DNA of 64,000 nucleotides from Polytrichum commune. Lineage: Eukaryota; Streptophyta; Polytrichopsida; Polytrichales; Polytrichaceae. Each line of letters opens with the position of its first letter. The stretch's first letter is position 1. Positions 1 to 64,000 of this stretch are shown piece after piece. The position numbers and the translations under genes were made by a program. Under the pieces are notes generated by a model that did not search any database, had not been told where the DNA came from, and saw nothing but the letters and a program-made list of their open reading frames with translations. Where the stretch lies: contig OX485806.1 in assembly GCA_950295325.1 (NCBI GenBank), positions 53,935,169-53,999,168 of the forward strand. The letters run 5' to 3'.

Positions 1-3000
1 TCATGTTATGTTTGCATTTAGATGATACATTCATGATATATTTGATATAATTGATACAATGTTTTGATCTTTTGCATTTCTAATTACATGGCATGGTTGG
101 TGCATACTACCTACATTTAATAATGTTAATCAATATAAAATTTAATTTATGAATAATTATATGAAACGAATTTGAACTACATCAATTGATACAAACAACT
201 AGCTTGCCAATGCCAAAATATTTAAAATGTGAATATCCTTTAAGAACGGCTGCCCAATATCAAAGGTGGAAAATTAAATGTTGACTTGAGAAATATCTAA
301 TTAATGAATAAAATGTTTTAGCACAATTTTCATTTAATGTGAATTTATTCCAATAATGAGTTTTTTTCATGTAATAAGGGTCCCATTGTACCAAAATGTT
401 AGATAGAATATGCTTTATCTTAGGAATTATCCGTAGGTGTTGGTTTCAATGGATAGGATCATAACTTAATTCCAAAACATGATTGTTACCTCGTTGGTTC
501 ATGCAAATATGATTTTTTTCTATATTTATGGGATATTAACGATTCACCCAAATTTTTTATGAAAAAATTATCTTTGTGTACATATTGGTTTGCGTTGTTT
601 GATTCTCATAATTTATTTGGTTTCACATTCATTTTTTAAGGCATTAATTTCTCCTTAAGTCTTTGAACAATTATTTTAAAAAATTCTTTAGCTTAGGTAA
701 ATATATTTTGTGAATTCCTAAAACTAAGTGTTTTACAAATACCTATGCCAAACAAAGATTATACGTTTACGTCTATCCTATGAGTTTAAAGTCCCTTATT
801 GAGTGCTCAAGTTACATAAGAGGTGAAAGGAAGTGTGATTAGTATCGGATTACAACTCCAATTGCTTAGGATACTTATTACCAAAGCCATATGATTTGGT
901 TGGCTCATCATTGGTGATATAGCCTTGGTGTGAAAGTTAACATGCAAGGGCTAATTGATTAGCCAAAGTATTTTCATCAATTGACTGTTGAAGTTCCCAA
1001 GGTTGTTGGATTATCCCTATTGTTAATCTAGATATAAATATTGGGGTTTTTGGAATCATGGATGTTCAAATCAATTTGATTTAGGAGAAAGGCTTGCAAA
1101 TTTGGTTTGTTAGTACCTTGATATCAAATTTTGATAAATCATCATTATGATTTGTCTCCTCTATGAGTTGGGTAAAAAACATTCCATCATAAGCCTTTGA
1201 ATATCTAATGCCTCTAGACCCTTTATGTTGTTGCTTGCATGTGATGTCCTATGTGGGTCCATATCTATTTAATCCTTTGAAAAAATAATTTTCAACTTTG
1301 GTGCAAGGATATTTTGAGGAAATATTTGATTTGGGATGCTTCATTCTCCACCATAATTTCAATGTCCTCTTCCAAAGATAAACACATCAGATTTTGTAAA
1401 GATCATATTTGGGCAATGTTTGTTTGTTAATAAGGTTTCTCTTGTTCATGTTAACTCATCCCAAAGCATTGCCTTCAATAGTGATTACATTCATTATTCG
1501 TTTATTATAAATATGCTTGATTAACCAAGGTCATGCTCATCATATCTTAAATAACCTAGGCCCTAGAATCTTGTGCCTTAGATGCCAAAATATTATTTTG
1601 TGTAGGTAAAACTTTGGGTTGGTACAATTTGTCAATTTTGTTCAATCAATGTCCATTGTGTACATTATGGTTGTCTTTTGGTTACAGAGGGATTGTATTT
1701 TCTTGGTGGTTTTGTTTCTTGTAGTCACATCATTTTCTGCTCTTAAGAAATAAATTGTGCATTTTTTCCTAGTACTTTTATTATTTTCAACCTCTTATTT
1801 TTCATGTCCAAATCCTTAAGTGGCTCCATGTGTTTCATAAGGGTGGGATGAAACTTTTGATCTTTGTTATGATAGATGTTTGGGTGTATGTAGGTCATTG
1901 TTAGCATGTTTTGTCTTAAATACTAATGAAAAAAATGTGTGACATGTTGTCATCCTATAAGTTTGCATGTAGTAACCTAATTGGTTTGATTGGCAGTGAT
2001 CAAATTAGGCAAAACTATCTTAATGATTTTGTCTGTACTTTCAACTTGTTCATATGCTTTGAAGTAGTATGGGGTTGATTTTTGGGGAAATATCAAAATA
2101 TTTTGTGTCATGCAAGGATCTTGATGGTGTCATTTATGAAATGATCTCCTTGATTATTTACAAAATCCAATTATCATCCAAATTTTGTTGTGATATCTTC
2201 AAACATGAACAATTTTGGCACATGTGATCAATATATGGGGTAAAAGTGGGCCACCGATAGGGTCTTAATGTTATTTGTGATATCATATCATTCATCAAGT
2301 CATGAGGTACCCATTATTGGTGAATTGTAGTTAACCACTCAATCCCTTCACTTTTTGAAATGCACATTTTAATGTCCTCGCCCCATCACTCTTCGTTTCA
2401 ATTTTCATAGTTTCAAGAAATAATTATATGTCATTCCTTGATAATTGTGATTCTTTTTGGAATTAAAATTCACCTCACTCAACTTAGTAATGAAGGTATT
2501 GGATTATAGGTTATTTCCAATCATCATCTACACTTGCTAGACTTGATTTTGGTGGTGGTGAGGTTGATATTGTGTAGAGTTTGCAACTCATTATGTAGAG
2601 AGCAACCAACAATTTGATTTCGAATTACATTCCATATTAAATGGTGTACAAATGTGTTTTTTTTATGTCATTAATCTAGATTTTATAAGAGTTTTCTTTG
2701 TGAAAAACATTTTTGAATTATATTATGTTTTTTCTTTTTTCTCAAACATTTTTTTTAAACAAAGACGGTTTGCTAACTTGCTTCATGATTTTTGTTATGG
2801 TATTGTCTGTCTTATCCACGTCAAACATTTTTCTTCAAGTGAATAATTCTAGGTTAGGTTTTTGCTTATTGATTATGTTAACATTGTTGACATCCTCTGT
2901 GAGAAACTTTCATTTGTGTTAACTGCGATAAGTTTTGTTGTTTCCATAGCATACGTATGTGTTGACTTGTGTTCAACATTTTTTTAGTGTTGGGCCACCA

Positions 3001-3099
3001 ATATAGCCCATGCACCATTAGTTGATTAATTATCATGAAGTGAAGGTGTTATTTTTCATCATTGACATCTAGATTTTGTATGTATAGGATAACCTCTCT
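1..3099. other. AT-rich DNA without recognisable gene
   Basis: I see no convincing coding region here. The open frames are short (under about 70 codons), low in complexity and match no family I recognise. The sequence is strongly AT-rich and probably holds decayed retroelement DNA, but I could not read a diagnostic motif on either strand. Confidence 0.5.
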
Positions 3100-3923
3100 A
3101 AAGTAACTAGAAATATTGATGGATGATTGAATATTCTAACCACATGTGCCAGTGTGTAAAGAAAGGATAATGGGAGCTAGACGACTCCAAGTTGAAGATG
3201 AATGGATTGGAGTTAAACAACTCCAGATTGACAACATGTGCACTAGGGTTAGACAACTCCGCATTTAGTGCATTGGAATTAGACCATTCCATATTGAGAA
3301 CACGTGCACATGAATTAGACAACTCTCGATGAGGTGCACTGGAGTTAGACCACTCCAAAATTGGAAAGATAAATACTATTCATTGGAATTAGACAACTCT
3401 CAATGAATAGATAAATCTGGTTGGAATTAGACAATTCGAACTAGAAGAATGGTTGGATAAACCAAGTGGAAATAGACAGTTCCAACTAGAATATGGGATG
3501 GATGAATCAAGTTGGAATTAGATAATTCCAACTAGAAAGAATGATGGATGAATCCAATTGGAAGAATGAGATTGAATTCAAATATGGAAGAAGGTTCTAA
3601 AAGAACCATAGATAGAATATTCATAGTGGAACTAAGAGATTGAGCTATGAATAGATTTTTTTTTTCTTTATGTGAAAATAAAAAATAAAAGTAGTACCTT
3701 TGGCATAAGATGAAGTTTGGGGGAGAATAAAGGATCTTTTGCCTCTCTCCTATGGTTGGGTGGTTGAGCTTAGACCAAGACCTACCTGGTCTATGATTGT
3801 AATTTGACATTACAAAGAAAAAATAAATTAAAATCTTCAACTCATCGTTTTAAATTGATAAGTGTTAATGTGAAAGTTGGTGACGGACCTGTAAGAGGTT
3901 TGTTACAAACCTCCTTAGGTCCC
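3100..3923 (+). repeat. LTR-like repeat (probable solo or orphan gypsy LTR)
   Basis: This stretch matches, in inverse orientation, the LTR at 48871-49526. Shared landmarks in order are the start around CTAGAAATATTGATGG, a block reading CCACATGTGCCAGT, an array of short palindromes, a block around TTTGGCATAAGA, a block around GGTTGGGTGG, and the end around TTACAAACCTCCTTA. At 49 kb the same sequence lies directly after a gypsy pol and a purine-rich tract, so it is an LTR. Here I see neither a purine tract before it nor a primer site after it, which suggests a solo or truncated LTR. Both boundaries are approximate. It is longer than the 49-kb copy, mainly because its palindrome array is longer. 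Confidence 0.6.
3176..3545 (+). repeat. Array of about ten short palindromes inside the LTR
   Basis: About ten variants of an imperfect palindrome with consensus TTGGAATTAGACAACTCCAA recur every 33-45 bp, for example near 3178, 3212, 3247, 3281, 3314, 3345, 3386, 3427, 3472 and 3517. Each could fold into a stem of 6-8 pairs with a loop around AGAC. The inverse LTR copy at about 49215-49450 has about six. Confidence 0.65.
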
Positions 3924-6900
3924 ATACATATCTTATTTTTCCATGAGATAATATCATTTACAATATATATATATATATTGTGCCAATGAAAAAGTCAAAA
4001 TTGTGTTTTGCTACCTATTTTTGCCAACTGTATGACATGTCTCATCCTATCCAACCTCCATAAGTCAAATGTTCAATGAGTATTTGCACAAATCATATTT
4101 GGCTTTTCCATTATGACTGATGATTGTTCCACATTGCACTATGGTCCTTGTATGTTTGAATTCCTCCAATCAAGGTGCACAATTATAATTTAGGTGATCT
4201 TGATGTATTATAGTTTGGTTGGCCACCATTTGGTATTCCTTGTTATTATATCATAAGTGTATTTAGCGGATAGGTATTTCCGTATGATATGACTATTTTT
4301 TCTCAATTGTATTATTTTTTCATTTGTAATGCACTTTCGGACATTGGAACACCTTTAAATTTCCTCCTTAAATGATATAAATTTTGAGATATTTGCGTTG
4401 TTGTATTTAGGTTCCAAATGTTAATTGTACTATAAGATTGTAATTGTAAATATATTTTATAGTTGAGAAACACATAATGGTACTACTATTTCATCTTCAA
4501 AAACATTCCTACCACTTATTATGACCTAATTTTAGATATTTACTTGAGTAAAAAAAATGCTAAAAAATACAAAAATACAAAAAACCATAAATACACATGA
4601 ATAAATAGCAAAATATAACCCTGTCAAAATTTTGTTGCTCATCTCAAATTTCTAAATTCAAAAACTCCTTCATCTTAAAAAATATTGTGACCACACTTGT
4701 GACTTAATCCTCTTGTAATTTAAGTTTGCAATTGTATTAGCTAATTGAGTGGACCAAATGACAAACTAAATACAAAACAAACAAATTGATAAAAAGACAT
4801 AAATGAAGCCAAAATGTCACGGTATGCAGCATCGGCGGCCACACCTTATCCATTGGGCTTCATTCATTTAGAGTTGGATGGATGAACCTTAGTTTTGGAA
4901 AGTGAGGTTTCTAAGTGAGGAACCTCCTCCTTGGCTTGGCATTCTTGCCAAATCAAGTCTTGTGAGTGAATGTGTGGAGAGAGCTTGTGTGAGGTGTAGA
5001 TTGCATGTTTTTGCAATAAATCTTGAGTTCTTCTCCCTTCTCTTGCACTCTTGGATTCTCCCATGGTGGAGTGAGAGATAGCTTGACTAATTGTGTGTAT
5101 TTGAAGAGAGATTTAGAGTTATTATGAGTGTTCTACTCTCTTCTTTCTCTGTTGAAATGTATTATTCATGTGTGACCTTGCTATGTTTTAGTGTTGTTTG
5201 TTAGTGGTGGTTGGTACTCGAGTTGCAGTGACACACGATCAGTATTTACACGACAAAAATCTTAATGCTCAGCTCAAATGCCTAAATATGTACATATATA
5301 GAGTTGGAAACAACCAAATTGAAGAACTTCATTGTTGTTATAACCACTCCGACCATTCTCATGACATATTTTTTTGAAATCAAGTTTTCAATCTTATTAG
5401 CTACTTGAACGCATTAGAAGGCAAACTAAGTGCAAAAAAACAAACATGAACAAATAGATAGCAAGATAACCCTACCATTATTTTATTGTTGAACAGTTGC
5501 ATATGGGCTATGCACCACAATACAAGGATCAAGAAAGCAAGAAGGCCACCATTTTGGTAGCCACAACTAGCCTCCAACAATTAAAACCCCAACACCACTA
5601 ATGTTCCTCCAATTGTCCAACCTTTGATGATTTTTAGCCAATTGTTAGTTCGTTGTCTCAAGGGATGACCGATTGTTTTAATTCCCGTTGCCACACAAAG
5701 TCAAATCCAAAACCCAACCCCGATCCTCTCCCGTTGTACCCACGCCTAACACGTGGGCTTAACCTCATTTAAGGTATCTAGAATTGTCCTCGTGGGTTGG
5801 ATAATGTTATGATTAAGTTTCTCGATAAAAGGTGAAATATTGTAATGACAACGGATTGAAACACCATGCAATATTAGGGATACAACATAATCAATAATAA
5901 AATAATTACAAAAACATTACATTAATATGATTGAACACTTACAATAACACTACATGCTCAAGATTTGATGTTGTGAGTGGAAAAACTTTGTGACCTTCTA
6001 CAAAATTTGTATCATCTTAATTATAATACTATATACATAGTTTTATAAATATACATGATAATATAGGATACAATATAGTATTAATGTAATATATGAATAA
6101 AAATGATGCTATATTACACTGAATATTTTTTACTATTTTTCTAGCAAGAATAATAATACTCTATAGTAAAATTCACCCTATGTATAATATTTTGCTAGTG
6201 AAATGCAAATGACTAAAGGTAGGTCTAGGTATATCCATCAAGATTTTGGAGTATAACTTGCACTTCTAAATGGAAACGTGGATGTGATTGCAAGATCACT
6301 GTAAACACATTACATTTTCAATATTTGAGTTCTAAGAACATTATTTATCACTAGGCTCCAATTTCATAATGCTAGCACTATACATACTTGAGTAGGGCAC
6401 ATGCCAAACTCATTTTTTAAAATGACCATAGAAACTTGCATTTTGGAATTAAACAAACCTATAATCTTAGGTAGACCAGGATCCATAATCCACATGGCAA
6501 CATCTTTACTTATATTTTTTTGCATCAAGATTATTTTGGATACATGTCCATTTGCAAAGTATTTCTCTTGCTCATTGTACATGGTCATTGTATAGAGGTT
6601 GATTCTCAAACTAAGAAAATCTTACAAAATACACACATGATTATTGTTATCAAGACAAAAATGAAGGTCAAGAAACTCAAATGGTAGTCATAGTGATTGT
6701 GTGTAATCAATGCCTATCACAATATTGACTAGTGGACTTATCTAAATAGAATGTCATTTAAATGGAAATTGCCAATCAATCCATGGTACATTTAGCACCC
6801 CAAATTGGATAAACAAAAAAATAACAATTGACCAAAATATACATGTTGAGTAAGTGTGGGATGTTAAACATTTATTTTTAATTATTTTTATAAATCTTGG

Positions 6901-9725
6901 AATTTTTTATCAAGTGCATTTTTTCCTTTGTTATTACCAATTTTTGTGTATTGCTTCATTCTACTAGGCATTACCTTACTATTTTATTGAAGTCCTACCT
7001 AACTTCCAATTTTAGCATCATTGCATACTACCACCGCTACCACATATGTTTACGATCATGGCTTTCTATTGGGTTTTTGTTATTGTTGAAACTATTTCAT
7101 CCTTGTCACTCTTCCTTGGTCACCTTTATATCCAATAAATGACATCATCTACCTTACCATGGTCGGTAAGCTAACAACACCTATGAGTTTCCCACCCCCC
7201 TTGGGAAATTTATACAACCTTTGGGGATATTCATTCAAATGGCTACCCCAATTCTAATTTTCTTGGTAGTATCAATGTTACCAATATCAGGTAGTAACTT
7301 GTATTACCAATGTTGTTGCCTTCATCTCCTTTATAAATGGTTTATATTGCTCAATGACACACACTACCTTCTTAATGCCATTGTTTTGATAGTCATAGGA
7401 CCTTAATATAAGATTTGTTTATTATCCACTATCCTTATTCCAATCTATTAATATCCATCTCATTTAGCTTAAGTCAAACTTTGTTATACAATTACTACAT
7501 CTAATCCTCGGACCTTCATGGCACATTATACAAATTTAACACATTATTTCATATGTTACTACCTCTTTATTCCTATTGAACAAACCTTTATCCACTCGAT
7601 TGATTATTTTTTAAGCTATCAACCACCAATTTCAAGCAATAGTTCAACACCACCATTCAACATATACAATCAAATTGAGACACTCTGTCACCACCATGCA
7701 TATTTTCTTTTATACACATACTTGGAATGTAACTTCAACACACATTCTTTCCAAAAGGTAATCTAATATGGATTTTCCATACAAAATTGGTCACCCAAAA
7801 CATTGTTGTTCTTCTTTAACTCCTCACATGTTTGAGCCTCATCTTATTTCCTATCCTAACCAATTCATAAAACATTGGTTTTTTTCATGGAATTTTTTAT
7901 TTTATCTTTATATAGTCTTTTTTCTAATCCTTATACGCATACTTTAACCAATTTTTACCATTGTAAAGTTGAGCAACTTCCACCTCTAACATGGTCCATG
8001 CTTAAACCCTAAATAATGTTTTTGTTTTGGGAACAATTGAACAAATGTAGGCACCTCAATAAAATTAACATGAGAGGGATTAAAGATGGTAGGGAACCAA
8101 TTGCATACTAAACTTATGACAAATTTATAAAAAAATAAGGGTATACAACACCGGTGAAGTGGAAACTATGAAATTAAGGTATGAAATCCTATAGTACCAA
8201 AGAAATTGAATAGGGGGAATGAAATATTGAATGCAAAATATTGCACAATGCGACACAATGAACAATACGCAAACATGTGACTAAGGAAAATGAGTGAGTT
8301 AAAACTCATACACAATATAAGGAACAACCACACATTTTTGCTATAAAAAACAATGATGATAGAGTAAATGACAAAATGCACGATTTGACAAACCCATAAG
8401 AAAAAAGGGACTCCACACAAACTATATATGTAAATACTTGGTTTTTAATTGAATATTCTATTGATGCATGCTCATTGATGTATTGTAGCTATATTCAATG
8501 CATTATAATTTCCATTAAAATAAGGCATTCAATATCATATTCAAAAGACCCAAATTCCCTAAATACAAATCAAAGCATATTAAATGTCCAATAAAATGGA
8601 AGGCCCATGCACGTCCAAACACATTGTCATGGGAACTTCCATTCAGAGGAACCAACTTAATGGTAATTTTGTTCTGGATTGAGCGAAGGCATCATGACCT
8701 CCCCATTCTTTCATTGTTCCAAAAAAGTAGGAGATCATCCTCGAGATCCAAACGGGTAGGCAAAGTCAAGGTTCCAAGGCACAATGGTAATCCAACCTTG
8801 GGAATTGAGGTAAACATGGAGAAATGGGAACAAAGGCATGTTGAATTAGAGGCTAGGAGCTGGGAGTTGATGCACTAGAGGTGTGCCATATGGAAAGGTG
8901 ATCAAGGTTGCATGAAGGGGTTGGCCCCACCTATAACTAAGAGTTTCCAATTTTTATTTTTGAGTCCTTGGTTTGATTTGAGGGGATCCTCAAGAGGCTT
9001 TGTGGGTTGCTTCTTCCCATAATTGGGAGCCCACAAATTTATGGAACGTGAACTAGATTCTTTGGAAGATTATTTTCTAGAAATTGTTTGAACACCCTTG
9101 TATATATATACATTGCATGTATGTTGTGGTCTATTGTGCATCTAGGGTTGCATGATGGGGTTGTCATAAATAGGGTACTTAACAAATATGCTTGAATCTT
9201 TGGTTTAGTCTTTGACCTCTTAAGTGGGTTACAATTTAGTGTAAATTGAATTATAATTTAGGCAACATTTTAATGTAGGTCATGGTCTGCATATTTTGGG
9301 TCCTTATGAAATTACATGGGGTCTTTTGTTCATGACCAACCCTAAAAAAAAAATTCAAATTTGATGATTGGAAATTTGCATTTGAAATCTAGTAATGTAT
9401 CTAGGATGTCATTCCTTATTTGTTGTTTCAAGGCTTTCTCAATAGTATGTGCATTGTTGGAGGTGTTTGTTCAACTACTAGAGAATGAACCAATGAATGT
9501 AGAGAGAGGGGGTAGATTACTATGTGTCTTAGTAACAAACAATGAAGTTAACCATTTTATATCATTGATGAACTGAAAACCACCTAAAATATGCATTGGC
9601 AATGTGCCAATGATATATTTGGAACTATGTTTTGTTGTGATGATGACTATGCTCCTTTGCAAAGGAAAATATTTTTTGTATGGAAAAGCAATCATTGTCT
9701 CATTACATGGAATTGCCGACCTCAA
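3924..9725. other. AT-rich DNA without recognisable gene
   Basis: I found no gene, tRNA or terminal repeat that I can support. A short AT dinucleotide run lies at about 3964-3979. The stretch around 8620-8890 is somewhat richer in codons for charged residues, but I recognise no domain in it. The rest is low-complexity AT-rich sequence, probably old transposon debris. Confidence 0.45.
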
Positions 9726-11750
9726 TCATGAAGTTTTCCAAAGTTTTGGGGGCTCGATATGAAGGTCCGGGGTCAGTAGCCACACACGGCGAAGCCCTGC
9801 AGGAACTCTGAAAGGCTGCCGGAGGTAGGAGAGGGCTAGAGTCGAAGTAGCACCGTTGTTGCTCCTCGAACCCTCTCCTCCATCCACCCACCTGTTCAGA
9901 TTCCGAAAGGGCAGCCATAAAAACCCTTACACACGCACTATAAAACTGTTACACTCACCACACCAACCATCTCATTCTGCTTGCTGAGTTCTTGCGTATA
10001 CTCTGCTGGAGACGAGAGCGGAGACAACTGATGCACTTAGAAGTTCCGGAGTAGAGAGAAGACTGTCCACGGAGAGATACAAGATCGACGCCGCCACACT
10101 AAGTAGTACCGGAGCTTGAAAGAGTCAACTGACGGAGGTGGCCAAAGGAGAATACTGAAGACGGAGACTGCGAGAAACGATTAAAGGAGAGTGCCCGAAG
10201 CAAATCTACAACAAAGCTTCACCGTTACTGACATCACCAAAGCAGCGGCGTCGCAAAGGCAGATCCAGTAAACAGAGACAGCCGCCAACAAAAACAAAAC
10301 AAGTCATTCTTTAGCCTAGACCTTGCTTAGATCAAAACCCACATTGCTCAGATCTAAGAACTAGATCCAGATCACACACATCTGGCCAAGAATTAGAAGT
10401 TCAAGCAACCCATAGACAGTTGATTGAAAACTTAGATACTTCATTGATTCTGATTGCAGCCAATATCAGGTATTATAGACACAAAGGTGGTGAGCACCAC
10501 CGTTATTGCAAGTAGAACCAAACATAGCCACCCATAGCAATAGTTAGAAATAGATTGCACAATACCCACCAAACCTTAAAAGTTAAACTAGATCTTGAGT
10601 AGTTTGACGAAGATTGCACGTTTGTAGAAAAATTACATGCTTTAAAGGTAGAGAAGAGAAAGTAAGCTGCCAAACTTAGAATCACCTACTGAGAGATCAG
10701 AATCCACCTTCGGTGTTGCCGAAACACCTAAAGGGCGACAACTTAAGCAGATCTAGAAGCTTAAAGCAATACCAGATCTTGAGTGAACCGGGTTCACATC
10801 AGAAAACACAAATAGTTCGAAGTAGCTTGAAGTCCTTAGAGTAAAGAAGGTAGATTGCCGATTACAGAGATCTTGAGTGAACCTGGTTCACATTAGAAAA
10901 CACAAACAATTCGAAGTAGCTTGTAGTCCTTAGAGTAAAGAAGGTAGGTTGTTGATTACCGAGATCTTGAGTGAACCTGGTTCACATCAGAAAATACAAA
11001 CAATTTGAAGTAACATGTAGTCCTTAGAGTAAAAGAAGGTAGGTTGCCGATTACAAAGCCCTACCGATACTCATTGAAAAAACACCTGCTCTCGAAAGTG
11101 AGGATCCAAAACGTCTCTCGGCGCTACCGAACTTCCAGAGACCTGCAGCCCTAGGAGAGAAGTCGACATAGAGCAACACATCCAGTGATACTCAGATGAT
11201 TGACTAAAACCTGAAGATTGAAGTTGATAGAAGCTGGAAGATTGAAAAGTGACGCAGCTAAAGGATTGAAGGGCGATAGTACTAGAGGATCAAAGAAAGG
11301 CAAAACTGGAGGAGTGAGGGAAACGTAGAAGAAAATCTGTAGAGCGGCGAAGGGAGAGGAGGGAAGGTTTAAAGCTGGAGGAGTACAAGGCGAAGCCAAA
11401 GAGGGAAGTTGGTGGAAGCTGGAGGAATGCACAGCGAAGAAAGAGGTAACCATAACGGCGAGGTGGAAGGAATAAAAGGGGGGAAGAAGGAAGCAGAGCT
11501 GATGCTGCTCCTACTATAGACCGCGGGGCTGGAAGCCTGCCCGTGGATTTCATAAGCCCTTCCCAACCTCGGAGCTTACTGGACGCCGCTGGGACCGAGG
11601 TGCTGCCAAAAAGGAGGGAGTGTTACTGTACTAAAAGCCGGAGCTGCTGGAGTTGCCGGTGCTGCGGGAGAAAGCTTGTGGAGCAACTCCAAAGTTTGAT
11701 TCTTGCTGCCCAACAAACCAACCAGGTAACACTCAACCCTCCTCCTAAGC
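9726..11750. other. GC-richer tract upstream of the non-LTR element (possible 5' leader or promoter)
   Basis: Base composition changes sharply near 9715-9730 from AT-rich to GC-richer, purine-rich sequence, and then grades after about 11700 into the A- and C-rich sequence typical of the downstream non-LTR element. Open frames on both strands are short and show no family. The tract contains the 94-bp tandem repeat at 10774-11057. It could be the 5' untranslated and promoter region of the element whose ORFs begin at 12140, because LINE 5' regions often carry tandem repeats. It could equally be an unrelated insertion or old host exon or promoter DNA. I cannot place a 5' end. Confidence 0.35.
10774..11057 (+). 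repeat. 94-bp tandem repeat, three copies
   Basis: Units begin with AGATCTTGAGTGAACC at 10774, 10868 and 10962, an exact 94-bp period. Each continues through GGTTCACAT, a stretch of AAACACAAA type, TAGTCCTTAGAGTAAA and a GATTAC-type end. The copies differ at scattered single bases. A less similar AGATCTAAG segment near 10350 may be related. Confidence 0.85.
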
Positions 11751-12139
11751 ACACACTTAGACACTTAGAGCACACATATAATTAACAAACAATTTCTCTT
11801 GATTTCATAGAAGACACACACTTAGACACTTAGAAGCACACACATAAAAACTAGTTAAGCACACAACACTTGTGATTTATTAGAATTAGTAGTAGTTGCA
11901 CTTACATAGAAATGATGGTTGTCAATACAACCACCATCATCTTTGTTTTATGGTTTTTAAGCCCCCTATATTGGACAAACTCACAATGTGCACTCTCACA
12001 CCTTTCACACCTTTGTCATGAGAAATGTCAAAACACAAACATAAGCATCATAAGTTAAAAAAATAATATACCCATAAAATATCACACTCCTCTCTCTTAT
12101 GCTACATATCAAAACTCAACCAACAAACTTAGAACGCTA

Positions 12140-12529
12140 GTGAATAATTGGGAGAAAAATAAATATATAAACTCTATATTTTTCCTAGCCGCATATCCCT
12201 TTCAAGCCCCACTTGTTCATAAGTGGAATGGGAATATGTCTAGGACACAAAGAAGAATTTTCATGAACATGTATAATAACACAAAAATACTCTCTCTTTG
12301 CAGAATGGCTCACTTACGCAACTTGGACAAAATTTTTGATGGTGCTAAAGATATGGACATTTTTCAAAACAAGAAAAGAACATCTAGCATTGCAAGTCTA
12401 ACCATAGTAGAAAAAAACAAAAATAAGAGCAACACACCAAAAAAAAACCCACGTCTTTGGCTTGGATTCAAAGCTTTGAATGCTTTGAATTCAAGCAAAA
12501 GACTTGATATGATACCTCACAAAATATGA
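12140..12529 (+). CDS. Small upstream ORF of the non-LTR element (129 aa, function unknown)
   Basis: This intact 129-codon frame lies directly before ORF1 and matches no family I know. The product is basic and Asn/Lys-rich, with a hydrophobic patch near residues 12-20 and a Lys/Asn-rich stretch near residues 90-105. Its stop codon overlaps the ORF1 start in an ATGA junction at 12526-12529. That arrangement would suit termination-reinitiation, which is known for some insect non-LTR elements. The composition matches the rest of the element. The start at 12140 is simply the first ATG; the real product may be shorter, or the frame may not be translated at all. Confidence 0.4.
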   Translation: MNNWEKNKYINSIFFLAAYPFQAPLVHKWNGNMSRTQRRIFMNMYNNTKILSLCRMAHLRNLDKIFDGAKDMDIFQNKKRTSSIASLTIVEKNKNKSNTPKKNPRLWLGFKALNALNSSKRLDMIPHKI

Positions 12530-13689
12530 GCGAACTTATCAAAAGTGAAATGAGTGACAAAGAGGCTTTAGAGTGTCAAAATTGTGTCCCATCATTCTCA
12601 TGCGTACCACAAGAAATGTGGCTAAACATGGATGATTTTTTAACACAAAACTTTCACCACACCCAAGTTCCATCCGATGTAGATGTTTGTGAAGGATTCT
12701 CTATAGATTATCATATTGCTTTGTTATTTCAAATTGATGATATGCTCATTCCTAAAAAAGAAACATTAGATAAATTCACTAAAAAATTAGATGACATGAA
12801 AACTATGTTTGGGGATGACATAAGCGACCCCATAGCAATCATGTGTACACATGGGAGGAGGCAATGGTCGGGTCATGCAAAAATCCATCTAAAATATGTA
12901 CATGAGGATGGAGTCAAATTACTCCAAGGCCTCCGCCCATTTATTATCCGCCTAGCAGACAACAAAATGCATCGAGAAAAAGTTTGCAAGTCATATGATA
13001 CTATTGCCTTTAGCGAGATGTTGTCAATCAAAATCACAAGTGATACTATAAAGGATCAAAGTTGGTATGCAATCTATGAAGAAATCATATTAGAAGGATT
13101 CGAAAGAGGGTTTAACTATGAGATAACACATGTTAGGAAAATAGAGACCCATAACTACGCTTGGATAGTGGCTACTAGTCCCAAGCAAGCTACCAATATC
13201 CGTAAAAAGAAAATCACTTTTGGCCATGAAAATATAAATGTCTCTATGGGTAAGCCTACCGGTGATAATTTGCCAAAGAAGAATGCGCTTATACTCATTG
13301 CAAAGAACTTGAATAGGCTCAAACCCAAAGAGATATTAGAATCGGAAATTAGAGCATGCATGGGTGAGAAAAATATTCTCAATATCTAGTTCAAAAATGA
13401 TGCCCAAGGTAAATTCACGGGGGTGTGTAATATCCAATGTTTGAGTGCCGCGGTATACAAGAGATTTGTAATGAAAAACCATAAAATATGCAACAAATAC
13501 ATAGAGTTTTCTCCTCATCCTCAGAGTTTGGATGGAATATCCAAATCCTCAAACGAGGAAATTACACAGTTGGCATTTAATGATGTCACCACGGCCTTAG
13601 CAAACACGGTAGAGGCAAATTTGACAAAAAAACCCAATACTCCACAATACTATATTAAAAACCTTTCCAAAAATACAAAAATAAAATAA
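12526..13689 (+). pseudogene. ORF1 of the non-LTR element, RRM-like RNA-binding protein, one in-frame stop
   Basis: The frame starts at the ATG in the ATGA overlap and runs for 388 codons, interrupted only by a TAG at 13387-13389; the same frame then reads on to 13689. ORF1 proteins of non-LTR elements bind the element RNA and act as chaperones in the ribonucleoprotein. Residues about 245-335 can be read as one RRM fold: a first strand of RNP2 type (ALILIAKNL), a helix (PKEILESEIRACMG), and a third strand of RNP1 type (GKFTGVCNIQC) just after the stop, then a helix and a last strand ending in YIEFSPHP. An earlier block near residues 190-240 may be a second, weaker RRM-like unit. The stop falls inside the RRM, so it would destroy the domain unless read through. 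The rest of the protein (residues 1-180) is unrecognised. Confidence 0.65.
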
Positions 13690-14580
13690 AAATATATTTC
13701 TAAATACCTCCATCCCAATCGAAATCAACAACACCATTGCACAAAACACCAAAGCAATAACCAACATACAAACATATACAACTAAATAATATACACTATA
13801 TACACATATTACAATTAAAATATACAAACAACAAACCAATACCAATAGACAATACCCACACCAAACTCAATATAAAAACTCATATAACTACTCACACATA
13901 TCCCAATCCCAATGTCAACACCACTATCAACACCAAACCACATTCCAAATCCGATACCAAAAACAAAAAATCCTATGCATCTTCCAATACCAAACCCAAA
14001 TCCAATACAAATACCTTATAAATCACCACAAAAAACACCATACGGGCTTGGCCTATCAGCCTCGCCACAAAAAACTACTAATGAGATATTTATACTACCA
14101 CAACCTCAACCACATCTCTAATACAATCATAAAACTTCTTCACAAATGCAAAAATAATTATAAGGTATTTATAAATACCACCAACACTATGTATAAATTA
14201 GACTCCTAAAAAAAACAATTAAATATAAAACTAACCACAATAAACTTGAAACCATAAACCCAAAAGATACCTACCAATTCAAAAACACCAATTACCAAAA
14301 CCTTAAAACACAAAAAACTAACAAAATATACAATATTAATATAACCAAAACATTCTCAAATACAAAAACCAACAAACCACAACATAAATATTACAAAGCA
14401 ATACCAACTATCATACAAAAAATACACGTAAAGAAACTAAACACAATACTCAATAATACTCCAATGAAAGCACAAATAACCAACATACAAACAAAAACCA
14501 AACCATTTACCAAACACGTCAAAAGTAATAACCAAACAAACAACATAGTCATTAATAAACATACAAAATACCTCCAATGA
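13690..14580 (+). other. Spacer between ORF1 and ORF2 of the non-LTR element
   Basis: About 890 bp of very A- and C-rich, G-poor sequence. Open frames here are short and Pro/Asn/Thr-rich, for example 13912-14121, and I would not call them genes. The one G-rich island, at about 14043-14072, nearly repeats at 14636-14665 just inside ORF2. The ORF2 N-terminus may lie somewhere in this spacer, but no clear domain is visible before 14581. Confidence 0.5.
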
Positions 14581-14665
14581 ATGCCGTACACACTCGGGAG
14601 GGGCGGATTACTCTCACTTATAAAAATTAAAACGGACTCGGCCTCCCGGCCTCGCCACAAAATTG
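14043..14665 (+). repeat. Pair of about 29-bp G-rich direct repeats (14043-14072 and 14636-14665)
   Basis: Both copies contain GGCCT, a short variable centre, then GCCTCGCCACAAAA. They differ at about five of 29 positions. The second copy can fold as GGCC-TCCC-GGCC. They stand out as G-rich islands in a G-poor region and could be a structural RNA motif or the trace of a local duplication. Confidence 0.55.
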
Positions 14666-14853
14666 AAAACAAATACCAATTCACAAACAATTGGATACCC
14701 AACACAATAACAAATCACACACCTCAAGACAACATAAATACACACTTATCAACTAAACAACTAACAAACATAACACCCGCCTTCCCTAACTTTTTTACTA
14801 CAATTAAATTCATACTCACTAAATATCTAAAAATAAATAAACAAAAACCCAAA

Positions 14854-14934
14854 ATACTCCAACTCCATGGATACTACTTCATCAATAAATTAACATTATT
14901 ACAATGTGGGGATATAGAACCCAACCCTGGACCA
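14854..14934 (+). other. 2A-like ribosome-skipping motif in ORF2
   Basis: The residues encoded at 14905-14934 read CGDIEPNPGP, matching the core 2A signature D-[VI]-E-x-N-P-G-P, preceded by a Leu-rich stretch (LTLLQ) as in functional 2A peptides. In that family the ribosome fails to join the last Gly (14929-14931) to Pro (14932-14934), so two proteins come from one frame. 2A-like peptides are known in picornavirus-type viruses and in several non-LTR retrotransposons. Here it would release an N-terminal piece of at least 117 residues from the APE-RT polyprotein. The motif is intact even though the ORF is dead. Confidence 0.85.
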
Positions 14935-15315
14935 ATGCCTAACATTTTACGTACACATAAAAAAAGAGCCAAAACATATTTTATTCCAAACATAATAAAA
15001 CTACAACCGGAGTATCAACACATAGCTAGTACATTTGCTCCCATACTAAGGCATAATCACACACTACATCACCAAACAACCATCACATATCCACACTTAC
15101 ATCAATACACCCAAATACAAAGCAATTCCCCATCAACCCACATACTATATGCTTTAATCATTACTATAAACCCCTCAATAGACACATGCAATAACATACT
15201 AGCCCAACCACACATTTACCACTTTAACAACATATGGACCAACATACTAATCATTAGACTAGCCAACCTTAACAACCCACCCGAATGACACATTCTAACA
15301 CAACACCCATACACA

Positions 15316-16419
15316 ATGTTTGTTGAAAATAACAAAGATATAATACATCCCAAAAACTCTATACATACTAAATTATATATATTTATTCACAACCAAAAGA
15401 CTCCACCTACACCAATCACACTCCAAAGGAAATTCCCCTTCCTCTCTGAAGAATTAATTACAAAAACACTCCGATGCCTAGAAAACATAAATGAATACTC
15501 ATACCCACCTCCACTCCCAAACATCCCCACACCAACACCAAGAACCATCACAAACACCAACCAAGAAACAAACATAATAACTTGGAACGCCTCATCGCTT
15601 AACACTGCCTTACCAAATGTACAAAGCCTGATAAATTACTCCTTTAAAAACACAACAATTATAAATATCCAAAAAACCAAACTTACAGCAACCAATTCCA
15701 CAAAATACATACAAAACCTATTCCCTAAATACAAGCTCATTTTTAACAATACACATGCCCTCACAAGATACATACAACAAAAAATGCCTTACACCCCTGG
15801 AAGAGGTGGCCTACTCACACTAATTCATAACAAATACGCATTTCCTGGCAACGTCACCAAAATACCCACGCCATCAAACATATATCCTTATTTACAAATA
15901 ATCAAAATAAACAACCATCCACTTCTGCCATGGCTACTCATACACATGTATATGCCCACACACTTAGACGACACACATCTCATTCCCTACATCAAAACCG
16001 CAATCACCAACCAAATAAATGCGCACCCAAACCACACGCATATATTATGTGGCGATTTTAACAGAGATATTGTACTCACTGGAAGACAAAATAACAACAA
16101 TAATACACCACCACAAGAAGAAGACATCCAATGGAAAAACTTCACCACAACCCTCAATCTAGAATATATTTCAACGAACACTAACATTACCAGACAAGGA
16201 AATTATAATTACACATCAACTAGCGTTATAGACGGTTTCTATATCAACTCACCAGACAACAATAGATTCACCTCTACAACAAACATAAACATGAATCTAA
16301 ACTCAGACCACTACCCAGTCACCTTACACATACCACAAAACATACTCATAGCTAGACCACCACCCCCCGCAAATATTACTCCAACTAGAATACTAAATCC
16401 ATTCCCACCGGAAACTTAG
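15316..16419 (+). pseudogene. APE-type endonuclease domain of ORF2
   Basis: This frame follows the TGA at 15286-15288 in the same phase. Residues encoded from about 15571 to 16340 carry APE/exonuclease-III-like motifs: a first strand (NIITWNASSLN), the region where family members have QETK, then RGGLLTLI, MYMP, CGDFNRD (Asp at 16054-16056) and NSDHYPV (SDH at 16303-16311). APE endonucleases of LINEs make the first-strand nick for target-primed reverse transcription. The usual metal-binding Glu of the QETK motif is Lys here (AAA at 15673-15675), a likely inactivating change. The frame ends at 16419; the following linker continues in another phase from 16422. Confidence 0.8.
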
Positions 16420-16421
16420 AG

Positions 16422-18698
16422 AAATTTAATATAGAATTTTTTGAAGCAAATTCCACGCAACTAAACGAACTAACCAGCTTACTAGAGAACCACAACCACC
16501 TCACCTCTGATCAATGGGAAGAAACATGTATAGCATTAGACAAAATTGTAGGAAAAATCTCAGTATCACTTGAAAAAACCTGCAAAGCAGCCCCAATACC
16601 AACCCTTACAAACAGAACAACACAGCAAGGTGGTTTTCTACCACGAAAATTATCCAAAGAATGGAAAAACCACCTCGACACATAACATCTTATTAGAAAA
16701 ACTATATACATTGCAAAAAAACAACCCATACAGGCAAACTCACCCAATCTTAAATGAAATCCAAAACCACCAACACGTGCAACCCATCGTAAATGAAATC
16801 CCATACCCACCTACAACAACCATTCCCCCAAATGAATGGATTGACGTCATAGCTGCTATCACAAAAACTGCCAATAAAGAAGCTAGAAAAATCACCACAA
16901 AATACACCAAAAACTGTATCCTTAAAGCTGTATCAAAATACCGCCAAATGTATGAAAAAAATCCCAAAAAGGTAAATAGGAAAGTTTTTAAACACTCCGA
17001 AACCTCACCCCTCGACTTCATCACAAATAGACAAAATAATATTCTAACTAGCCCTAAACACATTGCAAAAGAAATATACATTCAACAATCCATCAACAAC
17101 CGTTCAATAGTACCCACTTGCCACTATCAAAACATTCACCCACCATACTGCACATGTGGCGTTAGACAATATCCATGGCATGACTTAGAAGGATTCACGA
17201 TTGACCAACGTGGAGAACCCCAAACCCCTCTTCATACATACTTTGACCAAGAAACATATGATTTCTGCCTTAAAAACCTAGGAAATAATAAAGCCCCAGG
17301 ACTAGACAAAATTTCTAATTCAATCCTAAAAAATATGCCGCCACGTTTTTACAAATTACTCTTTCTATTATTTAAACACTGCTACAAACAAAAACAAACC
17401 CCCGCATCGTGGAAAACTAGTCTAACAATTTTACTATATAAGAAAGGTGATGCATCACAACTTACTAACCACAGACCTATTGCACTAGCTAACACTATAT
17501 ACAAACTATACACAAACACATTAACCTCTATTATTTCCGCTAATAGTGAAAATACCAAATACTACATGATAGCCAAGAAGAATTCAGAGCAGAAAGAGAA
17601 ACATCTAGACAATTTCAACTCCTCATTGCAGTATTAGAAGACGCAAGATTTACGAACTAATATATATATATCCTCTACATTGACTTCAAAAACGCCTTCG
17701 GATCCATTGACCATGTAAGACTTTTAGCCATAATGAAAGACCTCGGATATCCAATCGACGTCATAAACCTCATAGAAAATATATACTTACAATCCTCTAT
17801 TATATATATCGGAGAATACTTTGGAAAAACCCTACCCATTCTCATTTAAAGAGATACAATATAAAGAGACATTCTTAGCCCATACTTATTTTTAATATTT
17901 TTAGAACCCCTTTTTAGATGGTTACAACAAGATAATAATGGATACACTTTCGGAACATCCAAAGTTAAAATTTCATCTGCAGCATATGCTGATGACTTAG
18001 CAACGATTGCTAACAAACTAAAATCATTACAAATACAACTAAATAAATTAGACAAATTCTGCGAATGGGCAGGAATGGACCTCGGAATACCCAAGTGTGC
18101 AGTGACCGGATGCCCTAATAAATGTAAAATGAATCTCATAACATTCAAAGCCCTGATCCAATCTACCAATATAAACTATAAAAACCAACCGTCATCAGTC
18201 TTAAATCAACACGAACCATGCACTTATCTCGGAATAAATCTTGCACCATCACTTATATGAAAAATACAAATAAATACCACTACAACTAAAGTTATCAAAC
18301 AATGTCAAGCCCTTGTAGCTTGTAGTTATAGTCTGACACAATTTATACTCGCAAAATTCGGAGGTACCAAAGAAATAACCCGCATAAAATACCATCACTG
18401 CGTTAGATCACCTATCACCAGAACATTATTCCTACTCAAACATGAAGCCGGATTCCACCTAAAAAGTACAATAGATAGTTTCCTATTAAATCCATCCCCA
18501 CTAGAAAATGCATGGTTGAAAGAAGCACAAAATCTACAGGGCTTAAATGCCAACACTTCACTTAAACTATTACAAAAAATCCTATTGCATAATATAATAA
18601 AACTAAAACAAATAATCATACCTAATGGCACCACCTTAATGAATCCAGACGAATTTAAAACATACAACTTCAATCCTACAAAACTCATCAAGAGTACA
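16422..18698 (+). pseudogene. Reverse transcriptase domain of ORF2 (frameshifted)
   Basis: The linker after APE reads in phase 3 from 16422 to about 16685, then phase 1 to about 17575, then phase 3 to the nested LTR. RT landmarks in order are NNKAPGLDKISN (about 17284), a segment ending LLYKKGD and then HRPIALANTIYKLY (about 17430-17510), the FRAERETSRQFQLL region (about 17583), motif A YIDFKNAFGSID (from 17676), an ILSPYLF segment (about 17870), and motif C AYADDL (YADD at 17985-17996). A thumb-like region follows. Stops interrupt at 17658, 17847, 17862 and 18258. The YADD catalytic pair is intact. Sequence up to 18698 is joined in phase to 21544. Confidence 0.85.
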
Positions 18699-21538
18699 TG
18701 TGGTACTTTTGGGCCACCCCCTTTCGAGGGAGCCTAAAAGTATCACACAAGCCCTTCGGTGAAGGTGGCCTGCATTTGCAGGCGCCCAAGCCGAACCCGG
18801 ATGATAGGTGTATAACGTGAGTAGTTAGATTTTTAAGGGAGATTAAATATGCGTCGTAGTACCTCCGGAGGTTAGGCCTTAAGTTTTTACTAGTGTGGCT
18901 TTAAACTCCACTAACCAATTTCATATCTAGTTCTAACCTTAACCTACAACCTATTCTACGCGCAGACGCACCAGCCTTGAAACCAAGGCAATCCTAATTT
19001 GTGAATTGGGATGGTTCTGATACACCCAACCGGGTGTGACTCATACCACCCTAACTCAACGAACGGAATAACGACAATTTGATGGACCATTCAATTCTTC
19101 CTATTTCTTTATTTAGTTCTATTTAGTTTTCTAAGCGGGGGAACTTGGCCTAAGTCCCACCCTTCACACAAATTCCTTCTTAATTACTTACTTTTGTTTG
19201 CACGTCCTAACTCACTACATTAACATATTAGGCATCACCCCTTACCTCGGGTCTCTTGCCAACAAGGGTTTACGATTTATTTTGTATGTTTTGATTGTTA
19301 AATGTGTTTACACTGGATAGACCACGAAATGCAACTCAATGGGACCAGGGTGACGGGCGACCTGTAGGTTCAACCTGTTGCGCAATCTTCATAAATTGGG
19401 GCCATTACTCCCAATCTATGGGGCCAACAACATAATAGTGGATTCGCGGGTCATTAACCCCACCTTTCCACCAACAACATTCAGAGTGGTCGTGTCGGTG
19501 ATTAATCCGACTTACCACACACGAAATTTGCTAATAAATGAAGCTACTACCACAAAACATACCAAGGGCCCCGAAAACAATGCAATTGGGTACTCCCTTG
19601 GCGGTCAAGTGGTCAAGCCACTTGACCTTACGAGATAGGTGAGTGGGTTTAGAAATGCGTACCTTAGCCGTGCTCCCTCCAATCCTAAATGGAAGGCTTA
19701 AGGTTAGTTAATTTACCTCAATTCTCCTCGGTTGATTTGGGCTTGATGTAGGCCGAGCCGCTACCTCCTTCCTTGCTCCACTTTCCGAGCGTCGACCTTA
19801 CCTCCTTCTTTGTAACTAGTTTGGTAGTAAGCGTACCTTAGTTAACAATTAAAATATAAAGTGTTATTCTGCCCTGTAATTTAATCCTAAGCATAATATT
19901 TATACTTAGTGCACCAAATTATCTTTCCAATGATCTAAAAATCACTCTAATCGGATAAGAAATGCAAAAGTTATGAGGGTTGGAAGTGTGAGGTCGATTC
20001 AACCGACCCTTCCAACCCACCTATCTAACTTCTAACTTCAAAAATTCATAGCACATTCCTTACTACTTGGATCTAGGCTTTCCTTATACCATTGGAAAGC
20101 TATGAACAAGCTCTAACTAGAAAAAATTATGACATCAGCAGGTTAAGCTAATAGAAATTCAGCGGACTCCTTGTAACACAGCAGTCAATCAAGAAGGCTT
20201 AAACTATGTATCTCGCCTTCAACAATTCATATCTAATTCAAATCTTAGTCAAATCAAACGTTCTATATGACCCTGGAGAGATATTAAAAAGATGTATTTG
20301 ATAAAAATATGTGATTAGAAAGGTAAGCCGAAGTGAACCCAGCAGGTCCTCTGTAATGCAGCAGTCAACCAGAAGTTCTCAAACTATGTGTCCCATCTTG
20401 CACAATTCATATCTAATTCAAATCATGCTCAAATCAGATGTTCTAAGCCATTTTGGAAAGCTACACAAAAGTTCTACTTGGGAAAAATATAATTTCTTGG
20501 AATTAAAATTCCTATTGGGCTCGCAGGTCTGATCCAGCAGCCGCTACCCACAAGACCACCCAGTTTTTCTACTCCATCTTTGAAAATCCATAACTAATTG
20601 TCATCTCAACCAAATCACAAATGGGAAACGGCTATGGATAGCTATATGAAATCTCTCTAAGAGAAAAATGATAAGTATCTTGTTCTAGCTTTTGAACTAA
20701 GCCTTCAGGGCATTGGCAGATGAGGTCTATAATGCCTCTACTCAAAATTCTACCATCCAACCTACCTCTACAAAAGAAGGAATAATTTTGTTGGTGTGTT
20801 AATAAACACACAACCTAACTAGGAGAGAGAGAGTAGAGGAGGTTCTCAAGCCTTTCTTTTAGACCATTGAGAATACATGCTAAAGGATTTTTTCCTAACT
20901 ACATTGAAGCAGGGCTTCGCCCAAAAACTAGAGAAAGAAAGAGAGCTACAAGGTGGAAGGAGGGGTTTTTAAACCCTCTCACAAAAGGGTTGGACCCCTC
21001 CTCCACCTGATCCATTTTTCAAACCCTTTCCCGAAATTTTGGCTCGGGGGTTTTCCCGGTTGAGGTTGCCACCCTCTCGCCGAGGTGGCTCCGACAAAAA
21101 ACCTTTAGAAATCTTTCTAATTTTTCCGCCATCGAGTTGGCAAGGGGGCAAGTGGGCAAGTATCCCCCTTGCTCTCTTTCTTTTTTGTCTTCAAAATTCT
21201 TCACGCCGATTTTATCTTCTTACGTAAAACACCTCCAATAGTCTTGTGTGCCTCACACTAACTAATAAACTAACACTTGCTTAGCTAGCATCTACTAACA
21301 TTTGCTTAATAACTAGCATCTACTAATATTTGCTTAGCTAGTTGTTTTTACTAGCTAGCATATTTTTTCTACTTTGCTATCTTCTAGCACTACTTAGTTT
21401 CATTTTGACCTTCCTTCTTCTAGGCTAAATGCTAAATGAACTAATTTTCCCTAAATTCCCTATCAATTCTAACTTTTAATGCTAACATTCTAACTAAAAG
21501 TGATCCCGCAGAGTGGTGGACCACTCAAAGGGTTCACA
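18699..21538. mobile_element. Nested 2,840-bp TG...CA insertion with GTACA target duplication (probable solo LTR)
   Basis: The element begins TGTGGTACTTTTGGGCC at 18699 and ends GGTTCACA at 21538. The flanks are GTACA at 18694-18698 and GTACA at 21539-21543. TG...CA ends and a 5-bp duplication are what LTR retrotransposons leave. If the element and one duplication are discounted, the ORF2 frame before it (phase 3, ending Ser-Thr) continues without a stop into the frame that reaches 22524, strong proof of the boundaries. I see no gag or pol motif and no internal repeat of its own ends, so a solo LTR of unusual length is the best reading; a non-coding LARD-like element is possible. Frames such as 19378-19638 and 21039-21227 are not convincing genes. 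It contains the roughly 180-bp tandem repeats at 20030-20720. Confidence 0.85.
20030..20720 (+). repeat. Degenerate tandem repeat of about 180 bp, about four copies, inside the nested LTR
   Basis: Anchors of the type AATTCATATCTAATTCAAATC recur at about 20221 and 20401, with weaker forms near 20040 and 20581, a regular spacing near 180 bp. Each unit then has a block resembling TGGAAAGCTA or its variants and a stretch ending in GAAAAAAT. Similarity between neighbours is moderate. Confidence 0.6.
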
Positions 21539-21543
21539 GTACA

Positions 21544-22524
21544 TTAAATATTGCGAATCAATTATTTTGTCACCCTTCCTGTCACCAAAAATACCATCTA
21601 CCCTGCCCACACCACTATCCCCCACAAACCCTCAAGAATGACTATACAATAACTAACCATACCATCCTCCCTCAACATCCAATCCCCCCCATACACCCCC
21701 CGAACCCCCCTATCCCCCACTTAGCCCCTCCTCCCAATAATATGCTCAACAACTCCCGCCAATTTCCTATACATACAATACTTGATCACAAACAACGACA
21801 AGTCATAGATCCTAATGGGATAAAAAGAAAAAACGCATCATACCTATGCCAATGGGCTACATCAAATAACAACACATACAACAAATGGCGCACCCAAAAA
21901 GATTTATTCCCCTATTGTGATGCCAATACTAATCGCCACAACACCGAACTGCTTACCCAATATTATACGAAAAGGCAACACAAACACTTCTTAAACATTA
22001 TCAAAGCCTACTTCTCCACAGAACAACAAAGAGATACTAGATACATTATCCCTGCCACAATAATTCCATTGGCACATATTTCCATTAATGAATATAACCC
22101 AAAAAGTGACATCGAAATAAATACTAATACTATCCAAACACAACTCGACGTCGCTCACATATACGAAGACAATGGCCGACACCTCATAACCATTCCCAAA
22201 ACTAGATTAATGTGGTTATGGAAACAATATCACCAAGCTAAAAATACCCCACATAGTCTAGAACCACCCATCCAATCATTTGAAACTGAAATCGTTTGGC
22301 TATACCAAAGATATAAATACCGTATTCCAAAAACCGACCCACTTAAACGTGCCCAATATACAATACCTACCCCAAAACTGGATTTCCTAATAACAACATT
22401 CCATATCAACCATTCATATTTCTCGTCGCCAGTTACATGCCCCACACAGTTCACCCAATTCTATTCACCATTCTCTAGGGATAGAATATTCGGATCGTTA
22501 GGAAAAGCGTTTGATCACAAATAG
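21544..22524 (+). pseudogene. ORF2 segment between RT and RNase H (after the nested LTR)
   Basis: The ORF2 frame resumes at 21544 exactly in phase with the codons before the insertion and stays open to the TAG at 22522-22524, of which 21742-22524 is 260 codons from the first ATG. Close after the junction is a Cys/His cluster (LFCHPSCHQKYH and on) followed by a long Pro-rich stretch, then a Gln/Thr/Asn-rich region with aromatic patches (WLYQRYKYRIP). I recognise no domain. It is probably the linker between the RT thumb and RNase H in this element group. The Cys/His cluster could bind zinc, but I cannot confirm that. Confidence 0.55.
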
Positions 22525-22529
22525 AAGGG

Positions 22530-23834
22530 AATCGGTTACGCCCACCCCATAACGCAACAGACTTACAACAAACCATCCACTGGGCCCGCATTGCGGCCAA
22601 AAATGACCCCGATACAATAATTTTACTTATTTAAAAGGATATCGACTGGTACCACAACTTTAACCCATATACCGGCCCATTCCTGGACACACACATCATT
22701 GCCCACTTTGCCGCAAATACCATTATATACGAAGAACCTACAATACCACCCGAACTCAATATCGCAAGGAAAGAAGTATCAACACTACGAATATTCTATA
22801 TCCACCACCAAAACAACCACATCGGCACCCACGAACAAATGAATCAACTCACCGACATAGCAAATAACCTCCAAATATTACAGATTCACACACAAATTGC
22901 ACCACCCACCCCCTTAAATACCACCATTAATCCTAGCAAAAAATGGGCTAAATCAAACTATCCAAACGCACCCGCAAATAATGACATATCTATCCCACAA
23001 CTCCCAAACTACCAAACAAACCTACCGCTAAAATTCCACCCTCAATTCAGCTACTACAAAGATGGTTCTTTCACGAAATCCAGAGAAATTAACCCTGGAG
23101 TATGGAGAAGAGAAAGAGCTAGGTACGGTGTCTATAGCCCTAAAGGCCTTAACATCTCTAAAAGACTACATGGACACCAAAACATATTACGAGCATAAAT
23201 TATAGCCATACATAAAACATTAAGAATCATTAATACACTATACCCAAATGAACCCGCATACATATTTACCGACAGTCTAAATGTACTATACCTACTTAAC
23301 ACACAAATCAAACACCCCACACTACATAATAGCCACCCCGACCAAATCACCCTAGCCACCATGGTACAACTACTTCAAAGCCAGACACAACCAATCACAC
23401 TATACAAAGTCAAAGCACATGTCAATATTGACGGCAATGAACAAGCAGATAAACTGGCAAAAGAAGGATTAGAATTAGAGCACAGAATTGCCATTCACCC
23501 ATATGAGCATGCCCATGCTAGCCCATACTATTACCAAAAGGACGTCTGGGCCTCAATGACGGACGTTCCTGATAAGGGCCCCGTTAGATTCCTAGAAAAA
23601 AAATTTATAAAATATGACAGGGAAAATAACTTGGAAAATTTGGCCACACAAACCCTTAATACTTACAAATGGACAGGAAATGCAGATATAGACAAAGAAT
23701 TTTCTAATGAATTTTGGGAAAACCCGGAAATCACAGATAAACAAAAATCATGCCTCATCAAATTCCGAACCGGAACTTATATGGGTAATGCTCGAAAACA
23801 ACTGTTCTTTGGTAGGCAAACATATCCCTCTATT
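22530..23834 (+). pseudogene. RNase H domain of ORF2, catalytic Glu replaced by a stop
   Basis: Phase 3 is readable from 22530, with a TAA at 22632, to about 23834. The RNase H type I core has its four acidic positions in view: YKDGS (Asp at 23061-23063), the AE-x-x-AI helix position, FTDSLNVLY (Asp at 23271-23273), and KAHVNIDGNEQADKLAKEG (last Asp at 23448-23450). RNase H removes the RNA strand after first-strand synthesis. The Glu position is a TAA at 23196-23198, compatible with a GAA-to-TAA change, so this nonsense mutation hits a catalytic residue. A region near 22560-22640 resembles RT helices of plant LINEs only superficially. Confidence 0.85.
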
Positions 23835-23836
23835 AC

Positions 23837-24532
23837 GTGCCTATATGGAATTCATACGAACCGGATACATGGTTACATGTACTGCTTACGTGTAAACAAC
23901 AACAAATACATTCACTTCACCTCAAAAGACACAACAAAACAGTATGGGAAATTAGGAAACTGCTAATATCATCCGAAAAATCTCGATGTTATATTCTCAT
24001 GAATGCTGGCACCTTCAATAACACACCACAAGAAAACACCGTTCCCAACTGGCTACTCCCTTGCACATGCGATACACAAAGATGCCATTGTAACTCCAGA
24101 TTTAGACCTGACATCATGTGTATTAGAGGATTACCATACCAAAATGACCCCCCCACAGACATAGACCCCAACCTCACCATACAATTCATCAAATTCACAT
24201 ACTGTAATGATAGATTTTCACCAGAAACACTCGAAGCAAAAAATAGCAAATACATACCATTAATAGATAGTATTGCTACTAGAGGATGGAAAGTCGACCC
24301 CCTTATTATAATCACTGCAGGCGCCAGAGCCACCACACACATTCCATCAATGAAATCACTCGAAAATAAATTTAAAATACCTATGCCTACAATTAAAAAT
24401 ACCTTTAAAAACATTAATACTATCGCTATAAAATACGCCATGTCTATCCTCCTCCACAAAAGAAGAATAGAAAACCACCAACCACTATCCCAAACACTAG
24501 ACCCCCCCATAGATAAAGTCATAAAGCCTTAA
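23837..24532 (+). pseudogene. Zinc knuckle and restriction-like endonuclease (RLE) at the ORF2 C-terminus
   Basis: After a one-base change of phase near 23840, phase 2 reads CP-x-x then YEPDTWLHVLLTC, the C-x2-C...H-x4-C knuckle that precedes RLE domains in R2-like elements. The first Cys (23838-23840) is read in the old phase and the second is Trp (TGG). The RHN motif follows in LHLKRHN (23927-23935), then a Cys-rich segment (CTCDTQRCHC), then RPD (24104-24112) in FRPDIMCIRG and a hydrophobic strand TIQFIKFTYC about where the last acidic residue lies in relatives. RLEs of R2-type elements cut a target site. Presence of both this and the APE domain is the Dualen/RandI signature. The frame ends at a TAA (24530-24532). 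Confidence 0.75.
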
Positions 24533-24790
24533 CAACCAAACCACTCCACTCTATCCACTAACAATGCACTAGAGACCTGATGACCAAAATCATATTAATA
24601 ATACCTAAATACCAACCATCCTCGTTCTGGTTACTAATGACTGGTGACTATAGTGTCTACTCTCGAAAGGGAGGAGTAGATCTGTACTCCCATACCTTTG
24701 TCCTGTGGACACTGGATTGGGGGTGGATCGAACAGACACTTAATTCACGTCGGTCTCCTCTGGAGACCGAAGTTTTTCTTCTTTTCTTCT
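24533..24790 (+). other. Structured 3' UTR and probable 3' end of the non-LTR element
   Basis: After the ORF2 stop, 24751-24769 is a perfect hairpin with an 8-bp stem (CGGTCTCC, loop TCT, GGAGACCG), followed by a T/C-rich run (about 24772-24790). A second imperfect hairpin lies at 24657-24679 (CTACTC paired with GAGTAG). RLE-bearing non-LTR elements usually end without poly(A) and use 3' UTR structure for recognition. The exact end of the element is not proven. Confidence 0.5.
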
Positions 24791-25794
24791 GGAATTGCCA
24801 TTTTTACACAAACAAATTGAATGGCATTTACCCATTGATTGTACATACCTTAGTCCTTTTGGCTTTGTTGGTGTGATGTCGACAAAATGCACAATGTTAA
24901 TAGGCACCTTCATGTTTCACATTCAATTGCAACCATCCATTTCATTTGTTATTGTTAATATGCTACCCTATGGGTGTCAACCATTAATTTAATGCCATTA
25001 AGAGGTCGGACAAGAGCAACCACGTCGAAGCAAACCTAGTCCATAAATTGAATCACATATGCAGTTTGGATTTAGGCAGAAATAGTGATTTAACCTAATT
25101 TCCCTAAGGTTAGGCAATGGCTACAGCTAGAGCTAGGCCTAGATGATATGAGGTTACCTTGTTTAGAATACCTCGAGATCAAATGACATCTCCAAGTAGG
25201 GTTGAGGGTTTAATATTTCTAAATTGAAGCATCTCCACTAAGTTTGTGAGATTTTGATTAAAACTTGTTAGTTTATAGGTGTGGATTCACACGTCTTTGT
25301 GTGACACCAACTCATGTCATTATAGAAATGTTTTTTTGAGCATAATTGCAAGGATTTCAATAAAAAATTAATTGTTATTAATGGCATTTTCAAATGTAAA
25401 TTTCTTTATTTTTCCTTCATGTAGGGGTTAATCATGATGTTTCAAGATGAAATAAAAAATGATATCCTAGTGCTTCCTAGTGATCACCTTCTCGTACATA
25501 AAACATGTTGGCCTAAATTATAGACAAATCTCTATCCTTATCCAACTATTCCTAAAACAACTAATTTCTCAACCAAGTTATGGCAATTGTTTCATCTAGA
25601 CAAGTACCATTAATTTTGGGAATGGCACATATAACACATGATCTCTTTCCATATAGCTATTAGACAAACCAATCTCCACCAATTGGACACTATGATGCAA
25701 AATTTTAGGTTAATAGTTTCATTACAAACATCTTGGTGATATTTTGATAAAATTTGTAGTCGAATCGGATGAAAATAGTGTATTATGGATGGAT
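24791..25794. other. AT-rich DNA without recognisable gene
   Basis: This is the right flank of the non-LTR element. I see no coding frame of note, no RNA gene and no repeat boundary. Confidence 0.45.
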
Positions 25795-26075
25795 ATATGT
25801 AACAAAACTTTAATTAATTTTAGAAATTTCTTTGGCATTAACTATTCAACCACGAGATGAGATAAAATACATCCTTATTCTTGCACAAGGGTCCTTTTAT
25901 ATACCTCCCCACCATGCTCGATTATCTTAAATTTAACCAAAGTAAAAATATGTTCATTATTTAAAAATATAATAACCTATATATTTTTATTCTAAACACA
26001 TTTTGGACTACCGTTCTTTTAGTTATTGTCAACATGTACCAATAATGGCCCGTGTTATAGTCCTCCCCATTTAGA
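25795..26075 (-). repeat. Fragment of the gypsy family found at 40995-41260
   Basis: This segment and 40995-41260 share, in the same order and orientation, GAAATTTCTTTGGCAT, an ACCA(C/G)GAGAT-type stretch, CTTGCACAAG, CCACCATGC, CTTAAATTTAACCAAAGTAAAA, TGTTCATTATT and ACATGTACCAATAATGG. At 41 kb the block is the leader and gag start of a minus-strand gypsy relic, so this is probably an isolated leader or LTR fragment of the same family. Confidence 0.65.
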
Positions 26076-27688
26076 ATATCTTCTAGAATCTTATCAACTC
26101 TTTCCATTGTGAGCCTTGAGAATATGGTCACATGATTATTAATCTTAACGCAATTATTGGGACGTGGAAAAGCAAGTTAAAAAAGGTTAAACTTACCTTA
26201 AAAAGAGAGAAAATGGAAAAAATTAAAGTAAAAGGGCGAGTGTGATTGCCACGTGTGAAAAAAAAAGGTCTAAGACGGAAGAAGGCCAAGGAGGAGGTCA
26301 AGACCCGTTTTTTTTCTTTGGGCGGCACAAAGATGCCGGGCAACGTGAAAAATAAGGAGGAGTTGGAGGGGTCTCAGGAGGTAGGAAGGGAGAGGCTCAT
26401 TAGGCAAGCAAAGGAGAAGGAAGTTGGGGTTAGGAGACGAAAACATTGCCAAAAATAAAAATAAAAAATAACACATAAACTCGAATGAGAGTCCACCAAT
26501 ATCGGAGGTGTGGATCGAATCGATAGTGGCAGGAGCTGAGGAGGCAGACGTTCGAGCAAGGTACAAATAGTGAAGCAGAGGGCGACTGCAGGGTTGCCTC
26601 CGGAGAACAGCAGAGCGGAAGTAGAGGGCCGCGAGGGGTAGCGACGACGTTCAAGGATCTGCCCCCGGGTGGCACGGCAACGCGCGACTCCGTACATGGG
26701 AACGCCAGATCGAGCGGGTTCATTTCGGGAATCCCTCATGGTTTGCAGTTCTTCCAAGTTGCCTTACCTCTAGAGAAAGGAAACGAGAGCGAGAAATGGG
26801 TTGTTGTCCTGATCATAAGAGTTGCATTCGGTAGGATTGCAGATATGGCATGGAGGGTTGAATTACAGGTCATGTTGCCGTTGTGTATGCCTTTGAAGCG
26901 ATCGCCTTGTGACAAATGCTGGTTCTTTTGTTTGAAAGTTATGGTTTGCAATGGGAACGTGGGAGTAAGAAACGAGTGAGCTAGCGGTGGTAGGGACAAG
27001 ATGTGCAATAGTACCGCAAAGGCATGGTTGTGATTTGCCGCAGCTTTTAGAACTTGGTTCGTGTGAGTGATATTGGTTAGTTGCATAAACTCAAGGGTGG
27101 GGTTGTGAGGAGAGCTAGTAAGTGGCTAGGTCATAGACCAATTGTGGATGACAATGCATTCAAGGCAAGTATGTGCAATCTTTGCGTTAGCAACAAATGC
27201 AAGGTTTCACTTGATTCATTCCTGATGTCAGTAAGTAGCCAAATGCCCTTCCCCTATGGATGAGTTAGGTACTTATCCGGCTCCGAAAGAGAGCGAGCGA
27301 GAGGGATCTCGCACCGGAAGTCTGCAGTGTCACCTTAAGGGATACACCGCTAGCGGATGAAGCATTCAAGGTGGCGTGATGATGAAGTGGTGAATCCGCT
27401 AGTCAAGGCGCACTACGTGAACTCGAGTTGAGCATTCGTCGGACATGCCTCCGAGACTTCATCCGCTCAAGCAGTATGCAAGTAATGCCTAACTCACTCA
27501 CTCCTCATCTTAGATGGACGTACAAGGTAAGTGAGTCACATTAGATCCACTTAACGCCGATGCACCAAAGTTAATAAGCTCACTAACTCCCGCACTGCCA
27601 GTTGGCAGCTTCATGTTGACGTCCACGAGCTTAGGTGGCTTGAGATTTTATTGTTTTTGTTTTTTTTAAGTTGTTGATCAACAGGTGT
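26076..27688. other. GC-richer stretch without recognisable gene
   Basis: From about 26230 to 27500 the GC content rises and several overlapping open frames appear on both strands (for example 26374-26757 on the minus strand, 127 codons). None shows a family motif and all could be chance. A CCACGTGT box lies near 26248. The stretch could be old host DNA or an unrecognised transposon interior. Confidence 0.4.
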
Positions 27689-29703
27689 GTGAGAAATAAT
27701 CACCACCACCCTTGATTGCATCCTAGTCCGGGTGGAGGGTCATTTGTCACATCCAAAATTCACCATTCACATGCGCAATTATATTCCAATTGAAATGGGA
27801 GAAGTGGTTTGTATAACACCCTTTTATTAAGTTATGCAAGCATTTACAAATGCTTGATCACAATATGATGTCAACACACAATGAACTAATTGTGTTCCCC
27901 TCACACTGCTATCTAATTGCCCTACCTTACTAAACCACCTAAGCAACCCTTTCCACCTTGGGTGAGATCACAGTGGCGGTTCAGAGCCTCATACCACAAT
28001 CCCAAGACTTCTGCTACTTTTCACCTAAGTGGAATGTTAGACAGTTTTGTATCTGTCCCGGCCACCCTACCTTTTGATATTTTCTTCCACCTTCCCATTG
28101 CCAATTCCCTGTCGCATGTTCCGGCCCCTTACTTCCTTTATGGCCTCCATAGCCTCCTGCATCATTAACCGCCCTAGCTCCTCTGCATCACACCATGCTC
28201 GGGAGCAACCACTGTGCTACTCAAACCCCACCGGAAGCACAACAAATCACCGTGCCGGATCTTGCGCACATATGAATGCCCTCAAGTTTCCTATGCAATG
28301 CTGGCCAGATGACCAAGTCGTACTCATGACAATTTTTCTTATTTAGCCTTGATTTTCTTCTCTTAGTTACTCACTTAGTATCAGTACCAGCCTACTGCCA
28401 CACTGCCTCCCTCACCAATTCACTCCCCTCCTCCCACTTCGAAACAAACCACCTCTCCTCCTTCTTCTGCCACCAAACAACTTCTTCCTCCTCCGCCAAT
28501 GCTATCAGATAACTACTTATAAAATGCACACAATAATAACCTACCAGTTGGAGGGAAGACACGAGCAAGCGAGGCAGGCAATCAGAGCGTCAGACTGATG
28601 AGTAATGGTTCACATTGGCTGGCTGGCTGGCTTGGTTGCTCGCTTGCTTGTTCCGGCTATTGGTCTTGGTGACTTCTAAATTGCAGTGATCATCGCCGGT
28701 TAGCCCCACACTCCCCTCACCAAAACTCTCAACCCAAGACTGTGGGAAAACTCCACACAACCCAATCCAACTAAACCAACTCAACCCCAAACCCTGGTCA
28801 TTGCAATTGAGCATGTTGTTGTCGATTCTTCGGGGGGTGCAGAAATGGCCCCAACTCCGAATCTAGATAGCACGAATTTTCACAACATCGACCTACTCGT
28901 GTGGACCTCCCCTACATTCCTTTCCCAGCTTGAATCGCGTTGAAACGACTGTGACAGCAGTCCTTAATTCTTGAGTCAAGACATGGTTCGCTCCCTCAAT
29001 CAGGAAGGTGCGCTTTAGAGCCCCTTCATTGCCTCCGTCGTTGCCACAAAGTCACGTTGCAAACCACAATGATGTGCGGTTGGCAGGCACTTCAGGCACC
29101 ACTCCAGCAACCTCTTGGCACCAACAAGGAGCATGTAACCACCGGAACCACCCTGGGCGCGTGATCGTTGTCTACTAGTAACGATGGAGGTTTCGGCATT
29201 GAAGGTGTCCTGAAGCAGTCTCGTATTGGGGTAAGTTGGCTCGACCATGGTAGGCAACATTAGTTCACACACGGAGCAACAAAATTTCGGTTCGGTGATA
29301 GAGCTTTGGAGCGTCGGCATCCCCGGCATCATCGACATCGACTACTGTTGTAGGATGGAAGGGCAGCTTGTTGGTCCGCTAGAGGAGATGGTCCGGAGGC
29401 AACTGGAGGGGAGTTACTGAGGGATGGTGGTTCCAAACAGGAGGGTGAGGTAGGGGATAGGCCACATTCCCCTTTTTGTGGAGGAACGGTACAATTAGGC
29501 TAGGAAGGGGAGGGAACTTAGTTGAATTACAAAGAATGGACGATGTAAGGTGTTCAAACATTTGTAAATGCTCGTATAGTTGAATAAAAAGGTGTTATAC
29601 ACACCACTTCTTCCACATTACTTGAATGGAGGTTGCACATGTGAAGAGGAATCCTCCACTCAGAGTAGGACGCAATTAAGAGTGGTCGGTGATTCTTGCT
29701 CAC
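27689..29703. mobile_element. 2.0-kb element with long terminal inverted repeats (MULE-like or foldback)
   Basis: The left end at 27689-27859 and the reverse complement of the right end at 29548-29703 align over most of their length. Shared blocks, read inward, are GTGAG-A/C-AA-AATCACC, the ACC/ACTCTT-ATTGC-TCCTA stretch, GGTGGAGG or GTGGAGG, TTCACATG, GAAGTGGT-TGTATAACACC, and GCATTTACAAATG. Terminal repeats of some 155-170 bp on a 2-kb element without a transposase suggest a non-autonomous MULE or foldback element. I could not find a convincing target-site duplication, so the ends may shift by several bases. The interior is GC-richer; frames such as 29015-29338 on the minus strand have no recognisable domain, so captured host sequence is possible but unproven. 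Confidence 0.65.
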
Positions 29704-30639
29704 ATCCATCTATCCATCTGTTTGAGGATGAAAAATTGTAGACATAGCTTGCTTTGTGCCCAAAATACTACATAGTGCAATTGTGAGCCTAAGAGTTTCC
29801 CCCAATGGCAAAGAAGATCACAATTAAGGTTTTTAAGCAAAAATGAGATTATCAATAAAAAAAACATCAGCCAAAGAACCATTTAGATTAAGATGGTTAA
29901 AAAGAAAGATCCTACAAGATTAATTAAGTGTATTTTAAGTAAGAATCTTAAGAAAATGGGGAATTAAGAACCAAAGGGGTAGAAGAAAAATGCCCTTTAT
30001 CCGAATCATATATTCTAAAAAATTGGACTAATACGTAGATAGGTTGAAATGAAACCAACCGATTCAAGCAAGCAATTTATAGACAAAATTATAGTGGCGG
30101 TTAAGAAATAATATTTTTGTAAGCATCAATAGAAAAGAAAATAATATATCAACCATGTGCGCAAATAATTTACCAACTAGGGCAAAGAGGGCCATGTGGA
30201 CATCCTTGCCAATCAAAATTCAAATTCAACCTAAAATAACAATTTTTTTATTATGGCTATGGCAAATGAGTTGACAGGTGGTGTTTCCCTTCATTCATCA
30301 TCGAGAATTTAATTCTCACCATTTAAAGAAGGACCCTTCGTATAGCGGAACCAAATGATGACCCAATTTTTTCATAGATGGGTGATAAAAATCCTTTTTT
30401 TTCTTATAATTATGTTTTCATTTTGCACAACAAAACCCTAAAAAATTATAGTTATAGAGAGCAACATTTTTCTTTCTTAACATAAAAAAACATATATCTT
30501 CATTTTCCATTGTACACGTAGGTCATGTTTTTTCTTTTAGAATGTTTATAAATAAGATAGTATATTTTTAATCACCTTTACGTTGCTGCCACGATTTTAT
30601 TCAAACATAGTAGATATAAAATTTATATTATATTTTTTT
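29704..30639. other. AT-rich DNA without recognisable gene
   Basis: Nothing I can support. There are no long frames and no repeat boundaries. Confidence 0.45.
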
Positions 30640-31230
30640 ATTTTTAAAAAATTACCCTGAAATTCGTTTTTCAACAAGTCTAAGTTCGTTGAAATCAGAG
30701 TTAGTGAGTAGAAGTTATGAGTGTTTGAATAAAGGTATTCCAACAACCTCTTAAATTATTAGGACTAATGTTATAAGCTCATATCTATAGGAGGAAACAT
30801 GTAATCGTTTGAATATTGCAATGAGTTGTATACCATATTTTGAGGGTTCAAGAAAATATAAGCTTGTTGAAATCATAATTAATAGTAATTATGATGTGTT
30901 TGAATGAAGATATCCTAATTGCTTCCTAAATTATAAGCACCAACTTTATAAATTCATATCTATAAGAGGAACAATGATGTCGCTTCAATATGTGGAGAAC
31001 TTTTGGATATCGTTTTGAGGTTTATAGAAAGTGTAAGTTTGTTGAAATAAAACTTTCTGAGTAGAAGTTGTGAGCGTTTGACTATTGTATTTCAGTTACC
31101 TCCTGAGTTCTAGGTTTATATTTAGAAGATTAAATATGCAATCACATTGATATTTAAAATAGTTTTGTATTTTGTTGTTAACTTCTCAAAAAACCAAAAG
31201 CTGTTCCATTTGAAGATTCTAAGCAAAAGT
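30640..31230 (+). repeat. Degenerate tandem repeat of about 176 bp, three to four copies
   Basis: The anchor GTTGAAAT recurs at 30688, 30866 and 31041. Each is preceded by a TAAG-x-TT-type stretch, followed by AGAAGTTATGAG or TAATTATGAT variants, GTGTTTGAA, a CC-TAA block and a TTATA-TTCATAT block. A weaker fourth unit starts near 31190. The spacing of 175-178 bp is in the size range of plant satellites. Confidence 0.6.
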
Positions 31231-32336
31231 TATGGGTATTCAAGTTTAAGGACAACTGTTGCCTTAGAGTTGCCAAACCCAGTTTTCCAAAACTATTGAA
31301 TATTTGAGTTGCAATTATCTCAATATGTTTTTTTATGAATTTTATATTATCAGACAAAAAATTAATAACCAAACAAGTAGATAAATGAATAAATAAAGGT
31401 CTAGGCAAAATAAAACCTATCGCCAATCAGAACTCATCCACCAAATTATTCTCACAACTAATTCAATGTTCAATATTTGAGGGATTTGTGGATTCTCCAT
31501 CCATTCAATCAATATTAGATTAGTCCATCCAATGTTGGAAGAGACGAATTTGTGTCATGGGCGGCCGAAAGCTAGAGTGGGGGACAACGTCTATAATTTG
31601 GAGTAGGGATTCCGCACCAACCATCACCAAACAAGATGGAAGTCAATCCTACACTCTTATATTTACGAATAAAGGGAGCGCGACAAAGGTACAATTCTAA
31701 CCCAACCCAACTATCCATGTAAGGCTAAAGAGTCAACACCTATTTAGCTGCCGAGGGGGTATTCCAACTTCCATCTGTGTGGAGCCTCTTGGAAAAATAT
31801 TGTGGTAATAGTTTTTCTGTTTATAGCTTGTTTGTGTGTGGTGGAATCGAGTTAATCACCGACATAACCACTCTGTGTGTTGTAGGTGGTAAGATAGAAG
31901 TATTGACCAACAGAACCTCATGATGTTGTTGGCCCCTATGGTTGGAGATGATGGCCCCAATCGTTAAAGATTATGCAACATCTTTAACATACATGTTGTA
32001 TCATTCATCAATCCCATTAAGGTGAATTTTCATGATCAAACCGTGTTAGATTAATTAAGAACCAATGAAATTTGTGAAACCCCCTTCGGCAAAAAACAAG
32101 TGGGAACTTAACTATGAGGGTATAAATATCAATCAACCTTCAAGAGACCCGCATTGGGCCTTGAAGGGTCGGATTAAGATGTGTACCAAACATGTAGGTG
32201 GTAATGCCTTAATTTATGAACTGAGTAATTTATGCCATAATTTGTGAAATAGGATTTGCTCAATTAATTATAAACTAAGAAGCAATGTTGAGAGGGTAGG
32301 ACTTAATAAAGGTCCCATCGTTTAGAGAATTCAATT
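31231..32336. other. DNA without recognisable gene, left flank of the gypsy element
   Basis: I see no gene here. The CATAA at 32337-32341 is the left target duplication of the element that starts at 32342. Confidence 0.45.
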
Positions 32337-32341
32337 CATAA

Positions 32342-32687
32342 TATAATGGATTAATTGGGAAATGTATTGCTGAGGATGGAAATAAATTGCAGGGATGAAT
32401 GTTCAAGACTAAGAAGTGTGGATGAATTGGAAATCGAAGGACGAGAAGTTGGATGATTTTTATCTATGAAAAGAAAAAAGGAAAGTGATTTAAGCATATA
32501 GATAAAAAGACTTTAGTCTATGTATAGTAAGATTTGAGACTTCTAAAAATATGTCATAGATACTATGTATAAATATGGCTCGGGGGAAGGAGAACATACA
32601 TTATGTTTTGTGGTGTGTCTTTAGGTTGGGAGATGAGCTTTACTCAATAAATGATTTTTTTATGAAAGATTATCAAGGTACGTTACA
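32342..32687 (+). repeat. 5' LTR of the chromovirus-type element
   Basis: This aligns with 36530-36884 from (TA)TAATGGA at the start to GTTACA at the end. The first bases are TATAATGG, where the 3' LTR has TGTAATGG, so the canonical TG is mutated. A TATA-like box (TATAAATATGG) lies at about 32569, followed by the transcribed part. Compared with the 3' LTR it lacks a few bases after GGACGAGAA. Confidence 0.9.
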
Positions 32688-32691
32688 TTTT

Positions 32692-32703
32692 TGGTATCAG
32701 AGC
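32692..32703 (+). other. Primer binding site (initiator Met tRNA)
   Basis: TGGTATCAGAGC lies four bases after the 5' LTR. This 12-mer is complementary to the 3' end of plant initiator methionine tRNA, the usual primer for Ty3/gypsy and Ty1/copia elements in plants. Confidence 0.92.
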
Positions 32704-32779
32704 GTTGTGTTCGTTGAATTGCATTGTGTAGCATTGTGCTTAGGGATTTTTTTTTCCGTGTTGTGATTCTCTGAACGCT

Positions 32780-33766
32780 ATGGTATCATTTGGTAGTGTA
32801 CCTCTTGAGCAAACTCAAAGCAGAGGGATTCCTGACCTGGAGCCCTTGCCTAAACAAGTTCTCGATGCCATCTCCCAAGCCGTCGTTATGGCTATGGAGA
32901 AACATGCACATGGTTATGAAAAGAATAAAAAGAAAGTTAGTTTTCCTTCACGTTCTACCTCTCCTTCTTCTACTACTCACCCATCACACACGTTTGAGAG
33001 AGGTAAAAACACACTCTTGCACGACATCCAGAAGAGCGTGCAACCACCTACATTTTCAGGTGGAGCCAACATTAAACTTGAGGTAGTTCCATCGTTTTTA
33101 GGAACAGTAGAAAATTTGTTTCAGGGGGAGCTCTCATACAAGGAGAAAGTGAGAGTAGTTTCCTTTTTGTTGAGAGAACGAGCCCACCTTCGATGGACCC
33201 GTGTTAAAACTGACAGGGAGGAAGCATACAAAGATCCAGTGGAAACATGGTCTTAGGTCAAGAAATTGTTTTTAGAATATTTTTTACCACGTGATCATAT
33301 CCAAAATATGAAAGAACGTTTGAAAGACCTTAGACAAGGGACATTGTCAGTTCATGAGTACAAAGATAGGTTCGACGAATTAGTCGAATATTTTCCGGAT
33401 TCGTATGACAAAGACAAACAAATATTTTATGTTACGGGACTTCAAAATTCAATCAAATATAATTTCAAAGTTTTGAGACCTTATACGTTTGGAAAAACAT
33501 ATAGCATGGCCTTAACGTTTGAGACTAAAAATGTTGAATTAGCGAAAAAGAAGAATTTATCTTTCGATGTCTCCCGTAAGGATCATAGCAAGAAAAAAAG
33601 ATTGGGAAGTGGAAGAGATCCCAAAAAATTTCACGTCCAGAGGGACAAAGCAACGTTCGACCGAGCAATAAATTCACCTACAAAGATCAAGAAGAACACC
33701 AAAAGAAATGATTGTGCCATAATTCTCATGAGCCAGGGCACTTGGCTAAGAAATGTTTGCAACTAA
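32780..33766 (+). pseudogene. gag of the chromovirus-type element (one stop)
   Basis: Phase 2 is open from the ATG at 32780 to a TAG at 33254-33256 and then in the same phase to 33766. The retrotransposon gag core is visible around residues 90-240: PPTFSGG, an LRERAHLRWTR stretch, then VKKLFLEYFLPRDH, ERLKDLRQGTLSVHEYKDRF and DELVEYFPD, as in plant gypsy capsid proteins. It would form the virus-like particle. The zinc knuckle lies in the next phase (from 33712), where CHNSHEPGHLAKKC shows the C-x2-C-x4-H-x4-C pattern with the second Cys changed to Ser, so a frame change near 33700 separates capsid and nucleocapsid. Confidence 0.85.
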
Positions 33767-34206
33767 CGGAAAAACGTCCAAAACAGTCTACAGCGTTGCT
33801 AATGGAGGTGGAACCGCCTATAGTGTCCAAGGGTAAAGAAATAGTTCGTATGTCAGCTACAGTATGTGAGAAGTGGGTAGCGAGTGAACCTACGGTGCTC
33901 CAGGTTCAAGGATCAATTGGTACTCAATCAACTTTTATGTTAATTAATTCAGGATCAACCCATAATTTAATGTCGTCTAAATTTGCATCAAAGTTGGGAT
34001 TTCCTGTCACTAAAATCAAACCTTGTAAGGTTTTCTTACCAATGGTGAGTCAAACCCGATTGATTGTCAATTGTTGGATGTCCCTGTCATATTGCAAGGA
34101 ACACAAACCATTGCAAATTTTGAAGTTTGGACAGGAAATCAATACGACGTCATTTTGGGGATGTTATGGCCTTTTTGACTTACCAATGCACCTGCCACAT
34201 TTATGA
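33712..34206 (+). pseudogene. Nucleocapsid knuckle and aspartic protease of the chromovirus-type element
   Basis: Phase 1 runs from the zinc knuckle into a retroviral-type aspartic protease. The active-site loop reads INSGSTHNL, where the family has D-S-G-S/T, so the catalytic Asp is Asn. The later protease landmark DVILGM is readable in a neighbouring phase near 34150. Immediately after it the sequence jumps into the middle of the RT (see the deletion finding). Confidence 0.8.
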
Positions 34207-35060
34207 ATCTCATAAATACCATATTCAAAGAATATCTGGAAGTCTTCACCCTTGTTTTCATGGATGACATATTAGTGTTTTCCAAAAATGAGGAGAAACA
34301 TAAATAACACCTTGAGAAGGTGTTTTATGTTTTGAGAAGACATAAATTGTATGCTAAGAGAAACAAGTGTCAATCATCCGCACCCAAATTGAATACCTTG
34401 GATATGTGTTGTCTGGCGAAGGTGTCTCAGTTGATCTTAAAAAAATCGAGACAGTGGTGAGGTGGCGCGTGCCAAAGGATAAGATTGAGGTCAGACATTT
34501 TTTGGGGTTGGCTACTTACATGCGGAAATATGTAGGGGATTTTGCCAAGATTGTAGTCTCCATGACGGATTTGTTGAAAGGCAAATTTGAAATAATCACT
34601 TGGACTCGTGATTGTCATGAAAGCTTTGAGGCTTGTAAGAAAGCTTTGGTAGAAGTCCAGGTCTTCAGGATCATGGATCCCTTGAAAGGTGGGCTAGTCT
34701 TGTGCGCATATGCTAGTGATATGGTTGTAGGTGGTGTTCTTATGCAAGAAGGCAGGGTGATCACTTATGAATCTAAAAAACTTAACAATGCAGAGTTGAA
34801 TTATTCATGAGAAATAACTATTAACGATAATTCATGCATTAAAAGTTTGTCGTCACTATCTATTAGGTAGTGAATTTAAGATAGAGACGGATCATTAGTC
34901 ATTACGATATTTGACTAGTCAAACTAATCTAAATCGTAGACAAAGTCATTGGATGGAATTGATGCAAGAGTTCAATTTTTAGAATCAATACATGAAAGGC
35001 AAAGAATATGTTATGGCAAATTCTTTGTCATGTAGACCCTTTCAAATGCAGTGTCTTTAG
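34176..35060 (+). pseudogene. Partial RT and RNase H of the chromovirus-type element
   Basis: The RT begins abruptly with LTNAPATFM (about 34176), then [11 protein letters not shown] (about 34258), the equivalent of the YVDD box, then IEYLGYVLSGEGVSVD and the connection GLATYMRKYVGDFA. RNase H follows with AYASDMVVGGVLMQEGR, where the first Asp of the usual ADASD is Tyr, and YESKKLNNAELNYS before a TGA at 34808-34810. The same phase then reads RHYL and SLRYL segments to about 34990. The front half of the RT, with the LR(M)CVDYR and catalytic-Asp motifs, is absent. Confidence 0.82.
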
Positions 35061-35075
35061 TGAAAGACATTATAC

Positions 35076-36518
35076 TTGATAAAATCAAAGGATGTTATAA
35101 GGATGGTGTGTTTTTCTCTATTCATTTTGAGAGTTTGTCGAAAGAATCTGGAACCTAAGAGGAAATTGATAAATTTTCTGCCTATGCTTTGGATGTGGAT
35201 ATTTTATATTATAAGTCTGGAATTTGTATTCTTGAGGTGGGAGATTATAGGAAAAATATTATCTGTGATTGTCACAATATTCCTATCTCAGGTCATCCAG
35301 GGTTTTGGAAAACATATGCGACAATAAAGAAATATTATTTTTTGCCAGGATTGAAAAGAAATATGAAAGATCATGTCGAGAGGTGTTTGTTATGTCGAAA
35401 AAACAAAGTGGAGCAAGTAAAACATCAAGGGTTGTTGCAACTGTTGTCAATGCCCAATATAAAGTGAGAGTCTATTTCTATGGATTTCATTGTGGATCTT
35501 ACTAGGACTCAAAAGGGGTTTGATAGCATTTTTGTGGTCGTTGATAGACTAACTAAGCAGGCCCTACAACTACAACTGTGACAACTTTGGGAGTAGCTGA
35601 GTTGTTTTTTACATAGATATTTTTGAATATTGGGTTGCCGTGAGAGATTATTTGTGACATAGATAGAAAATTTGGGACTGAATTTTGGTAATCTTTATTC
35701 AAATTATGTAGCACCAAGATTAGTATGAGTTCAACATATCATCCAAAAACGGATGGACAGATTGAGAGAACCAATATGAGTTTTGAAGACATGCTTCGAA
35801 TGTATGTTGGTAAAAGACAACAGTCTTGGGATAAGTGATTGTATTTGATATTATTTGCTTATAATCAACGAGAGCATAGTAGCATAGGGATGAATCCATT
35901 TTATGTTTTATATGGTCAAGAATGTAGAACTCCAATCTCCTTAGCAACTCCTAATTCTAAAATTGAAAGTTTTAATCAAATGATTCAAGGAATGCATAGT
36001 ATATTGGAATGTGCTAAGCAATGTATGCAAGGTGCACAAGAGAGATCTAAATTCTATGATGATCAAAGGAATGTAAGAGAGTTTGAAGTTGGTCAAATGT
36101 ATTTTTGAAAGTAACGCCTAAACGCTCTGGATTAAAATTTGGAAGGTGTAAAAAATTACGCCCTAGATTTTGTGGTCCGTTTCAAATTCTTGAGAGAGTT
36201 GGTCAAGTGGCGTATGTATTAGACTTACCCAAGGACTGGAAAATTCATGATGTGTTTCATGTAATTTTGTTTAAAAAATACGTATCTGACCCCAATCATG
36301 TGCTTCCAGATTTACCTCAAGTAATTTATGAGGGGGAGATGTTGGTTGAACCTAAAAGAATTTTACAGGTCGATTTGCAACACCTCACAAATAGGTCATT
36401 AAAGAGATTTCTTATTAAGTGAAAAGTTTATCCTAAAGATGAGGCATCATGGGAGTTAGAAAATGAGTTTAGGGAAACTTATCCAAATTTTGTCATTGCG
36501 GACAATGACTTAATTTGA
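35076..36518 (+). pseudogene. Integrase with C-terminal chromodomain of the chromovirus-type element
   Basis: The zinc-binding HHCC part reads HNIPISGHPG...RCLLCRKNK (about 35270-35410). Core fragments are VVVDRLTKQ (about 35540) and STYHPKTDGQIERTN (about 35730). Then come HSSIGMNPFYVLYGQECR and the GPF(Q)ILERVGQVAYVLDLP region typical of gypsy integrase C-termini (36105-36422). The last part, VEPKRILQ...RSLKRFLIKWK-like...PKDEASWE, is a chromodomain, which in chromoviruses directs insertion to marked chromatin; the expected Trp before KVYP is a TGA at 36420-36422. Several stops and phase changes interrupt it. Confidence 0.85.
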
Positions 36519-36529
36519 GAGGGGAAGAG
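36517..36529 (+). other. Polypurine tract before the 3' LTR
   Basis: GAGAGGGGAAGAG lies directly before the TGTAATGG start of the 3' LTR and would prime plus-strand synthesis. Confidence 0.88.
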
Positions 36530-36884
36530 TGTAATGGACTAATTGGGAAATGTATTGTTGAGGATAGAAATAAATTGCAGGGATGAATGTTCAAAACTAA
36601 GAAGCATGGATGAATGGGAAATCAAAGGATGAGAAGGACAAGGGGTTGGATGATTCTTATCTATGAAAATAAAAAGGAAAGTGATTTAAGCACATAGATA
36701 AGGGAGACTTCAGTTTATGTATAGAAAAACTTGAGAATTCTAAAAGTATGTCATAGATACTATGTATAAATATGGCTCGGGGGAAAGAGAACACACATTA
36801 TGTTTTGTGGTGTGTCTTTAGGTTGGGAGGTGAGCTTACTCAATAAATAATTGTTTTTATGAAATATTAGCAAGGTATGTTACA
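36530..36884 (+). repeat. 3' LTR of the chromovirus-type element
   Basis: It starts TGTAATGG and ends GTTACA, followed by CATAA, the target duplication. It matches the 5' LTR along its full length with about one difference in ten and has a TATA-like box at about 36765. Confidence 0.92.
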
Positions 36885-36889
36885 CATAA

Positions 36890-37339
36890 CATGTAAGAAA
36901 TTAGATGTGGCCCAACTAATTAAGTAAGCGTACTTGTTATCCTGTCAACTCAAGTAACAAATAACTAAAAACCACACACAAAATATATAAGCTATGTTAT
37001 TTTATTCATTAGGGTTAGGTTGCTTTGATCCCAAGGCTAGTGCATCTACGCTTAGACTAGGATAAATTAGGCATTAGATTAAGAAAATTGATGTAGCTTA
37101 GATAATTATTTTAGATACTGAAAATCTAGATACAACCTACCGGAGGAATACGATGCGATTACCAAATCCCCTCTGAAACTGAAGCACTCATGAAATATCA
37201 TAACATCTTGGTTTGGCTTGGGCACTTGCCAAGACAAGCCACTTTCATGAAAGGGTTTGTGTGGTTTTGTTAGGTTCTTTCGGAGGAGGTGCCAAAAAGT
37301 ACTATATCAATCCAAAATTAACTAGTAAATTGAATATCT
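36890..37339. other. DNA without recognisable gene
   Basis: Right flank of the chromovirus-type element. No frame, RNA gene or repeat that I can support. Confidence 0.45.
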
Positions 37340-40300
37340 CGATCACTAACTAGCTTTCTTAAAAAACCATGATGTTTATATGCAAAGTCTATGAATAATC
37401 TTGGTGTTTTTTCTATAGTAATTGTGGTTAGTGTGGCTATAAAATGATCCATCTTGCTTAATTTATCCACACACACTAATATTTTATTATTCCCTTGTTT
37501 TGTGAGAGTTAATTAAATAATTAAATCAAGGCTAACACATTCCCACTCCCTTTCAAGAATTTCTAAGGGTTGCAATAATCTTGCTATCCTTGTAGTAGAA
37601 GCTTTACCACGTTGATATACATCACATGTATTTACATAAGTCTTGACATTATCATTCAATTGTGGCCACCAAAATTTGGTCTCAATTTATTTCAAGGTCT
37701 TCGTAATATCCATATGTCTACTATAAAAAACCTCATGACATTCAAAGAGTATATCTTTATGAAGGGAGCCTACATCATGTACCACAATTGTATTTTGGCA
37801 CCACCAGATGGCATATTTGAAGACCAATTTTGCTAAATTAATCGGATCCTTAAACCACGGTTCCAAAACATACCTTACAATGTTCTTATTAAAGAATTCA
37901 TTGTTGAGCCCAAGGGATTTTTTCTAGTGTTGGTCATCTTCATGGGAGCACTCCTCCTACTGCCAGCCGCCACTAATTGGAAGCTACAACTTGAAGCGCT
38001 TCTTATCAGTAAGGTTAATGTGATCCGTTTTTCATCTAATGGGTTTTTGCTTAATGGATTTGGCAACATTGCTTCTCCCATAACGATACTCCCATGAATA
38101 ATCAAAAATTTGTTTCAAATACTCTACCTATCGAGCCTGACACCTTGACAAATTTTGTTGTGATTTTAGATAGATTAATGGATAGTGAACTGTAATCATT
38201 ACACATTTTGAATATTCTAAATAGCAATGCCATGTTCGTAAGGCATGCACAACAACTATTGATTCTTATTTACTTGTGGTATAATTTCTTTCAACAAGTG
38301 TAAGCTTGCGGCTTTCAAAATCAATTGGCCTACCTTTTGTGAAAAAATGCTCATATACCCAAAAAAAAAACATCATATATGATTTCAAATCTTTCACCAA
38401 TTATTGGTGAATTCAAAACGGGCATGTGAGTTGACACATATTTAACCTCTTCAAAAGACTCTTGATATTGATCAATCTAAATGTTCTTCACATTTTTTTT
38501 GTCAAATGAGTTAAATGAGAAACTAAGGTCAAATAACCTTGAATACATCGACAAAAATAACTACTAAAATCCAAGAATAAATGCAATTGACTTACATTGT
38601 TGGGCCTTGCCCATCCAGTCACCATATCAAACTTTTGAAGGTCGACCTTGATTTCATATTTACCCACCACATGGCTAAGGTATTCTAACTCGTTATTTGC
38701 AAAGGGACACTTAATCTACTTAGCATATAATTTGTTATCCCGTAATATATTGAATATTTTGCGTAAATATTTAAGGTGTTTTTCTTGTCTCTTTGAAAAC
38801 ACCAAAAAATCATCAAAATATATCAAAACAAACTTTTCCAAGTTTTGTTGAAAATTTCTATTAATTATCCCTTAAAAGTTGTAGGTGCATTAGTCAATAT
38901 CCAAAACTCAAAAATTTGAATTGGTAATGGCTAAAAGGTAGTCTAAATGTAGTCTTAGGTACATTTTCTTCAAAAATTTAAATTTGATGATATCCTTGAG
39001 CCAGATTTAATGAACTCAACACACGAGATCCGACCATTTGATCAAATAGATCATCAATTCTTGGCAATGAATACCGATTCTTTATGGTTAGTTTATGTAA
39101 AGCTCTATAATCTATCACCATTCTCCATCCACCATTTTTTTCTTAACGAATAAGATTGGTGATCAATAAGGTGAAGAGTTTGGTTCTATCCACCCTTTGT
39201 GGATATATTCTATAATTTTCTTAGGCTTCTTCAACCTCCAAAATACTGAGTTTAAAAATAGGTCTATAAGTTGGTTAATGATTTTTTTCGAATGGTAGAG
39301 TATGGGCCATCTTTCTCTTTGGTGGAAGCTCTGCATATATGGGTTGAACTATATCTTCATATTCCTTCACCAAACACCCTACAAAGTTTTTTCCAACCTT
39401 GAAGATAATTATTTATTATGTATCTTTTCAAATGATTAAGTAAAGGTGTACAACCTTTCTTTATTGCTCTCTTGAATTACAAAGCTAATAACATGTCGCC
39501 TTGAGGCATGGGTTTTTCCTTGCTTGTTACCACACTTTGAATTGTAATTTTCTTATTGCCTTTATGCAATATAAAAGCTTTAAAATCATAATAAATGTGG
39601 CTCTATGTTTATCTCCCAAAATCAAGTCAAAGCCATTATTTAATTTGATAATCAAACAAAACACTTGAGATTGGTATTGTTGAATTTTCACATGCACATT
39701 GACGGTCCCCTCCATTTCAACTTCCAATTCATTTTTTAATACCACTTTACCATTATTTTCTTTCACATGCAAACCAATGCGTTAAAATATGCTGAACTCA
39801 AATAACAATGACCAACAACAATATTTACTAAAATATGCCCATCTATTCTCAAGACTTTCCCTAAAAATTGCATAGTTAGACCATTAGTCGAAATAAAATT
39901 CAAGAGTCTAGGTTTGAGGTGCATCATAATACACTTGCCATATGATTTTCTTTATGAATGCAAAAACATCTACATAAGTGTGTTTACACTCATGTAATAA
40001 TTGAAATCTTGACAATTATCTCAAAGGCTACATAAGCACTTACATACTTGGCTAGGTTTTTGGGATATGAGTCAATAAGTAAACAATAACCAAAAACCTT
40101 GGAGTCTTCACTAAAAAACGTATCTAGTGAACTTAGGAGATTAAGAAATTTGTTCAATGAATTGCCTATCTTCTAAGATTTGAACAAGATAATCAAATTT
40201 TCTTTTAATCTTGATCTCCTTTCTACCTAAACAAATTTTCCACAATCTTTATGTTAAGGATCTACAAAAAAATTTATGCTTTGTCAATAGTGGAATTAGA

Positions 40301-41042
40301 TTTCTTAGGGTAAGTATTAGCCCTATGGTCATTTTTCCCACAAAATAGCATTTTCCTTCTTTCTTTAAGGCTACAATTTTTTGTAACAAATCTCCCTACC
40401 ATTAATAAACTTCATGATAGATTTCTTTTATTCTTTATTGAACCACCTACTCTTATAGAAGGACTCCTATAAAAGGAGTATTTTTTACACCGTTCTGAGT
40501 AGATGCAATCCCTAACCTAGACTTAATTTGTTGGAGATTAATCTATAAAAACAACATAGGTAATTAGCCTCTGAGAATCATCCCAAGGTTGGGCATCATT
40601 CAATGGGTCCATCATTATCTTTAGTCATTTTTGGCTTCAATCCATCAATAAAATGGTGAATCTTATTACCAACACTCATGAATAAAGTAACAACTTCTGC
40701 ATATAAATTTTGAAACTCATTGGCATAACTTTCAATCGATGAGTGTTGAGATAACTTACCAGGTTTGACACGGACATGCTTATAATTCATTGGCTCCTTC
40801 ATTATATTGGCTTCCAAAATTGCCAATTTCACCTCATTGCGCTTCTTGGCCTTTTCCAATTCTTCCATCTTTAATATATGGTTTTCAATAGTAATATTAT
40901 TCTCTAACATATTCTCCATCTTTGGGGTTACTGAAACATTCATCTCAAGAAATGCCATCTTTGTTTTGAAACTAAAACATGTTTTGTACCAAATGTGACA
41001 AAATTTTAATTTTTTGTTGGAAATTTCTTTGGCATGAACCAT
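37340..41042 (-). pseudogene. Minus-strand Ty3/gypsy relic (gag, protease, RT, integrase fragments)
   Basis: Read on the minus strand, the pieces are in gypsy order. Gag is 41042-40596 (148 codons; SIESYANEFQNLYAEV and GLKPKM are gag-like). A protease-like end with GFDLILGDK lies at 39772-39527. RT fragments at about 39160-38780 include ILFVKKK, a DYRALHKLTIKNRY-type stretch, RIDDLFDQMVGSRV and GYHQI in changing phases. The RT-RNase H connection is 38670-38488 (WARPNNVSQLHLFLDFSSYF). Integrase at about 37690-37340 shows KFWWPQL, YVNTCDVYQRGKAS, SLDLI and VCVDKLSKMDHFIAT. Stops are frequent in all parts. The integrase resembles those at 35-36 kb and 50 kb, so it is probably also a chromovirus relative. 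Confidence 0.75.
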
Positions 41043-41260
41043 CTAACCACAAGATATGATAAAAGACCTCCTTACTCTTGCACAAGAGTCCTATATATGC
41101 CTTTCCACCATGCCCAGTTGTCTTAAATTTAACCAAAGTAAAAACATGTTCATTATTAGCAATTATAATGAACTCTATGCTTTTACTTTAAACTCATTCT
41201 AGATTATTAGTATCTTAGTTCTAGACAACATGTACCAATAATGGTCCATGTTATAATATA
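40995..41260 (-). repeat. Leader or LTR part of the minus-strand gypsy relic
   Basis: This is homologous to 25795-26075 in the same orientation. On the minus strand it ends in the gag start (ATG at 41042) and carries a TATATA box about 60 bp before it (about 41097). I could not define LTR ends or a primer site. Confidence 0.55.
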
Positions 41261-42582
41261 TGTGGTTAGAATCATTATCACAACTTTAGAAACCCTAAGT
41301 AAATTAAAATTGTCGTCTTCCTCACCCTGTCATAAAGAGATAGGGCAAACTAAGGCACGTACACATTCCTTTAGATAATTTTGAGTGCATTGTTGAACAT
41401 AGTGCCTTTGTCTTTCTTGGCACAAAAGATTTTGCAAGGTTATAGGTTAAATATATTCCTTAAATAGATAGAATTTGCCACATTGATTGTGAAATTGCAA
41501 TTTTTTTTAAAGCTCATTGTAATCTTTGAGTATGAGTCACACATGAACCGCCAAAATCCAATAAAATTATTTTCTTGTTGTGCTTGAATGATATGAAATT
41601 GTTAAATATTGTCCTTTGTTGTGATTGCATTGAACTGAATCCAAAACCGTAACGCAATTGATTAAGTTTAAATTGTGAGTAAATTTGTCTGAGTCTGGAA
41701 AGAATTGAGATTCATGAAAATTGATTAGGCTCGTGGGAATGTTTGTCTGACAGATAAATTGAGATTGATAGAGATTAATAGATGTGTAGGAAATAAACAA
41801 AAATGTAAAAAATATATTTTTTATTTCCATGGAAGAACATAGGACATATAGAAGTGGTTTGTGATCAACATGAGAAAATAGTCTCAAACAAACAAGAAGA
41901 TGAAATTAGCACATGTAAAATTATTGACTAAAGAATGTGTTTGTCAAGATTGAAGAACCGAATTGACTTATAGTCGGTCAACACTTTCAGAGATAGACTT
42001 TGAATGACTGAGACCAACGTGAAGCATAATCATATCAACTTCTAGAGGCAAAAGATTCCAAACCATTTGAATTTAATAGATGCACATACACTTGGAATAA
42101 AATACCAATTAGTGCATATCCATGGAATAAATCACACGCTAGGTCATAATTTCATTGACGACCTAAAGTGGGAGATGGTTTATGGCCTATGTGGTGAATT
42201 TGAAGTGCTCTACCATTAAAGTTTTCACCACCGTTTGTGGTCATGTTCTATACACGCATATTTCAATTTTTAGATGTTCTATGGACGTACATTTCAAATT
42301 TTACATGTTCTCTACACGTACAACTATATGTACTGGAGTTGAACTGAAGAGGAGGATGGGTTGAGTATGTATTGGGTTGGCTTCAAATTCAGTGTGCATG
42401 CAAGGAAGAGAAAAGGGGAGGGGACGGTAGGATTGCAAGAGTTTGTGAAGTCCAAAATGCAAGATGATTCCCTTCGCCAAGTTTGCCTTCGTAGTCACCG
42501 AGTGTGATTTCTTCTCGTTCAGCTGATTTTTTTAGAATCAGACTACTTAGGAAGTCTGTTAGACACAAAATACAACGCAAAG
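41261..42582. other. DNA without recognisable gene
   Basis: Short frames only (for example 41567-41887 on the minus strand, 106 codons, no motif). No repeat boundary was found. Confidence 0.45.
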
Positions 42583-45106
42583 GGGGCAATGCAAGGTGCA
42601 AATGTGTTAGTCATTTTTGAGCATCCGATGCAATCGGAAATCTCTGCTCGTTATGGTTGCAAGCTCTGATTGCTCAGGTGGTTATTGTAGCCTAGTTGAA
42701 GAGAAGAGGTGGGATACTATTGTAATTGGCAAGGTGGATGGCAGATTCCTTACTTTCGCGTTTCGACTCTCCTTTTTTGTTCTGTCTGTTTCACAATGGG
42801 CGCAGTGGCTACAAATTCAAGACATAAGTTTTTTGAGTTTTGGTCCATTTTCTTTGAACACTTCGTTTGTCTACTAAATGCACGATTATGGATAACCTTC
42901 CATGACATTTAAGCTTTACCGCATGCCTCTAGCTCTATCAACTTGGCCAACTATCTTCTTAATCGAACATGACAATCTTGGTTGGACTTCTCCAATATAA
43001 GATTGTGATGTGACATTTTGGTAGATATCGGTAGCTTGTTGTTTTGGAAGGTTGTTCTTCTCAACACCCACACAAAGTAACTTAAAAACGAGTTTGATGA
43101 AGATTTCATAGTATCCAGTATAATGAGAGAACACACAATGAGTATGGACATGCTAAAAGCATTTAGGGGTTAAGGTTGACGCTTCCTTGTCGCCGTATGG
43201 AGATGCATCAGGGAGTCATGCCTTGCCAGCCTAAGTGTCGTGTTGAATTAAAGTCCAACGTTTTGCAGTTTCATCTGTTCTTCTGATTAAGGGGCATAGT
43301 TGGTCATAGAAAACAAGATGACTTGATTGCACTTATCCAGGTTTATAGTGAAGGTTGTAGTGGATTTTAGTGTATGGAGACAAATTGAATGGCTTATAAT
43401 GTCGCACATTGTACAAATTTGCACACATGACATTACTAGTAGCGAGTGGTGCTTGGCATGTGGTACTTGCTGTGTGCAGAATTGCAGCTGTTGGCTTTAT
43501 AATGGTCTTCATTATACCTTTGCAAAACTAAGTGATACTGTAAGTGTAGAGTCACAAAATCTGAGAGAATGGACTCTCAAGTTCTAGAGAATGAAGACCT
43601 AACCTTGAAGTGCAAGTGGACCACTGCTTTAGTGTTTGATATCTGTGAATAACCATGCCAATCTTGGATTTCCCTTCCAATAACCTGGGACATCCTAAAC
43701 TTGACAAACTCTAGTTTCTGTGTCTTGTGTACAATATATGCATACGTTATACAAGATTGGCAACCATACAAGGGGTGGTAGAAGACTTTAGAAGGCCTGC
43801 AGTTTACAGATTTTGTTTGCTACTCTAGCCTTTCAACGATCATCGATACACCTTGGCCGTTGGCAAGAAGATGTTTCACTGTCTGAAATTTGAGAAAGTA
43901 GGCTTCTGCATCACCTTCTGGATTGGGATTGTGGACATTGCCTATTTGAAACAGTTGCACAGCTTATCCGGGCTACCTGTTGATTGAGAGTAGGATAGTT
44001 GGGGCAAGCAGTTTAAGAAATTAATCATAACTTGCCAGCATCTCATGGCTCTTGAAGGAAATTATACTAAAGTTGTTATTCTACTGAAACTTTCACTCTC
44101 AGCCTTTCCAATTTTCTTATGAAGAGGTTAGTTCATTTCAAGCCATGAGCCTAACAAACTGTGGCATGACAAAGATTTTTGCACCAACGTTCGCAAATGA
44201 CATGATAAGACTATGTGAGAGAGTGGGACTTCAAACAGACCAAATACAACCTTTTGAACATCAATTTGTATTGTTCTTTCTGCACGACTCATTCTGCTCA
44301 ATTGTACCTAACACAAGGACAAGTTTGTTGCGACTTCATGACACAAACTTTCTACACTCCTAAGAGAACCAAACCCCAGGTATGCAATCCTGCATTATTG
44401 CCGAAAAATATCGGAAAGTGTTGTCTAGTTTTACATAAAATAATTGTTTTTTGGCAGTAATTCTACCATTGTGTCGCATGTCGTTCTATGGGTAACATCT
44501 TCCTTGTGCAGGCAAACACCAAAAGCAAAGTTGCTAGAGCAAATCACTACCCCGAAGAAAACCCTGAAATTCTAAATTACATCTAGGACGAGGTTATACC
44601 TAACGGAAATCCGCAAAGAAGATTGCAAGGAGGTTGAGGAACATTAGAACCATGCGATTGTGGCATAACTCATCCCAAGGGTTTGATCGAAATCGAAAGA
44701 ATTTGTGCAGAAGAGTAGAAATGAATAGCTCTGGGTATCTGCGCAGCCAAAACCAAAATCTTCACTTCCCTAGTCACTTTCATAGAAAGTAGCTATCTGA
44801 CAAATAGATCGGCTAAATACCGCGCTCACCTGATCAACAACGCACAACTTCAAGACCTAATAGGAGCTTGAATTGCTGTGGGCATTTGTATAGGAGCTTA
44901 TATTGTGTTTTCTACTATTTGTATTGAACTGATCAATTCATGCGAGTTGAACCCTAATACAAATGTGCTAGAATAGCTCAAAGTCCATTTCACTAGTTTC
45001 ATGGACCTAAGCAATCGGAGCTTGTAATATACAACCATAACGAGCAGAGATTTCCATCGCATTGGATCCCAAAAATGACTACCACAACTGCACTTTGCAT
45101 TGCCCA
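42583..45106. mobile_element. 2.5-kb segment bounded by about 100-bp imperfect inverted repeats
   Basis: The plus strand at 42583-42678 and the reverse complement of 45006-45106 align: GGGCAATGCAA-GTGCA, then GTAGTCATTTTTG or TTAGTCATTTTTG, an ATGC(G/A)AT stretch, GGAAATCTCTGCTCGTTATG, and CAAGCTC(C/T)GATTGCT(T/C)AGG. One arm has an extra 9-10 bases before CAAGCT. The interior has somewhat balanced base composition and short frames without family motifs (42617-42877, 44145-44363). It could be a non-autonomous TIR transposon or a chance inverted duplication; I found no target duplication. Confidence 0.55.
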
Positions 45107-46523
45107 AGGATGAACCTGAACCTTACAACCCGGCTACGTGCAAGATCTTTGCAACGAGCCTTCTTCACCTGACCTTAATAATTGACCAGCGCCCCAATTC
45201 TCTAAAATGAGAGGCTCACCCCAGTTTCGGACACGCAATACGAGCCTTTCTATATATGAAATCAGATCTCAGCTGCATAAGATCCTATCAATAGATGAAG
45301 AAGAGATCAGTTTCGATGATTGAGAATTCGTGATAACCTTGCAATGAAATGATGGGCATGAGAGAAAGGGCAAGTACATGCCGCCGAAGGCAATCCTAAG
45401 TCTTAACTCACAGACTCAGTTCGACTGCCTCAAGATCTTATCAACCTATAAAACCTTGTTAGATGGCAGCTTAGGTTACAATGACAAGGTGCAAGATGGG
45501 ATCTATCAACTTTGGGTATCAATCCATATGTCTAGATTTGTGCAACCATAGGGAAGATTGTGGATTATTTTGATCTTGTGTTAGTGGACACATTTGGGGA
45601 TACTCATTTGCTTGAGCTCAAGGAGAAGGCCCTAGATCTTACATTTAAAAATGTATCTTTGAATGGATTTGGAACCCCAACACTTTAAACAATGGTTTTA
45701 CTCCTAAATTATTTCATTTGAGTTCATATAGAGTAATATTACGAACATTGTTTTATCATTATGAAAATGATTCTTCAAAGTGACCATGCAAGGGACAATT
45801 TTCACTACCCCACATCCCCCATGAACAATATTCAATATTCAAATGGACAACTTAATATATCATAAATAAAACTTACCAATATTATTTGATTTTTGTTTTT
45901 TGTTACCTAAATCATATATCGTCATCAATGATTGGGTGGAGCATCATGGACGCCTTATTACATATAAATTCAAACCATAAAAACACATGCACAACCCTTA
46001 AAGTTGCCAATGGATTAGATTTAGAGTGTTTTTTAAGTTAGGATTTGACACTATCTTTAAATAGCAAAAACATCCTTAGTAAATCAATTTGTCAACATCT
46101 AGCTAGTTGGTCCAAGGTTGTCAAAATCTTACTATTTGATGTCATTTAGGTCCTAGGTAAAACCAACTAGTAGATATTTGAATAGTTTGAAGTTGTTTAT
46201 TAATCAACAATCTATTTAGTAATTATGTGGCCTTCGTAGCTTAGCTGGTCAAAATTTGACTTGTACGTCCAAAACTATTAAATTGACATTCTAAGGTTTT
46301 TATTAATTCACCATTTTCTTGACCTTAGTGTGCAAGCTAGTCATGAACTAGACATAGGACAATAACTCATCAAAATAACCAGTTTTAGTGTTTATCAGTA
46401 TGTCCACTTGACAAATTGATCCATCTAAGTAGGTAGTCATTTAAAATTGTATAAAGGTAATGTTTGAGCCTTTTGAGTTCATATGTGCAAAAACAACTTT
46501 AAGAATGTGTGTGTGCTTGTAAA
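45107..46523. other. DNA without recognisable gene
   Basis: Nothing supportable. A GTAGCTTAGCTGG box at about 46235 resembles a tRNA A box, but no B box follows. Confidence 0.45.
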
Positions 46524-47236
46524 TTTGAACGGGTAATGCCCATCAAATATGCAACAATTGAGAAAAGATGGTAAATCTTGGAAAAATAGCATTATAGCGT
46601 TAACAATAACAATTCAAATAAATGATTCATCATTGCTATTACCTTATTGTTTCTCTTTTTCCAAACTTGCACATTCCTTAGGGCTGACAAGGATAAGGTA
46701 TTAAATGTGTTCGTCAAAGTGCACATTAAGTAGCTTGTAATGTGTTACCAAAAAATGTCTTAGGAAATAACCAAGATGTGTGAATAGGCGTGTCATGGTA
46801 GCATGTCCATTTCAAATGATCAAAATCACGTGAGAACTCAACTATTGGCATGTATACGACTATAGAGATTAATTATGAATTTGAACGGGTAATGCCCATC
46901 AAATATGCAACAATTGAGAAAAGATGGTAATCCTTGAAAAAATAGCATTATAGCGTTAACAAGAACAATACAAATAAATGATTCATCGTTGCTATTACCT
47001 TATTGTTTCTCTTTTCCAAACTTGCACATTCCTTAGGGCTGACAAGGATAAGGTATTAAATGTGTTCGTCAAAGTGCACATTAAGTAGCTTGTAAAGTGT
47101 TACCAAAAAATGTCTTAGGAAATAACCAAGATGTGTGTACAGGCGTGTCATGGTAGCATGTCCATCTCAAATGATCAAAATCACATGAGAACTCAACTAT
47201 TGGCATGTATACGATTATAGAGATTAATTGTGAATT
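46524..47236 (+). repeat. Tandem duplication of 356 bp, two copies
   Basis: TTTGAACGGGTAATGCCC opens both copies, at 46524 and 46880. The copies run in parallel through ATAGCATTATAGCGTTAAC, CACATTCCTTAGGGCTGAC and GGCATGTATACGA to AGAGATTAATT. They differ at only a few percent of positions, so the duplication is recent compared with the surrounding repeats. Confidence 0.9.
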
Positions 47237-47690
47237 TGGTTCCAAAAACCACATTTGGAGGTTAGCCAATTTAACCAAAACATTAATTGGTTGACAATAT
47301 CCAAATGGTCATTATGAGTCACAAATTGTACCATAGGTTGGGTGAAGGTTGGAGAGGCCAAATTTGGACCTAGTTGCGGAACAACCTTTGAAAGTTAGCC
47401 AATTTAACCAAGAAAATAGATAGTTGGCAATTTCTAAATGGCCACAATAACCCGTACCATAGGTTGGGCAAAGGTTGACAAGATGAAATTTGGACATGAT
47501 TTGCAAAATTACCTCCAAAAGTTGAATTGTCTTACCAAAAATGTCAACTAGTTGGAATTATGTAAGTGGTTAGAACAACCCAAAACCTCTATTGTGAATT
47601 GGTAGAAAGTTAACAATGTTGGATCCAAGGTTAATTTATTTTTGTGAAAAACAACCTTCAAAATTTGGCCAAAACATGAGTTGATTGGTA
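47237..47690 (+). repeat. Degenerate tandem repeat of about 130 bp, about four copies
   Basis: Anchors of the type AGGTTAGCCAATTTAACC recur near 47260, 47392, 47515 (TTGAATTGTCTTACC) and 47662 (TTTGGCCAAAACATG). Between them CCATAGGTTGGG-AAGGTTG and AAATTTGGAC recur at about 47331 and 47458. The last two units are strongly diverged. Confidence 0.6.
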
Positions 47691-48870
47691 GTGTTCAAAG
47701 CCAATAATGAAGGTTCTAGTGTAGTATGTACTGAATGATCTAGCTAAGGATGAAGGACCACCTTTAAAGACGGTCTAGATGTGACAAAGAGAAAAAATAT
47801 CAACAAAACAACGTTGGAGTGCAAAAACCCATTAACAATTGGCAACCATACAATAATATCGTAATTCTTTTATTTTTCTATATTTGAAATCAAGGTTGAG
47901 TTAATATGTGAACATATGTAGATTTGGACCAAGGGGTCCACCATATGTAGATTGGCATAATAATTGTGTTATGATCTCACTTGCACCAAGGGATATAATC
48001 ACTTTGGGTATAGAATTGCATATCGTATAGGAAGATGCAACAAAATATCAAACTGGATGTTAAACAAATTGTGGCCACTTCAACTTTTGTGACCTATTTG
48101 GAGACGTCCAAAGGTAACCAATTACTTTTAATGTCAATCAAACTCAAAGCAATGCCACATACCAATGTGTATGGAACCAACATTGTCCGAAAGACAAGAA
48201 TGTCAAAATTTCCAAGATTTTGCTAGGTTGGCTTACCAATTTAGAGTATAAAATAAAATGCATTTGCAAAAAAAATTGCACCTGTTATATATGATGAGTA
48301 TGCAAACCCTTATCCAAAAATGGGGTCTCAAAATTTAAACTCTAATTATCTATGGTGCAACTAATACAAAGGGTATTCTCAATCAATGATTTTCATCCTC
48401 AAGTGTTCACTTGGAAATGATCATAAGGATGGGATTGTTTAAAAATGATTCATCGCATTTTGGATGTTTGTGTGAACCACTTAGCATCATGTGCCAAGTT
48501 TTATATCTTCATTTTCAAGTGGTTGTTGGGATAAATATCATATGGCTTGATATAAATTCACATGCATTGGATGGATATGAATTTGGATTCTTATTTTCAA
48601 ATGTAAACCGCAAACTATAGCTCATGTGTAGAAATAATGTATTTCCAAATGATATATGATCTAAATCTAATTTGAAACCAATGATATATTAGTTTTATAT
48701 CAAATTTGTAAGATAAATTGGCAAAGGGGTTGCTCAAATTGCCCTTGCCTTTTTGCAATTCAAGGTCTAAATAGCTAGGTTGTTTATGTCCAAACCATTC
48801 TCAAATTGAGATGGTTAAAAAATGAGAAGGGAAGCATGGAACGTATGTTGAGATATTCTTTTGTTTATTG
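47691..48870. other. AT-rich DNA without recognisable gene
   Basis: No coding frame or RNA gene that I can support. Confidence 0.45.
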
Positions 48871-49526
48871 TGTTAAGGTAGGTTTGTAAAAAACCTTCCA
48901 CATGTTTGCCACCAAATTCCACAATAACAACTATTAGTCAAAGTGATGAATTAAAGAAACTCTGTTTATTTCCTTTGTAATGTCTAAGTACAATCATAGA
49001 CCAATTAGGTTTTGGTCTTAGTTCAGCCACCCAACCATAGCAGAAAGACAAAAGATTCTCTCTCATCCCCCAAACGTTCTCTTATGCCAAAGGCACTACT
49101 TTTACTTCTTATTCCCAAATATCATACACATATTCTATTTATAGATATATATTTAAGTCTACTATGAATCTTATATTTTTGGTTTTTGTAGAACATTCTT
49201 CCATCTTTTAATTCAATCACATTGTTCTAGTTGGAACTATCTAATTCCAACTTGGTTCATTTATTCATTCTTCTAGTTGGAACCATCTAATTCCAACTTG
49301 ATTTATCATCCATTCATTTAGTTGGAATTGTCTAATTCCAACTTATTCATTTATTCATTGAGAGTTGTCTAACTCCAATGAGTAACATCAATAAGGTGGG
49401 AGTTGTCTAACTCCAACGCAAATATCTTCCATCGGGAACTATCTAACTCTTGTCATCCTTTGCTTACAAACTGGCACATGTGGTTAGAAAATTCATTCTT
49501 CCATCAATATTTCTAGTTTCATTACA
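48871..49526 (-). repeat. 3' LTR of the minus-strand gypsy element, with palindrome array
   Basis: On the minus strand it begins TGTAATGAAACTAG after a purine-rich tract (complement of 49527-49539) and ends CCTTAACA at 48871. The opening TGTAATG is the same as in the 36530 LTR. It contains about six AGTTGGAA-(N4-6)-TTCCAACT type palindromes at about 49215-49450 and is the inverse of the LTR-like repeat at 3100-3923. Confidence 0.72.
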
Positions 49527-52500
49527 ATCTCCCTCTTCCATCAAAAATCATTGTCCCATGTAACAAAATTATGATAGTCTCTTCTAAAATCAATTTCTCT
49601 CTCCCAAGAAGCTTGTTCTTCATGATAGTTTTTCCATTTTACATAGAATCTATAAAATGTTTTATTCCTTAAATGTTGGTTCTCCATCTTCAAAATCTTC
49701 TCAAGTTCAAAAAAAAATCATCCTTCAAAGGTAGCTTTTGGAAGATCATTAAAAATATAGCTATGATCACACACATATTTTTTCAACAAGCCCACATAAA
49801 ATACATTATGGATTTGCCAATCCTTTGGTAGTTACACTTTGTAAGCTACTTATCAAGCTTCAATCTATATCGAATTGGAGTTACCTTTGAAAATGCTTTA
49901 TTATTCACTTCAAATTTACGAAAAAATCTTTTATTATCAGTATAATGCTTAGCTCTATAATGAATACTCTTCATCGCTAGCTTTGTTAACTCTCTAATTT
50001 CATTCATCTTTCCAATCATGTCATTAATATTTTCAAATCCAGTATTAGAAATAGAAAATATAATGGAAGTTCTACATTCTTGACCATATAAAGCATATAA
50101 TGGATTTACCCCAATATTATTATGAAGATGATCAGTGTATGCAAATTCCATCATATGCAACTACTTATCCCATGAGTGTTGTTTCTCACCAACATACATT
50201 CTCAACATATCCTCAAAAGTTATATTTGTTCGTTCACTTTGTCTATTAGTCCCATAATCATATATTATTGCTTAATTTAGTTTTAAGCCCACAAAATTTG
50301 AATAGTGTAGTCCAAAATCCACTCACAAACTTACGATCCCTATCATTTATAATTCCACATAGAATTCTATAGTGTCCAAAAATTTCTCATAAATTACCAA
50401 ACTATTGCATTAGCAATTATAGTAGTAATTCTAGAAATAAAATAAGCTCTCTTAGTTAATCTATCCACAACCACCATGATATTGTCAAAGTTACTTTAAG
50501 TCTAAAGCAATCCAATAATAAAACCCGCATTAACTAATTCAAATTTTAAGTTAGACACGCCAAGTGGTTGTAATAATTCATGGTATTTTTATTTGTTATA
50601 TTTTAGAGACTTAATATTATAAGCATATTCTTTGACATTGTTTTCCATCCCTGGCCAATAAAAATAACATTTGATTGCCATATAATTTTTTTGAAACCTA
50701 GATGGCTTGCTCTTTGAATATCATGAAGATTGTTCATAATGTTGAATCTATGCTCTCCAAACTTGGAAACACACACTCTATCATTATAATATTAGACCTC
50801 ATCTTTCAATTTAAATAATTTGAAATTCTTAATTTTATCCATAGTCCGAGCTTCCTCAGATGGAAGTTTCAAAAAATCATCATTAGCATAATACATTTTA
50901 ATCTTATCCATTAACAATTTTTATGCATGAAATAGCATTTGCTAGCAATGTTTAAAAAATAGCATCCGCAATCACATTCTCTTTACCTTTAACATATTTT
51001 ATAGCAAAATTAATTTCTTGTAAAAATTCTATCCATCCACATTGTTTTATGCTTAAATTAAGTTAGGTTGATAAATATCTCAAAGATTCAAGATTTTTTT
51101 CAATCTTAAACTTTATCCTTAGTAGATAATGTCTCAAAACCTTTAGACAATGTATCATTGCAAGTAATTCTTTCTCATATACTATATAATTCAACTTAGC
51201 AAAGTTTAATTTATGGGATTTATAATCAATTATTTTCTTATCTTGCATCAAAACTGCATTAATAGTTACATCATTAGCTTCCGTACATAAGATTATGTTT
51301 CCTTTCAAAGAATACCAAGTGGTTAAAATAGAAGTTTGAATTCATATTTGTCTCAAAGTTTGAAAGCTCATGTTGCACTCAGGGGTCCAATCTATCATGT
51401 TGCCTTTGTTTTTCAACAAATTGGTCATAGAAGCAACTATCTTAGAAACTTCTTTCACAAATCTCTTTTAATTGTTTGCAAGACCTAAGAAAATTCTCAC
51501 CTCAGTTTTAACTTTTGGTATTAACGACTCATCAACTACTTTGATTATCTTAGGTTCTACTGAGATTCTTTTATTTGAGATGATATGACCAAAAAGTTCA
51601 ACACAAAAAAATTAAAAAATTACTTAGCTTGGCATATAACTTATTTTCTTTCAAAATTTTAAGATTTATTTTGGAAATTGTTTGTGTTTTTCTACATTCT
51701 TGGAGTATGTAAGGATATCATCAATAAACACAAATACAAATTTATCCAAATGATAACAAAATAATAAATTCATCAAAGTCATAAATGTAGCAAAAACAAT
51801 TATAGTCCAAGAAGCATAACATAATCATAATGACACAAACGTGTTCTAAATTTAATTTTCTCAATGTTGGATTTTTAAATTCCAATTTTATAATATCCAA
51901 TTCTCAACTCAATTTTTGAAAAACAAATTGAATCATGTAGGTGATGAAATTTTTATCAACGCGGAGCAAAGGAATTCTTTTCTTTATAGTGAATTTATTT
52001 AGACCCCGGTAATCTATACATAATGTCAATGATCCATATGTTTTATTAGCAAAGAGGAGAAATGTTGCCCAGGGTAATTTGTTAGGTCTAATCTATCATT
52101 TCCTCCACAAATAATTTAATTGATTATCAAGTTATAAAGCATTTTAATCTAGAAAATGATGATATGGTGCCTTGGCTATGGGAATGGCATTGGCAACTAG
52201 ATTAATAGCATAATAAACCTCTCTCATAGGTGGCAATTCATTCTATTCTTTAGCAAAATCTATTTTTGATGTCATTCAATATAATTTTCACCCTTAAGTA
52301 AAATATTCATTGTCTTTAATGAGATTTTCAACTTCACTCATATGTATAAAAAACAATTGATCATATTTTCTACCAAAATCTTTCATTTATAAATGAGAAA
52401 GCATAGGAACCTTTGGTTAACATATTTTACCTATGATAGTGAAATATTTACCATTCTAAAGCTTTCCATGGATTGCTCTTTTCTTGCATGCAATCCATGC

Positions 52501-52640
52501 ATCCACTTCCTTTACCCACACCATACCCAATATCACTTCATAGCTTGCTCCATTCTAAACTTTAAAATCTGCCTTAGTATCCATTTATTGGATGTTCATA
52601 GGAACCTTCAATATGCGGCGACTAATGGAACTTGGTTGAT
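49527..52640 (-). pseudogene. Minus-strand Ty3/gypsy pol relic (protease end to integrase)
   Basis: Minus-strand order: the protease end with YEVILGMVW (about 52560-52480); RT with CIDYRGLNKFTIKKRIPLLR (about 52030-51960) and DILTYSKNVEKHKQF (about 51720); RNase H at 51308-51063 (VLMQDKKIIDYKSHKLNFAK, LNYIVYEKELLAMIHCLKVL); integrase with FYWPGMENNVKEYA (about 50660), [13 protein letters not shown] (about 50480) and 50160-49846 (NNIGVNPLYALYGQECR). The integrase C-terminal part closely resembles the one at 35.8-36.1 kb, so they are related chromoviruses. Gag and the 5' LTR are missing; the copia relic begins at about 52656, just where the protease ends. Stops and frame changes are numerous. 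Confidence 0.8.
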
Positions 52641-52655
52641 TGTAGGCCGATAAAA

Positions 52656-55600
52656 ACTAGTTTGAGTGTTTTGAGAGTATATCCAAACGTTTGATGGCAT
52701 AATTTGAGAGCCATGCTACTAGAATCATTGACAAATTCAATGGAGGGAATTTCAACCTTCGGAAATTCAAGACCGAAATGTTATTGGCATCCATGGATTT
52801 TTGGGACATTATGAACGAATCCGAGGAAGCCCCACCTTCTAATGTGGATTCCAAAGTGTTGAAGGAGTACTAAAGACGCCTTAGAAATGTTGCGCACATT
52901 TTCATGAGAAGTGCGTAAAACACCATGGGCACAAGGGGGACCCCGGGACTTGTGGCACCGTTGGTGAGAAGGCCCAAGTGATTATAGTGTAGGTGAAGGC
53001 CCCGGGCATTGGCAATTCCTCCCACCCACAAAGATTAGAAGCTTAAGAACACCTCAATTGGAGGTATGAGCTAAGAGATATGGCAATTTGAGTGGGGCGT
53101 TGTCCCGGGACAACTCCCTGGTATAGTAGTGGTCTAGTAATGGCTTCCGGAACTGCCAAGGTTTGAACATGCATAATCTCCTCAACACTCGTCCATCGGC
53201 ATTTAAGTGAAGCGCAGATAACAATGGAGTGGTTGCTTGTTAACATCAAAGATCATACAAGGAGGTTATGGTGTTCTGAACCTGCTAAGGATTTTTAACT
53301 CTAGCGGCTAAGGAATATGTATACTTGGCCCCAACTAATGGTAGAGAGACAAAAGGTGTCTTGACGGTAGGGTAGGGGCCGTGCCAAAAGTCCTAGAGAT
53401 TTATATGAATGAGGTGGTGTGGCCGAATCCACATGAGGTTGAACGACACGGCCTTCATGGGCATTGGTCCAATTTAAGGGCATAGTTGCCTAGTATGATC
53501 AACATAAAATTGGATTTCCATCCATGGAAATCCACAACTAAGAATTGGTTACCGATCTAGGGGCGAGTCCTGAAAGCAAAGTAGGGTTGGTTCCCTTCTT
53601 ATGAATTATAAGGTCTACGGTATGAGAAGCTAATCATTAGCATGGTGGAATGCAAAGGGTTAGCACTCGTGACCTTTGTTAGAATTGAAAAAAATGACTA
53701 AATTAGTTAAGGGAAGCTAGCAAAGGTGGCGATAAAAAAGGTAATGTTGATCATCTGCCTAAACTTGGCGGACAACCATCTTGCGCATATCAAGAGTTGC
53801 AAAAGACCTATGTTGGCGTGCAAGACCTTTTGCAACATTCATAAGATGAAGAATTTGTCAAATATCATTTTTACTTGCCATATGTTTTTTCACATATAAG
53901 ATGTAGAAAGGAAATGGTGTGTTGGACCACATCAACAAGGTCAACGCGTTCGTGGATCAACTTCATTGTCTAAATATATTCGTGGCAGACGAAGACATTA
54001 TTATCACCTTGCTCAAGAGTTTGCCAACTTTGTATAAATATTAGATCACCTCCTGGAAAATGATGGCGATGAAAGAACTTACAATGGACAATGTGATAAC
54101 GCGTTTGATGCATGAAATGTTAAAGTGTGAAAAAAAACCTAGGTGAAGATGCCACCATAGTGTTGTGACAAAACAAATGCAACATTTTATTTCCGCGCCA
54201 AGGCAAAAAAATCGTATTTTTATTGTAGCAAACCTGACCACATTGCGCATTTTTGCTATAAAACAAAGAACAAAAAAACTCAAAAATCCAAAAATACAAA
54301 GGACGATAATAACTACACATTTATGATGTGTAATGTAGCACATTCCAAAAGTGTGTGCAAGTAGATCATAGATTCGGGAGCATCAAAACACAAGACTTTG
54401 TATAGGGCCACATTTGACACATATGAGATAATCGTTTCACGCAATGTGTATTTAGATGATAATAGTATTGTCAAAACCATTGAAATGGAATCCATCATCG
54501 TTGAAACAATTTTCAAAGGAAATATCAATCAAATTCATATTAAGTATATGTTTTCCATATCAAATTGCATGCCAATTTGGTCTCACTAAGTAAACTTGTG
54601 TTGAGCGGATTGAAAGTCCAATTAAACCTAAATGAATGCATTGTAAAATCTTACAACGGTGAAGCCATTGCAATTGCACCACTCGAATGTGGATGCGGCA
54701 ATTTTGGTGCAATTTCCAAGGGGAGATGGCGTATTTTGGCTTTAGCACCACCGTTTTCCCCATTTACACGTGAAAGGTATTCATACACTCCAAAACATGG
54801 TAAGTGGCATGAACATTGGCTAATTTTTCTGTCTCACATTCTCATTGTTTTACAAAGTGTTCATAAAAACCACACCTAGGGTTGCGTTTTTGAATGACCG
54901 GGGAGGCAAACAAACAAATTCTTGAAAAATTCGCATTCTAACGTGTACCACATCTATGGGGAAATGCAAAATATTTTGTAACATTCATTGATTATTTTTT
55001 TAGGATGATATGATTGTATGCGTTGAAGTCCAAAATACAGTATTTTGAGAAATAAAAGGATTTTAAGGCGTTTGTAAAAATGCAATTGTAGCATAAAATC
55101 AAGGCAATTTGGTCATACAACAATGAGAAATTTGTTTCCAAAGTATTGCACTGTTTTTTAAAGGAGTGTCAGCACATGCTAGAGCACACTAGAGTAGTGC
55201 CAAAATGAGCAGATTGCACCATCATGGAGATGGAAAGGAGGATATTTCACACTCAGAATAAAGGAGTTGGATTCCATGACGACCAATGAAGTATGGAGTG
55301 GGAGGAGGCGTTGCATTTTACACATACGTGTATTCAAATGCATCACTTATATAATGATGTCGGATGAAAAGAGGGATAAGCTCGATGCAAATGCCACAAA
55401 ATGTTTGTTTTTGGATTATTTTGAGAGTATTGAGCCTATAAAAGAATGTGGTAGAAAACTAAAAAATCATTAAAAAAATGGGACGTGGCATTCATTGAGG
55501 ATAATACAAACATTGAAAATGATTTAGATTTGCATTTAATTGGGAGGTATGAAGGCCCTATAGTGGTTGTTTTGGATGAATTTTCCAATTATCTTTGTGT

Positions 55601-56829
55601 GATGCCAGGGAAGAATGCAAAGAGCAAGTGGGAGATGGTTTGGTTGCAAATGAAGAAGCAATCAAAATACCCGCTGAAAATGACGGCAGCGTTAAGGAAT
55701 TTGAAAAATATTGAAGATATTTTGAGATGGACCGGCACCTATCCAAAAAGTGGTGGAAAAGTCACATTCTACTCCAACACAGCGACGAACGAGCCAATGT
55801 GGCATTTTTTTAGGATATTTTAAATTTTTACAAGGCATTGAGATTTGAAATACACAAGTGGGAGGCCACATTCAAGAGGATTAAGACTTGTTCATGGCCA
55901 ATAGTACGTGGGAGTTGATCAACCTTCCAAAGGGTTGCAAAAATGTAGGATGCAAATAGGTGTTCCACACCAAAAATAATGCATTGGGTGAAATTCTTAG
56001 GTATAAAATGCGATTACTAGCAAAATGGATGATCTCAAGTGGCTGTAGTGGATTCCAACAAGACATTTGCCCCCGTGGCCAAGTTTATCACCATTAGATG
56101 TATATCGCATTAGGAGCAGCCATGGATTGGAAGATCCACCAAATTCACATAAGGCTAACATTTTTTAATGGAATATTGGAGGTAGAGATCTACATGGATC
56201 GACTAGAGGATTTTGTAGAAAGAACTAAATACCTTGCGTGCAAACTCGAGAAAGTTATATATAGGCTCAAGCAATTGCCGAGGTCATGGTACCACCGCAT
56301 CGGCTCGTTCTTCATCAATGAGGGTTTTTGTATGAGCCAAGCGTATCATTCATTGTACATCACGTAATCGGGTGAGCATTTGTTGGTGACAATCTTTTAC
56401 GTGGACAATTTAATCATATTGGCAAGCAATGTATTCCAATTGAAGTGGCTCAAATCGGAGCTTGAGAAAGAATTTGAGATAGACGATTTTGGAGAGTTTC
56501 ATTATTGTCTAGGAGTGGAATTTGAGAGGAATAAAAAAAGATGGACCATCATCATGAACCAAAGGAGCTACATCAAAGGTTTATTCAAGTGTTTCAACAT
56601 AGAATAATGCAAACCTGTTGGAATTTTTCTTAATGAGGATTCAAAATTGTTAAAACTTTTGAATGAGGAATTTAAGATTGTACAAAGGGAAATGGAAGGT
56701 GTTCCATACAATGTTGGGATAGAATCTTTCATGTATACAACGGTGGCAACAAGGACTAATATTGCATTTGCAATGAATATGGTGAGCCAATTCATGTCGA
56801 AGGTTGGTCCATGTACAATGCATAAATGA
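52656..56829 (+). pseudogene. Plus-strand Ty1/copia relic, copy 1
   Basis: Copia order is clear. Gag starts near 52690 with IDKFNGGNFNLRKFKTEM and SMDFWDIMNESEEA. A foreign-looking stretch lies at about 52884-53720, after which gag continues. The nucleocapsid reads FYCSKPDHIAHFC (about 54216), then the protease loop DSGAS (about 54370). The integrase end reads LHIRVFKCITYI...CLFLDY (55267-55473). RT runs in several phases from about 55900, with IHQIHIRLTFFNG, VIYRLKQLPRSWYHRI (56098-56367) and FYVDNLIILAS (56380-56607), where the catalytic YVDD is YVDN, then RTNIAFAMNMVSQFM (to 56829). It stops before RNase H, exactly where an LTR-like segment starts. No LTRs of its own were found. Confidence 0.85.
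52884..53720. other. Extra segment of about 840 bp inside the copia gag
   Basis: Copy 2 at about 62240 reads straight from the KVLKEYQRR region to the NLADNQF region. Copy 1 has the same two blocks at about 52855-52880 and 53755-53775, with about 840 bp between them that has different, GC-richer composition. It is probably an insertion. I found no clear terminal repeats or target duplication, so the type is unknown. Confidence 0.55.
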
Positions 56830-58559
56830 AATTGCAATTCATTCCAAGGAAAAAGAATTTCAACTACCTAACCAATGACAAAAAATCAAAACCCAAGTGA
56901 GATACTCACCTCGAGCTAAATGCTCATTCCTCTCCCTCAAGTTTGTGCCTCCAAGACTTAATCTCCTAATCCCGCTTCACTACGGCGGATGCACCATTTA
57001 TATAAGCCCTAAACCCCCACCATTATGCGTTGTAGTCCGGGTTAGAGCCTCTGGCTCACATGTACTCGTATGTCGTCGTCCAACCCTCAAATTTAGACCC
57101 CCAATGCACCATACAATTAAATGCAATTTCACAACTTTATTTAAAGAGCATGAAGTGACAAGTATTGAAGAAATACTTCCCCCTTTTGTGATCTCTTGCA
57201 CCCATGTCCACTCAATCCTAAATCACTCACCAATCTTAAGTCCCCTACTTACCACAATCACTCACTAAGCTATCCTTAACAATCCTATTGGCAATAAGCG
57301 CCGCCCATGTTACATAGGGTTTGCCTCTGCTTGAGAAGTCCTCTGTTAGTTCACCATTTTCCCTTCTAGGCCTCACACCCTTCTTTAACCTATCCTGGAA
57401 TGGATCAGAGTGTTGGCATGGTACCTAGCCGATGAAACCCCCTGTGGGAAGCCCCCCTCACATTCCCGAGGGCCCCCTACCCTGGTTCACTACTTATGCC
57501 TCTAAGTTCGGACTTGTAGCTGCTGGTCCCGGTTGCCTTCTCGGTCCTTGAGTGGCCAGTATGTGCCTCAGGCCAAGGGCCTGCTCCTCTCAGCTTCAGG
57601 GCACAGTCTCCTCCCTTATGACCATTCCCCGAAGCCTTCTATCCTCGGAGGAATCCCATGTCCTTCCTGCTGCATGTTTCCGCTCCTAACCACCGATGAC
57701 TTGGTACCCAGCAACTCCCCTTCACACTGCAGAGCGTGACTGTCCCCTAGCCGCACAATTCCTCCTCTGCCTTGAATGTTGCTTACATTAACCTGGCCTT
57801 GGGCAGTGGAAGCGAATCCAAAACCCAGAATATCTTTGCATTTGTCAGTGACATGCCATGGTTGTGAATCTGATGTCGCCTTCAAGCGAGCAACAAGCAA
57901 ACATGGCGATTCAAGCCCTTCCCTTTCGGTGCCTCACCTGTTTCCCGCACCCTCACCGCTGCCTAATCCACCGTTTTCTCAAGCCACATTGTTGCCTTTA
58001 CCGCAACCCATTCATTCACCTGCATTTAGACCGCAGCCCCCAGCTGCGTTCTTCCAGCATCTCAAATTTCTAGCCGCCTCCCACACAACGTTGCTGCCTC
58101 CATCCAGAACCCCCCTCCTTGCTCTACCCACCAGTGCATATGCCCGAACCAATGCCGAGAACGGCTTCCCTCTTCTGAGGCTGCCGTTGCCAGCGGAATT
58201 CTAGCTCCCCTGATCCAGCTTTGAGCCCAACCCCCGCCTCTTTTCCTTGAACTAACAACCAGTGAGCCCAAAACGGACAATAACATTTGCCTTGACCCTT
58301 AAGCCGGGAGCCTCAATCAAATGCATCCTAACCCTCTTCTAACTCTATCTTTCTCTCCCTACCCATGCCAAGCCCGAACACTAATTCTTGTCCTTCCCAA
58401 TTGCCAAGTGTCGCCTAATCCTCCCTTTAGCTTACTAAGAACATTAAAATAAAAACCGCACCCTTTTTATGTTTTAAGGTAATCATTGAAAAATCCAATT
58501 TAAAGTTTTAACAATTTCTAAGCTTAGGAACACATGTCGACACCAATTTTGGGCTCACA
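56827..58559 (+). repeat. Candidate plus-strand LTR, 1.7 kb, truncated element
   Basis: It starts TGAAATTGC right after the copia relic breaks off and ends GGGCTCACA. The next bases, TAATTGGCGACCATCTGGGA, resemble the primer-site region of Tat/Ogre-type gypsy elements. The GC content is moderate to high from 57240 to 58330. Frames within it (57776-58204, 142 codons, Pro- and Ser-rich) are not convincing genes. No partner LTR lies in the window, so the call rests on its ends and the primer-like site. Confidence 0.4.
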
Positions 58560-58561
58560 TA

Positions 58562-58580
58562 ATTGGCGACCATCTGGGAT
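58562..58580 (+). other. Primer-site-like sequence after the candidate LTR
   Basis: ATTGGCGACCATCTGGGA sits two to three bases after the CACA end of the candidate LTR. Sequences of this form follow the 5' LTR in Tat/Ogre-type elements. I cannot verify the tRNA match without a database. Confidence 0.4.
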
Positions 58581-58738
58581 TGGATCCCGAATCTCTTTGC
58601 TTGAAGACAAGTGCTTCATCATGCCCGGTACTCCTTGCATCGACTTTCGGATGTGCGTGTTGGAAAGCTCTCCCCGTTCAATGTCTCCAACTGCAAAGAG
58701 TTGTTCAAAAATGCCTCATTAACGACATAAGGTCCCAA

Positions 58739-61700
58739 TCACAATACATCAAATTTGCCCGGAAATTCAAGTTTCCTCGTATCTTGAATCATGACCATCA
58801 TACATGGCCTTAGTGCCCTCTTCTTGTGTCGCTTGTCGAAGATGATCTTTTTTTGCCTTTGGATGGCCTCGATGTGTTGGGCACTCATCATTCTTCTCTC
58901 GTCCAATTTCTCAAGTATTGTCAGCCTATTCCTCGATGACTGACTATCCGTGAGACGTAAATTCACAGCAACTCGTGATGACTCCACTTCGAACTCGATG
59001 GGAAGAGTGGCCCCCAATCCGTACACCAATGAAAATGATGTGGCTTGTGTCGTCACTTTAAAGGTCGTTTGATAAGCCCATAATGTCGTAGTTAACTTGA
59101 CATCCCAATCCCTCTTAGAGTCGTGAATTGTCTTGCGAAGGATGCTCACTAGTGTCCCGTTAACCCGCTCCCTTTGACCATTGGTCTGTGGATGATAAGG
59201 TGTTATTTTCTTATGATCTATCTTAAACCTATATGTCATTTCTTGAATCATCTCATTCAGAAAATGAGTTCCCCTATTACTAACCAAAATCTTCGGACAT
59301 CCAAACTTTGAGATGATGTTCTCATACATGAATGTAGCGGTATTGGCGGTTGTATTCGTCTTTACCACTTTAGCTTCCGCCCACTTAGTCAAATGTTATG
59401 TGGCCACAATAATGTAAGCCATACCTTTTGAGGAATGGGGATGGACCTCTCCGACGTAGTCGATTCCCCACTTCTTAAAAGGAACTAGAGGTAAGGACAC
59501 GTGTAGTGGTATTTCCATTCGGAGGTCATTCGTAACATACCTTTGACATGCGTCACATTTTTTTACGTAGTCCTTAACATCCTTAAACAAGTCGGGCCAG
59601 AAATACCATGCCCTCATTATCTTTTGGCATGTTTATATTCGAAAAAATTGTCCACCACATGCACTATCATGGCATGCGGACAAGATGGAGGGCACTACTA
59701 CTTCCGACACGCAACGTCTTAATAAGCCATCAGCTTCTCTCTTAAACAATCTATGCCCTATCACCACATAGTGTCTGCTATTAACTCTGACCTTCCTCCT
59801 TTCTTCCCTTGTCATGTATTCCGTTAGCTGCTGAGTTTTTAGAAATTCGAGAATGCTTGAGTACCAATCCGCCTTAGCGGTTACCAGGAAGAGATTGTCA
59901 TCCCTCAAGCTATCGTCAACCGGATTGGATCCAACATCATCGGACAACCTTGATAAGTGGTCTGCTTGCAAATGCATTCGCCCAGGTTTATACTCCAAAG
60001 TGTAGTCGAACTCTTTCAGCAACATGACCCATCTAGCCAACCTCCCATTCAACTTTGCCTTGTTGAGTAAAAACTTGATCGCCATGTGATCAACAAAGAA
60101 AACCACCGGGTTACACATAAGGTAATGGCAAAATTTCTTAATTGAGAAGACAATGGCCAAACACTCTCTTTCAGTAGTAGAATAATTTATCTCTGGAGGG
60201 GTTAACTGTCGGCTTGTATAAGCCATAGGTTGATCATTCCCTTTGTCCCCCGTGGACTGACATAATGCACTACCCACTGCTACCGCACTAGCATCATAAA
60301 ATACATGAAAGGGTTTCCTTCAATCTAGTGGCCTCAACACCGGGTAGGTGTTAAGCTTTGACCTCAATTCCTCGAATGTCCGTTGGCATGCCTCTATCCA
60401 GTCAAACTTGTAATCTTTCTTAAGCAGTTGTGTGATAGGTACTGCAATCTTTGCATAATCCGAGATCAACTCTTTATACAAACCCACATGTCCCAACAAC
60501 TTGGCTATGCTCTTGGCGTTGGTTGGGGTAGCCAACTCATCTATGATTGCTATGTTTTCAGGGTCCGGCTCTCTTCTCTTCTCACTCACCATATATCCTA
60601 ACAATATTCCTCTCTGTACTCCTAAGAAAGTCTTGTCCGGATTCAAGGCCAACTACATCTTCCGGCATCTGATAAAAGTCTCTCTCACACATCCTAAGTG
60701 TTGACTAGAATTCAACTGAGTGCTAAAATCATCCACGAAAACCATCATTGATTTGTATAACAAGTCAATGAAGATGTACATGACCAACCTTTGAAACGTG
60801 ACTGAAGCGTTACACAATCCAAATGGCATGACCACCCACACAAACGTGCCCCAAGAAGTGGTGAATGTCGTCTTGTGAACATCTTGTAATGCGATGGATA
60901 TTTTGTTATACCCTGCATAACCATTCATGAAGGTGTAGCGAGCATGTCCTCCTACCTCCTCTAAAAATAGAGTGATAAATGATAAGAGCAAATGGTCCTT
61001 CTGTGTGCAAGCATTCAACTTCCTATAATCCACACATACCCTCAACTTCCCGTTCTTCTTCTTTACTAACACCATTGGAGACACCCAATCTGTGATCTTT
61101 ACCGGCTTTATAAACCCAGCTCTCAACAACCTCTCTAACTTTGCCCTCACTAATAACTGCAACTGTGGATTCATCCTTCTCTCTTTCTGTCTAATTGGCC
61201 TAGCACCTGGAATCAAATGAATACGGTGCTCCACCATCTCTCAAGGTATGCCCTTAAGCTCATCATATGACCATGCAAATGTGTCGCTGAACTCATCCAC
61301 TAATTCACTATACTCCTTGATTTCATTGTCCTCCAACTTAGACCCCATCTTCATCTGTCTAACCTTCTTATTCCTAGTTTTCACTTCCACATACTTCCAA
61401 TCCGCTTCAGATACATGAGTTTGCTATGTTGTGTTTTTATACCAATATGGGGGAACCTTAGGATAATCCTTGACATCCTGACCCACCAAAATGCCCGTCG
61501 ATGTAGTCTTGAAGTGTAAGGGTTCCTCCAACTCTGAAGCTTCTATAAATGCCTCCTCATCATGAGTTCCATCTACATGCACTAAACTGACAGAGTGTTC
61601 CTCTATCCCATCTACCCATGGAGTCCATCATCCCTGTATCTATTCCTCTTCCATGAGCACCTCACATGGCTCCAACAATTTGTACTATTTTGCCCTTGAG

Positions 61701-61810
61701 CTATCCATATCACCCCGCAAATATTCATGGTGAGAGGTCACCAACACATATCACACCGACTCTGGATAATCTTTCAACCACTGAGCATACTCACCATTAA
61801 CACCATGAAC
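58739..61810 (-). pseudogene. Minus-strand Tat/Athila-like gypsy pol, one frame with in-frame stops
   Basis: From 61237 to 58739 on the minus strand a single phase is readable, broken only by stops at 60653 (TAG), 60320 (TGA), 59633 (TAA) and about 59393 (TAA). RT: INPUT-type lead GARPIRQKERRMNPQLQ, DWVSPMVLVKKKNGKLRVCV, MPFGLCNASVTFQR, and FVDDFS where YMDDF is usual. The connection reads LLGHVGLYKELISDYAKIA. RNase H: YTSRQLTPPEINYSTTEREC, FFVDH, GRMHLQADHLSRL. Integrase: CDACQRYV, WGIDYVGE, LTKWAEAKVV, SNRGTHFLNEMI and ITPYHPQTNGQRERVNG. The same phase reads back past an extra TGA to FSDTFAWSYDELKGIP (about 61255), and gypsy-like text extends to about 61810 (EYAQWLKDYPES). The integrase is cut off at 58739, at the junction with the plus-strand leader. 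Confidence 0.88.
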
Positions 61811-62049
61811 ATTTAAATTGAAAAGATGTTATATGAATGATTTGAATGTCCCTATAACTGTATTGAGGTGTAAAAAATCTTATCTAAAGAATTTGAGAGT
61901 GTAAAACATTTGAAGTTAAGAAAATTTTATTTGAATGATTTGAGTGTCTTAAGAATTTTAATGAGGTGTACATGACCTAGTTTGAGTCATTTTAAAGTGT
62001 AAGGCATTTAAGGTGAAAAATATATTATTTGAATTTTATGAGCGTATAT
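61811..62049. other. Short AT-rich stretch with a partial about 99-bp direct repeat
   Basis: TATTTGAATGATTTGA-GT...GAGGTGTA recurs about 99 bp apart (about 61830 and 61928). There is no gene. It is the left flank of copia copy 2 and may hold part of its leader. Confidence 0.45.
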
Positions 62050-64000
62050 ACGAGCGTATGATGACATCATTTGACAACGAGGCCGCTATATTCATTGACA
62101 AGTTCAATGGATGAAATTTCAACATTTGAAAGTTCAAAATCAAAATGTTGTTGGCATTCATGGATGTTTAGAACATTGTTGACATATCCGAGCATGATCC
62201 ACCTTCCAATACAGATCCCAAAGTGTTGAAGGAGTATCAAAGGCGCATCAAGAAGGCCATGATCATTGGCCTTAATTTGGCAGACAACCAATTTGTGCAG
62301 AGGACTCACAGGGGTTTAGGAGCCCCTTTGTAACATTCACGAGACGAAAAGTTTGTCCAACATCTTTTTCATTCGCAACAAGTTTTGCAAGTGGGAGATT
62401 CAAAAAACTGATATTTTGTTGAACCACGTCGAGACATTCGCGGATGAGCTGGCTTGTTTAGAGGTACTCGTGAGAGGCAAAGACATTGTCATGACCTTAC
62501 TAGAGAGTTTGTCGGTATTGTATGAATATATGATCATCACTATGCAGACGATGCCAATGAAAGAAATGATAATGAACTACATGACGGTGCATTTTATGCA
62601 CAATATGTCGAAGCGCAAGGACAAAGACCCCCTAGGTCATAATGTTGTCATGGTGTTGCAACAAAGCAAAGACGACAACTTATTTTTGCGCTAAAGCACA
62701 AAATTATGTTTTTATTGTGACAAACTGACCCACTTTATATGATTTTGTCACAAAGTAGAGAGTGAGAACAAACAAATATTGCAAAAGAAGATGAAGACTA
62801 CACATTTGTAATGCGTAACGAAATACATTCCCAAAGCATATGCAAGTGGATTATGAATTGGGAGCATCCAACCATATGAATTTGCATAGGGCCGCATTTG
62901 ACATGTATAAAATAATTATTCCATACAATGTGCACTTGGATAATAATAACATTGTCTAAACTATTGGAATGAGATAAATTGTTATGGAAACAATTTTGAA
63001 AAATAATATCAACAAAATTTGTATCAAACATGTACTATACGTGCTCAAATTGCATGTCAATTTGCTCTCGATGAATAAATTTGTGTCGAATTATTTGAAG
63101 ATCCAATCCAACCTATACAAATTCATTGTCGATTTTGCGTTGGTGAAGCCATTGCAATTGTGCCATTCAAACGCAACTTGGACAAAATCAACTTTGTGAA
63201 AGTGCATGAAATGGAAGATGGCGCGCTCGAGCTTTGGCACCGCCTCTTTGGCCATTTCAATGTGAAGGGTATGCATACCTTCCGCAATATGATAAGTGGT
63301 ATGAACCTTGGCAAATTTTCTTACTCCACAATGTCATTGCTTTGTGAAGTGTGCATCAAAGACAAACAATATAGGGTTGAATTTCCAAACAAGGCGGAAG
63401 AAAGCAACCAAGCCTTTGGAAATTGTGTAATCCGACGTGTGTGGTCGTATGAAGGCTACATTTATGGGTAGTGCAAGTTATTTTGTAAATTTTATTGATA
63501 ATTTTTCAATGAAAGTGTGGTGAAATCCAAAAGGGTATTTCTTTGAAAAATTCAAGGAGTTCAAGGCACTTATAGCAACGCAATCGCAGCACATGGAGAT
63601 CATGTCCAAGGCATTCAACCATTTTTCAAAGAATTATGGTATCGAAAAACAAATATGTACCTTATATACACCCTAACAAAATGGAGTGGTGGAGCGTGGA
63701 AATCGTACCATTGTGGAGATGGCAAGGAGCATGTTTCATGCTCAAAACCTTGACAAAGTGTTTTAGGTGGTAGCGGTGGTTAATGCAATTTACAAATGAA
63801 CCGTTGTCCAATAAAGGTGTTGGATTCAATTACGCCCAAAAAAAGGTGGAGCGGAAAAAAACCTTTTATTACACACATGTGTGTGTATGGATGTGAAGCC
63901 TATGCAATGATGTCGGATGAAAAAATGGGTTAGTTCAATGCAAATGGCCAAAAAAATTTGTTTTTGGGCTATTATGAAGGAATTAATGTGTTTCTACGAA
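62050..64000 (+). pseudogene. Plus-strand Ty1/copia relic, copy 2 (runs off the window)
   Basis: Same family as 52656-56829. Gag from about 62092 shows FIDKFNG and KVLKEYQRRIKKAMIIGLNLADNQF, and 62353-62694 (SNIFFIRNKFCKWEIQKTDI, LLNHVETFADELACL). The nucleocapsid is CFYCDKLTHFI-x-FC (about 62707), matching C-x2-C-x4-H-x4-C with a stop inside. The GAG-pre-integrase and integrase zinc part is 63160-63471 (ELWHRLFGHFNVKGM, CEVCIKDKQYRVEF). The integrase core includes QNGVVERGNRTIVEMARSMF (about 63680) and the end has FITHMCVYGCEAYAMM and LFLGYYEG up to the window edge. The protease Asp is not preserved in the readable phase. RT and RNase H, if present, lie outside. Confidence 0.85.

What the first reader, a model, noticed from the sequence alone, without database searches (positions are those of the whole stretch)
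12140..24790. Dual-endonuclease (APE + RLE) non-LTR retrotransposon in what looks like land-plant DNA
ORF2 shows APE motifs (CGDFNRD, SDH), an RT with YADD, an RNase H with three of four acidic positions, and a C-terminal zinc knuckle with RHN and RPD motifs. Both endonuclease types in one ORF is the Dualen/RandI layout known from green algae. The neighbouring gypsy and copia elements point to a land plant. If close relatives are missing or poorly annotated in land plants, this is a lineage worth describing. I cannot say whether it is already in a repeat library.
Basis: partly seen in the sequence, partly recalled or inferred. Interest (0 to 1): 0.9.

Follow-up and report, generated by a model that had tools for sequence, protein, structure and literature searches.

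The report
Two-endonuclease jumping gene with methyltransferase-like domain
This is an old, broken copy of a very large copy-and-paste jumping gene that carries two different DNA-cutting enzymes, a type reported so far from green algae; copies with an unbroken reading frame sit elsewhere in the same genome (probably a moss or similar plant), and the gene also carries a part related to an mRNA-cap-modifying enzyme that I found no report of in such elements.

The parts
9708..9717 (+). left target-site duplication TGGAATTGCC
   Evidence: identical 10-mer directly after the 3' tail; about 0.3 such 10-mers expected by chance in the stretch scanned (my estimate), so it rests on position and on the similar 5' terminus of copy F
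9718..12507 (+). 5' region with 94-bp tandem monomers (10774-11055)
   Evidence: monomers; 9787-9913 matches the 5' region of copies F and G at 74-78%
12508..13617 (+). decayed ORF1 (12517-13617 is 45% identical to ORF1 of copy G)
   Evidence: tblastn; no Pfam family
14024..14907 (+). N-terminal part of ORF2 before the 2A-like peptide, broken
   Evidence: weakly constrained in copies A and G (dN/dS 0.53)
14908..14934 (+). StopGo/2A-like peptide GDIEPNPGP
   Evidence: 0 in 200 mononucleotide shuffles of the window; fits core motif (D/G/C/N)(V/I)ExNPGP of PMC12846837
15541..16416 (+). APE (apurinic-like) endonuclease domain
   Evidence: Pfam Exo_endo_phos_2 6e-8; GDFNRD, SDHYP; one catalytic E is K in this copy
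17188..18347 (+). reverse transcriptase, in two frames (YADD from 17985)
   Evidence: 75-80% identical to open copies; RVT_1 1.5e-29 in copy A
18333..18697 (+). region following the RT, up to the insertion
18699..21537 (.). later insertion of about 2.84 kb, not part of the element
   Evidence: absent from the sister copies fetched; type not determined
22069..22724 (+). PCIF1/CAPAM-like methyltransferase domain (broken by a frameshift near 22524-22548)
   Evidence: Pfam PF12237 4.7e-9 in the window ORF, above the cut-off; mapped from copy A
23043..23463 (+). RNase H domain (3 of 4 acidic residues left)
   Evidence: Pfam RNase_H 1.4e-7
23831..24508 (+). broken CCHC finger and RLE (restriction-like) endonuclease: RHN, RPD, K present, catalytic E replaced by K
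24509..24789 (+). 3' untranslated region and short-repeat tail; CTAT repeats in the younger copies
   Evidence: 70-73% match to copies A, B, D and G; tails
24790..24799 (+). right target-site duplication TGGAATTGCC

Best explanation
The window holds a dead copy of a Dualen/RandI-group LINE family that has been recently active in this genome. Inferred life cycle: the RNA is translated into ORF1 and a giant ORF2. In the subfamilies with a canonical 2A-like peptide, the ribosome skips at NPG|P and releases an N-terminal piece and the main enzyme. The enzyme binds its RNA, nicks the target with one endonuclease, and primes reverse transcription on the nick (target-primed reverse transcription). 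It cuts the second strand 10-14 bp away, and RNase H removes the template RNA. Shown here: the layout, selection on both endonucleases, target-site duplications, short-repeat 3' tail, predicted fold of the RLE in this copy. Inferred: which endonuclease cuts which strand, and the role of the PCIF1-like domain, most likely binding of the capped 5' end of the RNA rather than methylation, because the catalytic motif is lost.
Against: No named Dualen sequence was at hand, so the clade is anchored on algal and unnamed elements; the trees carry long-branch and composition warnings. Pfam found no cysteine protease in the own-genome ORFs, although I recall one for Dualen. The APE match of copies A and G is below Pfam's cut-off (25.4 and 21.9 bits against 27.4). 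The single-sequence match to PCIF1 structures is weak (E 0.023 and 0.053). The 2A-like peptide is non-canonical in A, C and E (DIKPNPGP) and was not found in the one second-family copy read. Five of 26 relatives lack a clear PCIF1-like domain; one of them ends right after the RT.
Confidence: 0.92

Rival explanations
1. It is two elements nested or fused by chance: an APE-type LINE with an R2-like fragment beside it.
For: The window copy itself is in pieces, with a 2.84-kb insertion between RT and the C-terminal half.
Against: One uninterrupted ORF in 5 of 7 fetched copies, the same order in 14 of 26 relatives, purifying selection over all parts after the 2A-like peptide.
Confidence: 0.01
2. 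It belongs to a single-endonuclease clade (L1-type or R2-type) and the second endonuclease is fortuitous similarity.
For: Single-sequence search of the RLE piece found nothing in the PDB; APE Pfam scores are modest.
Confidence: 0.02
3. The PCIF1-like domain is an active N6-adenine methyltransferase with an altered motif, marking the element's RNA or DNA.
For: NPEY is kept in 11 of 128 aligned sequences, which are distant from each other; low dN/dS (0.081); PCIF1 core fold predicted.
Against: None of 128 aligned sequences has NPP followed by F, Y or W (10 of them have a gap there); the own-genome lineage reads HPHN, the second family FPTD.
Confidence: 0.25
4. The host is not a land plant but, for example, a streptophyte alga, so the known range is not extended to land plants.
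Against: 408 Mb in seven chromosome-size contigs plus small ones, gypsy-like LTR elements and a sperm-tail gene fit a moss, but none of these excludes an alga.
Confidence: 0.15

Closest known systems
Dualen / RandI non-LTR retrotransposons of green algae (Kojima and Fujiwara 2005, recalled; distribution and tails from passages of PMC4438587 and PMC3747384)
   Same: APE and RLE in one ORF with RT and RNase H; short tandem repeat tail instead of poly(A); RT sits with algal dual-endonuclease elements
   Different: probable land-plant host; no protease found; 2A-like peptide; about 12-15 kb with ORF1 of very different length among subfamilies (747 aa, and open frames of 1400 and 1825 aa); PCIF1-like domain not mentioned in the passages I read
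R2 elements (PDB 8gh6, 8ibw, 9nl2, 9nl3, 9dou)
   Same: RLE fold and motifs; nearest solved RT
   Different: R2 has no APE, RNase H or PCIF1-like domain (recalled); the eight TSDs found here differ, so no single fixed target is apparent
PCIF1/CAPAM cap-specific adenosine methyltransferase (PDB 6irv, 6irw, 6irx)
   Different: NPPF replaced by HPHN; embedded in a LINE polyprotein; WW domain not looked for
LINEs with 2A-like peptides (trypanosome L1Tc, sea urchin elements; PMC4981915 passages)
   Same: D(V/I)ExNPGP-type peptide in frame ahead of the enzymes
   Different: those are APE-only elements (recalled); here in a dual-endonuclease element, and a similar peptide in Haematococcus relative P0016

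Membership tests
Dualen/RandI group | APE endonuclease in ORF2 | tested here: met
   Pfam 6e-8 in window, above cut-off; 1.4e-5 and 1.6e-4 in A and G, below cut-off; motif residues present in A and G
Dualen/RandI group | RLE endonuclease with CCHC finger in the same ORF | tested here: met
Dualen/RandI group | RNase H between RT and RLE | tested here: met
   Pfam 3.6e-12 in A; order
Dualen/RandI group | RT in the Dualen clade, apart from R2 and L1 | tested here: met
   against algal and unnamed dual-endonuclease relatives; no record named Dualen was available
Dualen/RandI group | 3' tail of short tandem repeats, not poly(A) | tested here: met
   CTAT repeats in the 7 sister copies fetched; PMC3747384 Table 3: 8 of 8 RandI families
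Dualen/RandI group | cysteine protease domain (recalled for Dualen) | tested here: inconclusive
   no Pfam match in own-genome ORF1 or ORF2; Ulp1 or Josephin in relatives P0002 and P0016, OTU only below cut-off in P0001 and P0002
PCIF1/CAPAM methyltransferase | PCIF1 core fold | tested here: met
PCIF1/CAPAM methyltransferase | NPPF catalytic motif | tested here: not met
   HPHN in A and G; none of 128 aligned sequences has NPP followed by F, Y or W
StopGo/2A | core motif (D/G/C/N)(V/I)ExNPGP | tested here: met
   window, B, D, F and G; not met in A, C and E, which read DIKPNPGP
StopGo/2A | ribosome skipping activity | not testable with these tools
   needs an in vitro translation assay

The most novel reading that the evidence does not exclude
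Most of the Dualen group carries, as a core part, a PCIF1-derived cap-recognition domain between RT and RNase H. It originally modified the cap-proximal adenosine; in the plant lineage it became a non-catalytic reader of the capped 5' end of the element's RNA, which would help such a long element to be copied in full. The group entered or persisted in a land-plant lineage with two families that kept both endonucleases.
Probability: 0.3. Interest if true: 0.8.

Novelty: new variant of a known kind. Interest (0 to 1): 0.66.

Why it matters
Dualen-type elements have been used to argue that APE-type LINEs arose by replacement of the RLE (PMC4640811 passage), and the one survey passage that I read lists them from green algae only (PMC4438587). 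A recently active family, probably in a land plant, with both endonucleases under strong purifying selection, makes the question of which nuclease cuts which strand directly testable. The PCIF1-like domain, found by an iterated profile in 21 of 26 relatives, points to an unexplored link between mRNA caps and LINE replication. The 2A-like peptides add a dual-endonuclease clade to the LINEs that may use StopGo translation.

Tried and rejected
Nested-element and chance-motif readings were rejected on single ORFs and trees. ORF1 was searched in Pfam and PHROGs without a useful match. Rfam at gathering thresholds found nothing in the window and ARAGORN no tRNA. The 2.84-kb insertion shows no LTR or TIR by self-comparison and could not be named. 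Decay of the window copy: C to T is the commonest difference and highest at CG (0.25-0.28 against 0.17-0.18 at CHH and 0.15-0.16 at CHG), suggestive of methylation decay, not pursued. A single-sequence PDB search with the RLE found nothing, so a profile and a fold were used. The host could not be named; paper searches for a moss genome gave nothing useful.

Limits of the domain counts: the PCIF1-like, RLE, APE and RNase H profiles used were built from sequences that they then scored, so their E-values are inflated. The count free of this is Pfam's precomputed PF12237, in 14 of 26 relatives. Of the 26 relatives, 21 were in the tree. Only 4 of the 120 listed hits were put in the tree. In one search five relatives have no APE match (P0001, P0005, P0008, P0021, P0022), though one search lists Exo_endo_phos for P0008.

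Paper searches, listed of found: 12 of 12; 30 of 1,343; 40 of 95, mostly the German word; 20 of 394; 2 of 2; 15 of 390; 15 of 29; 12 of 89; 12 of 62,564; 5 of 3,061. From the listed titles and abstract openings none links PCIF1 to LINEs or reports Dualen or RandI in a land plant. The library is open-access only and the lists were cut, so absence in print is not shown. Papers seen as passages only: PMC4640811, PMC3747384, PMC4438587, PMC8226300, PMC12846837, PMC4981915, PMC8868631. PMC5890265 was seen only in listings (its look-up failed). Recalled, not seen: Kojima and Fujiwara 2005 (not held), Iyer et al. 2016 (not held; may discuss PCIF1-like domains in retroelements), Odon et al. 2013.

Full report
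What is in the window. The window lies in an unnamed 408-Mb assembly of 64 contigs, at G000:C4:53935169-53999168. The apurinic-like endonuclease (APE) piece matches Pfam Exo_endo_phos_2 at 6e-8, the RNase H piece RNase_H at 1.4e-7, and an unexpected piece before it matches PF12237 (PCIF1) at 4.7e-9, above the curated cut-off. ORF2 is not continuous here. Compared with sister copies it has frameshifts, stops, a deletion near 18340 and an insertion at about 18699-21537. The same 10-bp word TGGAATTGCC flanks 9718-24789, and the start (GACCTCAA) resembles that of copy F (GGCCTCAA). By my estimate about 0.3 such 10-mer matches would be expected in the stretch scanned, so the duplication rests on its position. 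Similarity to the 5' ends of copies F and G begins at 9787, so the element is about 2.4 kb longer at its 5' end than reported.

Sister copies. A search with the N-terminal RT part scored 113 places, on all seven large contigs and one small one; this is a lower bound. Seven of those 113 rows have an open frame of at least 2000 aa and no stop inside the match. I fetched seven copies, chosen for long frames. Five have one open ORF2: A 2924 aa, C 2663 aa, B, F and G 2625 aa each; D and E are broken. A, C and E are 99.7% identical to each other and B, F and G about 99%, from which I infer recent movement of both subfamilies; the window copy is 76-81% identical to them over its main blocks. All seven end in CTAT repeats. 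Target-site duplications of 10-14 bp with different sequences were found in 8 of 8 copies looked at: B 12, C 11 and E 13 bp, window 10, D 13, F 12 and G 12 bp, A up to 14 bp, part of which may come from the tail. C and E are cut short at their 5' ends relative to A.

Domain order. In A and G the order is 2A-like peptide, APE, RT, PCIF1-like, RNase H, CCHC finger, restriction-like endonuclease (RLE). The same five enzymatic domains in the same order occur in 14 of the 26 relatives P0001-P0026 found with copy A. The named ones are the green algae Cymbomonas and Haematococcus; the rest are unnamed ENA, JGI or lgn records. Five rows lack an APE match (P0001, P0005, P0008, P0021, P0022) and several start or end inside the element. 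The profiles were built partly from the sequences they score. A second family in the same genome, 58-60% identical in the RT, also has one ORF of 2372 aa with APE, RT, PCIF1-like, RNase H and RLE motifs, but no 2A-like peptide in the frame read (one copy).

Phylogeny. An RT tree of 39 rows places the own-genome families and four unnamed relatives (of 120 listed) in one clade (100/100), inside a clade with the algal and unnamed elements (99/99). R2 joins next (93/82) and L1-type elements lie further out. Long branches were flagged. Without P0027, P0028, P0029 and human L1, the clade of 29 rows has 100/99 and appears in all 200 bootstrap trees counted; that tree still warns of long branches between the L1 rows and the rest and of unusual composition in several rows. 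Five of the 26 relatives were left out of both trees. No row is a named Dualen sequence.

Selection. Between A and G (86.6% identical DNA) dN/dS is 0.069 for APE, 0.054 RT, 0.081 PCIF1-like, 0.045 RNase H and 0.093 RLE, with upper 95% bootstrap bounds at or below 0.153, but 0.527 for the part before the 2A-like peptide. From this I infer that both endonucleases and the PCIF1-like domain have been kept by selection. The jump at the 2A-like peptide fits a separate product, or translation starting at the methionine just after it.

2A-like peptide. GDIEPNPGP stands in the window and in B, F and G; GDIESNPGP in D; GDIKPNPGP in A, C and E. The first two fit the core motif of PMC12846837; the last does not. 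Haematococcus relative P0016 has GDIEKNPGP; no other of P0001-P0029 has NPGP. Activity is untested.

Host. A gene with seven matched sperm-tail PG-rich repeats lies about 5.4 kb from copy E, which fits an organism with flagellated sperm. With seven chromosome-size contigs and 408 Mb a moss is my best guess, from recalled genome facts, not from a call. In two searches, of which I saw the best 120 rows each (of 611 and 209), relatives at 58-93% and 40-94% identity came from ENA, JGI or lgn records without organism names; the one row with an organism name is a mislabelled archaeal MAG entry.

Mechanism. Target-primed reverse transcription is inferred from the family, the target-site duplications and the 3' tail. 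That both nucleases take part is inferred from selection on both; the division of labour is unknown. The PCIF1-like domain sits where it could hold the capped end of the RNA; cap reading without methylation is my preferred guess at about 0.3, active methylation a rival at 0.25.

Known or new. The element belongs to a known kind. A 2015 survey passage lists Dualen/RandI as found only in green algae (PMC4438587). The own-genome families form a separate clade with four unnamed relatives. The PCIF1-like domain in the group was not found in the paper searches listed under Tried and rejected, which cover open-access text only and whose lists were cut.

Noticed in passing
protein P0157 (nr): Entry named RNase H family protein of an archaeal MAG (Candidatus Nitrosocosmicus) is 54% identical to copy A's PCIF1-RNase H region: probable eukaryotic contamination of the MAG.
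   Followed up: no
window 10774-11055: 94-bp tandem monomers in the 5' region, with internal repeats also in the 5' ends of copies A, B, C, F and G; possibly promoter monomers as in some L1 elements.
   Followed up: partly
L036 and L038: ORF1 differs strongly between the two young subfamilies: 1825-aa open frame in A and 747 aa in G, 30% identical over 403 aa, no Pfam family above cut-off; N-terminus of G's ORF1 looks hydrophobic by eye.
   Followed up: partly
P0001, P0002, P0009, P0016: Relatives carry Ulp1 (P0002) or Josephin (P0016) protease domains, and OTU-like matches below cut-off (P0001, P0002); a PHD finger lies between RT and PCIF1-like in P0009.
   Followed up: no
window 18699-21537: Unclassified insertion with a 220-bp internal repeat and similarity to 31661-31996 and 37201-37302 of the window.
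   Followed up: no
window 33257-34807 (+) and 58742-61240 (-): Two decayed gypsy-like LTR retrotransposons (gag and RNase H pieces; RT, RNase H and integrase pieces).
   Followed up: no
3' ends of copies A-G: By eye, the last 120-150 bases are far better conserved between subfamilies than the rest of the 3' UTR and hold a hairpin-like GGYCCCTAAAMGGGACC (one base shorter in F), a possible RT recognition element.
   Followed up: no
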